NCBI GenBank assembly: GCA_947624305.1 | Contig: CANQKC010000001.1 | Span: 1-64,000, forward strand | DNA: 64,000 nucleotides | Reading direction: 5' to 3' | From: an uncultured Monoglobus sp. | GTDB lineage: Bacteria; Bacillota; Clostridia; Monoglobales; Monoglobaceae | Shown: positions 1 through 64,000 of the stretch, one piece after another | Numbering within the stretch: position 1 is the first letter of the stretch | How the letters are laid out: each line of letters begins with the position of its first letter | The notes under the pieces: generated by a model | The model's input: the letters and a program-made list of their open reading frames with translations, nothing else | Told to the model about the DNA's origin: nothing | Database searches by the model: none | Position numbers and translations under genes: made by a program

Positions 1-69
1 GATTTTATAGAAAAAGGTAGAAAAGAGATTTATATAAGAACTCGCAAAGATGAAAAATTAAGGAAGTGA
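1..69 (+). CDS. 3' end of a truncated reading frame
   Basis: The window opens inside a reading frame that ends at TGA 67-69. The last 22 residues are basic and end in IYIRTRKDEKLRK. Too little is left to name it. Since the following genes belong to a Tn4451-like mobilizable element whose recombinase is not in the window, this could be the tail of an element gene, but that is a guess. Confidence 0.35.
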   Translation, partial: DFIEKGRKEIYIRTRKDEKLRK

Positions 70-73
70 TGAT

Positions 74-136
74 ATGGTTAAAAACTATCCGGAAGAAGTA
101 GAAGAACAAGTTGATAAAATAAAGAAAGTTTTATAA
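74..136 (+). CDS. 20-codon ORF, possibly translated
   Basis: ATG at 74 lies five bases after the preceding stop, with AGGAAG about 10 bases upstream. The peptide (MVKNYPEEVEEQVDKIKKVL) is charged and helix-prone. It stops at TAA 134-136, directly before the next ATG. It may be a gene remnant broken by the stop rather than a functional peptide. Confidence 0.25.
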   Translation: MVKNYPEEVEEQVDKIKKVL

Positions 137-280
137 ATGGTGGTACAAATGGATATATATGATTTAATGAAACAAGTTAATGACGCATTCAATCAAAGAT
201 ACTGTTTCAGCAGTAAAAGAAAAAATAGTAAGCGGTACGGCTTTACTATTTTAGACAATCCCAGTTTGTCAGTATCTTAA
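137..280 (+). CDS. 47-aa ORF, unrecognised
   Basis: The ORF begins at ATG 137, immediately after the previous stop codon, and ends at TAA 278-280. The product is polar and basic in the middle (SSKRKNSKRYGF). There is no good Shine-Dalgarno apart from the upstream coding sequence, so translation would need coupling. Together with the ORF at 74 it may represent a decayed gene at the edge of the mobilizable element. Confidence 0.25.
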   Translation: MVVQMDIYDLMKQVNDAFNQRYCFSSKRKNSKRYGFTILDNPSLSVS

Positions 281-294
281 ATAGAATATATGTG

Positions 295-328
295 ACAGAA
301 AACATCGTAGAAATACGGTGTTTTCTGT
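295..328. terminator. 15-bp hairpin with GAAA tetraloop
   Basis: Arms 295-309 and 314-328 pair along their whole length with one G-T wobble and close a GAAA loop. No T-run follows, so it may be an attenuator or structural RNA element rather than a classical terminator. The rest of 281-505 is untranslated sequence leading to the strong Shine-Dalgarno AAAGGAGG before 506; no gene is seen in it. Confidence 0.5.
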
Positions 329-505
329 TACCCAAAACCCCACAATTTCATACATAACCACAGGTTAGTACGAATACCTTGTGTGATTTTTTGAAAGGCT
401 TAGAAAGGCAATTTTGCCCGATTTTCGCCCCGAAAAATGACAGAAACAAGGCAGTAAGTATCTTCCCTGTGGTTTTTTTGTTTTCAGGCGGAAAGGAGGA
501 TTGAT

Positions 506-697
506 ATGCCGAGAATGAGCAAGAAACGGAAACAAGAGTGGGCGTTGTTTCTGAATGAAAGAAATCGCATTACCTACAACGAACTTTGCAGAAAGTGCAG
601 TAATGACTGCAAGCAGAGTTTCCGCTGTATCGTAGTGCTTTGCCCGAAGTATTTATCGAAAAGGAGAACGAAGAACAATGAAGCAGACGGAAAATGA
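506..697 (+). CDS. small Cys-rich mobile-element protein
   Basis: A 63-aa basic protein with a strong Shine-Dalgarno (AAAGGAGG, 7 bases before ATG). The middle holds four cysteines (Cys28, Cys31, Cys35 and Cys41, in CRKCSNDCKQSFRC) and a fifth at Cys46, an arrangement that could bind zinc. Its 3' end overlaps the start of the ATPase gene by 20 bases, so the two are probably translationally coupled. Small proteins of this kind often precede the RepA-like ATPase of Firmicutes mobilizable elements, so a DNA-binding or replication-accessory role is possible, but I cannot name a family. Confidence 0.6.
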   Translation: MPRMSKKRKQEWALFLNERNRITYNELCRKCSNDCKQSFRCIVVLCPKYLSKRRTKNNEADGK

Positions 698-1700
698 AAT
701 GAATGTAAATGTACCTCTTGAAGTTATCAAGGCAAGTGAAATCGAACCGAAAGAAGTGAAATGGCTGTGGTATCCGTATATTCCGTTCGGCAAGGTTACG
801 CTGTTGCAGGGCGATCCGGGCGATGGAAAAAGCAAGTTAATGCTTTCCATTGCCGCCCTACTCTCTAAGGGCGAACCTCTGCCCTTTACTGAAACGGAAG
901 AAACCGAGCCTATGACTATCATCTATCAGACAACGGAAGATGACGCAGACGATACGGTAGTACCCCGATTTAATTCAGCCGGTGGGAATGGAGAAAATCT
1001 TATCTTCATCAAGGAAGATGAAAAGTCTTTATCCTTTGGGGATAACCGTATTGCTGAAGCAATCGAAAGGTATCACGCAAAACTTTTAATTCTTGACCCG
1101 ATGAGTTCCTATATCGGAGAGAACTGTTCAATGAACAATGCCAACGAAACACGAGCAGAGTTTAATCATCTGATTGCGGTTGCGAAGAATACTGGCTGTG
1201 CAATCGTGATTATCGCTCATATGAACAAGATGAGAGATACCAATCCACTTTATCGTACCAATGGTTCTATTGATATTGCGGGTGCTGCAAGAAGTATTCT
1301 TGCAATCACACGCACACCGAACAAAGAAGCACCAGCGGAAAGATATATGGTGCAAGTGAAATCCAACCTTGCCCCGACAGGCTCTGCAATTCTCTTTGAG
1401 GTTGCAGAAAAAGGAGTGGACTTTATCTCTGAAATGGAAATGACAGCAGAAGAAGCGTTCCAATCCCTTGCCCCTAAAATGGGCAGACCGAACGATAAGG
1501 AAATCAAGGCAAAAGAATTTCTTTTGGAAATGCTGAAAGACGGAGAAATGCTTTCTTCGGATTGCGAAGAAAGACTTGAAGCCGCAGGGTTCAAGAAATC
1601 GACCATCAAAAAGGCAAAGAAGAAAGCAGGAGTTATCTCCAAAAAGAAAGGCTTTCTGTGGTACTGGTCTTTGCCGATGGGCGATATACCGAGAGAATAA
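678..1700 (+). CDS. RepA-like AAA ATPase of a mobilizable element
   Basis: A 340-aa ATPase of the AAA_25/RepA hexameric-helicase type. Walker A is GDPGDGKS at residues 45-52. The Walker B region is LLILDPMSSYIGE near residue 137, followed by AIVIIAHMNK, which resembles the sensor strand of RecA/DnaB folds. The C-terminal 70 residues form a basic helical region (KKSTIKKAKKKAG) suited to DNA contact. Such proteins are found in Tn4451-like and other integrative mobilizable elements next to a MobV relaxase, as here, and probably help unwind or replicate the excised circle. The start at 678 overlaps the upstream small gene, and AAAAGGAG lies about 12 bases before it. Confidence 0.75.
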   Translation: MKQTENEMNVNVPLEVIKASEIEPKEVKWLWYPYIPFGKVTLLQGDPGDGKSKLMLSIAALLSKGEPLPFTETEETEPMTIIYQTTEDDADDTVVPRFNSAGGNGENLIFIKEDEKSLSFGDNRIAEAIERYHAKLLILDPMSSYIGENCSMNNANETRAEFNHLIAVAKNTGCAIVIIAHMNKMRDTNPLYRTNGSIDIAGAARSILAITRTPNKEAPAERYMVQVKSNLAPTGSAILFEVAEKGVDFISEMEMTAEEAFQSLAPKMGRPNDKEIKAKEFLLEMLKDGEMLSSDCEERLEAAGFKKSTIKKAKKKAGVISKKKGFLWYWSLPMGDIPRE

Positions 1701-1702
1701 TG

Positions 1703-1735
1703 CAGGCTGTCTGATGAGTGGACAGTCTGTTTTTA
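1703..1735 (+). terminator. Rho-independent terminator after the ATPase gene
   Basis: Arms 1703-1711 and 1721-1729 pair with one G-T wobble around a 9-base loop and are followed by TTTTTAT. It lies two bases after the ATPase stop codon and separates that unit from the relaxase gene. Confidence 0.7.
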
Positions 1736-1752
1736 TGATTGAGGTATCATAA

Positions 1753-1850
1753 GGAGGTCAAGGGGGAACTCCCTTGCCCACGACATCTTTGCAGACGAAG
1801 TCTGAAAGTGTCATAGTGGGTTACACACATTCAAAGAATGTTGTGTAATG
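1753..1850 (+). other. candidate oriT of the mobilizable element
   Basis: The untranslated stretch before the MobV relaxase holds two inverted repeats: 1760-1775 (AAGGG...CCCTT type) and arms 1821-1831 / 1837-1848 (TTACACACATT against AATGTTGTGTAA). MobV systems (pMV158, Tn4451) keep their origin of transfer in a hairpin region just upstream of the relaxase gene. Placement and structure fit; the nick site cannot be assigned from sequence alone. Confidence 0.45.
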
Positions 1851-1880
1851 GCTTCGCCCCTGTCTGGAAAGGAGAGTAAA

Positions 1881-3146
1881 ATGGCAAAAACCAACAAGGC
1901 AGATATGAGTTGTGCAAGGGTAAAACAGTACACCGCTTCTGATGTGAGCAAGGCGGAAAGGCACAACGAACGCAAGAATGAAACCTATGAAAATATGAAT
2001 GTAATTGTGGAACGAATACCCTTTAATGTGCATTTCAAAAAACCGACTGCCCCGACCTATATGGAACAGTTAAAGCAGATGGAAACAGACGGGCAGGTGT
2101 CGCTTCGTGGGTTAAGGAAAGACGCAACACTCTTTAATGAGATTGTGATTGATGTGAACACGATGTACTTCGAGCGTAACGGTGGTTATGAATACGCAAA
2201 GCAGTTTTATGAAGAAGCCTATCATTTCATCGAAGAAAAATTCGGTGCTGACAATGTTATATCGGCAGTAATGCACGCTGATGAAATCAATGTAGCGGCA
2301 ACCGAAGAACTTGGAAAAGAGGTTTACCACTATCATCTTCACGCTATGGTTCTGCCTGTGGTGGAGAAAGAAATCTTATGGAGTAAGCGTTGCAAAGACC
2401 CCGAACTGCGAGGAACGGTCAAGGCGGTTGTTAATCAGATAAGCCATTCAAAGAAATGGAAATCGGATATTCCGCTGACCGATGAAAAAGGAAATCCATT
2501 GCTAAGAAAGAACGGGAAACCGATGTTCCGAGCTTCGTACAGCATACTGCAAGATGAGTTGTTTCACTATATGACGGAACAAGGGTTCAAAGGCTTTCAG
2601 CGTGGCGAATACGGAAGTACGGCAGAGCATTTGACTTCCCTGCAATATCAAATCAAACAGGATAAAGAGCGATTGGAGAAGTTGCAGAAGCGTATTCAAA
2701 AGGAACAGGTTAAGTATGAGCCTGCCCGTCATATTTCCAAAACCTTAAACGAGATTGACAGTATGGGGCAGAAAACAATCACAGGTAAAATGGCAATCTC
2801 CAAAGAGGATTATTCTGAGCTGACTTCCCTTGCCAAAGAGGGCATTACCAGTCGTGCGGAAATCAATAAATTGGAGCAGAGTGCAAATTATTACCGACAG
2901 AAATATTTTGACAGTGCAAATGCACTGGAAAGAATGAAAACCAAATACAACGAACTGAAAGAAAAGTGCAGACCTTTTCTTGAAGCGTTGGAGCATTTCC
3001 CCGAAGTTGCTAAACTTTTTACCGAAAAAGTGAAGCAACTTTTTTCTTTTAAGGAAGCACAGGAACGAGCCGAAAAAGAAGCAAGGGAAAAAGAAAGACA
3101 GGAGCGTATCAAGGCACGAAGAAACAAGCGTGGTATGGAAAGATAA
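1881..3146 (+). CDS. MobV-family relaxase (Pre/Mob, TnpZ-like)
   Basis: A relaxase of the MobV family, which nicks oriT and leads single-stranded DNA into a donor cell's mating channel. N-terminal motif 1 is SCARVKQYTASDVSKAERHN. Motif 2 is NEIVIDVN. The metal-binding histidine motif is HADEINVAA followed by YHYHLHAMV. The C-terminal half is a long Glu/Lys-rich coiled coil. An in-frame ATG exists 33 bases earlier (1848), but GGAAAGGAG lies just before 1881, which also places the conserved N-terminus correctly. The protein is 421 aa, normal for the family. It has no conjugation genes of its own element here, so it would rely on a helper such as the host ICE. Confidence 0.9.
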   Translation: MAKTNKADMSCARVKQYTASDVSKAERHNERKNETYENMNVIVERIPFNVHFKKPTAPTYMEQLKQMETDGQVSLRGLRKDATLFNEIVIDVNTMYFERNGGYEYAKQFYEEAYHFIEEKFGADNVISAVMHADEINVAATEELGKEVYHYHLHAMVLPVVEKEILWSKRCKDPELRGTVKAVVNQISHSKKWKSDIPLTDEKGNPLLRKNGKPMFRASYSILQDELFHYMTEQGFKGFQRGEYGSTAEHLTSLQYQIKQDKERLEKLQKRIQKEQVKYEPARHISKTLNEIDSMGQKTITGKMAISKEDYSELTSLAKEGITSRAEINKLEQSANYYRQKYFDSANALERMKTKYNELKEKCRPFLEALEHFPEVAKLFTEKVKQLFSFKEAQERAEKEAREKERQERIKARRNKRGMER

Positions 3147-3210
3147 CCATTTCCATTGTACTTGCAACTTAATGACTTCTTGATATGTTCAGATGAAACA
3201 GGCTGTATTT

Positions 3211-3238
3211 GTGGGGTGTTCTAAACGGAATGCCCCAC
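3211..3238. terminator. hairpin between relaxase and tnpW
   Basis: GTGGGGTGTTC (3211-3221) pairs with GGAATGCCCCAC (3227-3238) through G-T wobbles, with a 5-base loop. Only a weak T-stretch follows. It probably limits read-through from the relaxase gene. Confidence 0.5.
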
Positions 3239-3269
3239 AGTCAATTTATGAAAAGGAGAAACGGACGAT

Positions 3270-3458
3270 ATGAAAGAAAACACTTTATCTTATACAACAC
3301 GAATAGGTAAAACCACTTTTATTGTAAATGTGAAGCAATCGGAAAGTGCGAAGAAGCCTTTGAATACGGTGTTTCAAGAAATATGCAGACACGAGATGTT
3401 GGGAGATTTTTCAGCGGATAAATATTTGAATTTAGAAAACTTACAAAAATCATCTTGA
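3270..3458 (+). CDS. tnpW: TnpW-family transposon protein
   Basis: A 62-aa protein whose N-terminus (SYTTRIGKTTFIVNVKQSES) matches the TnpW pattern of Tn4451-type elements, where a short basic beta-rich protein is encoded near the end beyond the relaxase. The Shine-Dalgarno AAAAGGAG precedes ATG 3270 by about 12 bases. The function of TnpW is not established; it is not needed for excision in the elements where it was first named, as far as I recall. The stop codon overlaps the point where SNF2-helicase coding sequence resumes, so this gene lies right at the element boundary. Confidence 0.7.
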   Translation: MKENTLSYTTRIGKTTFIVNVKQSESAKKPLNTVFQEICRHEMLGDFSADKYLNLENLQKSS

Positions 3459-5079
3459 CAAACTCGTTCCCGAGGGCAGCGGATATAGAGCTAAAACACG
3501 GTTTGCCAAATTTTACAACCTTCCCGAGCTTATGAATATGTTTAAAGAATCCGCAGATATTCAGACAGCCGATATGCTTAAACTTCCCGTGCCGGCGGCG
3601 GATTTTCACAACATTGCCGTAGAACCGACGGAAATACAGAAAAGAATAGTAAAGAGTCTTTCCGAAAGAGCGGAACGTGTTCGCAAGCAGACAGTTGATC
3701 CGACAGTCGATAATATGCTTAAAATAACCAACGACGGAAGAAAACTTGCGCTTGATCAGAGACTGATTGATCCTATGCTGCCGGATGAGACGCAGACAAA
3801 GGTGAGTATTTGCGCCGATAAAGTCTATGACATTTGGAGAAAAACAACCGAAAACATCGGCGCGCAGCTCCTGTTTTGCGACTTGTCAACGCCCAAGTCC
3901 GACGGTGAGTTCAGCGTATATAACGATATACGGGACAAGCTGACAGACAAAGGCATACCGGAATCCCAAATTGCTTTTATCCATGAAGCAAAGAACGAGG
4001 CTCAGAAAAAAGAGTTGTTTGCTTCGGTCAGAAATGGGAAAGTCCGTATACTGCTCGGCTCAACACAGAAGATGGGCGCCGGAACCAATGTTCAGAAGCA
4101 TTTGGTTGCAATGCACGACCTTGACTGCCCATGGCGTCCGTCGGATCTTGAACAGCGTTTAGGACGAATTGTGCGTCAGGGAAACCTTAACGACAGAGTT
4201 GATATTTACAGATATGTCACCAAAGATACATTTGACAGCTATATGTATCAGCTTGTGGAACATAAACAGAAATTCATATCGCAGGTAATGACAAGCAAAT
4301 CTCCGGTTCGTTCCGCCGAGGATATAGATGAAGTCGCGCTGTCATATGCGGAAATAAAGGCTCTGGCTACGGGAAATCCGCATATAAAAGAAAAAATGGA
4401 GCTCGACACCGAAGTCGCAAAGCTGAAGCTGCTTAAATCTAACTTTTTGACACAGAAGTATGCCCTTGAGGATAAGATAATAAAATACTACCCAGAGCAG
4501 ATACGCTCCTATGAGGGAAAGATAAGCGGAGCGCAGAAAGATATTAAAATAATCGAGCAGCATCCGAGGACGGACGAATCGTTTAATCCTATGGAGCTTA
4601 ACGGCGCTGTATATACGGACAAAGAGCAGGCGGGAAAGCGGCTTATCGAGATATGCAAGTCAACCAATTCGGCCTCGGAAGTTCCTATCGGAAACTACCG
4701 AGGCTTTGATATGAGCATATATTATGAGCCTTTTTACTTGAAATACATGATGGCGCTCAAAGGTAGCTTGTCATACAGCATTGAGCTCGGAACAGACACA
4801 TTCGGCAATATCCGAAGGATAGACAATGCTCTTGAAAGCATACCTGCGCGATTGGAGAAGTTTAAGACAAGCCTCGCTGAAACAAAGCAGCAGTTTGAAA
4901 ATGCGAAAACAGAAGCGGCAAAGGATTTTCCGCAGAACGACGAGCTGGAGGAAAAGTCAAAGCGTCTTGCCGCATTGGACGCTCTGCTCAATATGGACAA
5001 AAAGCAAAGCGAAGCGGTAGACGTATCCGTGCCCGATGATGATCAAGACAAACGGAAAAACAGAGAAATTGAGAGATAG
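3436..5079 (+). pseudogene. 3' fragment of ICE SNF2/methylase-type helicase
   Basis: The frame open from 3436 encodes the C-terminal part of the very large helicase proteins found in Firmicutes ICEs (often over 2,000 aa, with a DNA-methylase part and an SNF2 helicase). Recognisable sequence begins at KLVPEGSGYRAKTRF, close after the tnpW stop. The second helicase domain is intact: motif V is GSTQKMGAGTNVQ and motif VI is QRLGRIVRQGN, followed by a long coiled coil. There is no start codon or Shine-Dalgarno at the junction; an internal ATG at 3532 gives 515 aa but is unlikely to be the native start. The N-terminal part lies outside the window or is lost. The simplest reading is that the mobilizable element inserted into this gene. 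Confidence 0.75.
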
Positions 5080-5088
5080 GAGAAAAAT

Positions 5089-5457
5089 ATGATTAATTTT
5101 AATATGTATACCACCGAAGAATTAAGAGACAGGCTTTATGAAAAAGCGTCCGGCGAACAAGATCGTTTTATATCTAAGCTGAAAACACTTACACCGGAAC
5201 AAATCATTGAAGCCTCATACGAGAAAGTCATTCGCGATGATATACTAATAGTATTTGAAGGCGATGATATTTCGCGAAAGCAGACCATCGAGCTTTTAAA
5301 GCTGAAAGAACCTCTCGCGGACTGCTATGCAAGATGGCTTCACAATGATTTTTCGCACATGGATATGCTCAGAGACACGATAAGCGAATTTGCGGATGAC
5401 TTGGTTAAGTATAGCGAGCAAAAGAAAAAGCATAACAGGCATCAGCCGGAACGATGA
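5089..5457 (+). CDS. DUF3848-like ICE protein
   Basis: A 122-aa protein starting nine bases after the helicase fragment, with AGGAGAAAAAT before the ATG. It has the layout of DUF3848 proteins, which sit next to the big helicase in Firmicutes ICEs: an N-terminal Leu-Tyr-Glu-Lys helix (RDRLYEKASGEQDRF), LTPEQIIEASYEKVIRDDIL in the middle, and a C-terminal acidic-to-basic helix. It is predicted to be soluble and helical. Function is unknown. Confidence 0.6.
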   Translation: MINFNMYTTEELRDRLYEKASGEQDRFISKLKTLTPEQIIEASYEKVIRDDILIVFEGDDISRKQTIELLKLKEPLADCYARWLHNDFSHMDMLRDTISEFADDLVKYSEQKKKHNRHQPER

Positions 5458-5520
5458 AACAGTTGTCAATCAGTTTGTGCTGTCAGACTGCTTAATATAT
5501 AACGCTCAAATCAAAACACA

Positions 5521-5549
5521 TTGACAAAAGATCATCCGAGCGGTATAAT
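5521..5549 (+). promoter_or_regulatory. consensus sigma-A promoter
   Basis: TTGACA at 5521-5526 and TATAAT at 5544-5549 are separated by 17 bases, a perfect vegetative promoter. It would start transcription near 5556 and drive the small gene at 5596 and the kinase behind it. It also argues against the in-frame TTG at 5521 as a start codon. Confidence 0.85.
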
Positions 5550-5595
5550 ATTGACAAGTAAAAATCAATCTCGCATGATTGCAATGGGGGGAAAT

Positions 5596-5892
5596 ATGGA
5601 TATTCATGATGCCGCGCGGATAAAAGACGGTTATGACAAGAAAACCGGACTGCCGCTTGATAAGGGATATTTGGAATGCGGTCTGCCGAGATATTTGCAG
5701 ACTTCACTTGAGAATATGAAAAAATCCTGGGCAATAGAAGACAGCGGCGAAGCCGATATGCACTGGGATCTGTATTGGTGCGAGCTTAACGCGGATATAA
5801 ATTCCGCCGAGGTGGATAAACTCATTTCAAGCGAGCAAGCATGGTATTTAAGAGAGAAGTATCTGCGTATGCAAAGGGGTGAACCTTTATGA
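5596..5892 (+). CDS. 98-aa partner of the HipA/CtkA-like kinase
   Basis: The start at ATG 5596 is chosen because GGGGGG lies five bases upstream and the longer frame from 5521 would run through the promoter. The protein is acidic and Trp/Tyr-rich (HWDLYWCEL; SEQAWYLREKYLRMQ) and has no clear helix-turn-helix, unlike HipB. Its stop overlaps the kinase start by four bases (ATGA), so the two are translationally coupled. It may be an antitoxin or substrate adaptor, by position only. I do not recognise the family. Confidence 0.65.
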   Translation: MDIHDAARIKDGYDKKTGLPLDKGYLECGLPRYLQTSLENMKKSWAIEDSGEADMHWDLYWCELNADINSAEVDKLISSEQAWYLREKYLRMQRGEPL

Positions 5893-6797
5893 TAGATTTT
5901 ACCGATTTGCCAAAGCGAAAAAAGACCTATACCGGAGCAAACGGCAGCAAAATATCCGTAATATACGGCGGCGAGCAATATATGCTTAAATTTCCCGCGC
6001 TGTCGCTCCGCAATAAAAACTTGAGCTATACCAACAGCTGCGTTTCCGAATATATCGGATGTCACATTTTTGAGAGCGTGGGAATTTCCGCTCAAAAGAC
6101 GCTTTTAGGAACATATACCATAAACGGGAAACAAAAGATCGTGGTGGCCTGCAAGGATTTTACAAGCGCCGGAGTGACGCTTCAGGATTTCGCCTCGCTG
6201 AAAAACACGATCATCGACTCGGAACATAACGGATACGGAACGGAACTGAGCGATATTATGAACGCAATCAGCGAGCAGGACGCCGTAAACTCGGAGGATT
6301 TACGGGATTGGTTCTGGGATGTATTTATCGTTGACGCTCTTTTGGGCAACTGGGACAGACACAACGGCAATTGGGGATTTTTGTACGATATAAATATGGA
6401 CGAGATGACGATCGCGCCCGTTTATGATTGCGGGAGCTGCCTTTTTCCCAATGCGGACGAGGAAGTTATGAGAAAGACAATAGCAGACCGAGACGAGATA
6501 AACTTTCGCGTGTTTAATATCCCTCTGTCGGGAATAAAGCTAAACGGAGAGAAGATAAACTATTTTGATTTTATTTCATCGGTTTCAAACAAAGACTGCA
6601 ACAAGGCATTAAAGCGTATTGTGCCAAAAATAAATATGAATGAAATTTGCGGAATAATCGATGACACTCCGTTTATTACGGATCTTCAAAAGACATTTTA
6701 TAAGACTATGCTCAAAGAGCGAAAGGAACGAATACTTGACTTTTCACTGCAAAAACTGGAAGAGCGTGATCGCGAAAAACATATGCCGGAAAGATAA
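5889..6797 (+). CDS. HipA/CtkA-like serine/threonine kinase
   Basis: A 302-aa kinase of the HipA/CtkA type. The ATP-lysine is in QYMLKFPA near residue 34. The catalytic loop is LLGNWDRHNGNWGF near residues 153-165 (Asp and Asn present). The metal-binding aspartate is in PVYDCGSCL near 179. HipA kinases stop growth by phosphorylating glutamyl-tRNA synthetase; CtkA from Helicobacter phosphorylates host proteins. This copy is compact and lacks the separate HipA N-terminal subdomain. It is coupled to the 98-aa protein upstream under a consensus promoter, so it may be a toxin-antitoxin or addiction module of the ICE. The substrate is unknown. Confidence 0.75.
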   Translation: MIDFTDLPKRKKTYTGANGSKISVIYGGEQYMLKFPALSLRNKNLSYTNSCVSEYIGCHIFESVGISAQKTLLGTYTINGKQKIVVACKDFTSAGVTLQDFASLKNTIIDSEHNGYGTELSDIMNAISEQDAVNSEDLRDWFWDVFIVDALLGNWDRHNGNWGFLYDINMDEMTIAPVYDCGSCLFPNADEEVMRKTIADRDEINFRVFNIPLSGIKLNGEKINYFDFISSVSNKDCNKALKRIVPKINMNEICGIIDDTPFITDLQKTFYKTMLKERKERILDFSLQKLEERDREKHMPER

Positions 6798-6808
6798 ATA
6801 TTTGGAAT

Positions 6809-6848
6809 AAAAAAGCCTGTCGGTTAATACAATCGGCGGGCTTTTTTT
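6809..6848 (+). terminator. Rho-independent terminator after the kinase
   Basis: Arms 6809-6822 and 6834-6847 (AAAAAAGCCTGTCG with CGGCGGGCTTTTTT) close an 11-base loop and end in a T-run. Confidence 0.85.
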
Positions 6849-6870
6849 ATCGGAAATGAAGGAGATGCGA

Positions 6871-7797
6871 ATGAGAGAACTAAAAAACGGAACAAAAATC
6901 ATAGGCGTTGATACCGGATACGGTAATATCAAGACTGCGAATACTGTAACACCGACAGGCTTGATCGAATATGACACACCGCCGATATTTTCCGGAAACA
7001 TTCTTGAATATAACGGAAAATATTATCGCTTCGGCGAAACTCATAAGGAATTCATCGCCGACAAAACAGCCGATGAGGATTTCTATATCCTCACACTGAT
7101 GGCTGTCGCGCGGGAGCTGAAGCGCTCACGGATATATAACGCCGATGTATATCTTGCCGAAGGACTGCCGCTCACTTGGGTAAGGGTACAGCGTGACAAA
7201 TTCAGAGCCTACCTTATGCGGAACAAATCCGTTGATTTTAAGTTTACCGACAAAGACTTTCATATAAACTTTGTCGGATGCAGCATTTATCCGCAGGGGT
7301 ACCCCGCTGTAATAGAGCGGATAGATGAGTTAAAAGGAGCGAATATGCTCGCGGACATCGGCAGCGGCACGATCAACATTTTATACATAAATAATAAGAA
7401 GCCGATCGAGAGCAAATCGTGGACTGAAAAGCTCGGTGTAAACCAATGCGCTGTCAGGATCGAAAACGCGCTTATGGATAACTTCGGCATTAAAATCGAC
7501 CGGAGCATAACAGACAGCTTTTTAAAGCACGGCACAGCGGATATATGCGCCGAATATTTAGAGCGCATGAACAAAATCGCAGCCGAATATACGACGGAAA
7601 TTTTTGAGACGCTGTATAAGTACGAATATGACCCAAGCCTTATGCGGCTTTGGATAACGGGCGGAGGCGGCAGACTGATAAAATATTTCGGGAAATACAG
7701 CGTCGACAGAGTGACCATTATTGATGATATATGCGCCGCCGCCAAAGGACTTGAATATATAGCTGATGCGTGGCTTCGGCGAGGCACAAATATATGA
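6871..7797 (+). CDS. parM: ParM/StbA-like actin-type segregation ATPase
   Basis: A 308-aa actin-like protein. The phosphate-1 loop is IGVDTGYGNIKTA at the N-terminus, the phosphate-2 loop is ANMLADIGSGTINILYI, and the adenosine-binding glycine motif is LWITGGGGRLI. ParM filaments push sister plasmids or excised ICE circles apart through ParR bound at parC. ATG 6871 is chosen because AAGGAG lies six bases before it; earlier in-frame ATGs at 6856 and 6865 overlap or abut that site. The stop overlaps the parR start (ATGA). Partition genes suggest the ICE can persist as a replicating circle after excision. Confidence 0.85.
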   Translation: MRELKNGTKIIGVDTGYGNIKTANTVTPTGLIEYDTPPIFSGNILEYNGKYYRFGETHKEFIADKTADEDFYILTLMAVARELKRSRIYNADVYLAEGLPLTWVRVQRDKFRAYLMRNKSVDFKFTDKDFHINFVGCSIYPQGYPAVIERIDELKGANMLADIGSGTINILYINNKKPIESKSWTEKLGVNQCAVRIENALMDNFGIKIDRSITDSFLKHGTADICAEYLERMNKIAAEYTTEIFETLYKYEYDPSLMRLWITGGGGRLIKYFGKYSVDRVTIIDDICAAAKGLEYIADAWLRRGTNI

Positions 7798-8135
7798 GCC
7801 GAAAACGCGGCACAAGCATACGCTTCGACCTTGATGACCCGATCGGTATGAAAGCATGGGAATACTTGCAGACTATGAATAAAAAAGTTTTTAAGTCGTA
7901 TTCTCATGCCGTCGCCGTTGCTTTGGTTGAATATTTTGACAGGTATTATGACGAGAGTGACAAGCCTTCCGAAAAACAGGATTTAGCAAAGCTGGTAGCG
8001 GATGAAGTAATAGAGCGCTTCAAAAGTATTTTGCCTGAATATACGGATGGTTTTAAATCTCAAACCACTGCCGAAGTGTCAAACGAAGCTGCGGGAAACG
8101 CAAATATAGATTGGGACTTTATCGGAGCCGGCTGA
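7794..8135 (+). CDS. parR: ParR-like DNA-binding partition protein
   Basis: A 113-aa basic protein coupled to parM by a 4-base overlap. The N-terminus (RKRGTSIRFDLDDP) looks like a ribbon-helix-helix DNA-binding segment. The C-terminus is acidic and flexible (NIDWDFIGAG), as expected for the tail of ParR that binds the ParM filament. The repeat cluster right after the stop codon is the likely binding site. Confidence 0.7.
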   Translation: MSRKRGTSIRFDLDDPIGMKAWEYLQTMNKKVFKSYSHAVAVALVEYFDRYYDESDKPSEKQDLAKLVADEVIERFKSILPEYTDGFKSQTTAEVSNEAAGNANIDWDFIGAG

Positions 8136-8218
8136 TTGGTATCAAATTTATGCGATTTGATACCAATTTTTTTATGCAAATAAAAGTTGGTATCAAAATC
8201 GGCTGATTTGGTATCAGG
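8136..8218. repeat. TTGGTATCAAA repeat cluster, candidate parC
   Basis: Four copies of TTGGTATCA with variable tails occur within 83 bases: 8136-8147 and its exact inverse 8155-8166 (12-bp arms around TTATGCG, followed by a T-run), then direct copies at 8187-8197 and 8208-8218. The first and last are preceded by GGCTGAT. The inverted pair with its T-run can act as a terminator; the further direct copies are not explained by that and fit iterons bound by ParR. Confidence 0.55.
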
Positions 8219-8250
8219 AACGCTATATAAATATATAACAGGAGGACATT

Positions 8251-8598
8251 ATGAAAAAGAATTACAAAGTATCGGTAACTTTTACCGCAGGCAAAGAGTT
8301 TAACATAAAGGCGGAAAGCCCCGAGGCGGCTGTAAACTGCTTTTTGGACACATTTATCAACACCGACTTCATAACCGTGAACAACGCCGACATCGCGGAA
8401 ACCTTCGTGAACTGCGGGAACTCCGATGGTGAAGACGAGATCGTATCTGAGAATTTTATTCGCGTCGGCGAGGGATTTATTACATACGATGAGTGGATGG
8501 GCGATTATTCCAAGCACGATGAAGATTCCGAGGGCATGCCCGGCGAGTCGGCGTTTGACACAACCGAGGAACTTGTACCGTATATGCCGGAGGAATAG
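8251..8598 (+). CDS. small acidic ICE protein, unknown
   Basis: A 115-aa acidic protein with AGGAGG eight bases before its ATG. Residues 5-45 look like a small beta-alpha-beta unit (YKVSVTFTAGKEFNIKAES). The C-terminal third is very acidic (DYSKHDEDSEG). It sits between the partition module and the mobilization genes. No family is recognised; an ssDNA-mimic or relaxosome accessory role is conceivable but not shown. Confidence 0.6.
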   Translation: MKKNYKVSVTFTAGKEFNIKAESPEAAVNCFLDTFINTDFITVNNADIAETFVNCGNSDGEDEIVSENFIRVGEGFITYDEWMGDYSKHDEDSEGMPGESAFDTTEELVPYMPEE

Positions 8599-8673
8599 GA
8601 GTATATACTCTAAAGACTTGCAAGCATAGCATTTTGACGGCAAAATGCAAACTTGTTAGGGGCGAGCCCCTAA
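8599..8673. other. candidate oriT of the ICE
   Basis: The untranslated stretch before mobC contains three inverted repeats in 75 bases: GAGTATATACTC (8599-8610), GCATTTT with AAAATGC around a 6-base loop (8629-8648), and TTAGGGGC with GCCCCTAA (8656-8673), followed by TAATACCCCAC. Position directly upstream of mobC and a MOBP relaxase is the usual place for oriT in Tn1549-like ICEs. Confidence 0.55.
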
Positions 8674-8700
8674 TACCCCACAGCAAAAGGAGAGGATTTT

Positions 8701-9003
8701 TTGCAGGAAAGAAAAACAAAAATTTCGGTACGGCTCTCATCTGCGGAACATACGCATCTCAGAAAGCAAGCTGAGATTGCCGGCTTAAAAATGGAGCCGT
8801 TTATCCGCGCCCTCATTATGGGCATAGAAATCAGACCGCGCCCGCCCGATAATATTTCCAAGCTGCTTCGGGAGATAAACGCTATCGGCAATAACATAAA
8901 TCAGATTGCGCGCAAGGCGAACATAAATAATGCCGTGAGCCGCGACGATATTGATGAGGTTTTAAAACTTCTCAGAGAAATATATCGAATAGTGAAGTAC
9001 TGA
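8701..9003 (+). CDS. MobC-like relaxosome protein
   Basis: A 100-aa protein starting at TTG, with GGAGAGG five bases upstream. The N-terminal ribbon-helix-helix (TKISVRLSSAEHTHLRKQAE) and the C-terminal motif ISKLLREINAIGNNINQIAR are typical of MobC/BacC relaxosome proteins, which bind oriT and help the relaxase nick. Its TGA overlaps the relaxase ATG (TGATG). Confidence 0.85.
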   Translation: MQERKTKISVRLSSAEHTHLRKQAEIAGLKMEPFIRALIMGIEIRPRPPDNISKLLREINAIGNNINQIARKANINNAVSRDDIDEVLKLLREIYRIVKY

Positions 9004-10328
9004 TGGCGATCACTAAAGTATATGCCGTGCGGCATCAGTTAAAAAGAGCGATAAGTTACGCCGCGAATGAGGAAAAGACGGCTCTGTGCAATATTATTGA
9101 CTATGCCGCAAATCCGTCCAAAACCGAACAGCGGCTTTTTGAAAGCAGTATTAACTGCATGAGTGTCGAAACCGCATACAATGAGATGATGGAGACAAAA
9201 CACAAATTCGGAAAAGAAGGTAAGGTCCTTGCTTATCACTATATCCAATCATTTGCACCCGGCGAGGTTACACCCGAACTTGCACATAAAATAGGATGCG
9301 AGTTTGCCGCCGAGTGCTTCGGTGACAGATTTGAAGTTGTCATCGGAACGCATCTTGATAAAAACCATCTCCATAATCACGTTATTGTTAATTCGGTTTC
9401 ATTTACTGACGGTGGGAAATTCCGTTCTACACCCAAAAGCTACTATAATATAATCCGCAAAACGTCAGACAGGCTGTGCAGGGAGTATGAACTGTCCGTG
9501 ATCGAACAGCCCAAGCGCAGAGGCAAGCATTACGCCGAATGGAGCGCTGAAAGACAGGGCAAGCCCACAATAAGAGGTCAGATGCGCGAGGAACTCGATG
9601 AAATAATAAAGCAGTCATACACAATAAGCGAGTTTTGGACGATCCTTAAACGGCGCGGTTATGTTATCTCTCGGCACGGCGAGAATGTGCTGCATACCTC
9701 AATAATACCGCCTTACGGAAAAAGAGCGATCAGGCTCGACAGTCTGGGCGACGATTATTCGGAGGAAAGTATAAAGGAACGAATATCGGCGCAAAGAAAC
9801 GGGATAGTATCGGTTCCACCGCAAAGGGCAAAACAATTTCGCTACAGCGGCGACATAAGAAAACATAAGCCTAAAAAACTGCGCGGTTTTCAGGCGCTGT
9901 ACTTTCATTATCTGTACTTCTTTAATTTAATACGCAGGAAACGGACACCGCAGCGGGTGTCATTTTTTATGCGCAACGAGATCATAAAATTCGAGAGGTA
10001 TCAGAAACAAATGAAATTTTTGCGGCTCAACAACATTGAAACAGCGGCAGATCTGGAAGAATTCAGATGTCGAACCGAAGAAAAAATCAATGATTTGATT
10101 GATGAGCGTAAAAATGTGTATTCGGAAAGAACGCCCGAGAATGAGACTGAGATTAAGTCAAAAGCCGCAGAGATCAACCGTAGGCTCTGCCTGATGCGCG
10201 GCGATATCCGTATGTGCGATAAAATATTATCGGATTCAAAACACATTGCCGATAAACAGCGGCAGGCCGATGAAATTATAAAGCAAAAGGAGGTGGTGAG
10301 AAATGGATACAAGCGGGGAAGTCGCTGA
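9003..10328 (+). CDS. MOBP-family relaxase of the ICE
   Basis: A 441-aa relaxase/mobilization nuclease. The N-terminus holds a Tyr candidate in AISYAANEEK. The three-histidine metal site is GTHLDKNHLHNHVIVN near residues 116-131, followed by SVSFTDGGKFRS. The C-terminal half is basic, with a coiled-coil stretch. It would nick oriT and stay attached to the transferred strand. It is coupled to mobC upstream and overlaps pcfB downstream by 26 bases, giving one mobilization operon. Confidence 0.9.
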   Translation: MAITKVYAVRHQLKRAISYAANEEKTALCNIIDYAANPSKTEQRLFESSINCMSVETAYNEMMETKHKFGKEGKVLAYHYIQSFAPGEVTPELAHKIGCEFAAECFGDRFEVVIGTHLDKNHLHNHVIVNSVSFTDGGKFRSTPKSYYNIIRKTSDRLCREYELSVIEQPKRRGKHYAEWSAERQGKPTIRGQMREELDEIIKQSYTISEFWTILKRRGYVISRHGENVLHTSIIPPYGKRAIRLDSLGDDYSEESIKERISAQRNGIVSVPPQRAKQFRYSGDIRKHKPKKLRGFQALYFHYLYFFNLIRRKRTPQRVSFFMRNEIIKFERYQKQMKFLRLNNIETAADLEEFRCRTEEKINDLIDERKNVYSERTPENETEIKSKAAEINRRLCLMRGDIRMCDKILSDSKHIADKQRQADEIIKQKEVVRNGYKRGSR

Positions 10329-10944
10329 TTTGTTTGTAAAAGAGGGTATTCAGATTACCGAGGCGACAGCTAAACTTGCGGGGCTCGGGGCAAAGAATCT
10401 TGCTGCTATCATAGTCGCGCTTTTGAAAGATAACAACAAACTGCAAGGCAAAACCAATATGAAGCAACTGCTCAAATCGGAAAAGCCGCTTTGTATAGTA
10501 ACTCTGCGAAAGTCCGATTTATCAAAATTTAATAACGAGGCGAAAAAGTACGGCGTTTTGTATTCCGCGGTAACAGACAACACATCTAAAACCGAGTATT
10601 GTGACGTTATTGCCAAGCAGGAGGATATAAGCAAGCTCAACTACATCATAGAAAAGCTTGGTATAGTCGTTCCGAAGTCGGCGCAGGAAAAACCTGAACA
10701 GGAAAAAACAGAAGAAAAGACGGCTCCGAAGCAGGAGTCCGGGAAAAGCGCCGATAATAAAACGCCAAAAAAAGAGAGACCCCGTATAAACGAAAATCAG
10801 CGAGGGAAGCAATCAACAATATACGGGGATACAGCCGCCGCGGTCAGGAATACTAAACCCTCTGTGAAAGCAAAAATAAATAAAATACGCTCAAAGTCAA
10901 AGAGCGGATCGGTAAAGCCTAAGCAGAAAGGAATATCAAGATAA
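10303..10944 (+). CDS. PcfB-family (DUF3801) protein
   Basis: A 213-aa protein with AAAGGAGGTG before its ATG, inside the relaxase 3' end. Residues 1-120 follow the PcfB layout: an N-terminal helix (EVADLFVKEGIQITEATAKL), then KPLCIVTLRKSDLSKFNNEA and the small beta-rich domain. The C-terminal 90 residues are a Lys/Glu/Pro-rich tail. PcfB of plasmid pCF10 is linked to coupling of the relaxosome to the transfer channel, so the same is expected here. Confidence 0.8.
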   Translation: MDTSGEVADLFVKEGIQITEATAKLAGLGAKNLAAIIVALLKDNNKLQGKTNMKQLLKSEKPLCIVTLRKSDLSKFNNEAKKYGVLYSAVTDNTSKTEYCDVIAKQEDISKLNYIIEKLGIVVPKSAQEKPEQEKTEEKTAPKQESGKSADNKTPKKERPRINENQRGKQSTIYGDTAAAVRNTKPSVKAKINKIRSKSKSGSVKPKQKGISR

Positions 10945-10975
10945 ATGAAAACTAAATCTTTACGGAAAATCCGTG

Positions 10976-11006
10976 AACCGCCCGATGATATTATTGGCGG
11001 TTTTTT
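10976..11006 (+). terminator. Rho-independent terminator after pcfB
   Basis: AACCGCC (10976-10982) and GGCGGTT (10996-11002) enclose a 13-base loop and are followed by TTTT. It ends the mobilization operon before the surface-protein gene. Confidence 0.75.
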
Positions 11007-11038
11007 CATTTTAAAAATTTTTAAAGGAGATAAAATTT

Positions 11039-14000
11039 ATGTTTAGAAACAATAAAATCAAAACGATCATTTCAATGATACTTGCCGTGTGTATGCTGAC
11101 TTCAATGACGTCAGCCGTATTCGCGGCGCAGTCGAACGAGTATACAGACCCCGCGGATGTGTGGCTTGAGGCGAGCGGCAGAACGAACGAGTTTGACGTA
11201 AACGCGACTATCACATACGAGACGCAGTTTTGTTTCGTGTGCATGATGGAAACGTCCATGATGAACTACCGCGTGCCGGAGTATACTAAGTCCGGTGAGA
11301 CGGCATTAAATCATAACGTCATGTATTCGGACGGTACCTGTATCGATGGTGTATCTACCGGAAATATTGACGACGGCAACCCCGGCGTTGACTCATTCTA
11401 TACCGGCTATCATTGGACCAAAAGTATCTGCCAGAACTGCGGAACGATAAACAGCGTTGACCCGGTTGAATATTACGACCACGGGAAAAACGTATATATC
11501 CTGTATAGCTGCGACAGCAACTTTTTCCTTGATTTCGACAACACGACATATACATACCACGATGACGAGACTCATACTACGGTTTTGAAGAAAGGTCAAT
11601 ACTGCCAGTTCTGCAAAGGAACATACGCAAGAGCGACCACTCAGACCGATCCCCACGTTATGGACGAAAAGGTTGAGGCACAGCTTGGCAATCAAAGATT
11701 TCATGTGACCGGAATATGTAACGTGTGCGGTTACAACAAGGACAGCTATGTTCTTGCCAAATCCGTTGTTCAGAACTACTACGGCAGGGTTGACGGACAG
11801 CCTCATTCAATCGTGCTCAGCGACTTATCCGAAAAGGGTGTGAACACAAGCATACGTTTTGGCGAGAGTGCGGATAGCTGCACTCTGACATCGGCGCCAA
11901 GCTATACCGATGAAGGCTATTATCCCGTATACTACGAGATAACATATACCTACGGCGGAACTCCTATGATCGAGGACGGCGTATCATACGTCTGGCTGAT
12001 CGACACGGATAAAAAGAGTGACATTCCTATGGCGACTTCAGCCGAGGTTCATGTTCACGATTTCCGTTTTCTCGAAACGGTAAGGCCTACCTGTACCGAG
12101 CTTGGCTATGACAGATTTCAGTGCGACGGCTGCGGAGCGCTTCAAAAGACAAATTACACGCCTGCCACCGGACACGATTATGAAAAAGTTGTAATCAGAG
12201 AGCCGAGCTGCACTCAAGGCGGATATGAACTAAACACCTGTCAAAAGTGCGGAGCCTTCTATACAGAGAGCACGTCCATGATCGCTCATACCTACGAGCA
12301 GAACAAGATAGAAGCTACCTGTACCACGAACGGATATACGGAGCACCGCTGTACACGCTGCGGTATCTCATACAACACAGACTTAACACCGCTTAAAAAG
12401 CATAACTACAACGCCAAGATAACTAATCCCACCTGTACGGCTAAGGGCTTCACGACATACACCTGCGACGGCTGCGGCGAGAGCTACATTAGCGACTACA
12501 CCGAACCTCAGGGGCATAGCTGGAACAACGGACATCTTGTTACGTCAGCTACCTGTGAGGGCGCGGGCATTATCGAGTATGACTGTACCCGCTGCGGCGA
12601 AACAATGATAGGGGCGGTCAATCCCAAAGGCCATACACCCGGACCGGCCGCTGCTTGTACCGCTCCACAGACCTGTACAGTATGTGGCGCGGTCATCGCT
12701 CAGGCAAGAGGACACCGATACAGTATAAGGACGGTAACGCCGACCTGTACAACGGACGGTTATACGGAGTATACTTGCCTTGACTGCGGCGTGAGATATA
12801 TCGACAACCACATAGCGCGGACATATCATAATTACCGCACCGTGGTAACTCCCGCAACCTGTACATCGTTCGGGTATACAACGTATACCTGTAACGACTG
12901 CGGCGAAACATTTAAGTCAGACTATACCGACAAAACTCCCCACCATTATCATGTAAAAGTGACGCCGCCCACCTGTACCGAGTTTGGATTCAGCACATAC
13001 ACTTGCGCCAACTGCAGTGATGAGTATGTGAGCGACTACGTTGAAACAGTAGAGCATAACTACAAAAAGCAGACGGTTGAGCCGACTTGCACGGAAAACG
13101 GATATACGGTATACACCTGTCCCGACTGCGGTAAGGAATATATTGGCGACTACAAGGACGAAAAGCAGCATGAGTTCGAAAAAGAAGTGACAGAACCGAA
13201 ATGCTTGGAAATGGGATATACGGTTTACACTTGCAGCGACTGCGATTACACTTACACCGCGGACTATACAAATCCTACCGGTCACAACTTCAAAGAAACG
13301 GTGACAGAACCGACCTGCACCGAGCAGGGCTATTCAACATTTTCCTGTAAAAACTGTGATTACAGCTATACCGGAAAAGAGACAGCAAAAACGCCGCACA
13401 GCTTTACCGAAGACGTGACCGAGCCTACATGTGCGGAAATGGGCTATACGGTTTTCACTTGCTCTGACTGCGAGTATTCCTATACGGGAGCGTATACCAA
13501 CGCCGCGGGCCATAAGTATGACACGGATGTTGTCGAGCCCGACTGTGAACACATGGGATATACAATCTACACCTGTTCCGTATGCGGCGACAGCTATGTC
13601 GGTGATTACACCGATCCTGCCGGACATAAGTACAAGTCAAAAGTAAAAATTCCCACCTGTACCGAAATGGGCTATACCACGTATACCTGTGAGATATGCG
13701 GCGAGAGCTACAAAGGCGACTACAAAAATCCTTTGGGGCACAAGTATGAGGAAAATGTCACGGAAGCTACTTGTACAGAACTTGGATATACCACATATTT
13801 CTGTATAATGTGCGGAGAACGCCACAAAGGGAATGAGACCGCGACCATACCGCATAACTACACAAAAACCGTCACCGAGCCTACCTGTACCACAATGGGA
13901 TATACAACATATACCTGCCGTGAGTGCGGATATACATATAACGGAGATTACACTGATCCGCTCGAACACAAGTATGCGGGTGAGGCAACCGAGCCGACCT

Positions 14001-17000
14001 GTACTAAAATGGGTTACATCACCTACACTTGCTCGGAATGCGGTGACAGCTATATCGGCAACTACCTTGATCCTACCGGTCACATGTATGCCGAAACCGT
14101 AACAGACGCAACTTGCACCGAACTCGGTTATACCACGTTTACCTGTCTGATTTGCGGCGAGACACACAAGGCGAACGAGACGGCTTTAGTACCGCACAAG
14201 TTTAACAAGACTGTCAAAAAACCAACCTGCAAGGAAATGGGCTATACCGTATATACCTGTAAAGACTGCGGATATACCTACACCGGCGACTACAAAGACC
14301 CGTCGGGACACAGATATGACGAAACGATCACAGACCCGACCTGTGTTCATATGGGATATACAACCAAAGCCTGTAGGATATGCGGCGACAGCTTTAAGAC
14401 CGACTACACCGATCCCACAGGCCACAAGTATGAGGAGATTGATGTCGGCGCAACCTGCACGGAGCTTGGCTATACCGAATATACCTGTACAGTCTGCGGT
14501 GAGACGCACCGAGGCAACGAAACGGCGACAATTCCGCATAACTACAGCAAGACAGTAACAGAGCCGACCTGTAAGGATTTGGGATTCACGACATACACCT
14601 GCGCCGATTGCGGATATACCTTTGACGGCGAATATGTTGAGCCTCCCGGGCACACTCCCACGGGCTGGATAATCGACGAGCCCGCCACAATCGACCATGA
14701 CGGCAGCAAGCATATTGAGTGTTCCGTATGCGGCGAAGTTTTAGACAGCGCGGTTATCCCGAAGCTGACCGATAAGGACAATTCAGACGAGGATGGCTAT
14801 TCAAAAGTCGGAAAGTACACCATAATCCTGATCGACAAGAACAGCAAGCCTATCTTCAACAGCGAGATCACCATAGATGCCGAGGACAATATATCGATAA
14901 ATCTTCCGAGCGGCAGGCTTCTTGACTATGAGGATATAACCACGATAACCGTTACATACACCGACAGCAAGGAACCGGCGGAAAATCTTAATATTATTGT
15001 GACCGATGAAAACAGCAATGTCGCAAGAGGAACGACTGACGAGAACGGACAGCTTAAAGTGCCGAACAACAGCAGTTCAACGGGCGACAGCAACGGCACG
15101 GTAGGCGGTGAGAACGAGGACAGCAAGTTCACCTATGTTGTCACCGTCACCGATAAGAGCAACAAACTGATCGCCGACTGCAATATTTTCGTTGATGAAA
15201 ACGGCGGTATATTCGTACAGCTTCCCGCCGGCGCTTTAATGGATTTTGACAACCGTGTGACCGTAACGGTCAAAAATCAGTCGGGAGTAGGTATTCGGGG
15301 CGTAAATGTAACTATATCCGATGAAAACGGCAAGACCGAGAGCGGAACCACAAACGCCTACGGCATACTGACCGTTCCCAACGGCAACAGCGGATACACG
15401 GATGAAAAGGGGTTTGTTAATGTGAACGCGTTTATGATTATTGTAGAAGATGAAACCGGATATATCCGTGACGCGTATGTAACATTCAGCGAGCAGGAAC
15501 AGATAAAAGTTGAGCTGCCGGAGGGCAAATACATAGACTACAAAAACCGAACCACCGTTACCGTGCTGATGAAGGACGGCACATCGGTAGAAAACACCAA
15601 TGTTACGGTTTCGGACTATTCCGGCAGAAGCCGCAGCGGATTAACCAATTCCGAGGGCAAAGTGACTGTTCCGCCGTGGAGCGAGGATTACACCGACGAA
15701 AACGGTGAAGCGGCAGTTGACGGTATGACCGTTATTGTGGAGGACGAAACCGCGAGAATAAAGGATGCGCTGGTATGCCACGGCTTAGACGAGATAACAG
15801 TAGCATTGCCCGCTACGCATGAGATAAACTCCGATAACCATATCATAGTTACGGTACTTAGAGGCGATGAGCCTGTTGTAAACAAGGCTGTTGTCGTAAC
15901 GGATATATCCGAGGCGAGCGAAAAGGGCTATACGGACGAAAACGGTCAGGTGATTGTGCCGCCACTTGATGAGGACTACACAGACGAGGGCGGAACGGCA
16001 AGAGTTCACGGCTATACGGTTATCGTCAATGACGAGACGGAGTTTATCGAGGACGCGTATGTTGAATATGCGGAAGAAAAAATATCCGTAAAACTTCCCG
16101 AAGAAAAATATATCAACTATGACAACCGAATTACCATAACGGTGCTTGAAGGGGAAAAGCCCGTGCCTGATATGAATGTCACGATTTCGGATATACTCGA
16201 AAAATCAATGTCGGGCGTGACGGACGCCGAGGGAAAGGTTGTTATCCCTCCGCTTAACGAGGACTATACCGACGCGGACGGTCAGGCGTATGTTAATGAT
16301 TGGAACGTAACTGTTGAAAACCGCAGCGGGATGATTGAGGATGCTTATGTAACGGTCAATGACGGAAAAATATCCGTTAAACTTCCCGATAAATATACGC
16401 TGACCGCCTCAAATCAGACCACGGTGACGGTCACAAATTCCGAGGGTGAGCCGGTCAAGGATGTTTCCGTAACAGTTACGGACAAGAACAGCGCCATAGT
16501 CGCAAAGAATACCGACAGTAAAGGTCAAATAACCGTGCCCGTTAAAACTTCCGGTGGCGGAGGCGGCGGTTCCGGCTCCGGCTCAGGCGGCGGATACGGC
16601 GGATTTACTACGTCTAATTCCTACACCGTCACGGTAGTTGACAAGGACGGCAAGACTGTTAATGTATCAACATCATTCAGCGGCAACAATATTGACGTCA
16701 CCCTGCCGAACAACATAAAACTTGACGGAGGCAACTACTACACAATAACCGTTACCGATAGAAACGGAGTGAAAAAATCGGACATGACTGTAACATTAAA
16801 AGATATATACGGCAGCTCAAGCAGCGGTGTTACCGACACAAACGGTCAGGTGGTTCTTCCCGCTGTTGAACATAAGTCATACATCACCGGTTATCCGGGC
16901 GGTATATTTGACCCAGATGGAAACATGACCCGAGCCGAGGCGTCTGCGATATTCGCGAGAAATATATCGGAGCGCAAGGGCGAAGTAATAAAGGAGGGTA

Positions 17001-17509
17001 AAAGCTCATTTTGGGATATAGAGAATGACGAATGGTTCGCGCCGTATGTTGCGTATCTTGAAAAGTACAACATAATAACCGGGTATGAGAACAAAACATT
17101 TTTGCCTCAGAACCGCATAACCCGCGCCGAGTTTGTGGCGATGTCGGTTAGGTTTTATGAGTTGTTCGACAAGACCGAGACATCGGCGGACAATCTGTTC
17201 ACCGACGTGAAGCCGAGCCATTGGGCTTTGGGCTATATAAACACCGCCACAACAATGGGCTGGATAAAAGGCTACACAGACGGAACATTTATGCCGAACA
17301 GCAACATCACCCGCGCCGAAGTTGTGACGATAGTCAACCGCATGACCGACAGACACCCCGACAGCGCCTACATCGACAAAAACATTACGGCGGTAAACAA
17401 GTTCTCCGACCTCAAAGACAAAGCCTATTGGGCCTTCTATGAGATTTTGGAAGCCGCTACAACGCACACCGCGGCTGTGATAAACAATTCCGAAATGTGG
17501 GTAAAATAA
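11039..17509 (+). CDS. 2,156-aa Cys-rich repeat SLH surface protein
   Basis: A secreted adhesin-like protein carried in the transfer region. Order: signal peptide (residues 1-30, ending VFAAQ); a unique domain with CxxC pairs (about 50-340); about 22 repeats of roughly 40 aa (about 345-1230) with a TC...GYTTYTC..CG pattern and a conserved Gly-His; about six Ig-like repeats with ENGQLKVP/EGKVTVPP ends (about 1250-1830); a glycine-serine linker near 1840; three SLH domains (about 1944-2135) for binding pyruvylated cell-wall polymer. Each Cys repeat has C, CxxC and a His, which could hold a metal ion or disulfides. Surface proteins in Gram-positive ICEs often promote donor-recipient aggregation; that is an inference here. 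AAAGGAG lies eight bases before the ATG. Confidence 0.85.
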   Translation: MFRNNKIKTIISMILAVCMLTSMTSAVFAAQSNEYTDPADVWLEASGRTNEFDVNATITYETQFCFVCMMETSMMNYRVPEYTKSGETALNHNVMYSDGTCIDGVSTGNIDDGNPGVDSFYTGYHWTKSICQNCGTINSVDPVEYYDHGKNVYILYSCDSNFFLDFDNTTYTYHDDETHTTVLKKGQYCQFCKGTYARATTQTDPHVMDEKVEAQLGNQRFHVTGICNVCGYNKDSYVLAKSVVQNYYGRVDGQPHSIVLSDLSEKGVNTSIRFGESADSCTLTSAPSYTDEGYYPVYYEITYTYGGTPMIEDGVSYVWLIDTDKKSDIPMATSAEVHVHDFRFLETVRPTCTELGYDRFQCDGCGALQKTNYTPATGHDYEKVVIREPSCTQGGYELNTCQKCGAFYTESTSMIAHTYEQNKIEATCTTNGYTEHRCTRCGISYNTDLTPLKKHNYNAKITNPTCTAKGFTTYTCDGCGESYISDYTEPQGHSWNNGHLVTSATCEGAGIIEYDCTRCGETMIGAVNPKGHTPGPAAACTAPQTCTVCGAVIAQARGHRYSIRTVTPTCTTDGYTEYTCLDCGVRYIDNHIARTYHNYRTVVTPATCTSFGYTTYTCNDCGETFKSDYTDKTPHHYHVKVTPPTCTEFGFSTYTCANCSDEYVSDYVETVEHNYKKQTVEPTCTENGYTVYTCPDCGKEYIGDYKDEKQHEFEKEVTEPKCLEMGYTVYTCSDCDYTYTADYTNPTGHNFKETVTEPTCTEQGYSTFSCKNCDYSYTGKETAKTPHSFTEDVTEPTCAEMGYTVFTCSDCEYSYTGAYTNAAGHKYDTDVVEPDCEHMGYTIYTCSVCGDSYVGDYTDPAGHKYKSKVKIPTCTEMGYTTYTCEICGESYKGDYKNPLGHKYEENVTEATCTELGYTTYFCIMCGERHKGNETATIPHNYTKTVTEPTCTTMGYTTYTCRECGYTYNGDYTDPLEHKYAGEATEPTCTKMGYITYTCSECGDSYIGNYLDPTGHMYAETVTDATCTELGYTTFTCLICGETHKANETALVPHKFNKTVKKPTCKEMGYTVYTCKDCGYTYTGDYKDPSGHRYDETITDPTCVHMGYTTKACRICGDSFKTDYTDPTGHKYEEIDVGATCTELGYTEYTCTVCGETHRGNETATIPHNYSKTVTEPTCKDLGFTTYTCADCGYTFDGEYVEPPGHTPTGWIIDEPATIDHDGSKHIECSVCGEVLDSAVIPKLTDKDNSDEDGYSKVGKYTIILIDKNSKPIFNSEITIDAEDNISINLPSGRLLDYEDITTITVTYTDSKEPAENLNIIVTDENSNVARGTTDENGQLKVPNNSSSTGDSNGTVGGENEDSKFTYVVTVTDKSNKLIADCNIFVDENGGIFVQLPAGALMDFDNRVTVTVKNQSGVGIRGVNVTISDENGKTESGTTNAYGILTVPNGNSGYTDEKGFVNVNAFMIIVEDETGYIRDAYVTFSEQEQIKVELPEGKYIDYKNRTTVTVLMKDGTSVENTNVTVSDYSGRSRSGLTNSEGKVTVPPWSEDYTDENGEAAVDGMTVIVEDETARIKDALVCHGLDEITVALPATHEINSDNHIIVTVLRGDEPVVNKAVVVTDISEASEKGYTDENGQVIVPPLDEDYTDEGGTARVHGYTVIVNDETEFIEDAYVEYAEEKISVKLPEEKYINYDNRITITVLEGEKPVPDMNVTISDILEKSMSGVTDAEGKVVIPPLNEDYTDADGQAYVNDWNVTVENRSGMIEDAYVTVNDGKISVKLPDKYTLTASNQTTVTVTNSEGEPVKDVSVTVTDKNSAIVAKNTDSKGQITVPVKTSGGGGGGSGSGSGGGYGGFTTSNSYTVTVVDKDGKTVNVSTSFSGNNIDVTLPNNIKLDGGNYYTITVTDRNGVKKSDMTVTLKDIYGSSSSGVTDTNGQVVLPAVEHKSYITGYPGGIFDPDGNMTRAEASAIFARNISERKGEVIKEGKSSFWDIENDEWFAPYVAYLEKYNIITGYENKTFLPQNRITRAEFVAMSVRFYELFDKTETSADNLFTDVKPSHWALGYINTATTMGWIKGYTDGTFMPNSNITRAEVVTIVNRMTDRHPDSAYIDKNITAVNKFSDLKDKAYWAFYEILEAATTHTAAVINNSEMWVK
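12080..14735 (+). repeat. about 22 tandem coding repeats of ~120 bp
   Basis: The DNA encoding the Cys-rich repeats is a long array of diverged ~120-bp units. Each gives one Pro-Thr-Cys, one Tyr-Thr-Cys and one Cys-Gly. Neighbouring units differ in many codons, so the array is old or selected at the protein level rather than freshly duplicated; a few units later in the array (about 13,640-14,560) resemble each other more closely in alternation. Confidence 0.8.
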
Positions 17510-17549
17510 AAAACATTCGAGAAAGCAGTCTTATTTTTAAAGGAGTGTG

Positions 17550-17594
17550 ATGCCGATGAAAAAATTCTATCGGAAGTGGGATGACAGCAGTTGA
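17550..17594 (+). CDS. 14-aa leader peptide before virD4
   Basis: ATG 17550 follows AAAGGAG by four bases and encodes MPMKKFYRKWDDSS. Its stop TGA (17592-17594) overlaps the TTG start of virD4 (17591-17593). The coupling protein has no other strong Shine-Dalgarno, so translation of this peptide probably feeds ribosomes to it. Confidence 0.5.
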   Translation: MPMKKFYRKWDDSS

Positions 17595-19357
17595 ACAGGC
17601 AGGAGAATAACAGAAACGCAGGTATAATGTTTGCGCTGCTGTCGCCTTTAGTGATTTGGTTCGCTTTAATTGTTGCGGAGTGCTATGAGGACGGACTGAA
17701 GCTGTTTGATTTACTGGAGCGAGTGACGCTGAGCGTTAATTCGCCGACAAAAATATATATAAATCAATACAGTTTAAAGTTTGTTTTCTTCGCGCTTTTC
17801 GCATATGCTATGGCGATCGGGCTGTACTTTACTTCAATAACAAACAGCAGACCGGGTGAGGAACACGGCTCGGCGGCATGGGGTTCGATTTCCGCGGCAG
17901 CTCAGAAATATACCGACAAGAAAGAAAGTATGAACAACTTAATTCTGTCAAAAAGGCTGCGCCTCAGTCTAAACGCCAAGAGCCACAGACGCAATCTCAA
18001 TGTGCTTGTGGTAGGCGGTTCCGGTGCGGGCAAGACGAGGTTTTATGCCAAGCCCAACATTATGCAGTGCAATACTTCATTTGTTATTGCCGATCCGAAA
18101 GGCGAGATGCTGCGGTCTACCGCGCCGCTGCTTATTGAGCAGGGATATGACGTTAAGGTTTTCAATTTGATCAATCCAAAAGACTCGGACGGATATAACC
18201 CGTTTACATACATCAGGAACGATGAGGATGTTATTAAATTGATCACCAATCTGATACAGAACACAACGCCGAAGAACGCGGGCAATCAAGACCCGTTCTG
18301 GGAAAAATCGGAGATAGCCCTTGACACCGCTCTCATGCTGTATCTGCTTCACGAAGCGCCGCCCGAGGAACAAAACTTTGAAACGCTCATGTTCCTTATC
18401 GAGAACGCGGCGGCTATGGAAGATGACAGCGAGTATAAATCTCCTGTGGATATTCTGTTTGATCTGCTGGAGGAAAGATCGCCCGAGCATATTGCGGTCA
18501 AGCAATATAAGGTGTTTAAACAGGCATCGGGAAAAACAGCAAAGTCAATATTGATTTCGGCGGCAGTAAGACTGGCCGCTTTTAATTTGCCCGAAATAGC
18601 CAAAATGACATCTTATGATAATCTTGATTTAGGGAGCCTCGGCGAGAAGAAAAAAGCTATATTTTGCGTTATACCCGACAATGATAACTCTTTTAATTAT
18701 CTTGTGGGTATGCTGTACACTCAGGCGTTTCAAGAGCTTTACTACAGAGCGGATCATAAGCACGGCGGAGAGCTGCCTGTACCCGTTCACTTCGTAATGG
18801 ACGAGTTCGCCAATGTCGCGCTGCCCGATAACTTCGAGAGAGTGCTCGCGACCATGCGTTCGCGGCGTATTTCGGTCACAATAATTATTCAGAATATGGC
18901 GCAGCTCAAAGCCTTGTTCAAAGATTCATGGGAAAGTATCGTGGGCAACTGCGATACTTTTTTGTATCTCGGCGGAAATGAGCAGGCCACTCATGAATAT
19001 ATCTCAAAAATGCTCGGCAAGGAAACTATAGATACCCGTACAAGAGGTATAACCAAAGGACAGCACGGCAGCAGTTCGACAAATTATCAAAACGCGGGAC
19101 GCGAACTTTTAACGCTTGATGAGGTTCGGCTGCTGGATAATTCAAATGCCCTGATTTTTATCCGCGGTGAAAAGCCGATAATGGATAAAAAGTTTGATAT
19201 ACTGTCGCATCCCAATATCAAATTCACTGAGGACGGAGGTGTAGAGCCATATAAACACAGTAAAAATACAGACATCACACGCGATGATTTGTCTTTCACA
19301 GTGAATGAGGACTTATCGAACGTCAAATTTATTGAAGAAAATACCGAGATTTTTTAA
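17591..19357 (+). CDS. virD4: VirD4/TraG-type coupling protein
   Basis: A 588-aa type IV coupling protein. Two N-terminal membrane segments (about 13-30 and 57-77) are followed by Walker A VVGGSGAGKTRF near 137-148, IADPKGEMLRS, and Walker B HFVMDEFANVAL near 400-411. It delivers the relaxase-DNA complex to the mating channel at the membrane. The start is an unusual TTG overlapping the stop of a 14-aa leader ORF. Maff2 follows after 17 bases with its own GGAGG. Confidence 0.9.
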   Translation: MNRQENNRNAGIMFALLSPLVIWFALIVAECYEDGLKLFDLLERVTLSVNSPTKIYINQYSLKFVFFALFAYAMAIGLYFTSITNSRPGEEHGSAAWGSISAAAQKYTDKKESMNNLILSKRLRLSLNAKSHRRNLNVLVVGGSGAGKTRFYAKPNIMQCNTSFVIADPKGEMLRSTAPLLIEQGYDVKVFNLINPKDSDGYNPFTYIRNDEDVIKLITNLIQNTTPKNAGNQDPFWEKSEIALDTALMLYLLHEAPPEEQNFETLMFLIENAAAMEDDSEYKSPVDILFDLLEERSPEHIAVKQYKVFKQASGKTAKSILISAAVRLAAFNLPEIAKMTSYDNLDLGSLGEKKKAIFCVIPDNDNSFNYLVGMLYTQAFQELYYRADHKHGGELPVPVHFVMDEFANVALPDNFERVLATMRSRRISVTIIIQNMAQLKALFKDSWESIVGNCDTFLYLGGNEQATHEYISKMLGKETIDTRTRGITKGQHGSSSTNYQNAGRELLTLDEVRLLDNSNALIFIRGEKPIMDKKFDILSHPNIKFTEDGGVEPYKHSKNTDITRDDLSFTVNEDLSNVKFIEENTEIF

Positions 19358-19374
19358 TGAATGGAGGAAATTAA

Positions 19375-19686
19375 ATGAATAAAATCAGCAAAATCAAAAG
19401 CTGTTTGAAAAAGACAAAGCTGACACTCACGGTTATCGCGGTGCTGCTGACGCTTTTTTCTACGCCGGTGTTTGCGGCGGATCCGCTTGCGTCCATCAAC
19501 AACCTGTCTGACTTTATCTTTTCGGCAATAAAAGCCATAGGACTGATATTGCTCGGATTTGGTATAGTTCAGATCGGTCTGTCGCTTAAATCCCACGACG
19601 CCCAGCAGAGAGCCAACGGATTCCTGACATTCTTCGGCGGCATTGTAATAGCCTTTGCCAAGGATATTTTAGATATGATCATGTAA
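19375..19686 (+). CDS. Maff2-family membrane protein
   Basis: A 103-aa protein with an N-terminal signal/membrane segment (TLTVIAVLLTLFSTPVFAAD) and two further hydrophobic helices. The pattern SHDAQQRANGFLTFFGGIVIAF is typical of Maff2 proteins, which sit between virD4 and the VirB6-like gene in Tn1549-like ICEs and resemble VirB2/TrbC pilin-like subunits in size and topology. The Maff2 gene is also a known insertion target of mobilizable elements; here it is intact. Confidence 0.8.
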   Translation: MNKISKIKSCLKKTKLTLTVIAVLLTLFSTPVFAADPLASINNLSDFIFSAIKAIGLILLGFGIVQIGLSLKSHDAQQRANGFLTFFGGIVIAFAKDILDMIM

Positions 19687-19701
19687 ATTAATGCGGAATA
19701 C

Positions 19702-19726
19702 AGCCGCCGTTCTGTGAGCGGCGGCT
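19702..19726 (+). terminator. GC hairpin between maff2 and the VirB6-like gene
   Basis: AGCCGCCG (19702-19709) pairs with CGGCGGCT (19719-19726) around a 9-base loop. Only TTTA follows, so it is likely an attenuator or an mRNA-stabilising hairpin that sets pilin-like protein expression above that of downstream genes. Confidence 0.5.
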
Positions 19727-19754
19727 TTACCGCTGAAGCTCAGGAGGTGATTTA

Positions 19755-20594
19755 ATGAGCGATAACTGGATCGTGGCAAATCTGCAAAACGCGTTTGAGA
19801 CGTGGAACGATAAACTGACGGAGATATGGGCGCTTGTCACCACGTCGCCGCAGGAATTCCGTGACGGCGCGATCTGGCATATTGTTGAAAATATAAACGG
19901 CGGACTTCAGGCAATAGGCTATGCGCTGCTCATTTTGTTTTTCGCGATGGGGATATTCCGCAGTACGGCAAGCTTCAGGGATTTTCAGAGACCCGAATAC
20001 GCGCTCAAGCATTTTATACGCTTTGTCGCGGCAAAAGCGGCGATAACGTATGCTCTTGACATTATGGTAGTTATATACAAAATTTGCGCCGGGGTTGTTG
20101 AAGAAATCGCGGGAAGCCTCGGCGGAATAGGAGGCGCGACCGTAACATTGCCCGGAGCGATCGAAACCGCCATTGATGAAGCCGGATTTTGGGCGAGCAT
20201 ACCGCTTTGGCTCGTGACTATTCTCGGCAGCCTGTTCATAACGGTCATGGCGTTCATTATGATAATGACGGTTTACGGCAGGTTTTTTAAAATCTATTTG
20301 TACACAGCGCTCGCTCCCGTTCCTTTGTCGTCTTTCGGTGGTGAGGGCACATCTCAAATGGGACTGACTTTTGTTAAATCCTATGTGGGTGTGTGCCTTG
20401 AAGGCGCGATCGTTATTCTTGCCTGTATAATATTCTCTGCTTTTGCGTCATCATACACACCAAGTCCCGATACAGGCATAACAACGGTGACAATGGTGTG
20501 GAAATATATAGGTGAGACAATATTCAATATGCTTGTCCTTGTCGGACTTATCAAAGGCGCGGACAGGATAGTAAAAGAAATGTTAGGCGTATAA
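19755..20594 (+). CDS. TrbL/VirB6-like channel protein
   Basis: A 279-aa polytopic membrane protein with at least five hydrophobic segments, including LQAIGYALLILFFAMGIF, LWLVTILGSLFITVMAF and LEGAIVILACIIFSAF. The pattern ALAPVPLSSFGGEGTSQMG before the fourth segment is typical of the VirB6/TrbL-like proteins of Firmicutes ICEs, which form part of the inner-membrane pore. AGGAGGTG precedes the ATG by about seven bases. Confidence 0.8.
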   Translation: MSDNWIVANLQNAFETWNDKLTEIWALVTTSPQEFRDGAIWHIVENINGGLQAIGYALLILFFAMGIFRSTASFRDFQRPEYALKHFIRFVAAKAAITYALDIMVVIYKICAGVVEEIAGSLGGIGGATVTLPGAIETAIDEAGFWASIPLWLVTILGSLFITVMAFIMIMTVYGRFFKIYLYTALAPVPLSSFGGEGTSQMGLTFVKSYVGVCLEGAIVILACIIFSAFASSYTPSPDTGITTVTMVWKYIGETIFNMLVLVGLIKGADRIVKEMLGV

Positions 20595-20612
20595 CGCCGG
20601 AAAGGAAAGATT

Positions 20613-21188
20613 ATGAGTTACAACACGATAATAAAAAGCGGCGATCCCGAGGCTGTTCGGAAACTGACGGAAAACATAGAAAGCATCGAGGGCAGAAATG
20701 AATATATGCAGACGGTAAATGACTACTATGCCCAAAACGGCACTGTGGAGGGCTGTCCGGGAATTGACGACAATACGGCGCGGGAGCTTGACGCGAGGGT
20801 AAGCGGGGAACAGAAAACTCCGTATCCGGGAAAGTTTTTCACGGATAATGCGGCAAATATCCGCAGACTTAAAGGAAACATAGAACGTCTGACCGATAAT
20901 CCCGAAACAATATTTAAAGGCTGGCAGTTCCGCGGCGGCGAAGCGGTTGTTAATCTTGCCAATAACCGCCTTCAGCTTCTTTTTAACGAAAAGCCGGAAC
21001 AGGACGCGCTGACCGTACTGAAGCAGAACGGCTTTAGGTGGGCTCCGTCGGCAAAGGCTTGGCAGAGGAAACTTGACCCCAAAGCGTTTGCCGCGGCCGA
21101 TAAGATAGGGTTCGTAAAGCCCGTGGATGGAAGAAAGCCGACCGATCTTCAGCCGAAAATGCCCAAAAGAAACGCGCCCGAGAGGTAA
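20613..21188 (+). CDS. ICE protein with C-terminal GFRWAPSAKAWQR motif
   Basis: A 191-aa protein with AAAGGAAAG before its ATG. The N-terminal half is helical and polar (VNDYYAQNGTVEGCPG). The C-terminal half holds LKQNGFRWAPSAKAWQRKL, a small fold also seen in the polyvalent anti-restriction/DNA-processing proteins of ICEs and phages. It lies between the channel gene and prgI and is co-transcribed with them. Exact function is unknown. Confidence 0.65.
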   Translation: MSYNTIIKSGDPEAVRKLTENIESIEGRNEYMQTVNDYYAQNGTVEGCPGIDDNTARELDARVSGEQKTPYPGKFFTDNAANIRRLKGNIERLTDNPETIFKGWQFRGGEAVVNLANNRLQLLFNEKPEQDALTVLKQNGFRWAPSAKAWQRKLDPKAFAAADKIGFVKPVDGRKPTDLQPKMPKRNAPER

Positions 21189-21196
21189 TTGCCGCT

Positions 21197-21571
21197 ATGG
21201 AGATACGAATCAATAAAGAAATAAAGGACTACCGCGAGAGTATATTCTTCGGCTTGACGCTGAGGCAGTTCCTGTGTTCGGTCATCGCCGTCGGTGCCGC
21301 GCTCGGAGTGTATTTCGGACTCAAAAATATACTCGGCAAAGAAACCGTCTCATGGTTGTGCATTGTCTGCGCCGCCCCGTTCGCGGCTGCCGGTTTTTTC
21401 AACTATAACGGCATGACATTTGAACAGTTTGTCGCTGCTATCATCCGCAGTGAGTTCATATACTCCGGTCTGCGTTTGTTCAGATCGGAGAACTATTTAT
21501 ACAATATGTTGAAGGAGGTGGATCAAAATGCTGAAAAGCCCAAACAAACGGGAAAAAAGAAAGGTTCCTAA
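21197..21571 (+). CDS. PrgI-family VirB3-like membrane protein
   Basis: A 124-aa protein with an RBS overlapping the previous stop. The N-terminus EIRINKEIKDYRESIFFGLT is the PrgI signature, and two membrane segments follow (residues ~28-45 and ~54-70). PrgI proteins are the Firmicutes counterpart of VirB3 and lie directly before the VirB4 ATPase, as here. The 3' end overlaps virB4 by 44 bases. Confidence 0.85.
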   Translation: MEIRINKEIKDYRESIFFGLTLRQFLCSVIAVGAALGVYFGLKNILGKETVSWLCIVCAAPFAAAGFFNYNGMTFEQFVAAIIRSEFIYSGLRLFRSENYLYNMLKEVDQNAEKPKQTGKKKGS

Positions 21572-23849
21572 AACCGTGCAGCAGTCAATCCCCATTGACG
21601 CTGTGTATAAAGACGGAATCATGCGAAGCGGGAAAAAATATTCAAAGACGTGGCGGTTTTCGGATATTAACTATAAAGTGGCGTCCGACGCCGATCAAGA
21701 GGATATGTTCAGAGCCCACAGCTCGATCTTGAACGGCCTGCCCATAGACGGTTCGGCTAAAATAACCATCTTTAACAGAAGGATAAAGCAGACGGTGTTT
21801 GAACACTTGATCCCCGAAAATGATAATTTGGCGTATGTGGATTATGTTATGGAGCTTAACGCCCTGCTCAAAGATAAGATGGAGGAATCCAATAATATTA
21901 TCCATGACAAGTATATAACAATCTCGTCGGAGCGTAAGAGTATTCAGGATGCGCGGACGTATTTTGCAAGAGTCGGCAGCGATCTCGCTTCTGATTTTTC
22001 AAAAATTTCATCCCACATATCGCCGCTCGGATGCAGTGAGCGGCTCCGTATTTTTTACGATTTTTTCCGCTGTGACGAGAAAAACGAGCTCAGTTTCAGC
22101 CTCAAGCACGCAATGGCAGTCGGAGCCGATTTTAAAGACTATATCTGCCCCGACTATGTAGAGTTCAAAAGGGACTATATAAGGCTCGGAGACATGTATG
22201 CGCGGGTAATGTTCCTGAAAGAATATCCCTCGTTCCTAAAGGATGAGCTGATTTCCGATCTCACGGATATTTCAAGAACGATGATGATCTCGTTCGATGT
22301 GTATCCGATACCTACAGATGTTGCCGTTAAGGAAATACAGAAAAAGCTGCTTGCGATTGAAACCGATATAACCAAGTGGCAGCAAAAGCAGAACATGAAC
22401 AACAACTTTTCCGCGATGATACCTTATGAAAAGGAGCAGCTTCGCAGCGAGATCAAAGAGTACATGAATGATATAACCACTCGTGATCAGAGAATAATGT
22501 TCACGACCATGACGCTCGTTCATGTGGCGGATACCCTTGAGCAGCTTGAAAACGATACAGAGACCCTGCTTGCCACCAGCCGCAAGCTCTTGTGCGATAT
22601 GTCGGTGCTGAAGTTTCAGCAGGAGGACGGACTTAATACTGTGCTGCCCTATGGACTAATGAATATCCACGCGACCCGCACGTTTACGACCGAAAGCGCC
22701 GCTACCCTTATCCCATACAAAACGCAGGAGATCATGGACGATGAAGGTCTGTATTATGGCATAAATGCCATCTCCCATAATCTGCTCATGTGCAACAGAA
22801 AACTGCTGCTAAACGGCAATGGTTTTATTCTCGGCGTTTCGGGTTCGGGAAAGTCGTTTGCGTCAAAAATGGAAATAGCAATGGCGGGATTGTTCACAAA
22901 CGATGATATAATCTGTGTTGACCCGGAGCGAGAGTACGCGCCGCTTGTTTCCAAGCTCGGCGGCGAGGTCATAAAGCTGTCGGCAGCATCGCCGCACCAT
23001 ATAAACGCAATGGATATAAATAACGATACGCTTGACGGAGATAATCCCGTGTCGATCAAGTCGGAGTTTTTGATTTCTCTGTTTGACCAGCTTCTCAAAA
23101 ACGGAGATACCAGATGGGGCGGCGGTGTAGGTCCAAAAGACCGCTCGATAATCGATCGCTGCACAATAAGGGTGTATGAGGCATTTGAGCACAGAGGCGG
23201 AGAGATGCCGACATTAACTGATTTTCGCGAAGAGCTGCTGCACCAGCCGGAACAGGAAGCGCATGATTTGGCGCTGTCGCTTGAAATGTTTGCAACGGGA
23301 AGTTTAGACACGTTCGCGCATCAGAGCAATGTGAATATAAATAATCGGATAATATGCTATGATATTTTGGAGCTCGGCGACCACATGAAGCCCATCGGCT
23401 TGCTGATCATGCTGGATAATATAATGAACAGAGTTATGGCGAACAGAAAACGAGGCAGATATACCCGCGTGTATATTGACGAGGCGCACTTGTTCTTTAA
23501 AAATCCGTACAGCGCCGAGTTCCTGCTCAAAGCATGGAAGCGCTTCAGAAAGTACGGCGGACTGCTGACAGGCATAACCCAAAACATCGAGGATTGTTTG
23601 AAAAATGACACCGCGCGCGGTATGCTTGCAAACAGCGAGTTCCTGCTGATGCTCAATCAGGCGCCGTCGGATCGTGTGGAGCTTGCGCGGCTTTTGAGTA
23701 TTTCCGCAGCGCAGATGGAACATATAACCGACGCGGGCGCGGGCCGCGGACTTATAAAAGTCGGCGGATCGATCGTTCCGTTCATAAACGAGTTCCCGAT
23801 TAATACTCAGTTGTATAAGCTGATGAGCACTAAGCCGGGTGAGGAATAA
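21528..23849 (+). CDS. virB4: VirB4-type conjugation ATPase
   Basis: A 773-aa ATPase energising type IV secretion. Walker A is LGVSGSGKSFASK near residues 434-446, Walker B is RVYIDEAHLFF near 645-655, and the late motif GLLTGITQNIEDCL is conserved in VirB4/TraE proteins. AAGGAGGTGG precedes ATG 21528 by six bases, inside the prgI gene. Length and domain order are normal for the FA-type conjugation family. Confidence 0.92.
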   Translation: MLKSPNKREKRKVPKTVQQSIPIDAVYKDGIMRSGKKYSKTWRFSDINYKVASDADQEDMFRAHSSILNGLPIDGSAKITIFNRRIKQTVFEHLIPENDNLAYVDYVMELNALLKDKMEESNNIIHDKYITISSERKSIQDARTYFARVGSDLASDFSKISSHISPLGCSERLRIFYDFFRCDEKNELSFSLKHAMAVGADFKDYICPDYVEFKRDYIRLGDMYARVMFLKEYPSFLKDELISDLTDISRTMMISFDVYPIPTDVAVKEIQKKLLAIETDITKWQQKQNMNNNFSAMIPYEKEQLRSEIKEYMNDITTRDQRIMFTTMTLVHVADTLEQLENDTETLLATSRKLLCDMSVLKFQQEDGLNTVLPYGLMNIHATRTFTTESAATLIPYKTQEIMDDEGLYYGINAISHNLLMCNRKLLLNGNGFILGVSGSGKSFASKMEIAMAGLFTNDDIICVDPEREYAPLVSKLGGEVIKLSAASPHHINAMDINNDTLDGDNPVSIKSEFLISLFDQLLKNGDTRWGGGVGPKDRSIIDRCTIRVYEAFEHRGGEMPTLTDFREELLHQPEQEAHDLALSLEMFATGSLDTFAHQSNVNINNRIICYDILELGDHMKPIGLLIMLDNIMNRVMANRKRGRYTRVYIDEAHLFFKNPYSAEFLLKAWKRFRKYGGLLTGITQNIEDCLKNDTARGMLANSEFLLMLNQAPSDRVELARLLSISAAQMEHITDAGAGRGLIKVGGSIVPFINEFPINTQLYKLMSTKPGEE

Positions 23850-23859
23850 TCATATACGG

Positions 23860-23895
23860 AAAAAGCACTCATTTTTTGTAAATGGGTGCTTTTTC
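23860..23895 (+). terminator. Rho-independent terminator after virB4
   Basis: AAAAAGCACTCAT (23860-23872) pairs with ATGGGTGCTTTTT (23882-23894) around TTTTTTGTA. It separates virB4 from the hydrolase gene and rules out ATG 23882 as the hydrolase start because that ATG is in the stem. Confidence 0.8.
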
Positions 23896-23914
23896 TTTGA
23901 ATGGATGTGATAAT

Positions 23915-26824
23915 TTGAAAAAAGAAAAGACCGATAAAGACCGCAAAAAATCAGATAGCCCAAAAACAGCGGTAAAATCAACCAAGTCGGCAAAGACGGA
24001 GAAAAAAATAAAAAGCGTATCCGATAGAAAAGCACCCAAGTCAAAGACCGTATCGGCAAAGTCCGAAAAGTTCGCAGACGGCAAAGCGGAGCTTAAAAGA
24101 CAGTATATAAAGAAAAAAGCGGAAGCAAAGCAGCAGGCGCAGCAGTCGGAGCAGGAAGAATGCGAACCCGAAAACTATGCCGCCGATACAGTTGAAACAT
24201 CCGCGCGGCGTTCCGCTGAAACCGTCTATCGTGATGCGGAAACGGTTATACATAAAGCAAGCGAGCACAGAAAACAGCGCAATGATAACCGCGTAAGCCG
24301 CGTCAAAACGGCGGCTAAAGATATTAATAAGCCTAAGACCGTCGAAGCTGACAATAAAAATGCGGCGAAAGGTATCAAAACCGCTGAAAACTATCGCGGC
24401 AGCAAAACAGAGGACAAACCAAACACTCCGACGTTTCAAAGATCGGTTCGGACTAAAGCGGCTCAAATGAATTCCGCGCGGGGAAAAGTCGAGATACGGA
24501 ACAGGGCAAATACATCCAATGCCGCGGCTAAAAATAATATAAAAACCGCCGAGAATTACCGCGAAGGGATTGCCGCGCCCAAAACAAAGCAATTGACAAA
24601 TAAATCCGTTGGCGGAAAGCTGGTCAGGGATGTTAAGACAAAAGCCGCGTTCCTCTCAAAAAACAGCCGAACCGACAACAAAAAAGCCGATACTGCAAAT
24701 ATGCTGATGAGGCGGAAAGCGGCTGTAAAAGCAAAATCGGATTTACTGCGCCGAGGACAATCGGATGAAAGTCTTGCGGAAACTACTGAAACACAGTCTC
24801 TTGTTTATACCGATGTTCAAAACGATATGGTTTTTAAAGAACAAGCGCCGAAAGCAGAGCAAAATCCGATAAAGACCGAATCTGTACAAGGTAAATACAT
24901 AAAGACCAAGGATAATTATCTTAGCATTCACGGTGATGTAGGAGAAATAAAAAGTGTTGCTATAGTTCCAAAAACACAAGCCGAGTATTTTCGTAAAAAC
25001 AATTCGGCGGTTCAGGCGGCGGAGCAAAGCGGAACGGCAAAATTAAAAATACGGCAGAAATATTTTCGTGACAAAGCTAAAAAGCCGGAAAATTCATCGG
25101 TATATGTTGATGATCCTAAAGCCGCCGATCGAGGGTGTTATATAAATACGGAGCTTGAAGCAAAAAAGAACGCGGATGAGTATAGCGCCAAGTCCGATAA
25201 ATTTGCTTTAGGCGACGCCAAAGACCATAGTTCGATAAAGGCGGAGGATGACACATACGGATATTCCGAAACAGTCATGGGTGAAAAACTTGCCGAGACG
25301 GAAAAACCTGCCGTTAGGATCAAAACCAAAGAGAATTATTTAAATGAGCACAGCGCCAAAGGAGGAAACATAAAGAAAACATCCGATACGGGTATAAAAG
25401 CGCCTAAGCAAAATCCTCATATCATCTATCATTCGCGCGAGTATGCTGAAAAGTTAAGCATATCTCAGCCCAAGACCGCGGAACAGGCGAAAAATTTTAA
25501 AAGCAAAAGTTTTATACACCAAAAATACGATGCAAGCTCAGCAGTAAACGATAAGGCGAAGAATGTATTTAAAAGACGCGCACAGAAAAAAGCGGCGCAG
25601 CGTTCGGCTAAGGATGCGAAAGAAAGCGTGCAAACAGTGAGCAGCTCTGTCAAGACCGTTAGAACAACAGCGAAAACCGCCTCAAAAATTACCGCAAAAG
25701 CAGGAAAAGCAGTCGCGAACACGGCAAAGGCTTTGATCTCTTTGTTGTCGGCTGCGGGCGGCGGTATAGCTTTGATAATAGCGCTGGCTGTAATAATAAT
25801 CATCGCGGCGGTTGCAAGCAGCCCGTTCGGAATATATATCTCCGGTGAGGTTGACGATCCCGAAAATATCGCTGTTTCTTCTATAATAGCGGAGGCAAAC
25901 AACGAGTTTTCGGAATTGCTTGACGAGCTTGAACACGCCGATACCTACTCGCAGGTAGAAATAACGGGCGAGCAAGCCGATTGGACGGAAGTTCTGGCGG
26001 TTTTTGCGGTAGAATATGCTGATATAGACAGCGATGATTTCATGGATGTTGTGATAATAGATGAGCATAAGAAGTCTTTGATCATGGAAGTCTTTTGGGA
26101 TATGAACTATGTCGAATATACCATTGAAACAGTTACAACACCGTCGGGAGTGCCTGACGCGCCGCCGACAGTTGAGAAAAAGCTGCTTATGGAAATCAAG
26201 TCAAAAACAGCGGCGGAAATGGCTGACGAATACGAATTCAGTGACAAGCAGCGGGAAATGCTCGATGCTCTGCTTGAAAACCGAGAGGCGTTTTCAGGTG
26301 TCACACGAAGTCTTGCGATAAGCGACGCAAGCGTGGCCGAGGTCATTCGCGCTCTGCCGAATGATCTGCCGATTCAGCGTAAAAATGTAGTAAAAGCCGC
26401 GTGTTCCCTTGTCGGTAAGGTAAACTACTTCTGGGGCGGGAAATCGGAAGTCCTCGGCTGGGATCCCGAGTGGGGCAAAATGCGCAGAGTGACAGCCGCA
26501 GGCAGCTCATCAAGCGGAACCACTCGCCCGTTCGGGCTGGATTGCTCGGGATTTGTGACATGGGCTTTTGTAAACAGCGGAATATCCTCATCGTCTATCG
26601 GACACGGCACGGTGTCACAGAACGCCAATTGCAGCCGCGTATTGTGGCGGGACGCACAGCCCGGAGATCTTGCGTTTTACTCGGATCTGTCCCATGTCGG
26701 AATTGTAGCGGGGCGAGACGCCGCCGGCAGCGTGCTTGTTATCCATTGCTCAAGTGGCAGCAACAATGTGGTGATAACCACAAACAGCGGCTTCGGCTTC
26801 GCCGCCAGACCAAGATGTTATTAA
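23915..26824 (+). CDS. NlpC/P60 hydrolase with long Lys-rich N-terminus
   Basis: A 969-aa VirB1-like cell-wall hydrolase. TTG 23915 is chosen as start: GGATGTGA lies three bases before it, and the upstream ATG lies in a terminator stem. Residues 1-600 are very basic and disordered, with recurring short motifs (TKENYL, IRQKYF, TKAAQM) resembling an internal repeat. A membrane segment follows at about 623-645 (GGIALIIALAVIIIIAAVA), then a C-terminal NlpC/P60 domain with Cys in GLDCSGFVTWAF, His in LSHVGIVAG and a second His in LVIHCSS. It would open peptidoglycan for the mating channel. It ends the transfer module. Confidence 0.85.
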   Translation: MKKEKTDKDRKKSDSPKTAVKSTKSAKTEKKIKSVSDRKAPKSKTVSAKSEKFADGKAELKRQYIKKKAEAKQQAQQSEQEECEPENYAADTVETSARRSAETVYRDAETVIHKASEHRKQRNDNRVSRVKTAAKDINKPKTVEADNKNAAKGIKTAENYRGSKTEDKPNTPTFQRSVRTKAAQMNSARGKVEIRNRANTSNAAAKNNIKTAENYREGIAAPKTKQLTNKSVGGKLVRDVKTKAAFLSKNSRTDNKKADTANMLMRRKAAVKAKSDLLRRGQSDESLAETTETQSLVYTDVQNDMVFKEQAPKAEQNPIKTESVQGKYIKTKDNYLSIHGDVGEIKSVAIVPKTQAEYFRKNNSAVQAAEQSGTAKLKIRQKYFRDKAKKPENSSVYVDDPKAADRGCYINTELEAKKNADEYSAKSDKFALGDAKDHSSIKAEDDTYGYSETVMGEKLAETEKPAVRIKTKENYLNEHSAKGGNIKKTSDTGIKAPKQNPHIIYHSREYAEKLSISQPKTAEQAKNFKSKSFIHQKYDASSAVNDKAKNVFKRRAQKKAAQRSAKDAKESVQTVSSSVKTVRTTAKTASKITAKAGKAVANTAKALISLLSAAGGGIALIIALAVIIIIAAVASSPFGIYISGEVDDPENIAVSSIIAEANNEFSELLDELEHADTYSQVEITGEQADWTEVLAVFAVEYADIDSDDFMDVVIIDEHKKSLIMEVFWDMNYVEYTIETVTTPSGVPDAPPTVEKKLLMEIKSKTAAEMADEYEFSDKQREMLDALLENREAFSGVTRSLAISDASVAEVIRALPNDLPIQRKNVVKAACSLVGKVNYFWGGKSEVLGWDPEWGKMRRVTAAGSSSSGTTRPFGLDCSGFVTWAFVNSGISSSSIGHGTVSQNANCSRVLWRDAQPGDLAFYSDLSHVGIVAGRDAAGSVLVIHCSSGSNNVVITTNSGFGFAARPRCY

Positions 26825-26830
26825 AATACA

Positions 26831-26862
26831 TAATCGGGAGGTGTAGATACATCTCCCGATTA
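26831..26862 (+). terminator. strong hairpin after the hydrolase
   Basis: TAATCGGGAG (26831-26840) and CTCCCGATTA (26853-26862) form a perfect 10-bp stem with a 12-base loop, directly after the stop codon. The following sequence is AT-rich without a long T-run. Confidence 0.7.
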
Positions 26863-26989
26863 TCAGATAATATTTTATTATATGACATACTAAGGATATG
26901 GTATAAAACCGCGTTTTTACTGATTTTAAGATAAAAAATTTTGCTAATTATGATAAAATATTCTATCATATAGTTTTATAAATTACAAG

Positions 26990-27048
26990 ACTTTAAGACA
27001 TATTTTTTTTATTATAATATTATTTTACCGTCAAAATAACTGTCAAAA
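26990..27048. other. repeat-rich region before int, possible Int binding arms
   Basis: ACTTTAAGACATAT at 26990-27003 recurs inverted at 28227-28240, so the pair brackets the integrase gene. CCGTCAAAA at 27028-27036 and TGTCAAAA at 27041-27048 recur at 28169-28177 and 28279-28287. Tn916-type integrases bind short direct repeats near the element ends with their N-terminal domain. The rest of 26,863-27,076 is AT-rich with no gene. Confidence 0.4.
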
Positions 27049-27076
27049 CTTAAATAAAACGAGGAGTGAAAATATT

Positions 27077-28183
27077 ATGGCACGTAAAGGTGAAAACATA
27101 TATAAACGTAAAGATGGCAGATATGAAGGAAGATATATAAAATCATATAATATAAACGGAAAACCCGTTCTAGGTTATGTATACGGAAGAACTTATTCTG
27201 AAACAAAAGAAAAATTGACGTTGTGTAAAGCAAACAACAGTATTAACACAGCTATAGCTTCTTCTGATATGACACTAAACGAATGGATTGAAAAATGGAT
27301 TGATACACAAAGGCAAGTTAAACCGACAACTAAAATGATGTATCAATCACATTACAAGAATCACATTTCAGCCGATATAGGCTTGATAAAATTAAAAAAA
27401 CTTAATGAAGATATTATTCAAAAGTTTGTCGATGACTTATCTGAGGTATATGCCGCTAAAACAGTTCATTCAATATATTCGATGCTTCGCTTATCTCTTG
27501 CGGAGGCTAAACGCAGGAAATATATACCCGACATTTGCTCAGATATTCGTATGCCGAAAGTAAAGCAAAAACCTGTTCGTGTATTAAGCAGAGATGAGCA
27601 ACAAAGGCTTGAAAAAGCAATACTTTCAAGCAGCAACAGATATGATATAGGTATTTTAATATGTTTGTACACGGGTATTAGGATTGGTGAACTATGTGCC
27701 CTGAAATGGGAAAATATAGATTTTAAAAATGTGACAATAAGCATAACACAGACGGTTCAGCGAATCAAGGATACAGATAATAAAACAAGGACAAAAATAC
27801 ATTTTGACAGTCCCAAAAGTATTTCGTCTATAAGAACGATACCGATTCCTAAATTTCTTATAGATGAACTTAGTAAGTATAAAAGAAATTCCGGCTTCAT
27901 ATTACGGGATAACGGAAAATTTACAGATACGAGAAATATTTGCAGACGATTCAAGAAGCTATTAAAAGAAGCCGGCATTAATGAAATAAATTTTCATACC
28001 CTGAGGCATACTTTTTCAACAAGAGCTCTGGAGTTAGGATTTGATCCAAAAACTCTGAGTGAGATTTTAGGCCACTCTAATGTAACTATTACACTTAACC
28101 TATATGCTCATTCGCTTCCTGAACACAAGCGCAATGAAATGAATAAACTGGCGACTTTATTTGAATGTCCGTCAAAATTGTAG
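27077..28183 (+). CDS. int: Tn916-type tyrosine integrase
   Basis: A 368-aa tyrosine recombinase. The N-terminal arm-binding domain is KDGRYEGRYIKSYNINGK, followed by a SAM-like core-binding domain at about 70-155. Catalytic residues visible: Arg in YTGIRIGELCALKW (~202), His-x-x-Arg in FHTLRHTFSTRALELG (~306), His in EILGHSNVTI and Tyr in LNLYAHSLPE (~342). It is the likely integrase of the ICE because it closes the transfer region as in Tn916/Tn1549. No separate xis gene is seen between it and the hydrolase. CGAGGAGTG precedes the ATG. Confidence 0.9.
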   Translation: MARKGENIYKRKDGRYEGRYIKSYNINGKPVLGYVYGRTYSETKEKLTLCKANNSINTAIASSDMTLNEWIEKWIDTQRQVKPTTKMMYQSHYKNHISADIGLIKLKKLNEDIIQKFVDDLSEVYAAKTVHSIYSMLRLSLAEAKRRKYIPDICSDIRMPKVKQKPVRVLSRDEQQRLEKAILSSSNRYDIGILICLYTGIRIGELCALKWENIDFKNVTISITQTVQRIKDTDNKTRTKIHFDSPKSISSIRTIPIPKFLIDELSKYKRNSGFILRDNGKFTDTRNICRRFKKLLKEAGINEINFHTLRHTFSTRALELGFDPKTLSEILGHSNVTITLNLYAHSLPEHKRNEMNKLATLFECPSKL

Positions 28184-28299
28184 TCATAGATTTTATTATC
28201 CACATGAGGTTTAGTAGTAAATAACTATATGTCTTAAAGTAAAATATTATACAACAACTAATTTATGGAAATAATTATCCGTCAAAAAGGAGGACCATT

Positions 28300-28461
28300 A
28301 TGTATAATGATTCTAAAGAATATGAAAAAGATTTGAAGGAAGCTATTGATTTTATGCTCAAAAACAATATGACAGAAAATGAAATACGAGACATTTTTTT
28401 ATATTATCTCGCAGAAACACTCTCTAGTGAAAAATACAGGAAGATAACAGAAAATAAATAA
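28300..28461 (+). CDS. 53-aa helical protein, unknown
   Basis: ATG 28300 follows AAAGGAGG by five bases and opens a 53-aa acidic, helical protein (SKEYEKDLKEAIDFML; TENEIRDIFLYYLAETL). The strong Shine-Dalgarno makes translation likely. A CCGTCAAAA repeat overlaps the ribosome-binding site. It could be a small regulator or an excisionase-like partner of the integrase by position, but it lacks the basic character of Xis proteins. Around it, 28,184-28,299 and 28,462-28,630 hold no other gene. Confidence 0.55.
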   Translation: MYNDSKEYEKDLKEAIDFMLKNNMTENEIRDIFLYYLAETLSSEKYRKITENK

Positions 28462-28630
28462 TAACTACATTTATTTATAGACCATTCATTGAAATAATTT
28501 TATTCTATCATTGATATTATAATTCAAAGGAAATTCAAAGGAATGCTTAATAATTATAAATTTATGTTGAAAAATGTTAAATTATATAGTATAATATTCT
28601 TGCAGATAGAAATTATGAGGTCAATTTGTT

Positions 28631-29179
28631 ATGTTTAAAAAAACTAAAACACATAAAAACAGAATATTTACTGAACAATTATATTACAAGTATGAAAATA
28701 TGATATTTAAGATTGCTTTGGATATTTTGCGTGATAAGCACCTTGCCGAAGATGCAACACAAGAGACTGCTTATAAAATTATGAAGTATTGTGACAGAGT
28801 GAAAGCGTTCAATAGTGACGAAGAAAGAAATTATATTGCAGCAATTGCAAGAAACACAGCAATTAATTCATATAATAAACATAACAAGATAATTATTGAG
28901 AGTTTCGTGGATAGCAAAGAATGTTCCGATGTTTCGGTATCATCTAATCCTGATGAATATGTTATAACAAATGAAAGTGTCGATATTATAATCGATGAAT
29001 TAAAAAGATTGGGTGAAAAGTACAGTGAACCATTGATGATGCATAGACTTTACAAATATACTGTCAAAGAAATTTCGGAAATATTGGGAGTTCCGGAACG
29101 CACGATCAAGCATAGGATAAAACGCGGAACGGAAAAGCTGAAGGCGAAACTCAAAAAGGATGATAAAAATGAGCAATAA
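28631..29179 (+). CDS. ECF-type RNA polymerase sigma factor
   Basis: A 182-aa sigma-70-family protein. Region 2 is visible in YYKYENMIFKIALDILRD followed by EDATQETAYKIM, and region 4 in KYTVKEISEILGVPERTIKH, ending in basic KRGTEKLKAKLKK. It would direct RNA polymerase to a small regulon, probably including the surface genes downstream. TATAAT occurs at 28,588-28,593 (with AGTATAATATTC) upstream. It overlaps the next gene by 11 bases, the usual sigma/anti-sigma arrangement. Confidence 0.85.
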   Translation: MFKKTKTHKNRIFTEQLYYKYENMIFKIALDILRDKHLAEDATQETAYKIMKYCDRVKAFNSDEERNYIAAIARNTAINSYNKHNKIIIESFVDSKECSDVSVSSNPDEYVITNESVDIIIDELKRLGEKYSEPLMMHRLYKYTVKEISEILGVPERTIKHRIKRGTEKLKAKLKKDDKNEQ

Positions 29180-29867
29180 CAATCAACATGATAATAAAGA
29201 ACTGTTTGAAAAAATGTTCGATAATGTGCTTGATGAAGCGCTCGTTAAAATGGCGGGAACTCCTAATCCGAATTTGCCCGATGATGCGTCTGTGAAGTTT
29301 TCGGATGAGCATAACAAGAAAATAGATCAAATTTTCGAGCGGGCAAAGGCTGAAAAAAGAAAGTCGGTATTTCGCATTAGTATCAAGCGCATAGCAATAT
29401 GCGCCGCTATATTAGTGTTGCTCTTTTGCATAACAGTTATGAGCGTGGGAGCTGTTCGAAGTAGGATAATGGAGTTTATTTTTGAATATAATAACATTTT
29501 TACAAGAAGCACAAATTCGACAAATTATAATGAGTCATACGAAACTGATAAATTTGTTCTAAACTACTTGCCAAACGGATTTGTCATTAATGATGCATTT
29601 GAAGCAGATAATTTGACAAGATCAGAGTTTATTAACAATAATGATAGATTTGTTGTTGTAGTGCGATTGTATGGTGACGATAACATACTAGATACAGAAA
29701 ATTCAGATATTGAGCATGTAACGATAAATGGAATAGACGGATATTATATAAGCAATAATAAGGGTAATATGTTGGTGCTTTATTATGATGATTATTTATG
29801 CATAATAAATGGATCAATTTTAAAAGAAGAACTTGTTAAAATTGCACAAAATTTGGAAATAAAATAA
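29169..29867 (+). CDS. DUF4367-like membrane protein, likely anti-sigma
   Basis: A 232-aa protein starting at ATG 29169 inside the sigma gene. It has a polar cytoplasmic N-terminus (about 75 residues), one membrane segment near 76-96 (IAICAAILVLLFCITVMSV), then an extracellular C-terminal DUF4367-like domain (FVLNYLPNGFVINDAFEAD). Such two-gene units are common in Clostridia, where the membrane protein restrains its sigma factor until an outside signal arrives. The zinc-binding His-x3-Cys-x2-Cys motif of classical anti-sigma factors is absent. Confidence 0.75.
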   Translation: MSNNNQHDNKELFEKMFDNVLDEALVKMAGTPNPNLPDDASVKFSDEHNKKIDQIFERAKAEKRKSVFRISIKRIAICAAILVLLFCITVMSVGAVRSRIMEFIFEYNNIFTRSTNSTNYNESYETDKFVLNYLPNGFVINDAFEADNLTRSEFINNNDRFVVVVRLYGDDNILDTENSDIEHVTINGIDGYYISNNKGNMLVLYYDDYLCIINGSILKEELVKIAQNLEIK

Positions 29868-29892
29868 TTTTTTTGTAAAATCTTGCCCTTTG

Positions 29893-29944
29893 CCTCCTTA
29901 AAAACTGTTTCATTAGTATAAGCAGTTTTAAGGAGGATTTTTTT
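29893..29944 (+). promoter_or_regulatory. hairpin that pairs out the next gene's ribosome-binding site
   Basis: CCTCCTTAAAAACTG (29893-29907) pairs with CAGTTTTAAGGAGG (29923-29936) with one bulged A. The right arm contains the Shine-Dalgarno AGGAGG of the gene starting at 29945, and a run of seven T follows. The structure can both terminate transcripts arriving from the sigma operon and hide the ribosome-binding site in read-through RNA. Confidence 0.7.
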
Positions 29945-30385
29945 ATGAACAAATCATTTTTTAAGAAACGAGTAACATTAGTATTGATATTTGCAATGAT
30001 AATGTGTTGCAATGGCATTTCGTGTGCATCTGCGGAAATAAACGAAATAAGCGTCAAAGACTCGGATATATCGCCTGTTACGATAGCTATCTATGACGCT
30101 TATACTAGTTTAAGCTATGAAGCTGGTGGGTTGCGAGCAATTGGTGGAACGTATGTAACGTACAATAACATAGCTGGAGTTACTATTGAGTTACAACAAT
30201 ATAACAATGGTTGGAATACGGTGAAAACCTGGTCGCTTGCACAGAAAGACTTTGTAAATATTGATGAATATTACTATCCAGAACATGGATATAATTATCA
30301 GTTAAAAACGACATATTGTGCTTATAATAGTAATTGGGTGTGGTTGGAAGAATATATTGGATATAGTGATATAGTATATTATTAA
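29945..30385 (+). CDS. small secreted beta-rich protein
   Basis: A 146-aa secreted protein with a clear signal peptide (residues 1-31: KKRVTLVLIFAMIMCCNG, ending in CASA). The mature part is rich in Tyr, Asn and Thr with alternating hydrophobic strands (GVTIELQQYNNGWNTVKTWS), resembling the small all-beta secreted DUF6147-like proteins of Clostridia; I hold that name loosely. It lies between a sigma/anti-sigma pair and a giant surface protein. Its ribosome-binding site is inside a hairpin. Confidence 0.7.
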   Translation: MNKSFFKKRVTLVLIFAMIMCCNGISCASAEINEISVKDSDISPVTIAIYDAYTSLSYEAGGLRAIGGTYVTYNNIAGVTIELQQYNNGWNTVKTWSLAQKDFVNIDEYYYPEHGYNYQLKTTYCAYNSNWVWLEEYIGYSDIVYY

Positions 30386-30452
30386 TTTTAACACGCTATA
30401 TGTAGTAAAAAGCAAAACATAAATCGACAAATCAATTAACGGAGGGAAAGCT

Positions 30453-33400
30453 ATGAAACGAGTAACTAGCATAATATTGGTATTAGCGATGATGGTATCA
30501 ATGGTATTTTCAGGTGTTATATATGTTAATGCTGAAGAAAATGAAGAAAATATAACTACTGAAAGTGAAATGCAGGAGCAGGTGGAGGATGCAACGGATT
30601 TTGTTGCTGAAGATTTCGAGCCTATCAGTGAAAATGAACAAGTGTTAAGTCTTGATGTTGAAAACTTAGCTGCAAGCTATACCTCAAGATTTATTGTTAA
30701 AACTGATGAAGATATATCCGATAAAGATATTAATAAGGCATACACGGCAGCTAAAGAAAGCAAGACCGAGGCTGTTGAGGCAATAAGACTGTCGGATGAA
30801 AACAGCTTCTTAAAATTAAATTTGGATGAAATATGTGAAGAAGACGAAATTGCAATATCAGATGCCGCTCGTAATTTAATAAATACATCAAACGATTCGT
30901 CAATATCAGACAATGTTGCTGAACAGTTTTTTATCACGGAAGATCAGAAAATAATAGTGTTACCGGAGATAGTAGATCCGACAGTATTTGTAGACAAATT
31001 ATCTGATGAATTGGGTAGGCACGCTGAATATGTTCAGCCAGATTATGTTTTGGAAGTGTCAGACTTTGAAGATGGGAAAATCGAACCCGATGAAAGTGTG
31101 GAAGAGGATACTTCCGATGAAAATCAGGATACAGATATTAATGAATCCGAGATTATCCAATCCGATAATACAGACGAAAGTGTTAGTGAAACAGTGCCTT
31201 TTGAGGACAAACCCGAGACTGTTATCCCCGATGAAATATTAGATGCAACAGCTGAACCTATCGGAGATGAGAACGAAGCAAATGAATTCGTTGAAGAAAT
31301 TGAGGTAACCACATCACCGTTGCCAACGCTTTTACCTGGTATAGATACGTTGAATAATTTGCAGGATGATATACAGGCAGCATGGCAGATCACAAAGGGA
31401 GCCGGTGCCAGAATTGCAGTTATTGACGATAAGATTGATGCGACACATCCTGATTTTTCATCTCAGATTGTGAACGCGTATGATGTAGTCAATGATACCG
31501 AACTTACATATAATCCTGAGATTTCGTCTGAATATATGCACGGTACCCATGTGACTGGTATAATTGCATCAACAGTACCGGAAGCTGAAATAATACCTAT
31601 TGCTGCATTTAATGGCGGACAAGCATATACCAGCGATATAATTAAAGCAATTGAATACGCAAGAGAACAGGGCGCTGAGATTGTAAATTGCAGCTTTGGC
31701 AGTACAAACGATAATCCGGCTTTGAAAGAAGCAATGGAAAACAGCAATATGCTTTTCGTATGCGCGGCTGGCAATAACAGAGTTAGTGTTGACGAAACAC
31801 CGATTTATCCTGCATCATTTGATATTGATAATGTTATCAGCGTTACATCGCTCAATCAAGACATGGGTTTCAGCTATTATTCTAATTATGGTGAAAACGT
31901 TGATATTGCAATGTATGGCAGAAATGTATATAATACTCTTCCGGATGGAGATTATGGAGAGCAAAGCGGAACATCAATGGCAGCTGCATATGTAACTGCG
32001 GCGGCCGGTATGGCAAAATCTATAGGTGAAGAAAATATAAAAGAATCAATATTGAGTACTGCGTGGTCGCTTTCTAACCTACAGGGTAAAGTGTGCGCCG
32101 GCAAGAAACTGTGCTATAGCAATTTGGTGTATAGAATATCAAATACGGATGTTGTCGAAATATATCCGGAAGATGACTTTGATGTAAATCAAGAGGTTCG
32201 TACACCTACAGAGGACTGGGAACTTTTTCATTCCATAGAAACCGTAGATGTCGAAGCAGGTGGAAGTAATACCGCATTTATTAAGAGCGATGGTACATTG
32301 TGGATGGCGGGAAGTAATACTTATGGTCAGTTAGGTGTCAGCACGTATTCCTTAAAATATTCAGCAACGCCAATACAGGTTGTAGGTGTCTCAGATGTAG
32401 TGCAGGTAGCAGTTGGAGACACTCATTGTATTGCTCTCGACAGTCGCGGAAATGCATATGTTTGGGGCAGCAATACATATCATGAGGTTTCTTCTTCGAC
32501 CGGCACAGCTATATATACCCCTGTAATACATCCTATATCAAACATTGAGTATGTTGAAGCGGGTACGAATACTACTTTTGTTATACAAAAACGCAAAGGT
32601 ATATATGCAAATGGAGCTAACAACTATGGTCAGCTTGGTGTTGGTACACGTAACACAACATCAACACCTACGTTAGTTCAAGGATCTCAATATGCAAGTA
32701 TTGTAAAGTCATATGGGGAGCATATGCTGTTCATAAAGGACGGAGTTTTATGGGGTTCGGGCAGTAACAATCATTACATTCTTGGATCAACAGCTCTTGG
32801 AACACAAATATATCCGGTAGAAATAACCGAAGCAGCAAATGTAGATACGGGTCGAAACCACGTAATAACCATAGATAGTTCGGGAACAGTACATTCTTGG
32901 GGAGCAAACGATTATGGTCAGTGTGGAACCGGAGAAAATGGGAATATACTTTTAGGTGTTAAGAATGCCATAGATGTTAAATGCGGATATGACTTTACGA
33001 TGGTGTTGCTTCGTGACGGCACTGTAATGACATGGGGATACAATAATGACGGGCAAATTGGTGATAACAGCGATAAAAGATGTTATACACCATATAAGGT
33101 GCCGATTTCAACGCCTATTTATGATATTGCGGCAGGTTCAATCCACAGTATTGCTTTGGATGATGAAAATGTCCTGTGGTATTGGGGAGGTAATGCTTAT
33201 GGTCAATATGGAAATGGCAAAACAATTGCATCATTCAAGCCAACAACTGAAAAAAACGGAAGCATAATTTCACGAAAAATTGCAATAGGCGAAGACCATA
33301 TATTGTATATTGATGAGAGCGGGAAATTATATGCCAAAGGTAAAAACACCTATGGACAGCTTGGCTTGGGTAATACAACCATGCAAGAAGATTTCAAAGA

Positions 33401-36400
33401 GGTCATCGGTCCATGGGACGACAAAAAGATTGTTAAAGTCGAGACAAGATACAATACATCATATGCAATAACGGAAGACAGAGTTCTTTACGCTTGGGGA
33501 CAGGATGACTCAAGACAGGTAGGAGATGTTGAACACAAGAATGCTTTATCTCCGGTTCAGATTGCTACGGACGTAAATGATGTGTTAGCCGGAAAAGAAC
33601 ATGCTGTTGCAATAAAAACAAATGGTGATGTATATGGCTGGGGAGACAGCACATATGGACAGTTAGGCAAATCATCCGGTTATTACGATACACCTGTAAA
33701 GATTTATTCAACTGCACGGAAAATAGGTGTGGGTGATTATCAGACTTTTGTTATTGACACGTCATCAAATCTGCATGGCGTTGGTAAAAATGACAAGGGT
33801 CAGCTTGGGTTGTCAGGTACATATAATCATACATATTTCGGTGCGACAATAATGAGACCTGTTTTAGATGTTGTCGGCGGCGCTAATCATACGGTAATTC
33901 GTGACACATCGCAGTATGTGCATACCTGCGGGGATAATTCGGACGGACAGCTTGGCGTTACATTGGCAAACGGAGTTACTTATACTGAAGAAATTCAAGC
34001 AACGGGATTAAGGGCTGACAGCATATACGCCGCAGGTAATACTTCGATATATCTAAGAAGCGGAGTTGCATATCAGACCGGCAAGCAGTACTACAAGAAT
34101 ACAAAGACATTTACGAAACTTGCAGATGCACAGAATATTCGCCAGCTTGCATTAAATGATAAATACACCATAGCAGTCGATTCATCAAATCATGCATGGC
34201 GTTGGGGAAAGATGTCAACAGATATATCAAGATATACATATGAAAACGGTATAATTTCACCGGTTAATAAAATTCATTATCCGTATGCAATACTATCGAT
34301 GGATGCTTTCAGAAATCAGTCGCTGGCGATTAATGAGTTAAATCAAGTAGTTGCTTGGGGCGAAGGTTACTATGCGGACGGCTCTGACCAAATGAAGATA
34401 AACAGGTATCCCACGGTAATCAACGGTATAAGCAATCCTATACAGGTAAGCCGCGGCAAAAACCACAACCTTGTACTTGACGCGGATGGAAATGTATGGG
34501 GTTGGGGCAGCAATACCAACTATCCTATGGGCAGCAATCTCGGAGGAAAGGTCAAGACTGCAACTAAGTTAAGCGGCATAAGCAATGTTCAGCAGATAGC
34601 CGGAGGAACAGAGTTCAGTATATTCTTGAAGAAAGACGGTACTCTGTGGGGAGTAGGCGTAAACAGCTCCGGTCAGCTCGGTCAGGGTAATTACACAAGA
34701 GCCGGAACGCCTGTGCAGATAACAACAAAAAATAACTTTAAGAAAGTAACGGTTGGAGAAAACTATGTTGTTGCATTGGCGAGCGATGGTATATATAGTT
34801 GGGGAGGCAATAGCCTCGGTCAGCTGGGTACCGGAACCAAAACAGGCAGAACAACACCGCAAAAAATCACTCTTGATCTAGATGCTGATGAAACAGTAGT
34901 TGATATTAAGGCTACAATAAATTATTGTATGGCTCTTACAGATAAAGGCAATCTGTACACTTGGGGAGATAATGGAAGCGGTCAGCTTGGTATTGGCGGT
35001 GTAGAACAGATTCTTGGTCCGGTAAAAGTAACACGTGTCTCGAATGTTGCTGCCATAGGCGGCGGAAAGCTTCACGCCCTTATAGTTAGTAAGAACAACT
35101 ATGTATATAGTTGGGGTTATAGAGATGAGCGCTTGGGTTATTACTCAGCTAAAAATGTATCAGCACCATCCGGAGTAGGCGCATTAAGCGGTAAAAAAAT
35201 TACTAGCGTTGCAGGTGGATTTGATTATTCGCTGGCTCTGAGCCAAGATGGCACACTTTATACATTTGGTTTGAACCAGTATGGTCAGCTTGGTGATAAT
35301 TCTGATAAGGCAATCAACGTGTGGTCACCGCTTATTAGCGACCTTAAATGGCTTAGAGAAGAAATGAACAAAATCTCTCAGCCAATAACCGAAAGCATTT
35401 CTTTGCCAACAACTGCACCTAATGGAAGTACAATCACTTGGGCAAGCGGCAACACATATTACATAGGAAACGACGGCTCCTTAGTGAGCCGTCCGGATGC
35501 CTATGGCAGCGATACTTCTGTAAGATTCACGGCAACTGCAACAAACGGAAACGAAAGTGTTAAGTCGATTTATGATATTGAAATTGCGCAAGATCCCTCT
35601 GTAAAGCCGTCAACAGATATACCGATCCGAAGCATAGGTATGGAGTATGACCAAATTTATCCCGACTCTGCGCCCGACGTATATCCCGAGATCAATGCTG
35701 TATCAATGAGTGTGATCGATGAGGCAAATGGGGTGTACGAGCTTACTATACGCGACGATCAGTATTCATGTTCAAGCAGCGGAAATCCGTTCTTTTTCTG
35801 GAGCGCAAGACAGGGCACTTTTCTGCCGGTTGAAGGATATAACGATTACAGAAGCGTAAGATTCACGGTAGACCCCGACGCGCTTGGTAAGTCAGTCAAG
35901 GTAGTTGTGGGCATAGGCGACAGGCTCGGATATATTGACCGAAAAGCGGTAATAATCGACAGCGTGGGTGAGGCGAGCGCCGCGAACGAAGAAGTGGAAG
36001 CTATGCCCATAGAGAATGACTATGCCAATAACATAGCGATAGGTATAGATACATCTGTAAATATGCTGAACTTCGATCCGGGAAACACAAAGAGCCATTT
36101 AAGCTCGATTGAGGGATTGATAGAATCGGCGGGAGATAATTCAAATATAGTACTTGTCAGCAAGGAAAACTTCGGTTATACTAAAGATGTGGAGAGCGCC
36201 AAGAACTCTCTTGCCTTAATGACCGAATCAGACTATGCCGGCGAGACAGATGCTTTGTCGCTGCTTGAAAGATGTGACAAGGCGCTTTGTGATGCGGAAA
36301 ATATCCCTCAAAGCGGGAACAAAACTGCTGTAATTTTCGTCCAATATATAAAGGATAAAGACAGCCTTAAAGCAAAGATTAATGAACTGGAAAATAAAGG

Positions 36401-39400
36401 CATATCGGTATATATAATGCTGCTGTCGAGCGAAAACAGCAATATAGAACAAGTAAAAACAAGCGACAGTCCGCTGAAACTGCGTTTGAATGTGACGGAA
36501 CTGTATGATATATTTACAAACGAGTCTGAGATAATGACAATGGCGAATAATGTAGATGTGGCAGTGGACTATATAACATATTTGAGTGATTTCAGAGTTG
36601 GCAAACATGAAATGAATGTAAATGATAAGAATAATATAACTGGAGCATATATTGCTTCTATATTAGGTATGTATAGTTGTTTACCGGCTTTTACAGATGA
36701 ATATAACCTATTTGAACCTACACCTAATGCTACACCGCTTGCTGATGATATAAACAATATAGCTATTGGTTATTTGACAAATGTATCAGCATCATCAGCA
36801 AATACCATATCGTCATTTTATTCAGATTTAATCAGTATGGATAATAAAAGTGCTTATGTTAAAAATGATGACGTTGATTATGTCATTAGACGTAATTTAA
36901 AATTTCGGTTTCCTGTAATTGCTAAAAATAATAGTGATGTGTGCCTGATCACTCAAGTTGATAACGGAGTTTATAAAGGATATATTAATAATAATTTTAG
37001 TGATTTATCTAATATATCTGGTGTATCCGCAGTATTTGATACATATCAATACTTACTTGCTACATCTGAAAGTAAAACGGTTACCGTCATTAATGATTTT
37101 AGTGATGGCAGCGAGAAATTTTACGAGAATATTTATTACACCTGTCCGGATGATTATTTGTCTAAAGACTATACGGATGATTTAGAAGTTGATGAAGATG
37201 ATGTAAACGATAATACAAGAGCTATTTTATATGATAGTTCTAAAGGTTATCCGCAAAAAAATATAACAATTCAAACAAAGAATGTAAAGTCAGAAAATGA
37301 TAAGGTAGTACAAAAACCGTTTTATAAGATAAGCGATTTAAATGCTGATGATATTATCTTATGTGGAATCAAGACAACATATGAAAATTGTTTGCCAAAT
37401 ACTCTTTATACAACGAGAATGTACAATGTTAAGAAGTATGATGACTTACAAGTGGTTAATACTAATGCTGAACCTTGGTACTATCCTTCTTTGATAAAAG
37501 CAACAAATATTGGAATGGTCGGCGGTGATACAGATTCATATACTGGAATTCCCAATGAAAATGGTTCAAAAATTTTCTTTAATCCTGAGAGAAATGTTAC
37601 ATATGGCGAATTCTTAAAGATGCTTATTGAGTCAGCAGATATACCTGATAAAGATATACAGACGTCTGTTACCAATCAGGAAAATAACCCCGAAATGACG
37701 GATGGAATAATAGGTCATTGGGCGAAAAAATATCTTTGCTATGCAATTGATAAAAATATTATAAGTATTTTTAATATTAAAGGTAATAACTCCCCTGATT
37801 CCAATGTGTTACGGTGCGATGCTGCGTATATGATTAATAGGTTATATATAGATGATACAAACAAACTTGATGTGCAAATACCGTCTAATTTATATAAGTA
37901 TAATACCTCAATATCATGTGATAGAAACACATTATGGAACTCCGGTAAAGCATTTGTTGATCAAAGTTCAATAAGATATTGTAAAGATGAGATACAACAA
38001 TTATATTTAAACCAAGTATTGGAAGGGGATCAGTTTGGATGCGTGAACTCCGAAGAAAATATTACTCGTGCAGAAGCAGTGAAAATGTTAATAAAATGTA
38101 GATATGTTTTGGATGAAGGACTGGAGAACGCAAAACTATCAACGGAAGGTAAAGATAGTAATTTTATTGATTTTCTAAGAAATAGTAAATTGCGTATTGA
38201 TAATACTAATGACGAAAACCATTCAGGCGAATTCTACTTTGTCGCGCCAAAAACCGGATATTATTATATTAATAACATGACTAATTGCTCAGTTACAATC
38301 AGCGATATGCATAAGCGTGAGATAACAGGTTTGGATGCTTATAATTCTTCTGATCAGAAAACATATGGCGCAAGATATAATATTCTTAAAGGTGAAGTTG
38401 CATATATAAAAGTTAACAAAACATCAAAAGATTATTCTTTTGATATATCAGTGCCAAATGATGATGAACTTGTTTTTGCTCCTGACAGATCGGGCACGTT
38501 TATTTATGATAATCATCCGGAATATATATTACAAGAGGATCTTGCAGATGACAGAATCGCAGATGGATTTGGTAACTCGACATTGACTTCAAACAACAAT
38601 TTGTCTGGTATGGTTGATATAGTAACATCTCATTTAATTAGACAGGGGACATTAAATCCAGATATGTTCAACACAAAAAGCGTATTAGATAATGACAAAA
38701 TAAATACTGAAAGAGTCTATTATGATTGCCGTATTACAAATACAGGAACTCAAGATTTGACGGTTATAGTTGAGGGAGTTGGTATACAGGCCGCAGGTCA
38801 ATATGGCCCCGTAAGCGATCTTACACATTTTTCAAGTGCTGGTTTGCAAGCATGGGCTGATTTAAAACAGATTGATTTATTAAATTCGGAGAATTACGTT
38901 GCTAATTATAATAATCTATTTCATAATTATATGCATAATAATTCAGAATATGAACACAACAAACCCTTTAGTGGAAACCTTGCAGATACATTAAATTCAG
39001 AAAAACACTTAATTAAAATTCCGAAAGGAGAAAGTAGATGGGTTTTTACAAATGATTATCGACCTAAATTGCCAATCTATAGAGATTATGGTTACTCGTT
39101 TTGCTCCCTCATGAGATTAAATATTATAGGAGAGGCAAAGATTGAGACGATGATGTTCCTAAATCAAGATGCAATCAATTCACATCCACTTAATGGAAAA
39201 ATTTATACTTCTAAATCAGAAAGAGATTATAGCAAGGATGCTGTAAATAAGTACGATGGTTCGCCTGGCGAAAAAAATGAAATTGGAACAAAATATAAAG
39301 GCGTAGCAAGTTCTTTAGCAAAAGTGTCAAATAGTGTAAGTTGGAATATTTTAAAAACCGATTCATATTATAAACCTACGGTTTTTAACTTGATAAAACC

Positions 39401-40136
39401 AAATGGAATTCAAATAAGTAAAACAAATGGTAAGTTTAACTTGAATCCGATTAGTAATACTGTTTTAGAACGGGATCAAGTTAATGCTATTGAGGGCGAT
39501 GTATGGATGACTCATATTAATCCTGCAAATGATTCTTATAATTCTATAAGAGGAGCAGATTCAGATATGCTAGGATTTATATACGATGACGGAATAAAAA
39601 CATGGTTATTTGATACCCATCATGAGGATGCAGAGCATGGTAATAAAATAATTACTACGCAGAGTATTAATGATGGTGGGAAAAATTATTTGGACTCAGC
39701 TGGATCTATGGGAAATTTTAGTATTATTGAGGAATATAATTTGACATTAAATAATTATACTGATTCTACACAAAGAGTATCATATCGAGTAGGTACAGAT
39801 TCGGCATTGTATTTCAGATATAAAGTCGGACAAAACGATTATATTAATAGTATAAAATGTGAAACTACAGCAAGTACAAAGATTTATGATTATGAAAGAG
39901 ATGAAAATGGGAACATCATTTTAAATGAGAATCAAGAGCCGATCATAAAAAAAGATATGAACGGTGAAGATATAGTCTTGGAGTACTTTACTAATATTTA
40001 TGATATCTTTAATGTGACAGTTCCTGCACAAAACAATGGTCAACCCGGAAAAATAGATGTACACTTTGAAGTTGTTGTACCTAATGTTGGACATGGCGGA
40101 TTCTATAATATGTTATATACAGAAAACTTACAGTAA
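30453..40136 (+). CDS. 3,227-aa secreted subtilase with RCC1 repeats
   Basis: A giant exported protease. Order: signal peptide (1-27); propeptide-like region ending in HAEYVQPDYVLEVS; acidic linker (about 205-310); S8 subtilisin domain with Asp in RIAVIDDKID (~323), His in HGTHVTGIIAS (~364), Asn in CAAGNN and Ser in GTSMAAAYV (~508); about 21 RCC1 repeats (about 600-1620, e.g. GSNTYGQLG); an Ig-like domain (about 1645-1710); a von Willebrand-A-like region (about 1850-2020, AIGIDTSVNML); two SLH-like segments around 2340-2560; a long C-terminal region of unknown fold. All three catalytic residues are present. ACGGAGGGAAA precedes the ATG. It follows the sigma unit and precedes another wall-binding protein. 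Confidence 0.88.
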   Translation: MKRVTSIILVLAMMVSMVFSGVIYVNAEENEENITTESEMQEQVEDATDFVAEDFEPISENEQVLSLDVENLAASYTSRFIVKTDEDISDKDINKAYTAAKESKTEAVEAIRLSDENSFLKLNLDEICEEDEIAISDAARNLINTSNDSSISDNVAEQFFITEDQKIIVLPEIVDPTVFVDKLSDELGRHAEYVQPDYVLEVSDFEDGKIEPDESVEEDTSDENQDTDINESEIIQSDNTDESVSETVPFEDKPETVIPDEILDATAEPIGDENEANEFVEEIEVTTSPLPTLLPGIDTLNNLQDDIQAAWQITKGAGARIAVIDDKIDATHPDFSSQIVNAYDVVNDTELTYNPEISSEYMHGTHVTGIIASTVPEAEIIPIAAFNGGQAYTSDIIKAIEYAREQGAEIVNCSFGSTNDNPALKEAMENSNMLFVCAAGNNRVSVDETPIYPASFDIDNVISVTSLNQDMGFSYYSNYGENVDIAMYGRNVYNTLPDGDYGEQSGTSMAAAYVTAAAGMAKSIGEENIKESILSTAWSLSNLQGKVCAGKKLCYSNLVYRISNTDVVEIYPEDDFDVNQEVRTPTEDWELFHSIETVDVEAGGSNTAFIKSDGTLWMAGSNTYGQLGVSTYSLKYSATPIQVVGVSDVVQVAVGDTHCIALDSRGNAYVWGSNTYHEVSSSTGTAIYTPVIHPISNIEYVEAGTNTTFVIQKRKGIYANGANNYGQLGVGTRNTTSTPTLVQGSQYASIVKSYGEHMLFIKDGVLWGSGSNNHYILGSTALGTQIYPVEITEAANVDTGRNHVITIDSSGTVHSWGANDYGQCGTGENGNILLGVKNAIDVKCGYDFTMVLLRDGTVMTWGYNNDGQIGDNSDKRCYTPYKVPISTPIYDIAAGSIHSIALDDENVLWYWGGNAYGQYGNGKTIASFKPTTEKNGSIISRKIAIGEDHILYIDESGKLYAKGKNTYGQLGLGNTTMQEDFKEVIGPWDDKKIVKVETRYNTSYAITEDRVLYAWGQDDSRQVGDVEHKNALSPVQIATDVNDVLAGKEHAVAIKTNGDVYGWGDSTYGQLGKSSGYYDTPVKIYSTARKIGVGDYQTFVIDTSSNLHGVGKNDKGQLGLSGTYNHTYFGATIMRPVLDVVGGANHTVIRDTSQYVHTCGDNSDGQLGVTLANGVTYTEEIQATGLRADSIYAAGNTSIYLRSGVAYQTGKQYYKNTKTFTKLADAQNIRQLALNDKYTIAVDSSNHAWRWGKMSTDISRYTYENGIISPVNKIHYPYAILSMDAFRNQSLAINELNQVVAWGEGYYADGSDQMKINRYPTVINGISNPIQVSRGKNHNLVLDADGNVWGWGSNTNYPMGSNLGGKVKTATKLSGISNVQQIAGGTEFSIFLKKDGTLWGVGVNSSGQLGQGNYTRAGTPVQITTKNNFKKVTVGENYVVALASDGIYSWGGNSLGQLGTGTKTGRTTPQKITLDLDADETVVDIKATINYCMALTDKGNLYTWGDNGSGQLGIGGVEQILGPVKVTRVSNVAAIGGGKLHALIVSKNNYVYSWGYRDERLGYYSAKNVSAPSGVGALSGKKITSVAGGFDYSLALSQDGTLYTFGLNQYGQLGDNSDKAINVWSPLISDLKWLREEMNKISQPITESISLPTTAPNGSTITWASGNTYYIGNDGSLVSRPDAYGSDTSVRFTATATNGNESVKSIYDIEIAQDPSVKPSTDIPIRSIGMEYDQIYPDSAPDVYPEINAVSMSVIDEANGVYELTIRDDQYSCSSSGNPFFFWSARQGTFLPVEGYNDYRSVRFTVDPDALGKSVKVVVGIGDRLGYIDRKAVIIDSVGEASAANEEVEAMPIENDYANNIAIGIDTSVNMLNFDPGNTKSHLSSIEGLIESAGDNSNIVLVSKENFGYTKDVESAKNSLALMTESDYAGETDALSLLERCDKALCDAENIPQSGNKTAVIFVQYIKDKDSLKAKINELENKGISVYIMLLSSENSNIEQVKTSDSPLKLRLNVTELYDIFTNESEIMTMANNVDVAVDYITYLSDFRVGKHEMNVNDKNNITGAYIASILGMYSCLPAFTDEYNLFEPTPNATPLADDINNIAIGYLTNVSASSANTISSFYSDLISMDNKSAYVKNDDVDYVIRRNLKFRFPVIAKNNSDVCLITQVDNGVYKGYINNNFSDLSNISGVSAVFDTYQYLLATSESKTVTVINDFSDGSEKFYENIYYTCPDDYLSKDYTDDLEVDEDDVNDNTRAILYDSSKGYPQKNITIQTKNVKSENDKVVQKPFYKISDLNADDIILCGIKTTYENCLPNTLYTTRMYNVKKYDDLQVVNTNAEPWYYPSLIKATNIGMVGGDTDSYTGIPNENGSKIFFNPERNVTYGEFLKMLIESADIPDKDIQTSVTNQENNPEMTDGIIGHWAKKYLCYAIDKNIISIFNIKGNNSPDSNVLRCDAAYMINRLYIDDTNKLDVQIPSNLYKYNTSISCDRNTLWNSGKAFVDQSSIRYCKDEIQQLYLNQVLEGDQFGCVNSEENITRAEAVKMLIKCRYVLDEGLENAKLSTEGKDSNFIDFLRNSKLRIDNTNDENHSGEFYFVAPKTGYYYINNMTNCSVTISDMHKREITGLDAYNSSDQKTYGARYNILKGEVAYIKVNKTSKDYSFDISVPNDDELVFAPDRSGTFIYDNHPEYILQEDLADDRIADGFGNSTLTSNNNLSGMVDIVTSHLIRQGTLNPDMFNTKSVLDNDKINTERVYYDCRITNTGTQDLTVIVEGVGIQAAGQYGPVSDLTHFSSAGLQAWADLKQIDLLNSENYVANYNNLFHNYMHNNSEYEHNKPFSGNLADTLNSEKHLIKIPKGESRWVFTNDYRPKLPIYRDYGYSFCSLMRLNIIGEAKIETMMFLNQDAINSHPLNGKIYTSKSERDYSKDAVNKYDGSPGEKNEIGTKYKGVASSLAKVSNSVSWNILKTDSYYKPTVFNLIKPNGIQISKTNGKFNLNPISNTVLERDQVNAIEGDVWMTHINPANDSYNSIRGADSDMLGFIYDDGIKTWLFDTHHEDAEHGNKIITTQSINDGGKNYLDSAGSMGNFSIIEEYNLTLNNYTDSTQRVSYRVGTDSALYFRYKVGQNDYINSIKCETTASTKIYDYERDENGNIILNENQEPIIKKDMNGEDIVLEYFTNIYDIFNVTVPAQNNGQPGKIDVHFEVVVPNVGHGGFYNMLYTENLQ
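32250..35330 (+). repeat. ~21 RCC1 coding repeats
   Basis: About 21 units of roughly 50 codons, most with a Trp-Gly-x-Asn ... Gly-Gln-Leu-Gly core, though several (near 34,060-34,400) lack the GQLG end. RCC1 domains form seven-bladed propellers, so 21 units would make three propellers in a row; that count is mine by eye. Confidence 0.75.
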
Positions 40137-40155
40137 TAGAAAGGAATTATAATTT

Positions 40156-41832
40156 ATGAAAAAAATTGCAATAATTATAATATGTATTTTATTAATAGTG
40201 GAAAGTACAATTTGCGTATTGGCTGATGAATTAACTTATATACCTGATTTACCCATGGTATTTCAGAAACATTACGCAATATACCGAGAAGGAAACCGAG
40301 ATAATAGAATAGAAGTAACCTTTTTTGATATATCGGATAACAGCGATCAAAGCTTGATTTTGGAACGACCATATCAGCTTACTTTATTTGGCAACAGAGA
40401 AACCGATAACAATGAAATTGTTCCTAGACCGATGACATCGCTGACCATTTCCAATAATGAAAAATATTGTAATGATACTAAGTATTATTTGGATGGGAAC
40501 AGATGGGTGCAGTTTGAAGATAATTATAACAAAATCAGCGAAAATGCGATTGAACTGTTAGGGAGTGACTTACCGTGTATTGAAAAAATCATAAAAACAA
40601 TAGATTTGGAACATTTGAATGTAAAGGATGATGACACGCCGATTACCGAAAATGATATTATATGGGATGGCGATAATTTTGTGTTCTTTACAAAAGATAA
40701 ACAGCTCCATTATTCAAGCGACAGGATTCACTTTTCACAAAAAAACTTGAATGACCTCAATGGTGAGACACTGCATTTGTCAACATCTTTGGATATAGTC
40801 AGTGGTAATTCAATTAAATTATGCTACAATATTTTACCGGATTTAATATATATTTATAATCCGCTTCGAGTATATTATTTGCTGCCCATATATGTTTTAG
40901 ATGATGAATACAATGTAATCAATAGTATTGATTTACATAAATATATTGATGGAATTAAATTCTATGATGGCATTTTTTATATAAAAACCATGAATATAGA
41001 AAACGACGAAACTGATTATATAAAAACCGTGAACGGAACTGAATTTGAAAGTTCAACTCCGCTTGAATATGCTGAAGCCGATCTAAAAAAGAATTCGACA
41101 TTTTCGTATTATTACGACTTAAGGACAAAGAGCGAAACCGGCATTATCCAAGAAAATTTAATAAATAAACAAAATGGAAATTCTCTTGCTGTATTATCGG
41201 ATTATTCAAAAAATGAAGTAAATCCAATTGAGGGAAACAAAATATTCTATATCACACAAACCGAGTATGAAAACGGAGAAAAAAAGAGTGGTTATAAATT
41301 TATATCAAAAGACGGATTATATGGTGTGACGCTGCCTGTAAGCAGCGATTTTGAAAACTCAATAATATGGTATGCGGATGAATATATTTATATTAGCACA
41401 AATGACAATTATTATAGGATAAATACTAATGAATTAAAAACAAATATATTAGTCATTTTGAATGATAAAATATTGCAATTTAAAAATCCGCCGGTTATGG
41501 AAAGCGACAGAATACTTGTGCCCATGCGGTTTTTGTTTGAGCAGATGGGTGCAAATGTGAACTGGAATGACAGCATGCAAACCGCAACGGCTACTGTTCC
41601 GATAAGCGCTGAACAGCAAATTCGCACATTTGGTATGGAGACAGAGAAAAGTGTTACATTCTCAATTGATAACATAAATTCTACTGTAAACGGTCAGACC
41701 GTAACAATGGACGTTCCGGCTCGCCTCATCAACGACCAAACCTTCGTGCCCCTGCGCTTCCTCTCGGAAAATTTGGGCTATAACGTCGAGTGGGACGAAG
41801 AAACCAACACCGCGATAATCACCACGGAATAA
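40156..41832 (+). CDS. secreted protein with copper-amine-oxidase-N domains
   Basis: A 558-aa exported protein 19 bases after the giant subtilase gene, with AAAGGAATT before the ATG. It has a signal peptide (residues 1-24), a long unrecognised middle with WYADEYIYISTNDNYYRI-like strands, and two C-terminal units of the copper-amine-oxidase N-domain type (RILVPMRFLFEQMGANVNW and FVPLRFLSENLGYNVEWDEE). These units bind the cell wall in Clostridia and do not make the protein an oxidase. The last 150 bases are markedly more GC-rich than the rest, as if the anchoring domain was exchanged. Confidence 0.8.
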   Translation: MKKIAIIIICILLIVESTICVLADELTYIPDLPMVFQKHYAIYREGNRDNRIEVTFFDISDNSDQSLILERPYQLTLFGNRETDNNEIVPRPMTSLTISNNEKYCNDTKYYLDGNRWVQFEDNYNKISENAIELLGSDLPCIEKIIKTIDLEHLNVKDDDTPITENDIIWDGDNFVFFTKDKQLHYSSDRIHFSQKNLNDLNGETLHLSTSLDIVSGNSIKLCYNILPDLIYIYNPLRVYYLLPIYVLDDEYNVINSIDLHKYIDGIKFYDGIFYIKTMNIENDETDYIKTVNGTEFESSTPLEYAEADLKKNSTFSYYYDLRTKSETGIIQENLINKQNGNSLAVLSDYSKNEVNPIEGNKIFYITQTEYENGEKKSGYKFISKDGLYGVTLPVSSDFENSIIWYADEYIYISTNDNYYRINTNELKTNILVILNDKILQFKNPPVMESDRILVPMRFLFEQMGANVNWNDSMQTATATVPISAEQQIRTFGMETEKSVTFSIDNINSTVNGQTVTMDVPARLINDQTFVPLRFLSENLGYNVEWDEETNTAIITTE

Positions 41833-41840
41833 GTTTTGAA

Positions 41841-41877
41841 ACTCGGTACGGCGCGAAAAATCCTCGCCGTACCGAGT
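41841..41877 (+). terminator. perfect 13-bp hairpin terminator
   Basis: ACTCGGTACGGCG (41841-41853) pairs exactly with CGCCGTACCGAGT (41865-41877) around an 11-base loop. It ends the surface-protein unit, although it is followed by AATAATA rather than a T-run. Confidence 0.75.
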
Positions 41878-42292
41878 AATAATATTATTAATTATGAGAA
41901 AGATAATGTACATTAAAGCAATTCCGTAATTTAATTAACAACAATTCTATAAAAATATAATGTCCGTATTAATTTTTTGAAAATGATTATAAATATTATT
42001 GTGATGTTAATAAAGGTAATTTTATAAAAACTAAAGCCAAGCGGACAAATACTGGAGCAAGTGTTGCTCAAATTAATACAGTCAATGTCAATGTCAATAT
42101 AAATTAATATATTATATATTCGGCAATGCAGTAATACGGCATTGTCGAGTGCTTTATGTATTTTGATTTTTACAGATCCATAACAAAATATTACATAATT
42201 ATAAATATATGTTTTAGCGTTGCCCGTTAACGATTGCGCGAAGATTATATTAATAAAAGAAAAATAATTATACAAAATTAGGAGTCGATCTA
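41878..42292. other. AT-rich gene-free spacer
   Basis: No convincing gene. It holds three tandem GTCAAT units near 42,082-42,099 and a weak hairpin near 42,126-42,146 (CAATGC with GCATTG). A 151-codon minus-strand frame crosses it but overlaps the next gene's start and has no ribosome-binding site. Confidence 0.5.
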
Positions 42293-42580
42293 ATGATGGA
42301 GCAAGAGCTTTACAAAGTAGTGCTCGATGAGATAAAAGAATTCCACCTTTCAACATATCGTGAACAGAATCGCGAGGATTATGCACAGCTTAATTCGGAA
42401 ATTATAACTTTGCGCAAAAGATTGGATGAGATTATATCTCGGCTTACCGAGCCGGAAGCGGAAGTAATTGACAAATATATTACCAAAACTTCCGCTCTCG
42501 CTGATAAAGATTGTTCGTATCTGTATGTACAGGGTGCTATAGATTGCGTAAAACTACTCAAAAAATTAGGCGTTATTTAA
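42293..42580 (+). CDS. 95-aa coiled-coil protein, unknown
   Basis: TTAGGAG precedes ATG 42293 by about eight bases; ATG 42296 is an alternative. The product is a helical, charged protein (QLNSEIITLRKRLDEIISRL) ending in SYLYVQGAIDCVKLLKKLG. It converges with the XRE regulator gene on the other strand, and their stop codons overlap. Similar short proteins beside an XRE regulator occur in phage-like and mobile regions. Function is not known. Confidence 0.6.
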   Translation: MMEQELYKVVLDEIKEFHLSTYREQNREDYAQLNSEIITLRKRLDEIISRLTEPEAEVIDKYITKTSALADKDCSYLYVQGAIDCVKLLKKLGVI

Positions 42581-42897
42581 TCTTTTGATTTGAGTGATTC
42601 TTTTACAGCAGCCGAAATTATCTTGATTGTATGATTATCACAGAGTTTGATCAAATCAATCAATTCATCCTTTTCGCTTCGATTGTCGGCGGTTTCGGGA
42701 TAGAATATTTCGTTAGGCGATATTTCTAATTCCCTGATGATTTTATACAGCAGCCAATAGCCGGGTTTCTTGTATTCGTTTTCGATTGCTATCAGATGAC
42801 GCGGACTGCAATTGATGATCTCGGCGAATTGTTCCTGTGAAAGATTATGGTTAATGCGCGCCTGTTTAATAGTTTTACCTAAAATATCGTGTTTCAT
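42577..42897 (-). CDS. XRE-family transcriptional regulator
   Basis: A 106-aa DNA-binding protein. The helix-turn-helix is in residues 7-60 (GKTIKQARINHNLSQEQFAE then CSPRHLIAIENEYKKPG), and the C-terminus is acidic then helical. On the minus strand, GGAGGTG lies about 14 bases before the ATG and a TATAAT near 42,971-42,976 could be its -10 box. It converges tail-to-tail with the 95-aa gene. It may repress its own mobile-region neighbours. Confidence 0.85.
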   Translation of the reverse strand: MKHDILGKTIKQARINHNLSQEQFAEIINCSPRHLIAIENEYKKPGYWLLYKIIRELEISPNEIFYPETADNRSEKDELIDLIKLCDNHTIKIISAAVKESLKSKD

Positions 42898-43047
42898 AGC
42901 AGTATAAGTTCACCTCCATACCTATAAGTTTACATTTTTCTGTATATTTTAACACGATTAGATAATTCATATTATACTGAATGATAAATTCTGTATAATT
43001 AATAACCCTTTCAAAAAAACGGTATTTGGCGGGGTCTGTTAGTGTAC

Positions 43048-43087
43048 AAAAAACCGCTTCCGACCGTTTTGATGGAAGTGTTTTTTG
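43048..43087. terminator. hairpin with A/T tracts
   Basis: AAAAAACCGCTTCC pairs imperfectly with GGAAGTGTTTTTT across a 13-base loop. It could terminate in either direction. The stretch 42,898-43,320 has no supported gene, only this hairpin, the next one and promoter-like sequence. Confidence 0.6.
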
Positions 43088-43188
43088 TTGCCATTCATTT
43101 TTAAGTATTTATTAAAAAAATTGATGATGTATTAACGATAGCAATTTGCTCATCACCTGAACTTATAATTCTATATTTTACGAATATT

Positions 43189-43224
43189 AAAAGCATGACT
43201 GTATATATCGGCAGTCATGCTTTT
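43189..43224. terminator. perfect 13-bp hairpin with T-run
   Basis: AAAAGCATGACTG (43189-43201) pairs exactly with CAGTCATGCTTTT (43212-43224) around a 10-base loop. It acts in both directions and isolates the promoter of the HTH gene behind it. Confidence 0.8.
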
Positions 43225-43320
43225 ATACTGTCTGCATTGGACGCTCGCAGTCCGCCGCATATTTCCTTTCAAAATCATATGAAAGGAATTGTTTTCATGA
43301 AAAAATTTGAATTATTTTTT

Positions 43321-43358
43321 AATACTCCGAAAAAACTGCGGAGATTACGTTTTATAAT
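43321..43358 (+). promoter_or_regulatory. promoter with ACTCCG/CGGAG palindrome (copy 1)
   Basis: A 23-base element at 43321-43343 contains ACTCCG and CGGAG around an A-rich centre and stands nine bases before TATAAT (43353-43358). The same 23 bases at the same distance from TATAAT occur at 52545-52582. It lies just upstream of the HTH gene at 43382, with a predicted leader of about 17 bases. Confidence 0.6.
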
Positions 43359-43381
43359 GGTCATGAAAGGAGGTGCGGTCG

Positions 43382-43714
43382 ATGCGGGACAAGCTGCTGC
43401 CGTTTGACAGGCGGATGGAAATGCTGTTTATGCTTATAAATAGACGCAGAATAACAAGGCGGGAGCTTGCCGAAGTATTCAGCGTTTCGGATGATACAAT
43501 TGATCGCGACTTAATAATTCTGACGAGGTATCTGCCAATTAATATTTTAAGAGGCTGTGCCGGAGGTGTTGAAATTTTAAACACATATACTGAAATAATA
43601 CATAAATATTTAAGCCAAGACGAGGCAGATTTGCTTATCAGATATCAACGCAAAGCCTCAGAAAAAGATAAGCTGATTTTGATGCGAATCATATATAAAT
43701 TCGCAAAACCGTAA
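43382..43714 (+). CDS. small HTH regulator, DeoR/HTH_11-like
   Basis: A 110-aa protein. AAAGGAGG lies eight bases before ATG 43382; a GTG at 43373 would overlap that site. Residues 5-60 form a winged-helix-like fold (DRRMEMLFMLINRRRITRRE then FSVSDDTIDRDLIIL), as in DeoR-type regulators, but the effector-binding domain is missing, leaving a helical tail (SQDEADLLIRYQRKASEKDK). It may bind the palindrome in its own promoter and the matching one upstream of the RNA at 52,589. That is inference. Confidence 0.75.
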   Translation: MRDKLLPFDRRMEMLFMLINRRRITRRELAEVFSVSDDTIDRDLIILTRYLPINILRGCAGGVEILNTYTEIIHKYLSQDEADLLIRYQRKASEKDKLILMRIIYKFAKP

Positions 43715-43766
43715 GAATATATCGTAAACGGTTCATTGATATAACCCCCCTTATCACAATACACAG

Positions 43767-43796
43767 AAGGACGCATTGCCGTTTATGCGTCCTTTT
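43767..43796. terminator. bidirectional terminator
   Basis: AAGGACGCAT (43767-43776) pairs with ATGCGTCCTT (43785-43794) around an 8-base loop and is followed by TT. It serves the HTH gene from the left and the recombinase gene from the right. Confidence 0.8.
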
Positions 43797-43801
43797 GTAG
43801 T

Positions 43802-44713
43802 TTATATATGAAATTTATTCCGTGGATGTTTGGTGCGAAGTATTTCTTTTTGCTTAGAAGATGTTACATGAGTGTATATTTGCGTGGTCGTTATCGAGCT
43901 GTGTCCTAATATTTTCTGTATATATCTGATATCGACATCTTCCTCAAGAAGCATCGTTGCCACAGAGTGGCGGAACATATGCGGCGTTATATGGATTTCG
44001 GAGCCGATTTGCTTTTCCAGACGCAGTAATACAATTCTGACCGACTGCTCGGAAAAACGTTGCTTTCGGTTGTTCAAAAAGAAAAAGCCGTCCGGCTGTA
44101 TATATTCTCCGAAAGTGGATTTATATAGTTTAAGTATAGCTAAGACTTCCTCGTTCTCGATTTGTATAATTCGCTCCTTTGATCCTTTTCCGAAAATACG
44201 CACGGTTTGAGTTACAAGATTGATATTGTAAGTTTTGAGGGAACATATTTCCGAGATTCGCGCACCTGTGGCAAACAAAAGCTCAAATATTGCCGTGTTG
44301 CGTATCTCGATCTGTTTTTGATACTCTGTTTTAGCGTTCTCGATGTTATCATATGATGTAACAATTAGATTTTTAATAGTTTTTTCGGGAATAGTCCGGG
44401 GCAGCGTTAAAGGCTCTCTGAAAGCGGTGTCAACTTTATCAAATGGGTTATAATCAATGATATCATAGTAATACAAATAGCGTACAAACGCCTTAAGGGC
44501 TGCAATCTTACGCCGGACAGTTTTGGGTTTATAGCATTCATGTAAATGCTGAACATATTCCGCAATATCACCCTTTTCAATACCTATACCGTTTTTAAAC
44601 TCGCAGTATTGTCTCAAATCAATTTTATATGCTTTAAGCGTATGAGAACTGAGCTTTTTCTGTTTTTCACAGTACTTTAAGTATTCCATAATTTCATAGC
44701 GTAAATCAAACAT
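43802..44713 (-). CDS. XerC/D-like tyrosine recombinase, candidate invertase
   Basis: A 303-aa tyrosine recombinase. The start is ATG at 44713, because AAGGAGAT lies five bases upstream; a longer frame adds 21 unlikely residues. N-terminal SAM-like domain (SSHTLKAYKIDLRQYCEF), then catalytic Arg in FATGARISEICSL, Lys in RIFGKGSKERII, His-x-x-Arg in TPHMFRHSVATMLLEE, His in LGHSSITTTQIYTHV and its Tyr. All catalytic residues are present. The gene ends far from any ICE genes but starts 160 bases from one copy of a 35-bp inverted repeat that bounds a 5.37-kb segment, which makes it a candidate DNA invertase like RecV of Clostridioides difficile. Confidence 0.88.
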   Translation of the reverse strand: MFDLRYEIMEYLKYCEKQKKLSSHTLKAYKIDLRQYCEFKNGIGIEKGDIAEYVQHLHECYKPKTVRRKIAALKAFVRYLYYYDIIDYNPFDKVDTAFREPLTLPRTIPEKTIKNLIVTSYDNIENAKTEYQKQIEIRNTAIFELLFATGARISEICSLKTYNINLVTQTVRIFGKGSKERIIQIENEEVLAILKLYKSTFGEYIQPDGFFFLNNRKQRFSEQSVRIVLLRLEKQIGSEIHITPHMFRHSVATMLLEEDVDIRYIQKILGHSSITTTQIYTHVTSSKQKEILRTKHPRNKFHI

Positions 44714-44831
44714 ATAACTATCTCCTTGTAAGTAAATTGAAATAATTATATAACATAAATTCACATATGTCGACATATGAAGAGAATAATAAAAAATAGG
44801 TTAAAATTAGTGTAATAATGCCAATTTTACC

Positions 44832-44860
44832 TTGACTTTCCTACAAAAATATGGTAATAT
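44832..44860 (+). promoter_or_regulatory. promoter outside the left inverted repeat
   Basis: TTGACT (44832-44837) and TAATAT (44855-44860) are 17 bases apart. Transcription would start near 44,867, seven bases before the 35-bp repeat, and run into the segment. I find no comparably good promoter outside the right repeat pointing inward. Confidence 0.65.
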
Positions 44861-44873
44861 AAATATGGTCGAT

Positions 44874-44908
44874 AAATAAAGGATAACTTAGAATTATGTA
44901 TATAAAAT
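44874..44908 (+). repeat. 35-bp inverted repeat, left copy
   Basis: These 35 bases (starting AAATAAAGGATAAC) are exactly the reverse complement of 50207-50241. Identity stops at once on both sides. The core has ATAA and TTAT half-sites around CTTAGAA, similar in size to a tyrosine-recombinase crossover site. The ATP-grasp gene starts 43 bases to the right. Confidence 0.9.
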
Positions 44909-44951
44909 TTATTTATTTTTCAATCAATATATATTTGGGGAGTGTGTAAAA

Positions 44952-46037
44952 ATGCATAAAGCTTTTATTGATTTGATTTCATTAGCACAAAATTATAAGT
45001 ATAAAATTGATATTTTTTTCATCGCAAATATAAAGAATAAAACACAAAATTATTCAGATTATTCAGATTCTTCTGTTGATGCAGAATTTCTTTCGGAAGA
45101 AAATTATAACAGGATCGTAAATTCCTTAAAAAATCAGGGGTTTTGTGTAAAATGCTATTATGATGAAGAAGACTTTATTACTGATTGTGCTAAACATGAT
45201 TATTTTAAAACTTCCGCTAAGCAAATTGTTGTTATAAATTCTGCTCAAAAAGGAACATTGATTGGACGTAAATCTCTTATTCCGTCATTTTGTGATTTGT
45301 TTAATTTTTGGTATGCAGGGAGCAATCCGTATATATGTAGCTTAGCACGAGATAAATTCAAATCAAGTTGCTTATTAGAAAATTTGGGTATATCCTGTGC
45401 AAAAAGTTATCTTTACAATAATAAAACAGGATGGCTATTGGGGCAAAAACCACCATGTGGATCTAAGGTTATAGCTAAATTAAATTATGAAGCTTCTAGC
45501 ATTGGCTTAACCGAAGAAAACTGCTTTATATATAAATCAGAGAAAGATGACTTTATATATAGCTTAGCTCAAAAATATAAGCAATCCATAATAGTACAAG
45601 AATTTATAGATGGTTATGAAATAGAATTTCCATTTATTAAAACAAACCAATCTTTAGCAACTTTGCCTGTATCAGTAGCATTTAATACTGATGGTAAAAT
45701 GGGAACAGATTTTTTAACTTATGAATTGCGTAAGAATAGAGAATATCATTTTTATGATTATCGTCAAATTAATAATGAAATAAGTAGTTTATTGTTAGAA
45801 TGCTCTAAAAAAGTTATTGACTCATTAAACTTAGATGGATTATGTAGGATAGATTTTAGGATTACAGATAACAACGAATATTATGTGACCGATATTGCAA
45901 CAAATCCTGGATATACAGAAATCACATCAGTGCGATTTGCTTTTTCTACACTCGGATTTGATTATAATCAATTGCTATTAATTTTGGTAGGTGCAATTAT
46001 CCAAAAATATAAGGAGAATAATATTGATGAGATATAA
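44952..46037 (+). CDS. ATP-grasp ligase, Ddl-like
   Basis: A 361-aa protein with GGGGAGTG before its ATG. The C-terminal two thirds follow the D-Ala-D-Ala-ligase-like ATP-grasp fold: LARDKFKSSCLLENLGI (~135), VIAKLNYEASSIGLTEEN (~172-190), IVQEFIDGYEIEFPFI (~215-230), CRIDFRITDNNEYYVTDIAT then NPGYTEITS (~295-325). The last motif has Asp-Ile-Ala where Ddl enzymes have Glu-x-Asn for metal binding, so substrate or activity may differ. These enzymes join a carboxylate to an amine using ATP. It is the first gene of four overlapping genes, AT-rich throughout. It could make a peptide-like metabolite or modify a cell-wall precursor. Confidence 0.8.
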   Translation: MHKAFIDLISLAQNYKYKIDIFFIANIKNKTQNYSDYSDSSVDAEFLSEENYNRIVNSLKNQGFCVKCYYDEEDFITDCAKHDYFKTSAKQIVVINSAQKGTLIGRKSLIPSFCDLFNFWYAGSNPYICSLARDKFKSSCLLENLGISCAKSYLYNNKTGWLLGQKPPCGSKVIAKLNYEASSIGLTEENCFIYKSEKDDFIYSLAQKYKQSIIVQEFIDGYEIEFPFIKTNQSLATLPVSVAFNTDGKMGTDFLTYELRKNREYHFYDYRQINNEISSLLLECSKKVIDSLNLDGLCRIDFRITDNNEYYVTDIATNPGYTEITSVRFAFSTLGFDYNQLLLILVGAIIQKYKENNIDEI

Positions 46038-46464
46038 AATGGAATACAAATTACCATCTCCTGCTGAATGGCAGTATTTAAGAAGATTCACAGATTGGAA
46101 AATATTTTCGAAAGATGTATTCATGGTAGCAGCAAAAAAATCCATTTTTGGAGTTTGCGTCTATGATAATAAAAAAATTGTAGGTATGGGAAGAATCACA
46201 GGAGATGGAATTATAAGTTTTTATATTCAAGATATAATTGTTGTTGATACTTATAGACATAAGCATATAGGAACTTTGATCTTGAAGCATTTATTGACCT
46301 ATATAAAAAAACATGGAGAAAAGGATGCGACTATTGGTCTTTTTTCGCATATAGGAACAGAAACGTTTTATGAGAATTTTGGCTTTCTTGTACGAGAAAA
46401 AAATGGAAAAGGCTCGGGTATGTATTTGCCATATTCCAAATTGGAGGAATACTTGCATGAATAA
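46027..46464 (+). CDS. GNAT-family N-acetyltransferase
   Basis: A 145-aa acetyltransferase. ATG 46027 overlaps the end of the ATP-grasp gene, with AAGGAG ten bases before it. The acetyl-CoA-binding motif is VVDTYRHKHIGTLILKHLL, followed by the FYENFGFLVREK strand pair typical of the GNAT C-terminus. It probably acetylates an amine on the product or substrate of its neighbours. It overlaps the next gene by eight bases. Confidence 0.85.
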   Translation: MRYKMEYKLPSPAEWQYLRRFTDWKIFSKDVFMVAAKKSIFGVCVYDNKKIVGMGRITGDGIISFYIQDIIVVDTYRHKHIGTLILKHLLTYIKKHGEKDATIGLFSHIGTETFYENFGFLVREKNGKGSGMYLPYSKLEEYLHE

Positions 46465-46978
46465 ACCGATTTATATTATCTGCGGCAAATCCGGGGTTGG
46501 GAAAACAACTTTGATTAAAAACCTGTGTTTACGGAACAATTTGAAAACACTTACATCATATACAACAAGACCAAAAAGAACTTCTTCTGAAAATAGCCAT
46601 ATTTTCGTTTCAGATGATGAGTTTGACTGTATACAAAACAAATTTTTAGAATTTTCGTTTCTAAATTATAGGTATTGTATAACGCGTGATCAAATTTTGA
46701 ATGCGGATATACTTGGACTACCGCCAAATGCGTTCCATGATTTAGGTGAAAAGAAATCTCTTCTTTATCGGGAAATTAAGTTGATTTATGTTATGACATC
46801 GGAAAAAACTAGATATGAAAGAATGATTCATAGAAACGATTCTATAGAAAACATATCTATAAGAATGAGCGGAGAGATAGAATATTTTGACAATATTGAA
46901 AAACATGCGGACAAAAAGGTATATAACTATGATCTAGAAGAATGTTTAGAAGAAATTGAGAGGTATATGTATGAATAA
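46457..46978 (+). CDS. guanylate-kinase-like P-loop protein
   Basis: A 173-aa protein with GGAGGAAT ten bases before ATG 46457. The P-loop is CGKSGVGKTTLIK (residues 8-20). LTSYTTRPKR (~33-42) matches the GMP-binding signature of guanylate kinases, and RYERMIHRND sits where their lid lies. It is somewhat shorter than housekeeping Gmk. In an operon with ligase, acetyltransferase and methyltransferase it may phosphorylate a special substrate rather than GMP. It overlaps the methyltransferase gene by eight bases. Confidence 0.75.
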   Translation: MNKPIYIICGKSGVGKTTLIKNLCLRNNLKTLTSYTTRPKRTSSENSHIFVSDDEFDCIQNKFLEFSFLNYRYCITRDQILNADILGLPPNAFHDLGEKKSLLYREIKLIYVMTSEKTRYERMIHRNDSIENISIRMSGEIEYFDNIEKHADKKVYNYDLEECLEEIERYMYE

Positions 46979-47732
46979 TTATAGAATATCACCACAAAAT
47001 CGTTTTTCTGAAAGAGCGGAGTTCTATAAAGCGTCGAGGCCAAGCTATTCTGATGAAATACACGAGATTTTTGATTCTTTACATCTGAGTGATATGTCTA
47101 TTGTTGCAGATATTGGTGCAGGAACTGGTGTTTTCTCAAAAATGCTGTTGGAAAGAGGATATTATGTATATTCTATAGAACCAAATAAACATATGCTTAT
47201 CGAATTAAAAGAAGAATTAAAAAAATATTCTAAATCAATTGTAATTAACACTTGCGCGGAAGATACATCGCTTTCAGATAAAAGTGTGGATCTAATAACT
47301 GCAGCACAATCATTTCACTGGTTCACACCGTATAAATTTAAGAAAGAATGTAACCGTATTTTAAAGAAAGATGGGAAAATACTCATTACGTGGAACGTGA
47401 TTAACGAAAACACACCGATTATGCAAGATATTAAAAAATGCATGAAGTCTTTTAATAATGATTTTCATAGTTTTAATGGTGGCATTCAACTAGAGAAAAT
47501 CCATTATTGCATTCCAACTGCAAAAAGATTAACATATAACCATAATCTTTTTTATGATAAAAATAAATTTCGTAAAAGATGGCTTTCATCATCTTTTTCT
47601 CCACTTAAGAATAGCAACGAATATTATTCATTTATTCAGAAATTAGATGCAATATTTGATTATTATTCTCACAATAAAATGGTGATTGTTGAAAATCAAA
47701 CACTTGTATACATAGGAACCCTGTTTGATTAA
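46971..47732 (+). CDS. class I SAM-dependent methyltransferase
   Basis: A 253-aa methyltransferase of the type-11 kind. Motif I is VADIGAGTGVFSKMLLERGY (~43-62), the acidic end of strand 2 is YSIEPN, and motif IV is LITAAQSFHWF. The N-terminus (NRFSERAEFYKASRPSYSDE) is typical of small-molecule methyltransferases. Its stop codon overlaps the stop of the opposite-strand ATPase gene by four bases, so the two units inside the inverted-repeat segment abut tail-to-tail with no spacer and no terminator between them. Confidence 0.85.
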   Translation: MNNYRISPQNRFSERAEFYKASRPSYSDEIHEIFDSLHLSDMSIVADIGAGTGVFSKMLLERGYYVYSIEPNKHMLIELKEELKKYSKSIVINTCAEDTSLSDKSVDLITAAQSFHWFTPYKFKKECNRILKKDGKILITWNVINENTPIMQDIKKCMKSFNNDFHSFNGGIQLEKIHYCIPTAKRLTYNHNLFYDKNKFRKRWLSSSFSPLKNSNEYYSFIQKLDAIFDYYSHNKMVIVENQTLVYIGTLFD

Positions 47733-50188
47733 TTATCAGTATCCCAATTTGAAAGAGATGCGAGAACATATCCTATTCCAAAGAAGTCCCATGACTTTGA
47801 CTTAAATTTTGGTTTATAAGCATGAACACAATTCCACCATTCTTTTGGTTGTGTTTTTGTTTGACTATTAATAAGTTCATAAATAATATTATGGTGTTCT
47901 TGATAATAAACATGGTTGTTTAAATTAGGAATTATACTAGCAACATCGTCTAGATATTTAATAGCCTCTTTTTTATTTCCTAATAAATACAAATATATTG
48001 ATAAATTAGTGTAACTTCTAAACTTATAAAAACCCTCTATATCGTTTTCAACATTCTGTTCTTTTATTTCATCTAATAAAGTTTTATATGCTTTTTCTAT
48101 ATTATTGTTAAGAGCATAAAAAACACTTAAATTAGATGTGTAAGTTAATCGTTCTGCAATAATAGGTAAGTTTCTTATGATATTTTCTAAAGATTTTATA
48201 CATTCTGATATTTTCATTTTTTTGCATAAATATGCATTAATTATATAATTGTTGTATAAAATTTGTTGACGTGGAAAGGCAAAATTAAAAAAGTCCTTTT
48301 CTAACTTTAATGCTTTTTCCATGTATTCATATCCATCGGCAAACATACCATTCAATGTTAAAATTGATGAATAATTTACTAATGCAATATAATAGTGTTT
48401 AAGATAGTCCGGAACCAGAAATTCATCTTTCGGTCCAAAATAATCAACTGCTTTCTTCATAAAGACCATTGAAGTTTTACAGCCGTGCACAATATTATAT
48501 GTTCGGCGTACAATGTTCAAACGAATTCCCGCATTTTCATCATATTTATAGCGAGGACGTAAATTTTGCATCAAACGATACTCTGCTTCTGACGATTCTT
48601 TAATCATTCCTAAATGTGCATATACAGACATTAATCTATTCTGAATACGTTCATATATTTCAATTTCTCCATCAACAGCATCAATTACTTCAAAACTTTC
48701 TAAACACTCAAAAGATTTTAAACGCATTTCTTTATCGAGCGATTTTGTATAGCAAAAGGACTGCAATATGCGCTTTTCTGCTACTAATACTGCAGGATAA
48801 AACTCTTCAATTAAATCAAGTTCATTTAATGCTTCTTCATAGTTTTTTTTGCTATGAAAATCATACGCTTTTTCCATTAGCTCTAAATAGAATTTCAAAT
48901 CATCTGAAAAAATAGGCATTGCCTCATTTTTTGTTTCTGAAGAAACTTCTCCGTAGTTTCGGATTTGTCTCAAAAAATCCAATAAATAAAGAAGAGCTGC
49001 CTTATCCAATTCTCCAGCCTTTAATAAATATCTTGCTCTCCTCAAATACTCAGCTGGCTTAATCTGGGAAAGACATTGTTCAATTGTTAAATAATAGGAA
49101 TATTCATGATTGCTTTCCTTAATTCTTTCCGCAAATAACTCATGAACAATTTGATGCGCAAAGGTAGCAATATTTTTTTCGGATGTTTCCTGTATTAATT
49201 CCATTTCTGTTGCATGCGAAATGATTTCTTTAAACACATGCGAATTAATTCGAGTAACTTTTTCTAATTCATAATACGAAAAAGATATTCCAATAATAGA
49301 AGCATATTCAAGCACCTTAGAAATTAACTCCCCTGTAGCTCCAAACTCTTTTAAACGCCTTTCTAAAAGTTCGTTTAGATAATCTTTGCCATCTACATTT
49401 TGGAAATCTAATAAACTTTTTCCTTTTTCTAATTCTCGTAAAATTTCCGTCATAACTTTCATATGATTATTTATTAAATTAAACAAGATATGCAGCTGCG
49501 CATCAGAAGTATCATAAGTTTGCAAACGCTGTTCTATAAGCGCTTTAAATTCGTTATATTCTAAAACGGGAAATTCTAAGTGTTTAGCGTTGGTTTTTGA
49601 TATAATCTCATCTATATATTGCCTATGTACACAAGTTTGATTGGGAGTAATAGTAAAAAAGATTTTTATATTACTCTCTACTTTTTCAAATTCGATACGT
49701 TTGATAATTATATCTAAAAGTTGTATAGAGCGTTTATCCCACCAATGTAAATCATCAAAAAAAAGTACTGTTTTATGATTGTTAATCAAAAATTGAATTT
49801 TACTAAATATTTCTTGCTCAATCGGGTTTAGTACAAGTTCTTTTTTATTGTTGATGAGATTATTCGCAATATAGTTGGATATATTTGATATATGAGGAAT
49901 ATCTTTTGTTAGCTCAATAACACCATTCTTCAATAATTCCTCTTTGTTTGTGTATGCCAAAGAGTCAAGACCTGTTAAAAACGGATAATAGTCTTTATCG
50001 TCATGTAAATAATCGCCGGAAAAATATAAAAATAGATAATCTTGATGGTTAGATAAATACTTTTTTAATGTATAACTTTTTCCACAACCAGAATTTCCGG
50101 TAATATAAAATATTGAATTATCATAAAAAAAATAATCAATAAGATTATTCATCTTTTCTTCATGGGGATAATAATTTAAAGCTTTCAT
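47729..50188 (-). CDS. STAND-type ATPase with TPR-like C-terminus
   Basis: An 819-aa protein with AAAGGGAATG before its ATG (50188). Walker A is GNSGCGKSYT at residues 31-40 and Walker B is TVLFFDDLHWW at 140-150. The DDLHWWD form is that of AAA_16/STAND ATPases such as those in large LuxR-type regulators, but no C-terminal LuxR helix-turn-helix is present. From about residue 380 the chain is helical with TPR-like pairs (YEEALNELDLIEEFYPAVLV; IEKAYKTLLDEIKEQN). STAND proteins act as ligand-triggered switches, in regulation or in antiphage defence. It begins just inside the right 35-bp repeat. Its target is unknown. Confidence 0.8.
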   Translation of the reverse strand: MKALNYYPHEEKMNNLIDYFFYDNSIFYITGNSGCGKSYTLKKYLSNHQDYLFLYFSGDYLHDDKDYYPFLTGLDSLAYTNKEELLKNGVIELTKDIPHISNISNYIANNLINNKKELVLNPIEQEIFSKIQFLINNHKTVLFFDDLHWWDKRSIQLLDIIIKRIEFEKVESNIKIFFTITPNQTCVHRQYIDEIISKTNAKHLEFPVLEYNEFKALIEQRLQTYDTSDAQLHILFNLINNHMKVMTEILRELEKGKSLLDFQNVDGKDYLNELLERRLKEFGATGELISKVLEYASIIGISFSYYELEKVTRINSHVFKEIISHATEMELIQETSEKNIATFAHQIVHELFAERIKESNHEYSYYLTIEQCLSQIKPAEYLRRARYLLKAGELDKAALLYLLDFLRQIRNYGEVSSETKNEAMPIFSDDLKFYLELMEKAYDFHSKKNYEEALNELDLIEEFYPAVLVAEKRILQSFCYTKSLDKEMRLKSFECLESFEVIDAVDGEIEIYERIQNRLMSVYAHLGMIKESSEAEYRLMQNLRPRYKYDENAGIRLNIVRRTYNIVHGCKTSMVFMKKAVDYFGPKDEFLVPDYLKHYYIALVNYSSILTLNGMFADGYEYMEKALKLEKDFFNFAFPRQQILYNNYIINAYLCKKMKISECIKSLENIIRNLPIIAERLTYTSNLSVFYALNNNIEKAYKTLLDEIKEQNVENDIEGFYKFRSYTNLSIYLYLLGNKKEAIKYLDDVASIIPNLNNHVYYQEHHNIIYELINSQTKTQPKEWWNCVHAYKPKFKSKSWDFFGIGYVLASLSNWDTDN

Positions 50189-50206
50189 ATTAACATTCCC
50201 TTTGTG

Positions 50207-50241
50207 ATTTTATATACATAATTCTAAGTTATCCTTTATTT
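50207..50241 (-). repeat. 35-bp inverted repeat, right copy
   Basis: Exact reverse complement of 44874-44908. It lies 19 bases upstream of the STAND ATPase start. In relation to the two convergent units both copies have the same orientation, each as the leader of its unit, so inversion between them would keep both leaders intact. No target-site duplication is seen outside (GTCGAT left, CTTAAG right). Confidence 0.9.
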
Positions 50242-50266
50242 CTTAAGTGTAATCGTCAAAATATAC

Positions 50267-50294
50267 TTGCAATTATAATAATTTGTGGTATAAT
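50267..50294 (+). promoter_or_regulatory. promoter of the AAA_14-like ATPase gene
   Basis: TTGCAA (50267-50272), a 16-base spacer and TATAAT (50289-50294). It points away from the inverted-repeat segment. Confidence 0.65.
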
Positions 50295-50333
50295 AATTAT
50301 AATGACTCAATAAAATATAAAGAGGTGACAAAC

Positions 50334-51722
50334 ATGAATAAATTTATAGACAGAGACAGCGAAATGGAAATCCTGCAAAATGAATATGACAGGAACGGTT
50401 CTTCCCTTGTTATACTTTACGGTCGTAGGCGCGTGGGAAAAACTACATTGATTTCGGAATTTATAAAAGATAAATCGGCGCTGTTTTTCCTTGTAAGCGA
50501 GGAAAGCGAGGTGCAAAACAGAGCGGATTTCAAGAACAAAGCCGCTGAATTTATTGACAATGATTTGCTGCGCGGAGCTTCGGTGCAGGACTGGAATATT
50601 ATATTTAAGGCGATTATGAACACGCCGTTTGCAAAAAAACCTATTATAGTTATAGATGAGTTCCAATATCTCGGAAAGTCAAATCCGGCATTCCCGTCCG
50701 TTTTTCAGCGTATATGGGAAGAAACACTCAAGGATCGCTCCGTTATGGTGATTTTATGCGGCTCACTGATTTCTATGATGGAGTCACAGACGCTTGCCTA
50801 TAACAGCCCTTTATATGGTCGGCGTACCGCTCAAATCAGGCTTAAACAAATTCCGTTTCGGTATTATAAGCAATTCTTTCCTCAAAAAAGCGAAAGGCAA
50901 CTTATTGAGTTGTATTCCGTAACCGGAGGAGTTCCGAAATATATTGAGGCACTTGCGGAATGTGATGATATTTACACCGCAATAAAAAAAAGCGTTCTGA
51001 ACCCTATGAGCTATCTGTATGATGAGCCGCATTTCCTCTTACAGCAGGAGGTATCGGAAATAGGCAGCTATTTTTCCGTGATACGAGCCATAGCCGCCGG
51101 AAACAGTAAGTTGTCAGCCATAGCGTCGCTGCTCGAGGTTAAATCCACGAGCCTTACGAAATATCTGAAAACTCTTATTGACTTGGATATTCTTGAGCGG
51201 GAAGTCCCGGTGACGGAAGATAATCCCCAAAAAAGTAAGAAGGGCTTGTATAAAATAAAGGATAACTATATCAGATTTTGGTTTGCGTTTGTCTATCCAA
51301 ATATGAGTTTCATAGAAAGCGGTCATGCAGAAATTGCAGCGGGGAAAATACGCGATGGGCTCGTCAGTCGTCAAACCGCGTTCGTGTATGAGGATATATG
51401 TCGCGAGAGGATGTGGGAGCTAAATACCTCCGGCGCTTGGCCGTTCCTGTTCTCGAGAGTCGGACGATATTGGTCGGGAAACACTGAAATTGACATAGCC
51501 GCAATAGATCCGGATGACGCGAATATTATACTTGGAGAATGTAAATATTGGAACGAACCTGTAGGGTTAAATGTTCTGCGCGATTTGGAAGAGAAAACAA
51601 AAGATGTTGATTGGCACAGAAATACGAGGAAAGTTTGGTATGTTTTATTCAGTGTAAGCGGATTTACACCTGAATTGGAAGAACTGGCCGCAAAACGTGA
51701 GGACATTTTGCTGGTAAGTTAA
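50334..51722 (+). CDS. AAA ATPase with C-terminal DUF234-like nuclease fold
   Basis: A 462-aa protein starting at ATG 50334 with AGAGGTGA six bases upstream. Walker A is YGRRRVGKTTLISEF (~27-41), Walker B is KPIIVIDEFQYLGKS (~99-113), then CGSLISMMES. A winged helix follows around 260-310 (SLLEVKSTSLTKYLKTLIDL). The C-terminus ends in IDIAAID...LGECKYW, the Asp/Glu-x-Lys pattern of the DUF234 restriction-endonuclease-like fold. This family is widespread in anaerobes and archaea, and its role is unclear (defence or toxin-like roles are suggested). It has its own promoter, is more GC-rich than the adjoining segment, and is probably independent of it. Confidence 0.85.
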   Translation: MNKFIDRDSEMEILQNEYDRNGSSLVILYGRRRVGKTTLISEFIKDKSALFFLVSEESEVQNRADFKNKAAEFIDNDLLRGASVQDWNIIFKAIMNTPFAKKPIIVIDEFQYLGKSNPAFPSVFQRIWEETLKDRSVMVILCGSLISMMESQTLAYNSPLYGRRTAQIRLKQIPFRYYKQFFPQKSERQLIELYSVTGGVPKYIEALAECDDIYTAIKKSVLNPMSYLYDEPHFLLQQEVSEIGSYFSVIRAIAAGNSKLSAIASLLEVKSTSLTKYLKTLIDLDILEREVPVTEDNPQKSKKGLYKIKDNYIRFWFAFVYPNMSFIESGHAEIAAGKIRDGLVSRQTAFVYEDICRERMWELNTSGAWPFLFSRVGRYWSGNTEIDIAAIDPDDANIILGECKYWNEPVGLNVLRDLEEKTKDVDWHRNTRKVWYVLFSVSGFTPELEELAAKREDILLVS

Positions 51723-51853
51723 TATAAGCTAAAGTATATCCTGTTTATGACTCTCAATAATTATTTGCTGAAATTTTACAAGTCATTGTAGCAAAACAGT
51801 ACTAAAAAAACACGAGTGCGAGTTTATATACAGCATTATGTGTTTAAATAAAT

Positions 51854-51890
51854 AAAGACGCAGTCGATTGAAATAGGACTGCGTCTTTTA
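51854..51890. terminator. bidirectional terminator, 12-bp stem
   Basis: AAAGACGCAGTC (51854-51865) pairs exactly with GACTGCGTCTTT (51877-51888) around an 11-base loop, with A and T tracts outside. It serves the convergent genes on both sides. Confidence 0.85.
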
Positions 51891-51901
51891 TGATAGTATG
51901 A

Positions 51902-52450
51902 TTATTTTGCGTCATGCAATATTTTTCTTGCCGTGGCTAGGATTGCCGGATCAATCGGTGTGTTTTCCCAATAACATTGATCAACGAACATTTGTAAAGT
52001 TGAAAAATATTCGGGATATATAACGATATAGGCCTCAAGGACCGCTTCGGAATAATCTTTACCATTTTTAATTGCTGCAATCTGCTCGGAGAGCAGAGGT
52101 CTCAACATAGTTTCTGCCGTCTGATACACATTGGGACGCTGCATAATGTCAATTATTGTCCGTATAGAGTTTTGAGATATTGCCGAAAGCTCGGCGTAGC
52201 CGCAGCCGTTTGTTTCGCCTTTTGCCACCGCATGACGTATGAGAGTATTAGCTCGTCCGCTTGCGGGGCCGTAGCCCAAGCCGTTAAATACTTCGTCCAA
52301 TATGCCGCCAATAATTTTTTCTGTGGTTTGAATTGCCTGCTCGGATGCGTCAAGAGGTGCGGCTTCCCTCGGAATATCCGCAGCGATCGATGTTGTTGAA
52401 AGCATAACCGATAAAATGACCGTTAAACTCAGTGTAAATAATTTTTTCAT
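51902..52450 (-). CDS. secreted helical protein, unknown
   Basis: A 182-aa protein with a signal peptide (residues 1-23, KKLFTLSLTVILSVMLSTTS with AADIP following). The mature part is helical, with YGPASGRANTLIRHAVAKGE and MLRPLLSEQIAAIKNGKDYS. AAGGAGG lies six bases before the ATG. No family is recognised. It is divergently transcribed from the structured RNA at 52,589, and the two promoters lie within 100 bases. Confidence 0.7.
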   Translation of the reverse strand: MKKLFTLSLTVILSVMLSTTSIAADIPREAAPLDASEQAIQTTEKIIGGILDEVFNGLGYGPASGRANTLIRHAVAKGETNGCGYAELSAISQNSIRTIIDIMQRPNVYQTAETMLRPLLSEQIAAIKNGKDYSEAVLEAYIVIYPEYFSTLQMFVDQCYWENTPIDPAILATARKILHDAK

Positions 52451-52480
52451 AATGAAACCTCCTTAAATTTTGATATTAAT

Positions 52481-52509
52481 ATTATAACATGTGCTCAAAT
52501 TAAAGACAA
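52481..52509 (-). promoter_or_regulatory. promoter of the secreted-protein gene
   Basis: On the minus strand TTGTCT (52509-52504) and TATAAT (52486-52481) are 17 bases apart, with the transcript starting near 52,474. A TTTGAC/GTCAAA palindrome lies just upstream (52511-52523). Confidence 0.7.
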
Positions 52510-52544
52510 ATTTGACCGTCAAAAAATTTTTTAAAAAATTTTTA

Positions 52545-52582
52545 AATACTCCGAAAAAACTGCGGAGTATAGGATATATAAT
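52545..52582 (+). promoter_or_regulatory. promoter with ACTCCG/CGGAG palindrome (copy 2)
   Basis: The same 23 bases as at 43321-43343, again nine bases before TATAAT (52577-52582). The position where a -35 box would lie is AAAAAA in both copies, so the palindrome likely binds an activator or replaces the -35 contact. It would start the structured RNA near 52,589. Confidence 0.6.
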
Positions 52583-52588
52583 GATTTT

Positions 52589-53010
52589 CGGTTGATAAAA
52601 CCGATACAAAGAAAGCGCGGAGGATAATGCCGCTGCATAATAAAGAGCTGACAAATACGTTCCGGTACGGACGAGCCTGCGGATAAATGCGCCATGACCC
52701 GGTTTCGGTGAGCGAGAAACATATTATCCCGAATTAAGCCGCAGCTTAAACGGCGATGACTCTGTATCGGGGGATACTTCTATTCAGTCACAGCATGAGC
52801 GGATAGCAATTCAGGGCTCCCGCAAAGCCATGTGCTTTGTGGGAAAAGGAGCAATCGCTTTTAAAGCGAAGTGTTTGCTTTTAAAGCAAATGCGAGCCCG
52901 TAAAGCGAATTGCGACGCCGTCGCACGCAATGAGGATAGTCCGGGCGGATGCCGGGAAGGTGAAACTCCAATGAGCGGTCTTGCAAACCGCTGTTTGTCG
53001 GGCTTAAATA
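52589..53010 (+). ncRNA. candidate large structured noncoding RNA
   Basis: About 420 bases without a credible gene but packed with hairpins: CGGTT/AACCG at the 5' end (52589-52603), GCGG/CCGC (~52617-52633), GTTTC/GAAAC (~52702-52720), GTATC-GGGG-GATAC (~52764-52777) inside a GACT/AGTC stem, CCCGCAAAGC/GCTTTGTGGG (~52819-52843), CGCTTT/AAAGCG, TTTGCTTT/AAAGCAAA, TTGCG/CGCAA and AGCGGT/ACCGCT (~52974-52992). It has its own promoter. Short stretches recall RNase P (GAGGATAGTCCGGGC) and the cobalamin-riboswitch core, but the full signatures of either are missing. It may belong to the large ornate RNA classes known from gut Firmicutes; I cannot assign one. Confidence 0.55.
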
Positions 53011-53063
53011 AATATCAACAACAAAAATAGCATTGATCCTATGCTGATTTTGTTGTTGATATT
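53011..53063 (+). other. 23-bp stem hairpin after the structured RNA
   Basis: AATATCAACAACAAAAATAG and following bases pair almost completely with 53041-53063, around a 7-base loop. There is no T-run after it, so it may be a processing or stability element that defines the RNA's 3' end rather than a terminator. Confidence 0.65.
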
Positions 53064-53094
53064 GAAAATTCATAGGATAGGCAGGGATGTGTTA

Positions 53095-53274
53095 TTGAAC
53101 GAAAAAGTCCAAAGAATTTCCGAAACCGAGTTTGTTATAGAAAAAGAAAAATATGAGCCGATCATATTGATCTTTAACGAAGCCGATAACAAAGAAGTTG
53201 AAAACTCGATACTGGAAAATTTATTGATTTCTTATGAAAACCGTTTAGGTAAAGAAGTAGCGAGCAGCGTCTGA
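53095..53274 (+). CDS. 59-aa protein upstream of the serine recombinase
   Basis: The frame starts at TTG 53095 with CAGGGATG upstream; an earlier ATG at 53041 lies in the long hairpin and would add a hydrophobic stretch encoded by the stem. The product is small and acidic (SETEFVIEKEKYEPIILIFN; NSILENLLISYENRLGKEVA), a beta-beta-alpha-like pattern. Together with the RNA upstream and the terminator after it, it could be one transcript of about 700 bases. It may be a helper of the recombinase by position; family unknown. Confidence 0.55.
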   Translation: MNEKVQRISETEFVIEKEKYEPIILIFNEADNKEVENSILENLLISYENRLGKEVASSV

Positions 53275-53293
53275 TAACAGGCGCTGTTTTTTT
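53265..53293 (+). terminator. Rho-independent terminator
   Basis: CAGCGTCTG (53265-53273) and CAGGCGCTG (53278-53286) form a 9-bp stem with loop ATAA and a tail of seven T. The left arm overlaps the last codons of the 59-aa gene. Confidence 0.88.
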
Positions 53294-53411
53294 ATGCAGA
53301 GGCAAAATTGACATAAATATATTTGGTATAGTAGTATTTTAATATAAGATGTTTGAAAAGTTAATATGAATAATGACTTTGCATAATTAAATTATGTGGG
53401 GTGACAAAACC

Positions 53412-55046
53412 ATGAAAAAAGCATATTGCTTATACAGAGTGTCAACCAAAAAGCAGGTTGATGTCCAAAAAGACGATATACCTATGCAAAAATTAGCCTG
53501 TCATGAGTTTGCCGAGCAAAACGGCTGGATAATTACAAAAGAGTTTTATGAGAAAGGCGTATCGGGCTTTAAAGTATCTGCAAATGACAGAGATGCCATA
53601 CAGGATTTAAAAACGGCGGCTCAAAAACATGAGTTTGAGGTACTGCTTGTATATATGTTTGACAGGCTCGGACGAATCGACAGCGAAACGCCGTTTGTCG
53701 TTGAGTGGTTTATATCTCAGGGCATAGAAGTATGGAGCACACAGGAGGGGCAGCAAAAGCTTGAAACTCAGGGCGATAAACTTATGAACTATATCAGATA
53801 TTGGCAGGCAAACGGAGAAAGTGTTAAAACATCAATGCGTCTAAAAACAAGGATGGCACAACTTACAGCCGAGGGAACATATCATGGAGGAGTGGTTCCG
53901 TTTGGCTACAGAGCCGTAAACAAAGGAAGGAAGAATAAGAAGGGTCAGCCGGTAAAAGACCTTGAACTTGATCCGGGCGAAGCCGAAATTGTAAAGACCA
54001 TATTTAATAAGACTCTGAACGAAGGCTACGGCTCATACAGATTAGCGGAATATATAAACAGCCTCGGCATAAAAACTCATAACGGCAGCTGCTTTCAATG
54101 CAATACGATCAACAGAATATTAAAGAATAGGCTGTACTGCGGCTACTATGCCGCGGGTGATACGATCTCTCCAAAGCTTGAACACCTTGCGGTTATAGAC
54201 GACAATGTATTTGACAGCGTTCAGCATATCTTAAAACAGCGTTCGGGCATAAATGATGAAAAACAGCATATAGCCAGAACAACAAAGGGCAAAACGCTGC
54301 TTTCTGGAAATATTTATTGTGCGCATTGCGGCGGAGCGCTTAACGCTTCAAATAAAATCGAAAGCCATAAGAGAAAAGACGGAACGGTATGTTCACATCA
54401 GACTATAAGATATATTTGCTATCATAAAGCCCGAAAATTAAATGAGTGCGATGGACAATCCGTATATATGGCAAATAAAATCGACAATGTTATTCTTGAA
54501 ATCGTAGAGCATTATTTATCCGCGATCAAGCAAACGCCGAGAGATAAAGCTCTTGAGCTGCGCTACAGCCGAGAAATAGACGAAAAGAAAAAACTTAAAG
54601 CCGAGCTTGCAAGGCAGAAGTTTAAACTTGAAAATCGCCTGAACGAACTTGCCGCAGAGATCGGTAAATGTTTGAGCGGCGAAAGCGTGTTTACAATAGA
54701 TGTGCTGTCGCTGTCTATTGACTCAACAAAGAAAGAGCTTAAATCAACAGCGGATAAATTAACGGAATGTGATACAGTGCTCTCGGAAAAGACAAAAATT
54801 TTCAATAAACTCGACTATTACTATCAGCAGTTTGTGACATGGGCGGACGAATTTAAAAACGCTTCAAACGAGCGGAAGAAGATGATAATTTGCGGGTTGA
54901 TAGACTATGTAAAGGTGGGCAGAGGGTACAAGATAGAAATTAAGTTTAATATAAGCTACAGACAATTCTTCAGCGAAAACTGCCGCTATATTCCGAAATG
55001 TAATAATTTAGCGGCAAACGTAACGGAGGAAACAACAGCAATATAG
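53412..55046 (+). CDS. large serine recombinase
   Basis: A 544-aa site-specific recombinase. ATG 53412 is chosen because GTGGGGTGA lies eight bases before it, and this puts the catalytic serine at residue 11 (YCLYRVSTKKQ). Resolvase domain: YMFDRLGRIDSETPFVVEW. Recombinase domain: VPFGYRAVNKGRKNKKGQP then LYCGYYAAGD. Zinc ribbon: GNIYCAHCGGAL and later RYICYHKARKLNECDG. A coiled coil lies around residues 395-470. Large serine recombinases integrate and excise mobile elements without host factors. It lies 66 bases from the first tRNA-Asn-derived repeat, so it may use that site, although most enzymes that use tRNA genes are tyrosine recombinases. Confidence 0.92.
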   Translation: MKKAYCLYRVSTKKQVDVQKDDIPMQKLACHEFAEQNGWIITKEFYEKGVSGFKVSANDRDAIQDLKTAAQKHEFEVLLVYMFDRLGRIDSETPFVVEWFISQGIEVWSTQEGQQKLETQGDKLMNYIRYWQANGESVKTSMRLKTRMAQLTAEGTYHGGVVPFGYRAVNKGRKNKKGQPVKDLELDPGEAEIVKTIFNKTLNEGYGSYRLAEYINSLGIKTHNGSCFQCNTINRILKNRLYCGYYAAGDTISPKLEHLAVIDDNVFDSVQHILKQRSGINDEKQHIARTTKGKTLLSGNIYCAHCGGALNASNKIESHKRKDGTVCSHQTIRYICYHKARKLNECDGQSVYMANKIDNVILEIVEHYLSAIKQTPRDKALELRYSREIDEKKKLKAELARQKFKLENRLNELAAEIGKCLSGESVFTIDVLSLSIDSTKKELKSTADKLTECDTVLSEKTKIFNKLDYYYQQFVTWADEFKNASNERKKMIICGLIDYVKVGRGYKIEIKFNISYRQFFSENCRYIPKCNNLAANVTEETTAI

Positions 55047-55111
55047 AACAATCCATGGAAAAGTGCGAAAATTCATGCGCGAATTTATGGGTTGTTTTGT
55101 TGACGTATGGC

Positions 55112-55199
55112 AGAGCATGCGGCTGTTAACCGCAGGGTCGTTGGTTCGAGTCCAACTGGAGGAGCCAAAAAAGCCTCGGAAAAATTCCGGGGCTTTTTA
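55112..55199 (+). repeat. tRNA-Asn 3' end plus terminator, copy 1 (att-like)
   Basis: The sequence from AGAGCATGCGG through anticodon GTT, T-arm GTTGG-TTCGAGT-CCAAC and GGAGCCA is the 3' two thirds of a tRNA-Asn gene, followed by a terminator (AAGCCTCGG/CCGGGGCTT with T-run). The 5' acceptor strand is absent, so it is not a functional tRNA. It is an 88-bp near-direct repeat of 55299-55386 and marks the end of the accessory island. Confidence 0.85.
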
Positions 55200-55298
55200 C
55201 TTTTCTCTAAAACGAGCGAGCGCGGGCGGTATATAAATATTTTTGGTTAATTAATTCCGCGTATTCTCTATTCGCTAATCCCTAATCACTACGTTGGT

Positions 55299-55386
55299 AG
55301 AGCATGCGGCTGTTAACCGCAGGGTCGTTGGTTCGAGTTGGGCTGGAGGAGCCAAAAAAGCCTCGGAAAAATTCCGGGGCTTTTTA
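55299..55386 (+). repeat. tRNA-Asn 3' end plus terminator, copy 2 (att-like)
   Basis: Identical to copy 1 except that the T-stem strand CCAAC is TGGGC, which breaks the T-stem. D-loop bases GTTGGT before it are closer to a genuine tRNA-Asn than in copy 1. The 5' half of the tRNA is absent here too. The 99 bases between the copies hold no gene. Confidence 0.85.
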
Positions 55387-55419
55387 GTTTTGTATAAAGT
55401 CTATGGAAATATAATTTAT

Positions 55420-55519
55420 CGGGCGGCAGGTTGCCGCCCCTACGGGTTTGCGGAGTTTGTACGGTCGCGGCAATCCGAATATCATAGGCGCCTGTAGGGG
55501 CGGATATTATCCGCCCGCT
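55420..55519. repeat. GC-rich palindromic intergenic repeat
   Basis: CGGGCGGCAGGTTGCCGCCC with CTACGGG on the left and CTGTAGGGGCGG with CCGCCCGC on the right form nested and mutual inverted repeats. This type of TAGGGGCGGATATTATCCGC element is scattered between genes in many gut Clostridia. It lies just outside the island. Confidence 0.7.
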
Positions 55520-55533
55520 CTTATTTATCTCTT

Positions 55534-56703
55534 CTACTTAATTATAATTCTGCGGGCGAGAAGCGCGCCTATTGTGGCGGCAGCGGCGCACAGCGCTATG
55601 TTAAGCGCGTATGGCAGGAGCGCGTAGTATGCCAGAAGCGCGGCAGCAATAAAATAAAACAGCAGCGCGCCGAGCTTTGACAGCGCGATCGACGATATTC
55701 TAAGCCCGAATTCGCGCCCGCTTATTTTCCTCAATATAAACCGCGCAAGCTCCGTCAACCCGAACACGAGAAAGCTAATGACCGAGGCGAGCAGATAAAT
55801 CTTCAGCATTTTCGGGAACCGTCCCGTGGCTCCGGCGAGCGACGAGTAACCGCCGCCCGCGCCCGTTTGCATACACACGTCGATCTTTGACGCTATTTGG
55901 CCGAGCGCGCTTTCTTTGTCGACCGAGGGGAATGGCAGCGCCTTAAACAGCGCGGTTCTCGCGAACTGTGAGCAGATTATGTGTGTTATGTAAGAGAGGG
56001 CGAACACGAAGCCGCCCGACTTGGCCGCGTTTTTAAACGCCTGCTTTTTGCCTTTGCCTCCGCGGAGCCCGATTATCAAGGCCGCCGCAGCACTGACGAC
56101 AAACAGGACCGCGCAGCGCGCAAACCCCGCGGCGCAGTCGTAAAGCAGCGACTCGCGCGTAAGCGGTGTGCATAGCCTGACCGACTGCTCGTATGTCAGA
56201 TCGCTCGCGCGAACCAGGTCATCGGCGCGGTTCTCGTCGCTCACGCCCGGGACCTTGCCTCCTGCTATTCTGCGCCTCATTTCGCTGACGGCTGCATCGC
56301 GGAAATCCTTCGGGACCTCGACCGGCATCGGCTGCCCGTCCGGGCCGATATATTTATACATCCCGCCGTTTTCGCTGTCAAAGCAGGCCGCAGCGCAGCC
56401 CTTGCCGGAGTTATAAAATTTGGTCTGGATATAAACGCCGTCAACAAGACGGTCGGCGCCGTTTTTGGCGTTGTCGCGCCCCACGACCTCGGCAGTCTTT
56501 CCATGCAGACGATCAATTATCGTCTGAGCTTCCTCGGCCATAATACCGTGACCGCTCTTTGTGTTGTTGATCGAGTAATTCGCGGGGACAACCGCGTCCT
56601 TTGCCGCGCCGAGAGCGCCCGCTTCGGCGCATCCCGCAGCGGCGCATCTTTCTTTTGAAATCATTGTTTTACCTCTGATACAAAAATGTTTATTTTCTGA
56701 CAT
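55534..56703 (-). CDS. membrane protein with conserved soluble N-terminus
   Basis: A 389-aa protein with two possible starts: ATG 56703 (GAGGT eight bases upstream) and ATG 56664 (AGAGGT upstream). Residues 40-190 are soluble and contain DRLHGKTAEVVGRDNAKNGA, VYIQTKFYNSG and MPVEVPKDFRDAAVSEM, a pattern I have seen in hypothetical proteins of both Proteobacteria and Firmicutes without known function. The C-terminal half holds about four membrane helices (RCAVLFVVSAAAALIIGL; LLASVISFLVFGLTELA; LFYFIAAALLAYYALLPYAL). High GC content fits the chromosome side. Confidence 0.65.
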   Translation of the reverse strand: MSENKHFCIRGKTMISKERCAAAGCAEAGALGAAKDAVVPANYSINNTKSGHGIMAEEAQTIIDRLHGKTAEVVGRDNAKNGADRLVDGVYIQTKFYNSGKGCAAACFDSENGGMYKYIGPDGQPMPVEVPKDFRDAAVSEMRRRIAGGKVPGVSDENRADDLVRASDLTYEQSVRLCTPLTRESLLYDCAAGFARCAVLFVVSAAAALIIGLRGGKGKKQAFKNAAKSGGFVFALSYITHIICSQFARTALFKALPFPSVDKESALGQIASKIDVCMQTGAGGGYSSLAGATGRFPKMLKIYLLASVISFLVFGLTELARFILRKISGREFGLRISSIALSKLGALLFYFIAAALLAYYALLPYALNIALCAAAATIGALLARRIIIK

Positions 56704-56813
56704 ATATAATACCTCATTCGCGTAATTTTGTCCATATAATTTTGTATTTTTTGTCGTATTTTTGGCGTTTGCGGCTGCAATTCGATTTTATTTTGATTTT
56801 ATTATGAATACAC

Positions 56814-56842
56814 TTGAAATCCAATTAAATATGTGATATAAT
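56814..56842 (+). promoter_or_regulatory. promoter of the SLH protein gene
   Basis: TTGAAA (56814-56819), a 17-base spacer and TATAAT (56837-56842). Transcription would start near 56,849, about 40 bases before the ATG. Confidence 0.8.
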
Positions 56843-56887
56843 TAAAAATGTGATTATTTATAGGATTTTCAAGCGGAGGAGATTATT

Positions 56888-58672
56888 ATGGGAAAAAAAT
56901 ACGGCATTATCATGATTATTGCCGCACTGGTGTGCGCGGCGGTATTTCCGGGCGGTAAAGCGGCGATCAGTGCGGAAAGCGCGGGACCCGCTGTTTGGGC
57001 ATTATTTGATGACGACATGGCCGAAAGCGTGACGAATATGCCCGACGCCATTGAAGGCCGTCCCGGCGAAATATATGAAATACCCGCGCGCGAACCCGCG
57101 CGCGAAGGTTACACATTTGAAGGATGGATAATCAACGGGACCGACGGCCCTGTTTACAGGCACGGCGGAGCAAACTCCGTTTTCGTTATGCCTGATGCCG
57201 GGATCGTGTTTGTGGCGCAGTGGTCAGAAAATCAAGGTACGCCCGGAACAGAACCGACTCCGTCACCGACAATAAATCCCGGCACAGAGCCAACCGCGGA
57301 ACCGACTCCGCCTCCTACAATAAACCCGGGTACTGTTCCCACCATGCAGCCGGCACCTGCTGAACCCACCGAACCGCCGCGGCCCACAAACCCACCCGCG
57401 ACAAGCGCGCCTCAACAACCTACAAACCCACCCGCGACAAGCGCGCCTCAACAACCTACAAACCCACCCGCGACAGGCGCGCCTCAGGAGCCAACAAATC
57501 CGCCGGCGACAAGCGCGCCTCAGCAGCCTACAAACCCACCGGCGACAAGCGCGCCTCAGCAGCCTACAAACCCACCCGCGACAAGCGCGCCTCAGCAGCC
57601 AACAAATCCGCCGGCTCCGTCACCCACTAAAAAGCCCGGCGGCTTTGCCGGAGGAGGCGGTGGAGGCGGCAGCTTTGGCACAGGCGGCACAACCACAACG
57701 GTACGAGTCGTGAAGGAGTGGGAGGACGACGACAACAGCCGCGGCGAGAGGCCGGAGTCGGTAACAGTAAGGCTTTTGCAAAACGGCACCGCAGTCGACC
57801 AATGTGTGCTTTCAGCTGAAAATAATTGGCAGCACACATTCACAAGTCTGCGCTCCGAAAATGAATACACGGTGGCAGAAGAGGAAGTGAACCATTACTC
57901 CGCACAATACATATCGTCATTCGGCGGCTACAGAATTATTAACCGCTATGACGAGAGCGCGGCTGCCGACCAGAACAACGATCGGCCTTCGGATACGCCG
58001 ACACTGAATTACGACGATCATTTCGCCTATATCGTCGGTTATGAGGACGGAACCGTCCGCCCCGACGGAACAATCACAAGGGCCGAGGTCGCGACGATAT
58101 TTTTCAGAATGCTGTCCGACGACTCGCGCGGCAAGTACTTTTCAAAGACTAACAGCTTCGGTGACGTTTCGCAGGGTGATTGGTTCAACACGGCGGTTTC
58201 AACCATGGCCGGCGCCGACGTCATTCACGGCTATGAGGACGGAACATTCCGCGGCGACGACCCAATTACCCGCGCCGAGTTCGCGGTGATCGCGGCCAAC
58301 TTTGACTCTGCGACATACGGCGGCGCGGATAAGTTCGGCGACATCGGCGGTCACTGGGCGAGAGAGTATATTAACCGCGCCGCGGACCGCGGCTGGATAA
58401 ACGGCTATGAGGACAGGAGCTTCAGGCCCGATCAAAACATAACAAGGGCTGAGGCCATGGCTCTTGTAAACAGGGTCCTCGGAAGGAAGCCCTCAGCCGC
58501 GCGAATGCTTGACGAAATGACGGTCTGGCCCGACAACCGCGACAGAACCGAGTGGTATTACGCCGATATTCAAGAGGCGACCAACTCGCACTACTGCGAG
58601 CGCGCGGACGACGGCTATGAGACTTGGACGTTCCTGCGCCCCGATAAAGATTGGAAAACACTTGAGAATTAA
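56888..58672 (+). CDS. SLH surface protein with Pro/Thr repeats
   Basis: A 594-aa exported wall protein. Signal peptide at residues 1-30. A Listeria-Bacteroides-type repeat domain follows (about 60-118, GYTFEGWIINGTDG). Then a Pro/Thr-rich spacer with seven 12-aa units (TNPPATSAPQQP), a glycine run, a CNA-B-like domain (about 272-355, VRVVKEWEDDDNSRGERPES) and three SLH domains (about 385-570, e.g. ITRAEFAVIAANF). CGGAGGAGA precedes the ATG. Likely a wall-anchored stalk protein of the host chromosome. Confidence 0.85.
   Translation: MGKKYGIIMIIAALVCAAVFPGGKAAISAESAGPAVWALFDDDMAESVTNMPDAIEGRPGEIYEIPAREPAREGYTFEGWIINGTDGPVYRHGGANSVFVMPDAGIVFVAQWSENQGTPGTEPTPSPTINPGTEPTAEPTPPPTINPGTVPTMQPAPAEPTEPPRPTNPPATSAPQQPTNPPATSAPQQPTNPPATGAPQEPTNPPATSAPQQPTNPPATSAPQQPTNPPATSAPQQPTNPPAPSPTKKPGGFAGGGGGGGSFGTGGTTTTVRVVKEWEDDDNSRGERPESVTVRLLQNGTAVDQCVLSAENNWQHTFTSLRSENEYTVAEEEVNHYSAQYISSFGGYRIINRYDESAAADQNNDRPSDTPTLNYDDHFAYIVGYEDGTVRPDGTITRAEVATIFFRMLSDDSRGKYFSKTNSFGDVSQGDWFNTAVSTMAGADVIHGYEDGTFRGDDPITRAEFAVIAANFDSATYGGADKFGDIGGHWAREYINRAADRGWINGYEDRSFRPDQNITRAEAMALVNRVLGRKPSAARMLDEMTVWPDNRDRTEWYYADIQEATNSHYCERADDGYETWTFLRPDKDWKTLEN
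57387..57615 (+). repeat. 36-bp tandem coding repeats
   Basis: Six full units and a partial one of a 36-bp repeat encode TNPPATSAPQQP. Several units are nearly identical at the DNA level, so copy number is likely to vary between strains. Confidence 0.85.
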
Positions 58673-58679
58673 AACACAA

Positions 58680-58707
58680 AAAAGGCCGTCTTCGCGAGAC
58701 GGCCTTT
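58680..58707. terminator. bidirectional terminator
   Basis: AAAAGGCCGTCT pairs with AGACGGCCTTT around a short loop, between the convergent SLH and larC genes. Confidence 0.9.
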
Positions 58708-58711
58708 GATA

Positions 58712-59971
58712 TTATAATGAATTCTTTGCGTCGGAGATTGAAATATCGTTTTTCTCCGCGATCTCGGCAAGATCGTCATACTCGGTCTTGGTTTTTGTCA
58801 CGCCGTAGCCCGTTGAGGTCTTTTGACGGACGGTGCCGTATTTTGTTTCGACCTGCCGTTCCTTGCGCGCCAGAACGTAGCGCTTGCAGGAGTATTCGCG
58901 TATTCCGATAGTCGAGGTGTGCTTGAAGATCACTCTGAGCATTTTGTCGCGGTCCTGAGCCCTGCACAGGCAGGAAAGCAGCGTTCCCGGGCGGCTTTTT
59001 TTCATGCCGATCGCCATGGTGAACGCGTCGAGCGCGCCCTCGGCAAGCAGCTTTTGCGACGCGAACGCGATCTCCTCGGGGGTCATGTCGTCAAGGTTGC
59101 AGCACAGCTCAATTATCCCGAGCTCGGCCCCGTCGGTCTCGCCGAAGATCGCGCGGACACAGTTGGGCGCGCCGCTGAATTGCTTGCTGCCAATGCCGTA
59201 GCCGATTTTTTCGATCTTTATCGGCGGCATCTGGATATATTCTTTGGCAAAGTGCTTTATAAGCGCCGCTCCCGTGGGCGTGCAAAGCTCGCCCTCGATC
59301 GAACCGCTGTAAATCGGCACATTGTTTAAAATAAGAGCCGTGGCGGGCGCCGGGACCGGCAGAATGCCGTGGGCTGCCGTCACCGTGCCGAAGCCCACGC
59401 ATATCGGCGACGCAGTTATCAAATCGGGCTTTAAGTCGTTGATAAGCATGCACACGCCCACGATGTCGGCGATCGCGTCGCGCCTTCCGACCTCGTGAAA
59501 ATGTATGTCAACAACGCTCTCGCCGTGAACCTCGCTCTCGGCCGCGGCTATGACCCGATAAACCGTTATCGCGTCGTTTTTGACGCTCTCGGGGATCTTA
59601 AGGCTTCTGATTATCTTGTCGATCTCCGCGAGGCTCCTGTGATGATGGTGGTGGCCGTAGTATGAGGAATGGTGCTCGTGCGAGTGTTCATGCGAGTGCT
59701 CGTGGTGATGTTCATGGTGATGCTCGGACGAATGCTCGTGATGGTGGTGGTGATGCGAACCGCCCTCGGTCATTCCGTCGATATAAACCTTGGTATGCGT
59801 GCCGGATATGCCGGAGCTTTTTCTTTTTTCACATTTTATGGTAACGCCGTCAAGGCCCATGCTGTTCATTCGGCTCAAAAAATCTTCGGGATTTGGATGA
59901 AGCTCGATCAGAGACGACATCAGCATATCTCCCGCGGCACCCATCGCGCAGTCAAAATGCAGTGTTTTCAT
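58712..59971 (-). CDS. larC: LarC, nickel-pincer cofactor protein
   Basis: A 419-aa LarC. The start MKTLHFDCAMGAAGDMLMS is the family N-terminus, with VDIHFHEVGRRDAIADIVG and CNLDDMTPEEIAFASQ further on. LarC inserts nickel, in a CTP-dependent reaction, into the pincer cofactor used by lactate racemase and relatives. In Lactobacillus the gene is split by a programmed frameshift; here it is one frame. Residues 73-111 are a His/Glu-rich metal-binding loop with more than 20 histidines. No larA, larB or larE is in the window. AAGGAGAAA lies before the ATG on the minus strand. Confidence 0.93.
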   Translation of the reverse strand: MKTLHFDCAMGAAGDMLMSSLIELHPNPEDFLSRMNSMGLDGVTIKCEKRKSSGISGTHTKVYIDGMTEGGSHHHHHHEHSSEHHHEHHHEHSHEHSHEHHSSYYGHHHHHRSLAEIDKIIRSLKIPESVKNDAITVYRVIAAAESEVHGESVVDIHFHEVGRRDAIADIVGVCMLINDLKPDLITASPICVGFGTVTAAHGILPVPAPATALILNNVPIYSGSIEGELCTPTGAALIKHFAKEYIQMPPIKIEKIGYGIGSKQFSGAPNCVRAIFGETDGAELGIIELCCNLDDMTPEEIAFASQKLLAEGALDAFTMAIGMKKSRPGTLLSCLCRAQDRDKMLRVIFKHTSTIGIREYSCKRYVLARKERQVETKYGTVRQKTSTGYGVTKTKTEYDDLAEIAEKNDISISDAKNSL

Positions 59972-59999
59972 GTGGTTTCTCCTTTGATGTATAATAAAT

Positions 60000-60962
60000 T
60001 TAGCTTTTATTTTTGGTGTTAAGCGGATTTTTCGCTACGGCGCTCCGCAGCTCGTTGTTGTCAATGTGCGTGTAGATCTCGGTCGTGCTTAGCTGCTTGT
60101 GGCCGAGAATTTCCTGCAGCACGCGGATGTCAACGCCCGACTGGTGCATAAGCGTCGCGGCTGTGTGCCGAAGCTTGTGCGTGGTGTATTTGTGTGAGTC
60201 AAGGCCCAGTTTTTTAACGTATTTTTCGACTGTGTACTGAACGGTCCTGCGGCTTATCCTCGCGCAGCGCTCGGACAGGAACAGGGCGTTTCTGTCTTTA
60301 AATCCGGGGCTCATTTTGCGCCTTACGGGCAGATAAGCCTCGAGCGCGTCAATGCAGGCCCGGTTTAAGTATATCGTCCGTTCTTTGCCGCCCTTGCCCA
60401 TAACCACGAGGCTGTCGCCGTGTATGTCGGTGAGGTTTATGCTCACAAGCTCCGCGAGCCTCATGCCGCAATTGAGAAATAACGTTAATATACAGTAATC
60501 CCGTTCGTAATTTCGTTTATCGACCGAGTCGAGCAAATGTATGCTGTCCTCAAGCGTGAAATGCTTCGGGAGCTGTTTTTCGATTTTTATCGTGTCAAGA
60601 TCGGCGGCGGGATTTTCGTCGAGCAGCTTGACCTTGGTGTGCAGATATTTGAAGTACGACTTGAGCGCCGACAGCTTGCGCGCGCGGGTGCGCGGACTGT
60701 TGCCCAGATCGTGGTTCAGAAAATTCGCGTATTCATATATTAAGTTTAAATCAACAGCGCGCAAATTGTCAATAGTAATATTGTCGATTTCGATCAAATT
60801 AAAATCGCGGTCCGAAACTCCGGCCTGCAAATTCAGAAACCTGTAAAAGCAGCGCAGATCATAAAAGTATTCAAGCGCGGTTTTGCGGGACTTTCCCTGA
60901 ATACTCTCAAGATATATCAAAAACGAGCGCATCGGCTCGGGCGCGTATTTAATGCTTTCCAT
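60000..60962 (-). CDS. xerC: XerC-type tyrosine recombinase
   Basis: A 320-aa recombinase. ATG 60962 is chosen because GAAGGAGC lies seven bases upstream; a longer frame would start within an inverted repeat. N-terminal core-binding domain: SFLIYLESIQGKSRKTALEY. Catalytic Arg in LNCGMRLAELVSIN, Lys in VMGKGGKERTIYL, His-x-x-Arg in THKLRHTAATLMHQ, His in ILGHKQLSTTEIYTHID and its Tyr. Chromosome-side location and full length suit a housekeeping dimer resolvase, though a dif partner cannot be checked here. Confidence 0.85.
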   Translation of the reverse strand: MESIKYAPEPMRSFLIYLESIQGKSRKTALEYFYDLRCFYRFLNLQAGVSDRDFNLIEIDNITIDNLRAVDLNLIYEYANFLNHDLGNSPRTRARKLSALKSYFKYLHTKVKLLDENPAADLDTIKIEKQLPKHFTLEDSIHLLDSVDKRNYERDYCILTLFLNCGMRLAELVSINLTDIHGDSLVVMGKGGKERTIYLNRACIDALEAYLPVRRKMSPGFKDRNALFLSERCARISRRTVQYTVEKYVKKLGLDSHKYTTHKLRHTAATLMHQSGVDIRVLQEILGHKQLSTTEIYTHIDNNELRSAVAKNPLNTKNKS

Positions 60963-60982
60963 ACCCGCAGCTCCTTCTTCAA

Positions 60983-61012
60983 CATTGCACAAAATTTTTA
61001 TTTTGTGCAATG
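60983..61012. promoter_or_regulatory. 13-bp perfect palindrome upstream of xerC
   Basis: CATTGCACAAAAT (60983-60995) and its exact reverse complement (61000-61012) flank TTTT. It lies in the leader of xerC, between the two divergent genes, and could be an operator or an RNA hairpin. The remaining part of 61,013-61,176 holds AT-rich promoter sequence for recD2. Confidence 0.6.
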
Positions 61013-61176
61013 ATATATATTTTTATTATACCCTCTTTTGTGTTAAATTTCCAGAGCAATTATGTTAAATGTTGGTTACAAATCAAAATTAAGGCGGTTA
61101 TAATATTGATATTCAAATTTTGTTATTATATAATTAAGCATAGGCGAAAATATTTTACCGAAAGGAGCTCCCGGTT

Positions 61177-63363
61177 ATGATAAAAATTCAAGGCACAGTT
61201 GAGACGGTCATTTATTATAACCGTGAAAACGGCTACGCCGTCTGCGATCTGTCATCCATGGGCGAGCTTGTGACCGTGACCGGAACAATGCCGAATATCG
61301 CCGAGGGCGAAAATATCATAGCCTCGGGCTCGTGGACGACACACGCCGAGTACGGCGACCAGTTTAAGGCCGAGTTTGTGGAGCGCGTCATGCCCTCTAC
61401 CGAGGACGAGATCGAAAAATATCTCGCCTCGGGGATTATTCCGTATGTCGGCAAAACGACCGCGCGGCGCATCGTCAAGGCTTTCGGAGCCAAGGCTCTT
61501 GAGGTTATTGAAAACGAGCACGAGCGCCTGCTTGAGATCAAAGGCCTGACCTCTGCCAAGGTCGAGGCGATATACAAAACGTTTTTGGAGCAGGTCGGAG
61601 TAAGGCAGATCGTGATTTTCTTTCAGCAATATAACATATCCCCCTCTTACGCTGTCAAGTCCTACAAGGCGCTGGGCAGCGGCACTCTGGCGCTCGTTCA
61701 GACCAATCCGTATATTCTGGCGGAACAGATCGACGGCATAAGCTTTGAAAAGTCTGACGAGATCGCGATGTCGCTCGGGTTTCCTCAAACCTCGCGCATG
61801 AGAGTCTGCGCCGGAGTTAAGGCGGCTATGAAACAGATATCGTTCTTTAACGGCCACACTTTCGCGCCGAGGCCGATGATAACGGCCCGCGCCTGCGCCA
61901 TGCTTGACGTTGAGCAGGGCCCGGTCGAGGACGCGGTTTCGGAGCTGCTGCTAAACGGCGAGCTTATAAGCGAGGATCACGGAGATTACGAGGCGATTTA
62001 CCTTAAAATGTACTATGACGCCGAAAAAGCCGTGGCGCAAAAGCTTATTGAAATGTCGGGCGTGATCTTTGACGTGGACGCGGGATACATTGACAGGCTG
62101 ATCGACGGCGGCAGCGACGGCATCGAGCTTTCGGACAGCCAGCGCGAAGCGATTCATTGCGCGTTCCGCAACTCCGTGATGGTGATAACCGGAGGCCCGG
62201 GAACCGGAAAAACGACTATTATAAACACGATAATCCGCGCCATGGAGAGCGACGATCAAAAGGTGATGCTGGCCGCTCCCACGGGCAGGGCGGCAAAGCG
62301 CATGACAGAGGTCTGCGGCTTTGAGTCAAAGACTATCCACCGACTGCTTGAGATCGTGCCCGGCGCTGACGAGGTCGGAAGCAGCTTTGCGCGGAACGCC
62401 GACAATCCGCTCGAGTGCGACGTGCTTATCATTGACGAGATGTCTATGGTCGACATAATGCTGATGTGCAGCCTGCTCGACGCGGTCGCGCGCGGCACAA
62501 GGCTTATAATGGTGGGCGACAGCGACCAGCTTCCTTCGGTCGGGCCCGGAAACGTGCTCAAGGACATAATCGACAGCGGCACGATCGAGTGCATAAAGCT
62601 GACCGAGATATTCAGACAGGCCGAGGAAAGCATGATCGTAGTCAACGCGCACAGAGTCAACCACGGCATGGAGCCGCACCTTAACGACAATGACGGCGAC
62701 TTCTTCTTCATCCACCGCGACGATCCGGAACAGCTTCCGAACACGATCGCTGATCTGTGCCTGCGGCGCCTGCCCGATTATTACGGCTTTGACAGCATGT
62801 CCCAGATCCAGGTGCTGACCCCGACAAGAAAGTCATCGATCGGCGTCACGAGCCTTAACACAATACTACAAAGATGTCTTAACCCCTCCTCGCCTGACAA
62901 GGCTGAACACTTTACACGCCGCTGCGTGTTCCGCGAGGGCGATAAGGTGATGCAGACCAAAAACAACTATCAGCTCGAATGGCGCAGAGGCTCCGAAAAA
63001 GGGCACGGAATTTTTAACGGCGACTGCGGATTTGTCACAAAAATTGACAAAAAACGCGGTAAACTCGAGGTTTTATTCGATGACAGATATGTGGACTACG
63101 ACTTTTTGCAGCTTGACGAGATCGAGCTTGCCTATGCCGTCACCGTGCACAAGAGCCAGGGCAGCGAGTTTGACGCCGTGGTCATTCCAATGTTCCCCGC
63201 GCACCGTCTGCTTATGACAAGGAACTTGCTTTACACCGCTATCACAAGGGCAAAGTCGCTTGTGGTGCTTGTTGGCCTTGAGGAAGTCATGAATTTTTAT
63301 GTTAAAAACGACAATGTTCAGAGCAGATTTTCGGGGCTTAAGGATAAGCTCAGGATATTCTGA
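61177..63363 (+). CDS. recD2: RecD2-type DNA helicase
   Basis: A 728-aa superfamily-1 5'-3' helicase. An N-terminal OB-like domain is followed by helix-hairpin-helix segments (IIPYVGKTTARRIVKAFGAK near 87), Walker A ITGGPGTGKTTIINTII (~336-352), Walker B LIIDEMSMVDIML (~417), GDSDQLPSVGPGNVLKD (~447) and the C-terminal UvrD-like VTVHKSQGSEFDAVVIPMF (~655). RecD2 acts in replication-fork and mismatch repair without RecBC. AAAGGAGCT lies before the ATG. RecR follows after 25 bases, so the two are likely co-transcribed. Confidence 0.95.
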   Translation: MIKIQGTVETVIYYNRENGYAVCDLSSMGELVTVTGTMPNIAEGENIIASGSWTTHAEYGDQFKAEFVERVMPSTEDEIEKYLASGIIPYVGKTTARRIVKAFGAKALEVIENEHERLLEIKGLTSAKVEAIYKTFLEQVGVRQIVIFFQQYNISPSYAVKSYKALGSGTLALVQTNPYILAEQIDGISFEKSDEIAMSLGFPQTSRMRVCAGVKAAMKQISFFNGHTFAPRPMITARACAMLDVEQGPVEDAVSELLLNGELISEDHGDYEAIYLKMYYDAEKAVAQKLIEMSGVIFDVDAGYIDRLIDGGSDGIELSDSQREAIHCAFRNSVMVITGGPGTGKTTIINTIIRAMESDDQKVMLAAPTGRAAKRMTEVCGFESKTIHRLLEIVPGADEVGSSFARNADNPLECDVLIIDEMSMVDIMLMCSLLDAVARGTRLIMVGDSDQLPSVGPGNVLKDIIDSGTIECIKLTEIFRQAEESMIVVNAHRVNHGMEPHLNDNDGDFFFIHRDDPEQLPNTIADLCLRRLPDYYGFDSMSQIQVLTPTRKSSIGVTSLNTILQRCLNPSSPDKAEHFTRRCVFREGDKVMQTKNNYQLEWRRGSEKGHGIFNGDCGFVTKIDKKRGKLEVLFDDRYVDYDFLQLDEIELAYAVTVHKSQGSEFDAVVIPMFPAHRLLMTRNLLYTAITRAKSLVVLVGLEEVMNFYVKNDNVQSRFSGLKDKLRIF

Positions 63364-63388
63364 TCAATTCAGAAAGGATAGATGATTT

Positions 63389-63988
63389 ATGGAACAATAT
63401 GCCGCCCCGCTGAGGGATTTGATCGAGGAATTTAACAAGCTGCCGGGAATTGGCATAAAGACCGCGCAGCGGCTGGCGTTTCACGTTATAAACCTGCCGG
63501 CGGAAAAATCCGAGAAGCTCGCGAACGCGATATTAAACGCCAAGCGCGAGATAAGGTACTGCGAGGTCTGCCAGAACCTTTCGGCGTCTAAGCTCTGCAA
63601 TATCTGCGCCGCTCCCAACCGCGACCACAGCGTTATCTGCGTTATGGAAAGCCCGCGTGACGTTATGCAGATGGAGAGAACAAACGAGTTTAAGGGCGTT
63701 TACCATGTGCTGCACGGCGCGATCTCGCCGATGGACAACATTTCGCCCGACGATATTAAGATCAAGGAGCTCGTGGCCCGCGTCTCGGAAGGCGGCATCA
63801 CAGAGGTGATAATGGCGACCAACCCCAACCTCGAGGGCGAGGCAACGGCCATGTATATTTCAAAGCTTTTAAAGCCGTTTGGCGTTAAAATAACAAAAAT
63901 TGCCCACGGTGTGCCCGTGGGCGGAGAGCTTGAGTTCGCCGATGAAATAACCCTCGGCAGAGCTTTAAATTCAAGAACGGAGATGTGA
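63389..63988 (+). CDS. recR: recombination protein RecR
   Basis: A 199-aa RecR of normal length. N-terminal helix-hairpin-helix ([16 protein letters not shown]), Cys4 zinc motif ([17 protein letters not shown], residues ~54-70), Toprim domain ([17 protein letters not shown]) and the Walker-like C-terminal segment [19 protein letters not shown]. RecR with RecO and RecF loads RecA on gaps. AGAAAGGATAG lies before the ATG. It is in one unit with recD2 and the gene beginning at 63,991. Confidence 0.96.
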
Positions 63989-63990
63989 TC

Positions 63991-64000
63991 ATGAGCAAAT
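63991..64000 (+). CDS. start of the gene after recR (partial)
   Basis: ATG 63991 follows GGAGATGTGATC two bases after the recR stop and opens a frame beginning Met-Ser-Lys that runs off the window. Only three codons are visible, so no name is possible. Confidence 0.5.

What the first reader, a model, noticed from the sequence alone, without database searches (positions are those of the whole stretch)
44832..50241. Candidate phase-variable switch: 5.37-kb segment between perfect 35-bp inverted repeats
Seen directly: 44874-44908 and 50207-50241 are exact reverse complements over 35 bases, with identity stopping abruptly on both sides. Between them two units converge with overlapping stops: an ATP-grasp/GNAT/kinase-like/methyltransferase operon on + and a STAND ATPase gene on -. 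Each begins just inside one repeat. A -35/-10 pair lies just outside the left repeat, pointing in. A tyrosine recombinase gene begins 160 bases to the left. Known: tyrosine recombinases such as RecV of C. difficile invert segments flanked by 20-40-bp inverted repeats to switch genes on and off. Inferred: inversion swaps whole alternative operons (5.4 kb) behind one fixed promoter, rather than flipping a promoter, so cells would express either the biosynthetic set or the ATPase.
Basis: partly seen in the sequence, partly recalled or inferred. Interest (0 to 1): 0.92.

Follow-up and report, generated by a model that had tools for sequence, protein, structure and literature searches.

The report
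Invertible DNA switch swapping two operons
A gut bacterium carries a 5.4-kb DNA segment that a neighbouring enzyme very probably flips back and forth so that one fixed promoter drives one of two different gene sets, and the same flip module recurs across gut Clostridia, in several cases holding the two halves of a known anti-phage defence system (Thoeris).

Summary
A perfect 35-bp inverted repeat flanks a 5.3-kb segment with two convergent units, an ATP-grasp/GNAT/kinase-like/methyltransferase operon (+) and a STAND-TPR ATPase (-), beside a Xer-like tyrosine recombinase. A search outward turned one locus into a family. In 80 related recombinase loci, mostly Clostridia, the recombinase commonly sits next to a site GGATAA-N7-TTAT whose 7-nt centre differs between loci (32 distinct in 41). 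It was identical within the pair in 14 of 14 loci where a second inverted site was found without reference to that centre. Homologous segments occur in opposite orientation in different genomes (for example 74% identity over 2.2 kb, reversed). Assemblies break at the inner edge of the site: 19 contig ends on the site side, 0 on the other. A TTGACT-17-TATAAT-type promoter outside one repeat is conserved in related loci. Best explanation: site-specific inversion places one of two operons behind one fixed promoter. Five such cassettes elsewhere hold ThsA and a TIR (ThsB-like) protein, convergent instead of co-directional as in ordinary Thoeris. Inversion itself and the expression switch are inferred, not shown by reads or transcripts. 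New variant of a known kind.

The parts
43802..44713 (-). Xer-like tyrosine recombinase (about 303 aa), the presumed invertase
   Evidence: PF00589 E 3.8e-41, PF02899; matches XerC/XerD models but below their cut-offs, 234 vs 335 bits; presumed catalytic residues R152, K176, H245, R248, H271, Y280 invariant in homologues
44745..44773 (-). Recombinase promoter, TCGACA-17-TATAAT; the TCGACA hexamer and perfect -10 are conserved
   Evidence: TGTCGA/TCGACA in 17 of 24 recombinase-site intergenic regions vs 0.9 expected
44832..44860 (+). Fixed promoter outside the left repeat pointing inward, TTGACT-17-TAATAT
   Evidence: TTGACT-17-TATAAT-type at a similar distance from the core in L004, L020, L037, L038, L039, L040 and L052; TTGACT-17-TATACT in L031
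44874..44908 (+). Left inverted repeat; core GGATAA-CTTAGAA-TTAT at 44881-44897
44952..46037 (+). ATP-grasp ligase (D-Ala-D-Ala-ligase-like), first gene of the operon now next to the promoter
   Evidence: PF07478 E 3.6e-19
46027..46464 (+). GNAT acetyltransferase
   Evidence: PF13673 E 4.8e-12
46457..46978 (+). Guanylate-kinase-like P-loop protein
   Evidence: PF00625 E 8.6e-08
46971..47732 (+). SAM-dependent methyltransferase, last gene of the operon
   Evidence: PF08241 E 2.2e-17
47729..50188 (-). STAND/AAA ATPase with TPR repeats, alternative unit, now on the side without a recognised promoter
   Evidence: PF13401 E 1e-06, TPR_2; no PADLOC or NCBIfam match
50207..50241 (-). Right inverted repeat; core at 50218-50234
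50334..51722 (+). Flanking gene (ATPase_2/DUF234) outside the segment; same flank in species G004, G010 and L037

Best explanation
A site-specific inversion switch. The Xer-like recombinase (43802-44713) recombines the two inverted copies of GGATAA-N7-TTAT and so inverts 44874-50241. A single promoter outside the left repeat (44832-44860) transcribes through the repeat into whichever unit lies next to it: now the ATP-grasp/GNAT/kinase-like/methyltransferase operon, after inversion the STAND ATPase. The other unit is silent and is also crossed by antisense transcription, because the two overlap tail to tail. The same module recurs in Clostridia with different pairs; five loci hold Thoeris ThsA and a TIR protein. 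I therefore think the two units are functionally linked partners of conflict or defence-type systems, kept in opposite phases. Shown from sequence: anatomy, site rule, recurrence, both orientations across genomes, assembly breaks at the site, promoter conservation. Inferred: inversion by this enzyme in living cells, expression exclusivity, defence role of the window pair.
For: 35-bp perfect inverted repeat, 0 expected. Site with conserved arms and variable centre: 41 loci with a strict proximal core, 32 distinct 7-nt centres; in 14 of 14 loci where an arms-only search finds a second inverted core, one has the same centre. Recurrent layout of two convergent units between the repeats. Homologous cassettes in opposite orientation relative to the recombinase: L075 vs L114, 73.7% over 2216 bp, and L107 vs L091, 65.7% over 1730 bp; by gene order also L097 vs L043, L093 vs L102, L099 vs L104, and window/L060 vs L004/L056. 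Contig ends within 300 bp of the recombinase in 27 of 80 loci vs about 3.2 expected; where a core is recognised, 19 on the site side and 0 on the other; ends lie 0-104 bp past the inner edge of the core in 22 cases. In species G004 and G010 the contig with the same right flank stops exactly at the last base of the 35-bp repeat. One fixed promoter: conserved TTGACT-17-TATAAT type on the recombinase side in part of class 1, a -10 on the far side in 6 of 11 class 2 loci. No inward promoter-like site on the window's right flank, and only 18 nt between repeat and STAND start.
Against: No reads, PCR or transcripts were available. Orientation evidence is between species, and the related loci are not independent. 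Contig breaks could partly reflect strain mixtures or binning rather than inversion. Individual promoter scores are not significant against shuffles. Several recombinase loci show no recognisable site pair in the stretch held. Expressing ThsA and ThsB in opposite phases seems to defeat Thoeris unless proteins persist through a flip or basal expression exists.
Confidence: 0.86

Rival explanations
1. The segment is a transposon-like mobile element whose 35-bp terminal inverted repeats mark its ends; the recombinase is an unrelated neighbour.
For: Perfect inverted repeats bound a cargo segment; the flanks are shared with L037 while the cargo differs; a transposase has damaged the second cassette.
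Against: No transposase inside the window segment. The recombinase family lies next to such sites at many loci, outside the pair, and the site centre varies per locus but matches within a pair. Homologous segments occur in both orientations.
Confidence: 0.05
2. Inversion occurs, but both units are transcribed in either orientation (weak or distant promoters on the other side), so it tunes dosage or timing and is not an exclusive switch.
For: Individual promoter calls are weak in this AT-rich DNA. Thoeris needs both ThsA and ThsB for immunity (general knowledge of that system).
Against: The conserved promoter is found on one flank only. There are 18 nt between repeat and STAND start, and no inward promoter-like site on the right flank. 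The units overlap tail to tail without a terminator-like structure.
Confidence: 0.2
3. Ancient, now frozen arrangement: the inverted sites are relics or slots for horizontal cassette exchange, and the segment no longer flips.
For: Same flanks with entirely different cargo in window and L037. The window is assembled through both repeats in one orientation.
Against: The 35-bp repeats are perfect, the recombinase is intact with conserved catalytic residues, and related species show contig breaks exactly at the repeat.
Confidence: 0.08

Closest known systems
Mycoplasma agalactiae vpma locus (Xer1) and M. bovis vsp
   Same: Xer-type tyrosine recombinase next to the locus, sites in 5' untranslated regions, inversions bring one gene at a time behind a unique promoter (PMC2268961; PMC3047005)
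   Different: Cargo there is a family of paralogous surface lipoproteins in a multi-gene locus; here two unrelated operons in a two-unit segment, in different hosts
Ureaplasma UU172/UU171 and mba/UU376 elements
   Same: One inversion alternates expression of two oppositely oriented open reading frames (PMC3047005)
   Different: Surface antigens; sites partly within coding sequence; no defence-type cargo
C. difficile RecV switches (cwpV)
   Same: Site-specific recombinase, 21-bp inverted repeats, fixed promoter upstream of the inverted region (PMC2784873)
   Different: 195-bp segment without promoter or gene, on/off via the leader; recV not linked to the site
Phage Mu/P1 G/C segments and Moraxella Piv pilin switch (general knowledge)
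   Same: Two convergent alternative coding units inverted behind one fixed promoter
   Different: Serine or Piv recombinases; alternative versions of one protein rather than different operons
Thoeris (ThsA/ThsB)
   Same: Five homologous cassettes carry ThsA (PADLOC E 1e-60 and 2e-96 for the two scanned) and a TIR protein
   Different: Ordinary Thoeris loci L135-L138 are co-directional, without site or repeats; the window's own cargo is not Thoeris

Membership tests
Site-specific DNA inversion switch (inverton) | Inverted recombination sites with identical crossover region | tested here: met
   35-bp perfect pair; centre identical in 14 of 14 pairs, variable between loci
Site-specific DNA inversion switch (inverton) | Intact cognate recombinase | tested here: met
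   Adjacent tyrosine recombinase with conserved presumed catalytic residues and recurrent linkage to the site; activity not tested
Site-specific DNA inversion switch (inverton) | Both orientations exist | tested here: met
   Homologous cassettes in opposite orientation in different genomes; within one population only indirect, contig breaks
Site-specific DNA inversion switch (inverton) | Orientation-dependent expression | not testable with these tools
   Only promoter anatomy available
C. difficile RecV-type leader switch | Short invertible leader without genes | tested here: not met
   5.4-kb segment with five genes
Housekeeping XerC/XerD-dif | Score over the NCBIfam XerC or XerD cut-off | tested here: not met
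   234 vs 335 bits and 231 vs 330 bits
Thoeris | ThsA (SIR2-STALD or equivalent) plus TIR ThsB | tested here: not met
   Window cargo is ATP-grasp operon and STAND; met in relatives L043, L075, L097 by domain search, and in L114 and L145 by homology to these
Transposon with terminal inverted repeats | Transposase within the element | tested here: not met
   None among the ORFs between the repeats

The most novel reading that the evidence does not exclude
A widespread class of invertible cassettes keeps the two partner halves of one conflict or defence system (ThsA versus TIR, STAND versus ATP-grasp enzymes, and others) in mutually exclusive phases, so that immunity is armed or divided among cells by a DNA flip; a flip, perhaps regulated, would briefly bring both partners together.
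Probability: 0.4. Interest if true: 0.94.

Novelty: new variant of a known kind. Interest (0 to 1): 0.83.

Why it matters
Phase variation by inversion is best known for surface structures, usually by flipping a promoter or swapping versions of one protein. Here one recombinase family handles many unrelated cargo pairs behind one fixed promoter, including a validated immune system split into its two genes. If true, gut bacteria keep heritable, reversible diversity in immune state, and this explains why genome assemblies repeatedly break at these loci and lose the cassettes. The site rule (GGATAA-N7-TTAT next to the recombinase) makes such cassettes findable, and isolates exist in which flipping can be tested by PCR.

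Tried and rejected
Consensus promoter scoring against shuffles had no power in this DNA; conservation anchored on the site was used instead. Structure prediction of the STAND protein without homologues failed (mean pLDDT 37.5) and was not used; its sequence search of solved structures found nothing credible. The third site copy first looked like a solitary leader element but proved to be part of a second recombinase cassette. Weak pattern hits in G069 and G090 are probably chance: control patterns gave similar rates in those distant genomes. A Spo0A box was considered for the conserved TGTCGA motif: Spo0A is present in the genome, but the seventh base usually does not fit and the hexamer falls on the -35 of the recombinase promoter, so it is left open. 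A viral-contig scan gave only three close recombinases, so this seems mainly a chromosomal family. Literature searches found no report of invertible Thoeris or STAND cassettes, but the library lacks many journals and preprints.

Full report
Observation. The 35-bp repeats at 44874-44908 and 50207-50241 are exact reverse complements with abrupt ends, unique in the window and not expected by chance. Between them lie a four-gene + operon (ATP-grasp, GNAT, guanylate-kinase-like, methyltransferase) and a STAND-TPR ATPase on -, with stops overlapping by 4 bp. The recombinase to the left is Xer-like: it matches the XerC and XerD models but stays below their cut-offs.

A second cassette in the same genome. 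The repeat core has one more copy in the genome, with 1 mismatch over 22 bases, in contig C47. There it lies between a homologous recombinase (69% identical) with a TTGACT-17-TATAAT promoter and the start of another STAND-like ATPase, which converges with an ATP-grasp gene truncated by a transposase insertion. Here the STAND gene, not the ATP-grasp gene, is next to the promoter: the opposite orientation of the same design.

A family of loci. A scan with the recombinase alignment gave 80 loci, mostly gut Clostridia. Next to the recombinase commonly stands a site GGATAA-N7-TTAT, which resembles the ATAA/TTAT arms of Xer dif sites (from general knowledge) but has a 7-nt centre. Of 41 loci with a strict core close to the recombinase there are 32 different centres. 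An arms-only search for a second inverted core found one in 14 loci, and in all 14 the centre was the same. Conserved arms with a locus-specific, pair-matched centre are what tyrosine recombinases require at the crossover. Between the sites lie, in every complete pair examined except the degenerate L051 and L057 hits, two convergent genes or operons starting just inside the repeats.

Evidence for inversion. Homologous cassettes are found both ways round relative to the recombinase. L075 and L114 match over 2216 bp at 73.7% in reverse, and L107 and L091 over 1730 bp at 65.7%. Gene order shows the same for L097/L043, L093/L102 and L099/L104. Assemblies break at the site: 27 of 80 loci have a contig end within 300 bp of the recombinase, about 3.2 expected. 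Where the site is recognised the ends are on the site side in 19 cases and on the other side in none, and lie 0-104 bp past the inner edge of the core (22 cases). In the two congeners G004 and G010 the contig carrying the window's right flank stops exactly at the last base of the 35-bp repeat, and in G009 contigs with two different flanks both end in the same 56 bases. A 35-bp repeat alone should not stop an assembler, but mixed junctions would. One 3.6-kb contig starts 20 bp before the ThsA start codon and holds ThsA and the opposing operon, as if the cassette had been assembled apart from its flanks. This is indirect: no reads were available.

One fixed promoter. In loci where the recombinase points away from the segment (class 1), TTGACT-17-TATAAT or close variants stand at a similar distance outside the recombinase-side site in window, L004, L020, L037, L038, L039, L040 and L052, and L031 has TTGACT-17-TATACT. 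More distant class 1 loci show it less clearly. In class 2, where the recombinase points at the segment, a TATAAT-like -10 stands just outside the far site in 6 of 11 loci. In the window the right flank has no inward promoter-like site, and the STAND start is 18 nt inside the repeat.

Cargo. Pairs include ATP-grasp versus STAND (window, L004, L056, L060, the last with an added TIR protein), ATP-grasp_3 with or without radical SAM versus pentapeptide repeats (L037, L086; L055 and L089 by similarity), glycosyltransferase versus TIR-like or large NTPase, polyprenyl synthetase versus unknown, spermidine synthase versus unknown, and ThsA versus TIR. ThsA/TIR pairs were found in L043, L075, L097, L114 and L145. 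Ordinary Thoeris loci in other Clostridia (L135-L138) have the two genes side by side on one strand, without site, repeat or recombinase. This contrast supports the view that the invertible arrangement is a distinct state. ThsA and ThsB work together, so placing them in opposite phases is puzzling; a flip that lets the second partner appear while the first persists, or division between cells, are guesses.

Comparison. The working principle is known: Xer1 swaps vpma genes behind one promoter (PMC2268961), Ureaplasma elements alternate two open reading frames (PMC3047005), and RecV inverts a short leader (PMC2784873). What differs is the cargo, pairs of unrelated and probably cooperating operons including a validated defence system, and the breadth of one recombinase family with its site rule. 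Hence a new variant of a known kind. I found no earlier description in the literature searched, which is incomplete.

Confidence. Inversion switch 0.86; exclusive expression somewhat lower; defence-type role of the window's own pair about 0.5, because neither unit matches a known defence family.

Noticed in passing
L043, L075, L097, L114, L145: Thoeris ThsA and TIR genes convergent within invertible cassettes; in L145 the TIR is in an operon with HAD-like and kinase-like genes.
   Followed up: partly
window 44745-44773 and homologous loci: Recombinase promoter with conserved -35 TCGACA and perfect TATAAT; TGTCGA is the most enriched hexamer in the region (17 of 24 vs 0.9 expected). It overlaps most of a Spo0A box; link not shown.
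   Followed up: partly
window 47729-50188, L004, L051, L056, L060: STAND-like proteins only 16-20% identical share a C-terminal tail like P[YW]...LSFW.xD, possibly a target of the partner ligase; speculation.
   Followed up: no
L037 vs window 43800-51722: Same chromosomal flanks and 90% identical recombinase but a wholly different cassette and a one-base different site centre: the locus acts as a slot for cassette exchange.
   Followed up: partly
L004 107-1414: IS256-like transposase (by eye) has truncated the ATP-grasp gene of the second cassette.
   Followed up: no
L089 10922-16996: 124-bp inverted repeats containing several nested cores with different centres.
   Followed up: no
window 43295-43359 and 52519-52583: 65-nt direct repeat, 78% identical, bracketing the recombinase, segment and flanking ATPase; could mark a larger mobile unit.
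   Followed up: no
window 30453-40136: 3227-aa protein that looks like a subtilase followed by many RCC1-like repeats (read by eye from the translation).
   Followed up: no
window 53394-55046: Large serine recombinase gene shortly downstream.
   Followed up: no
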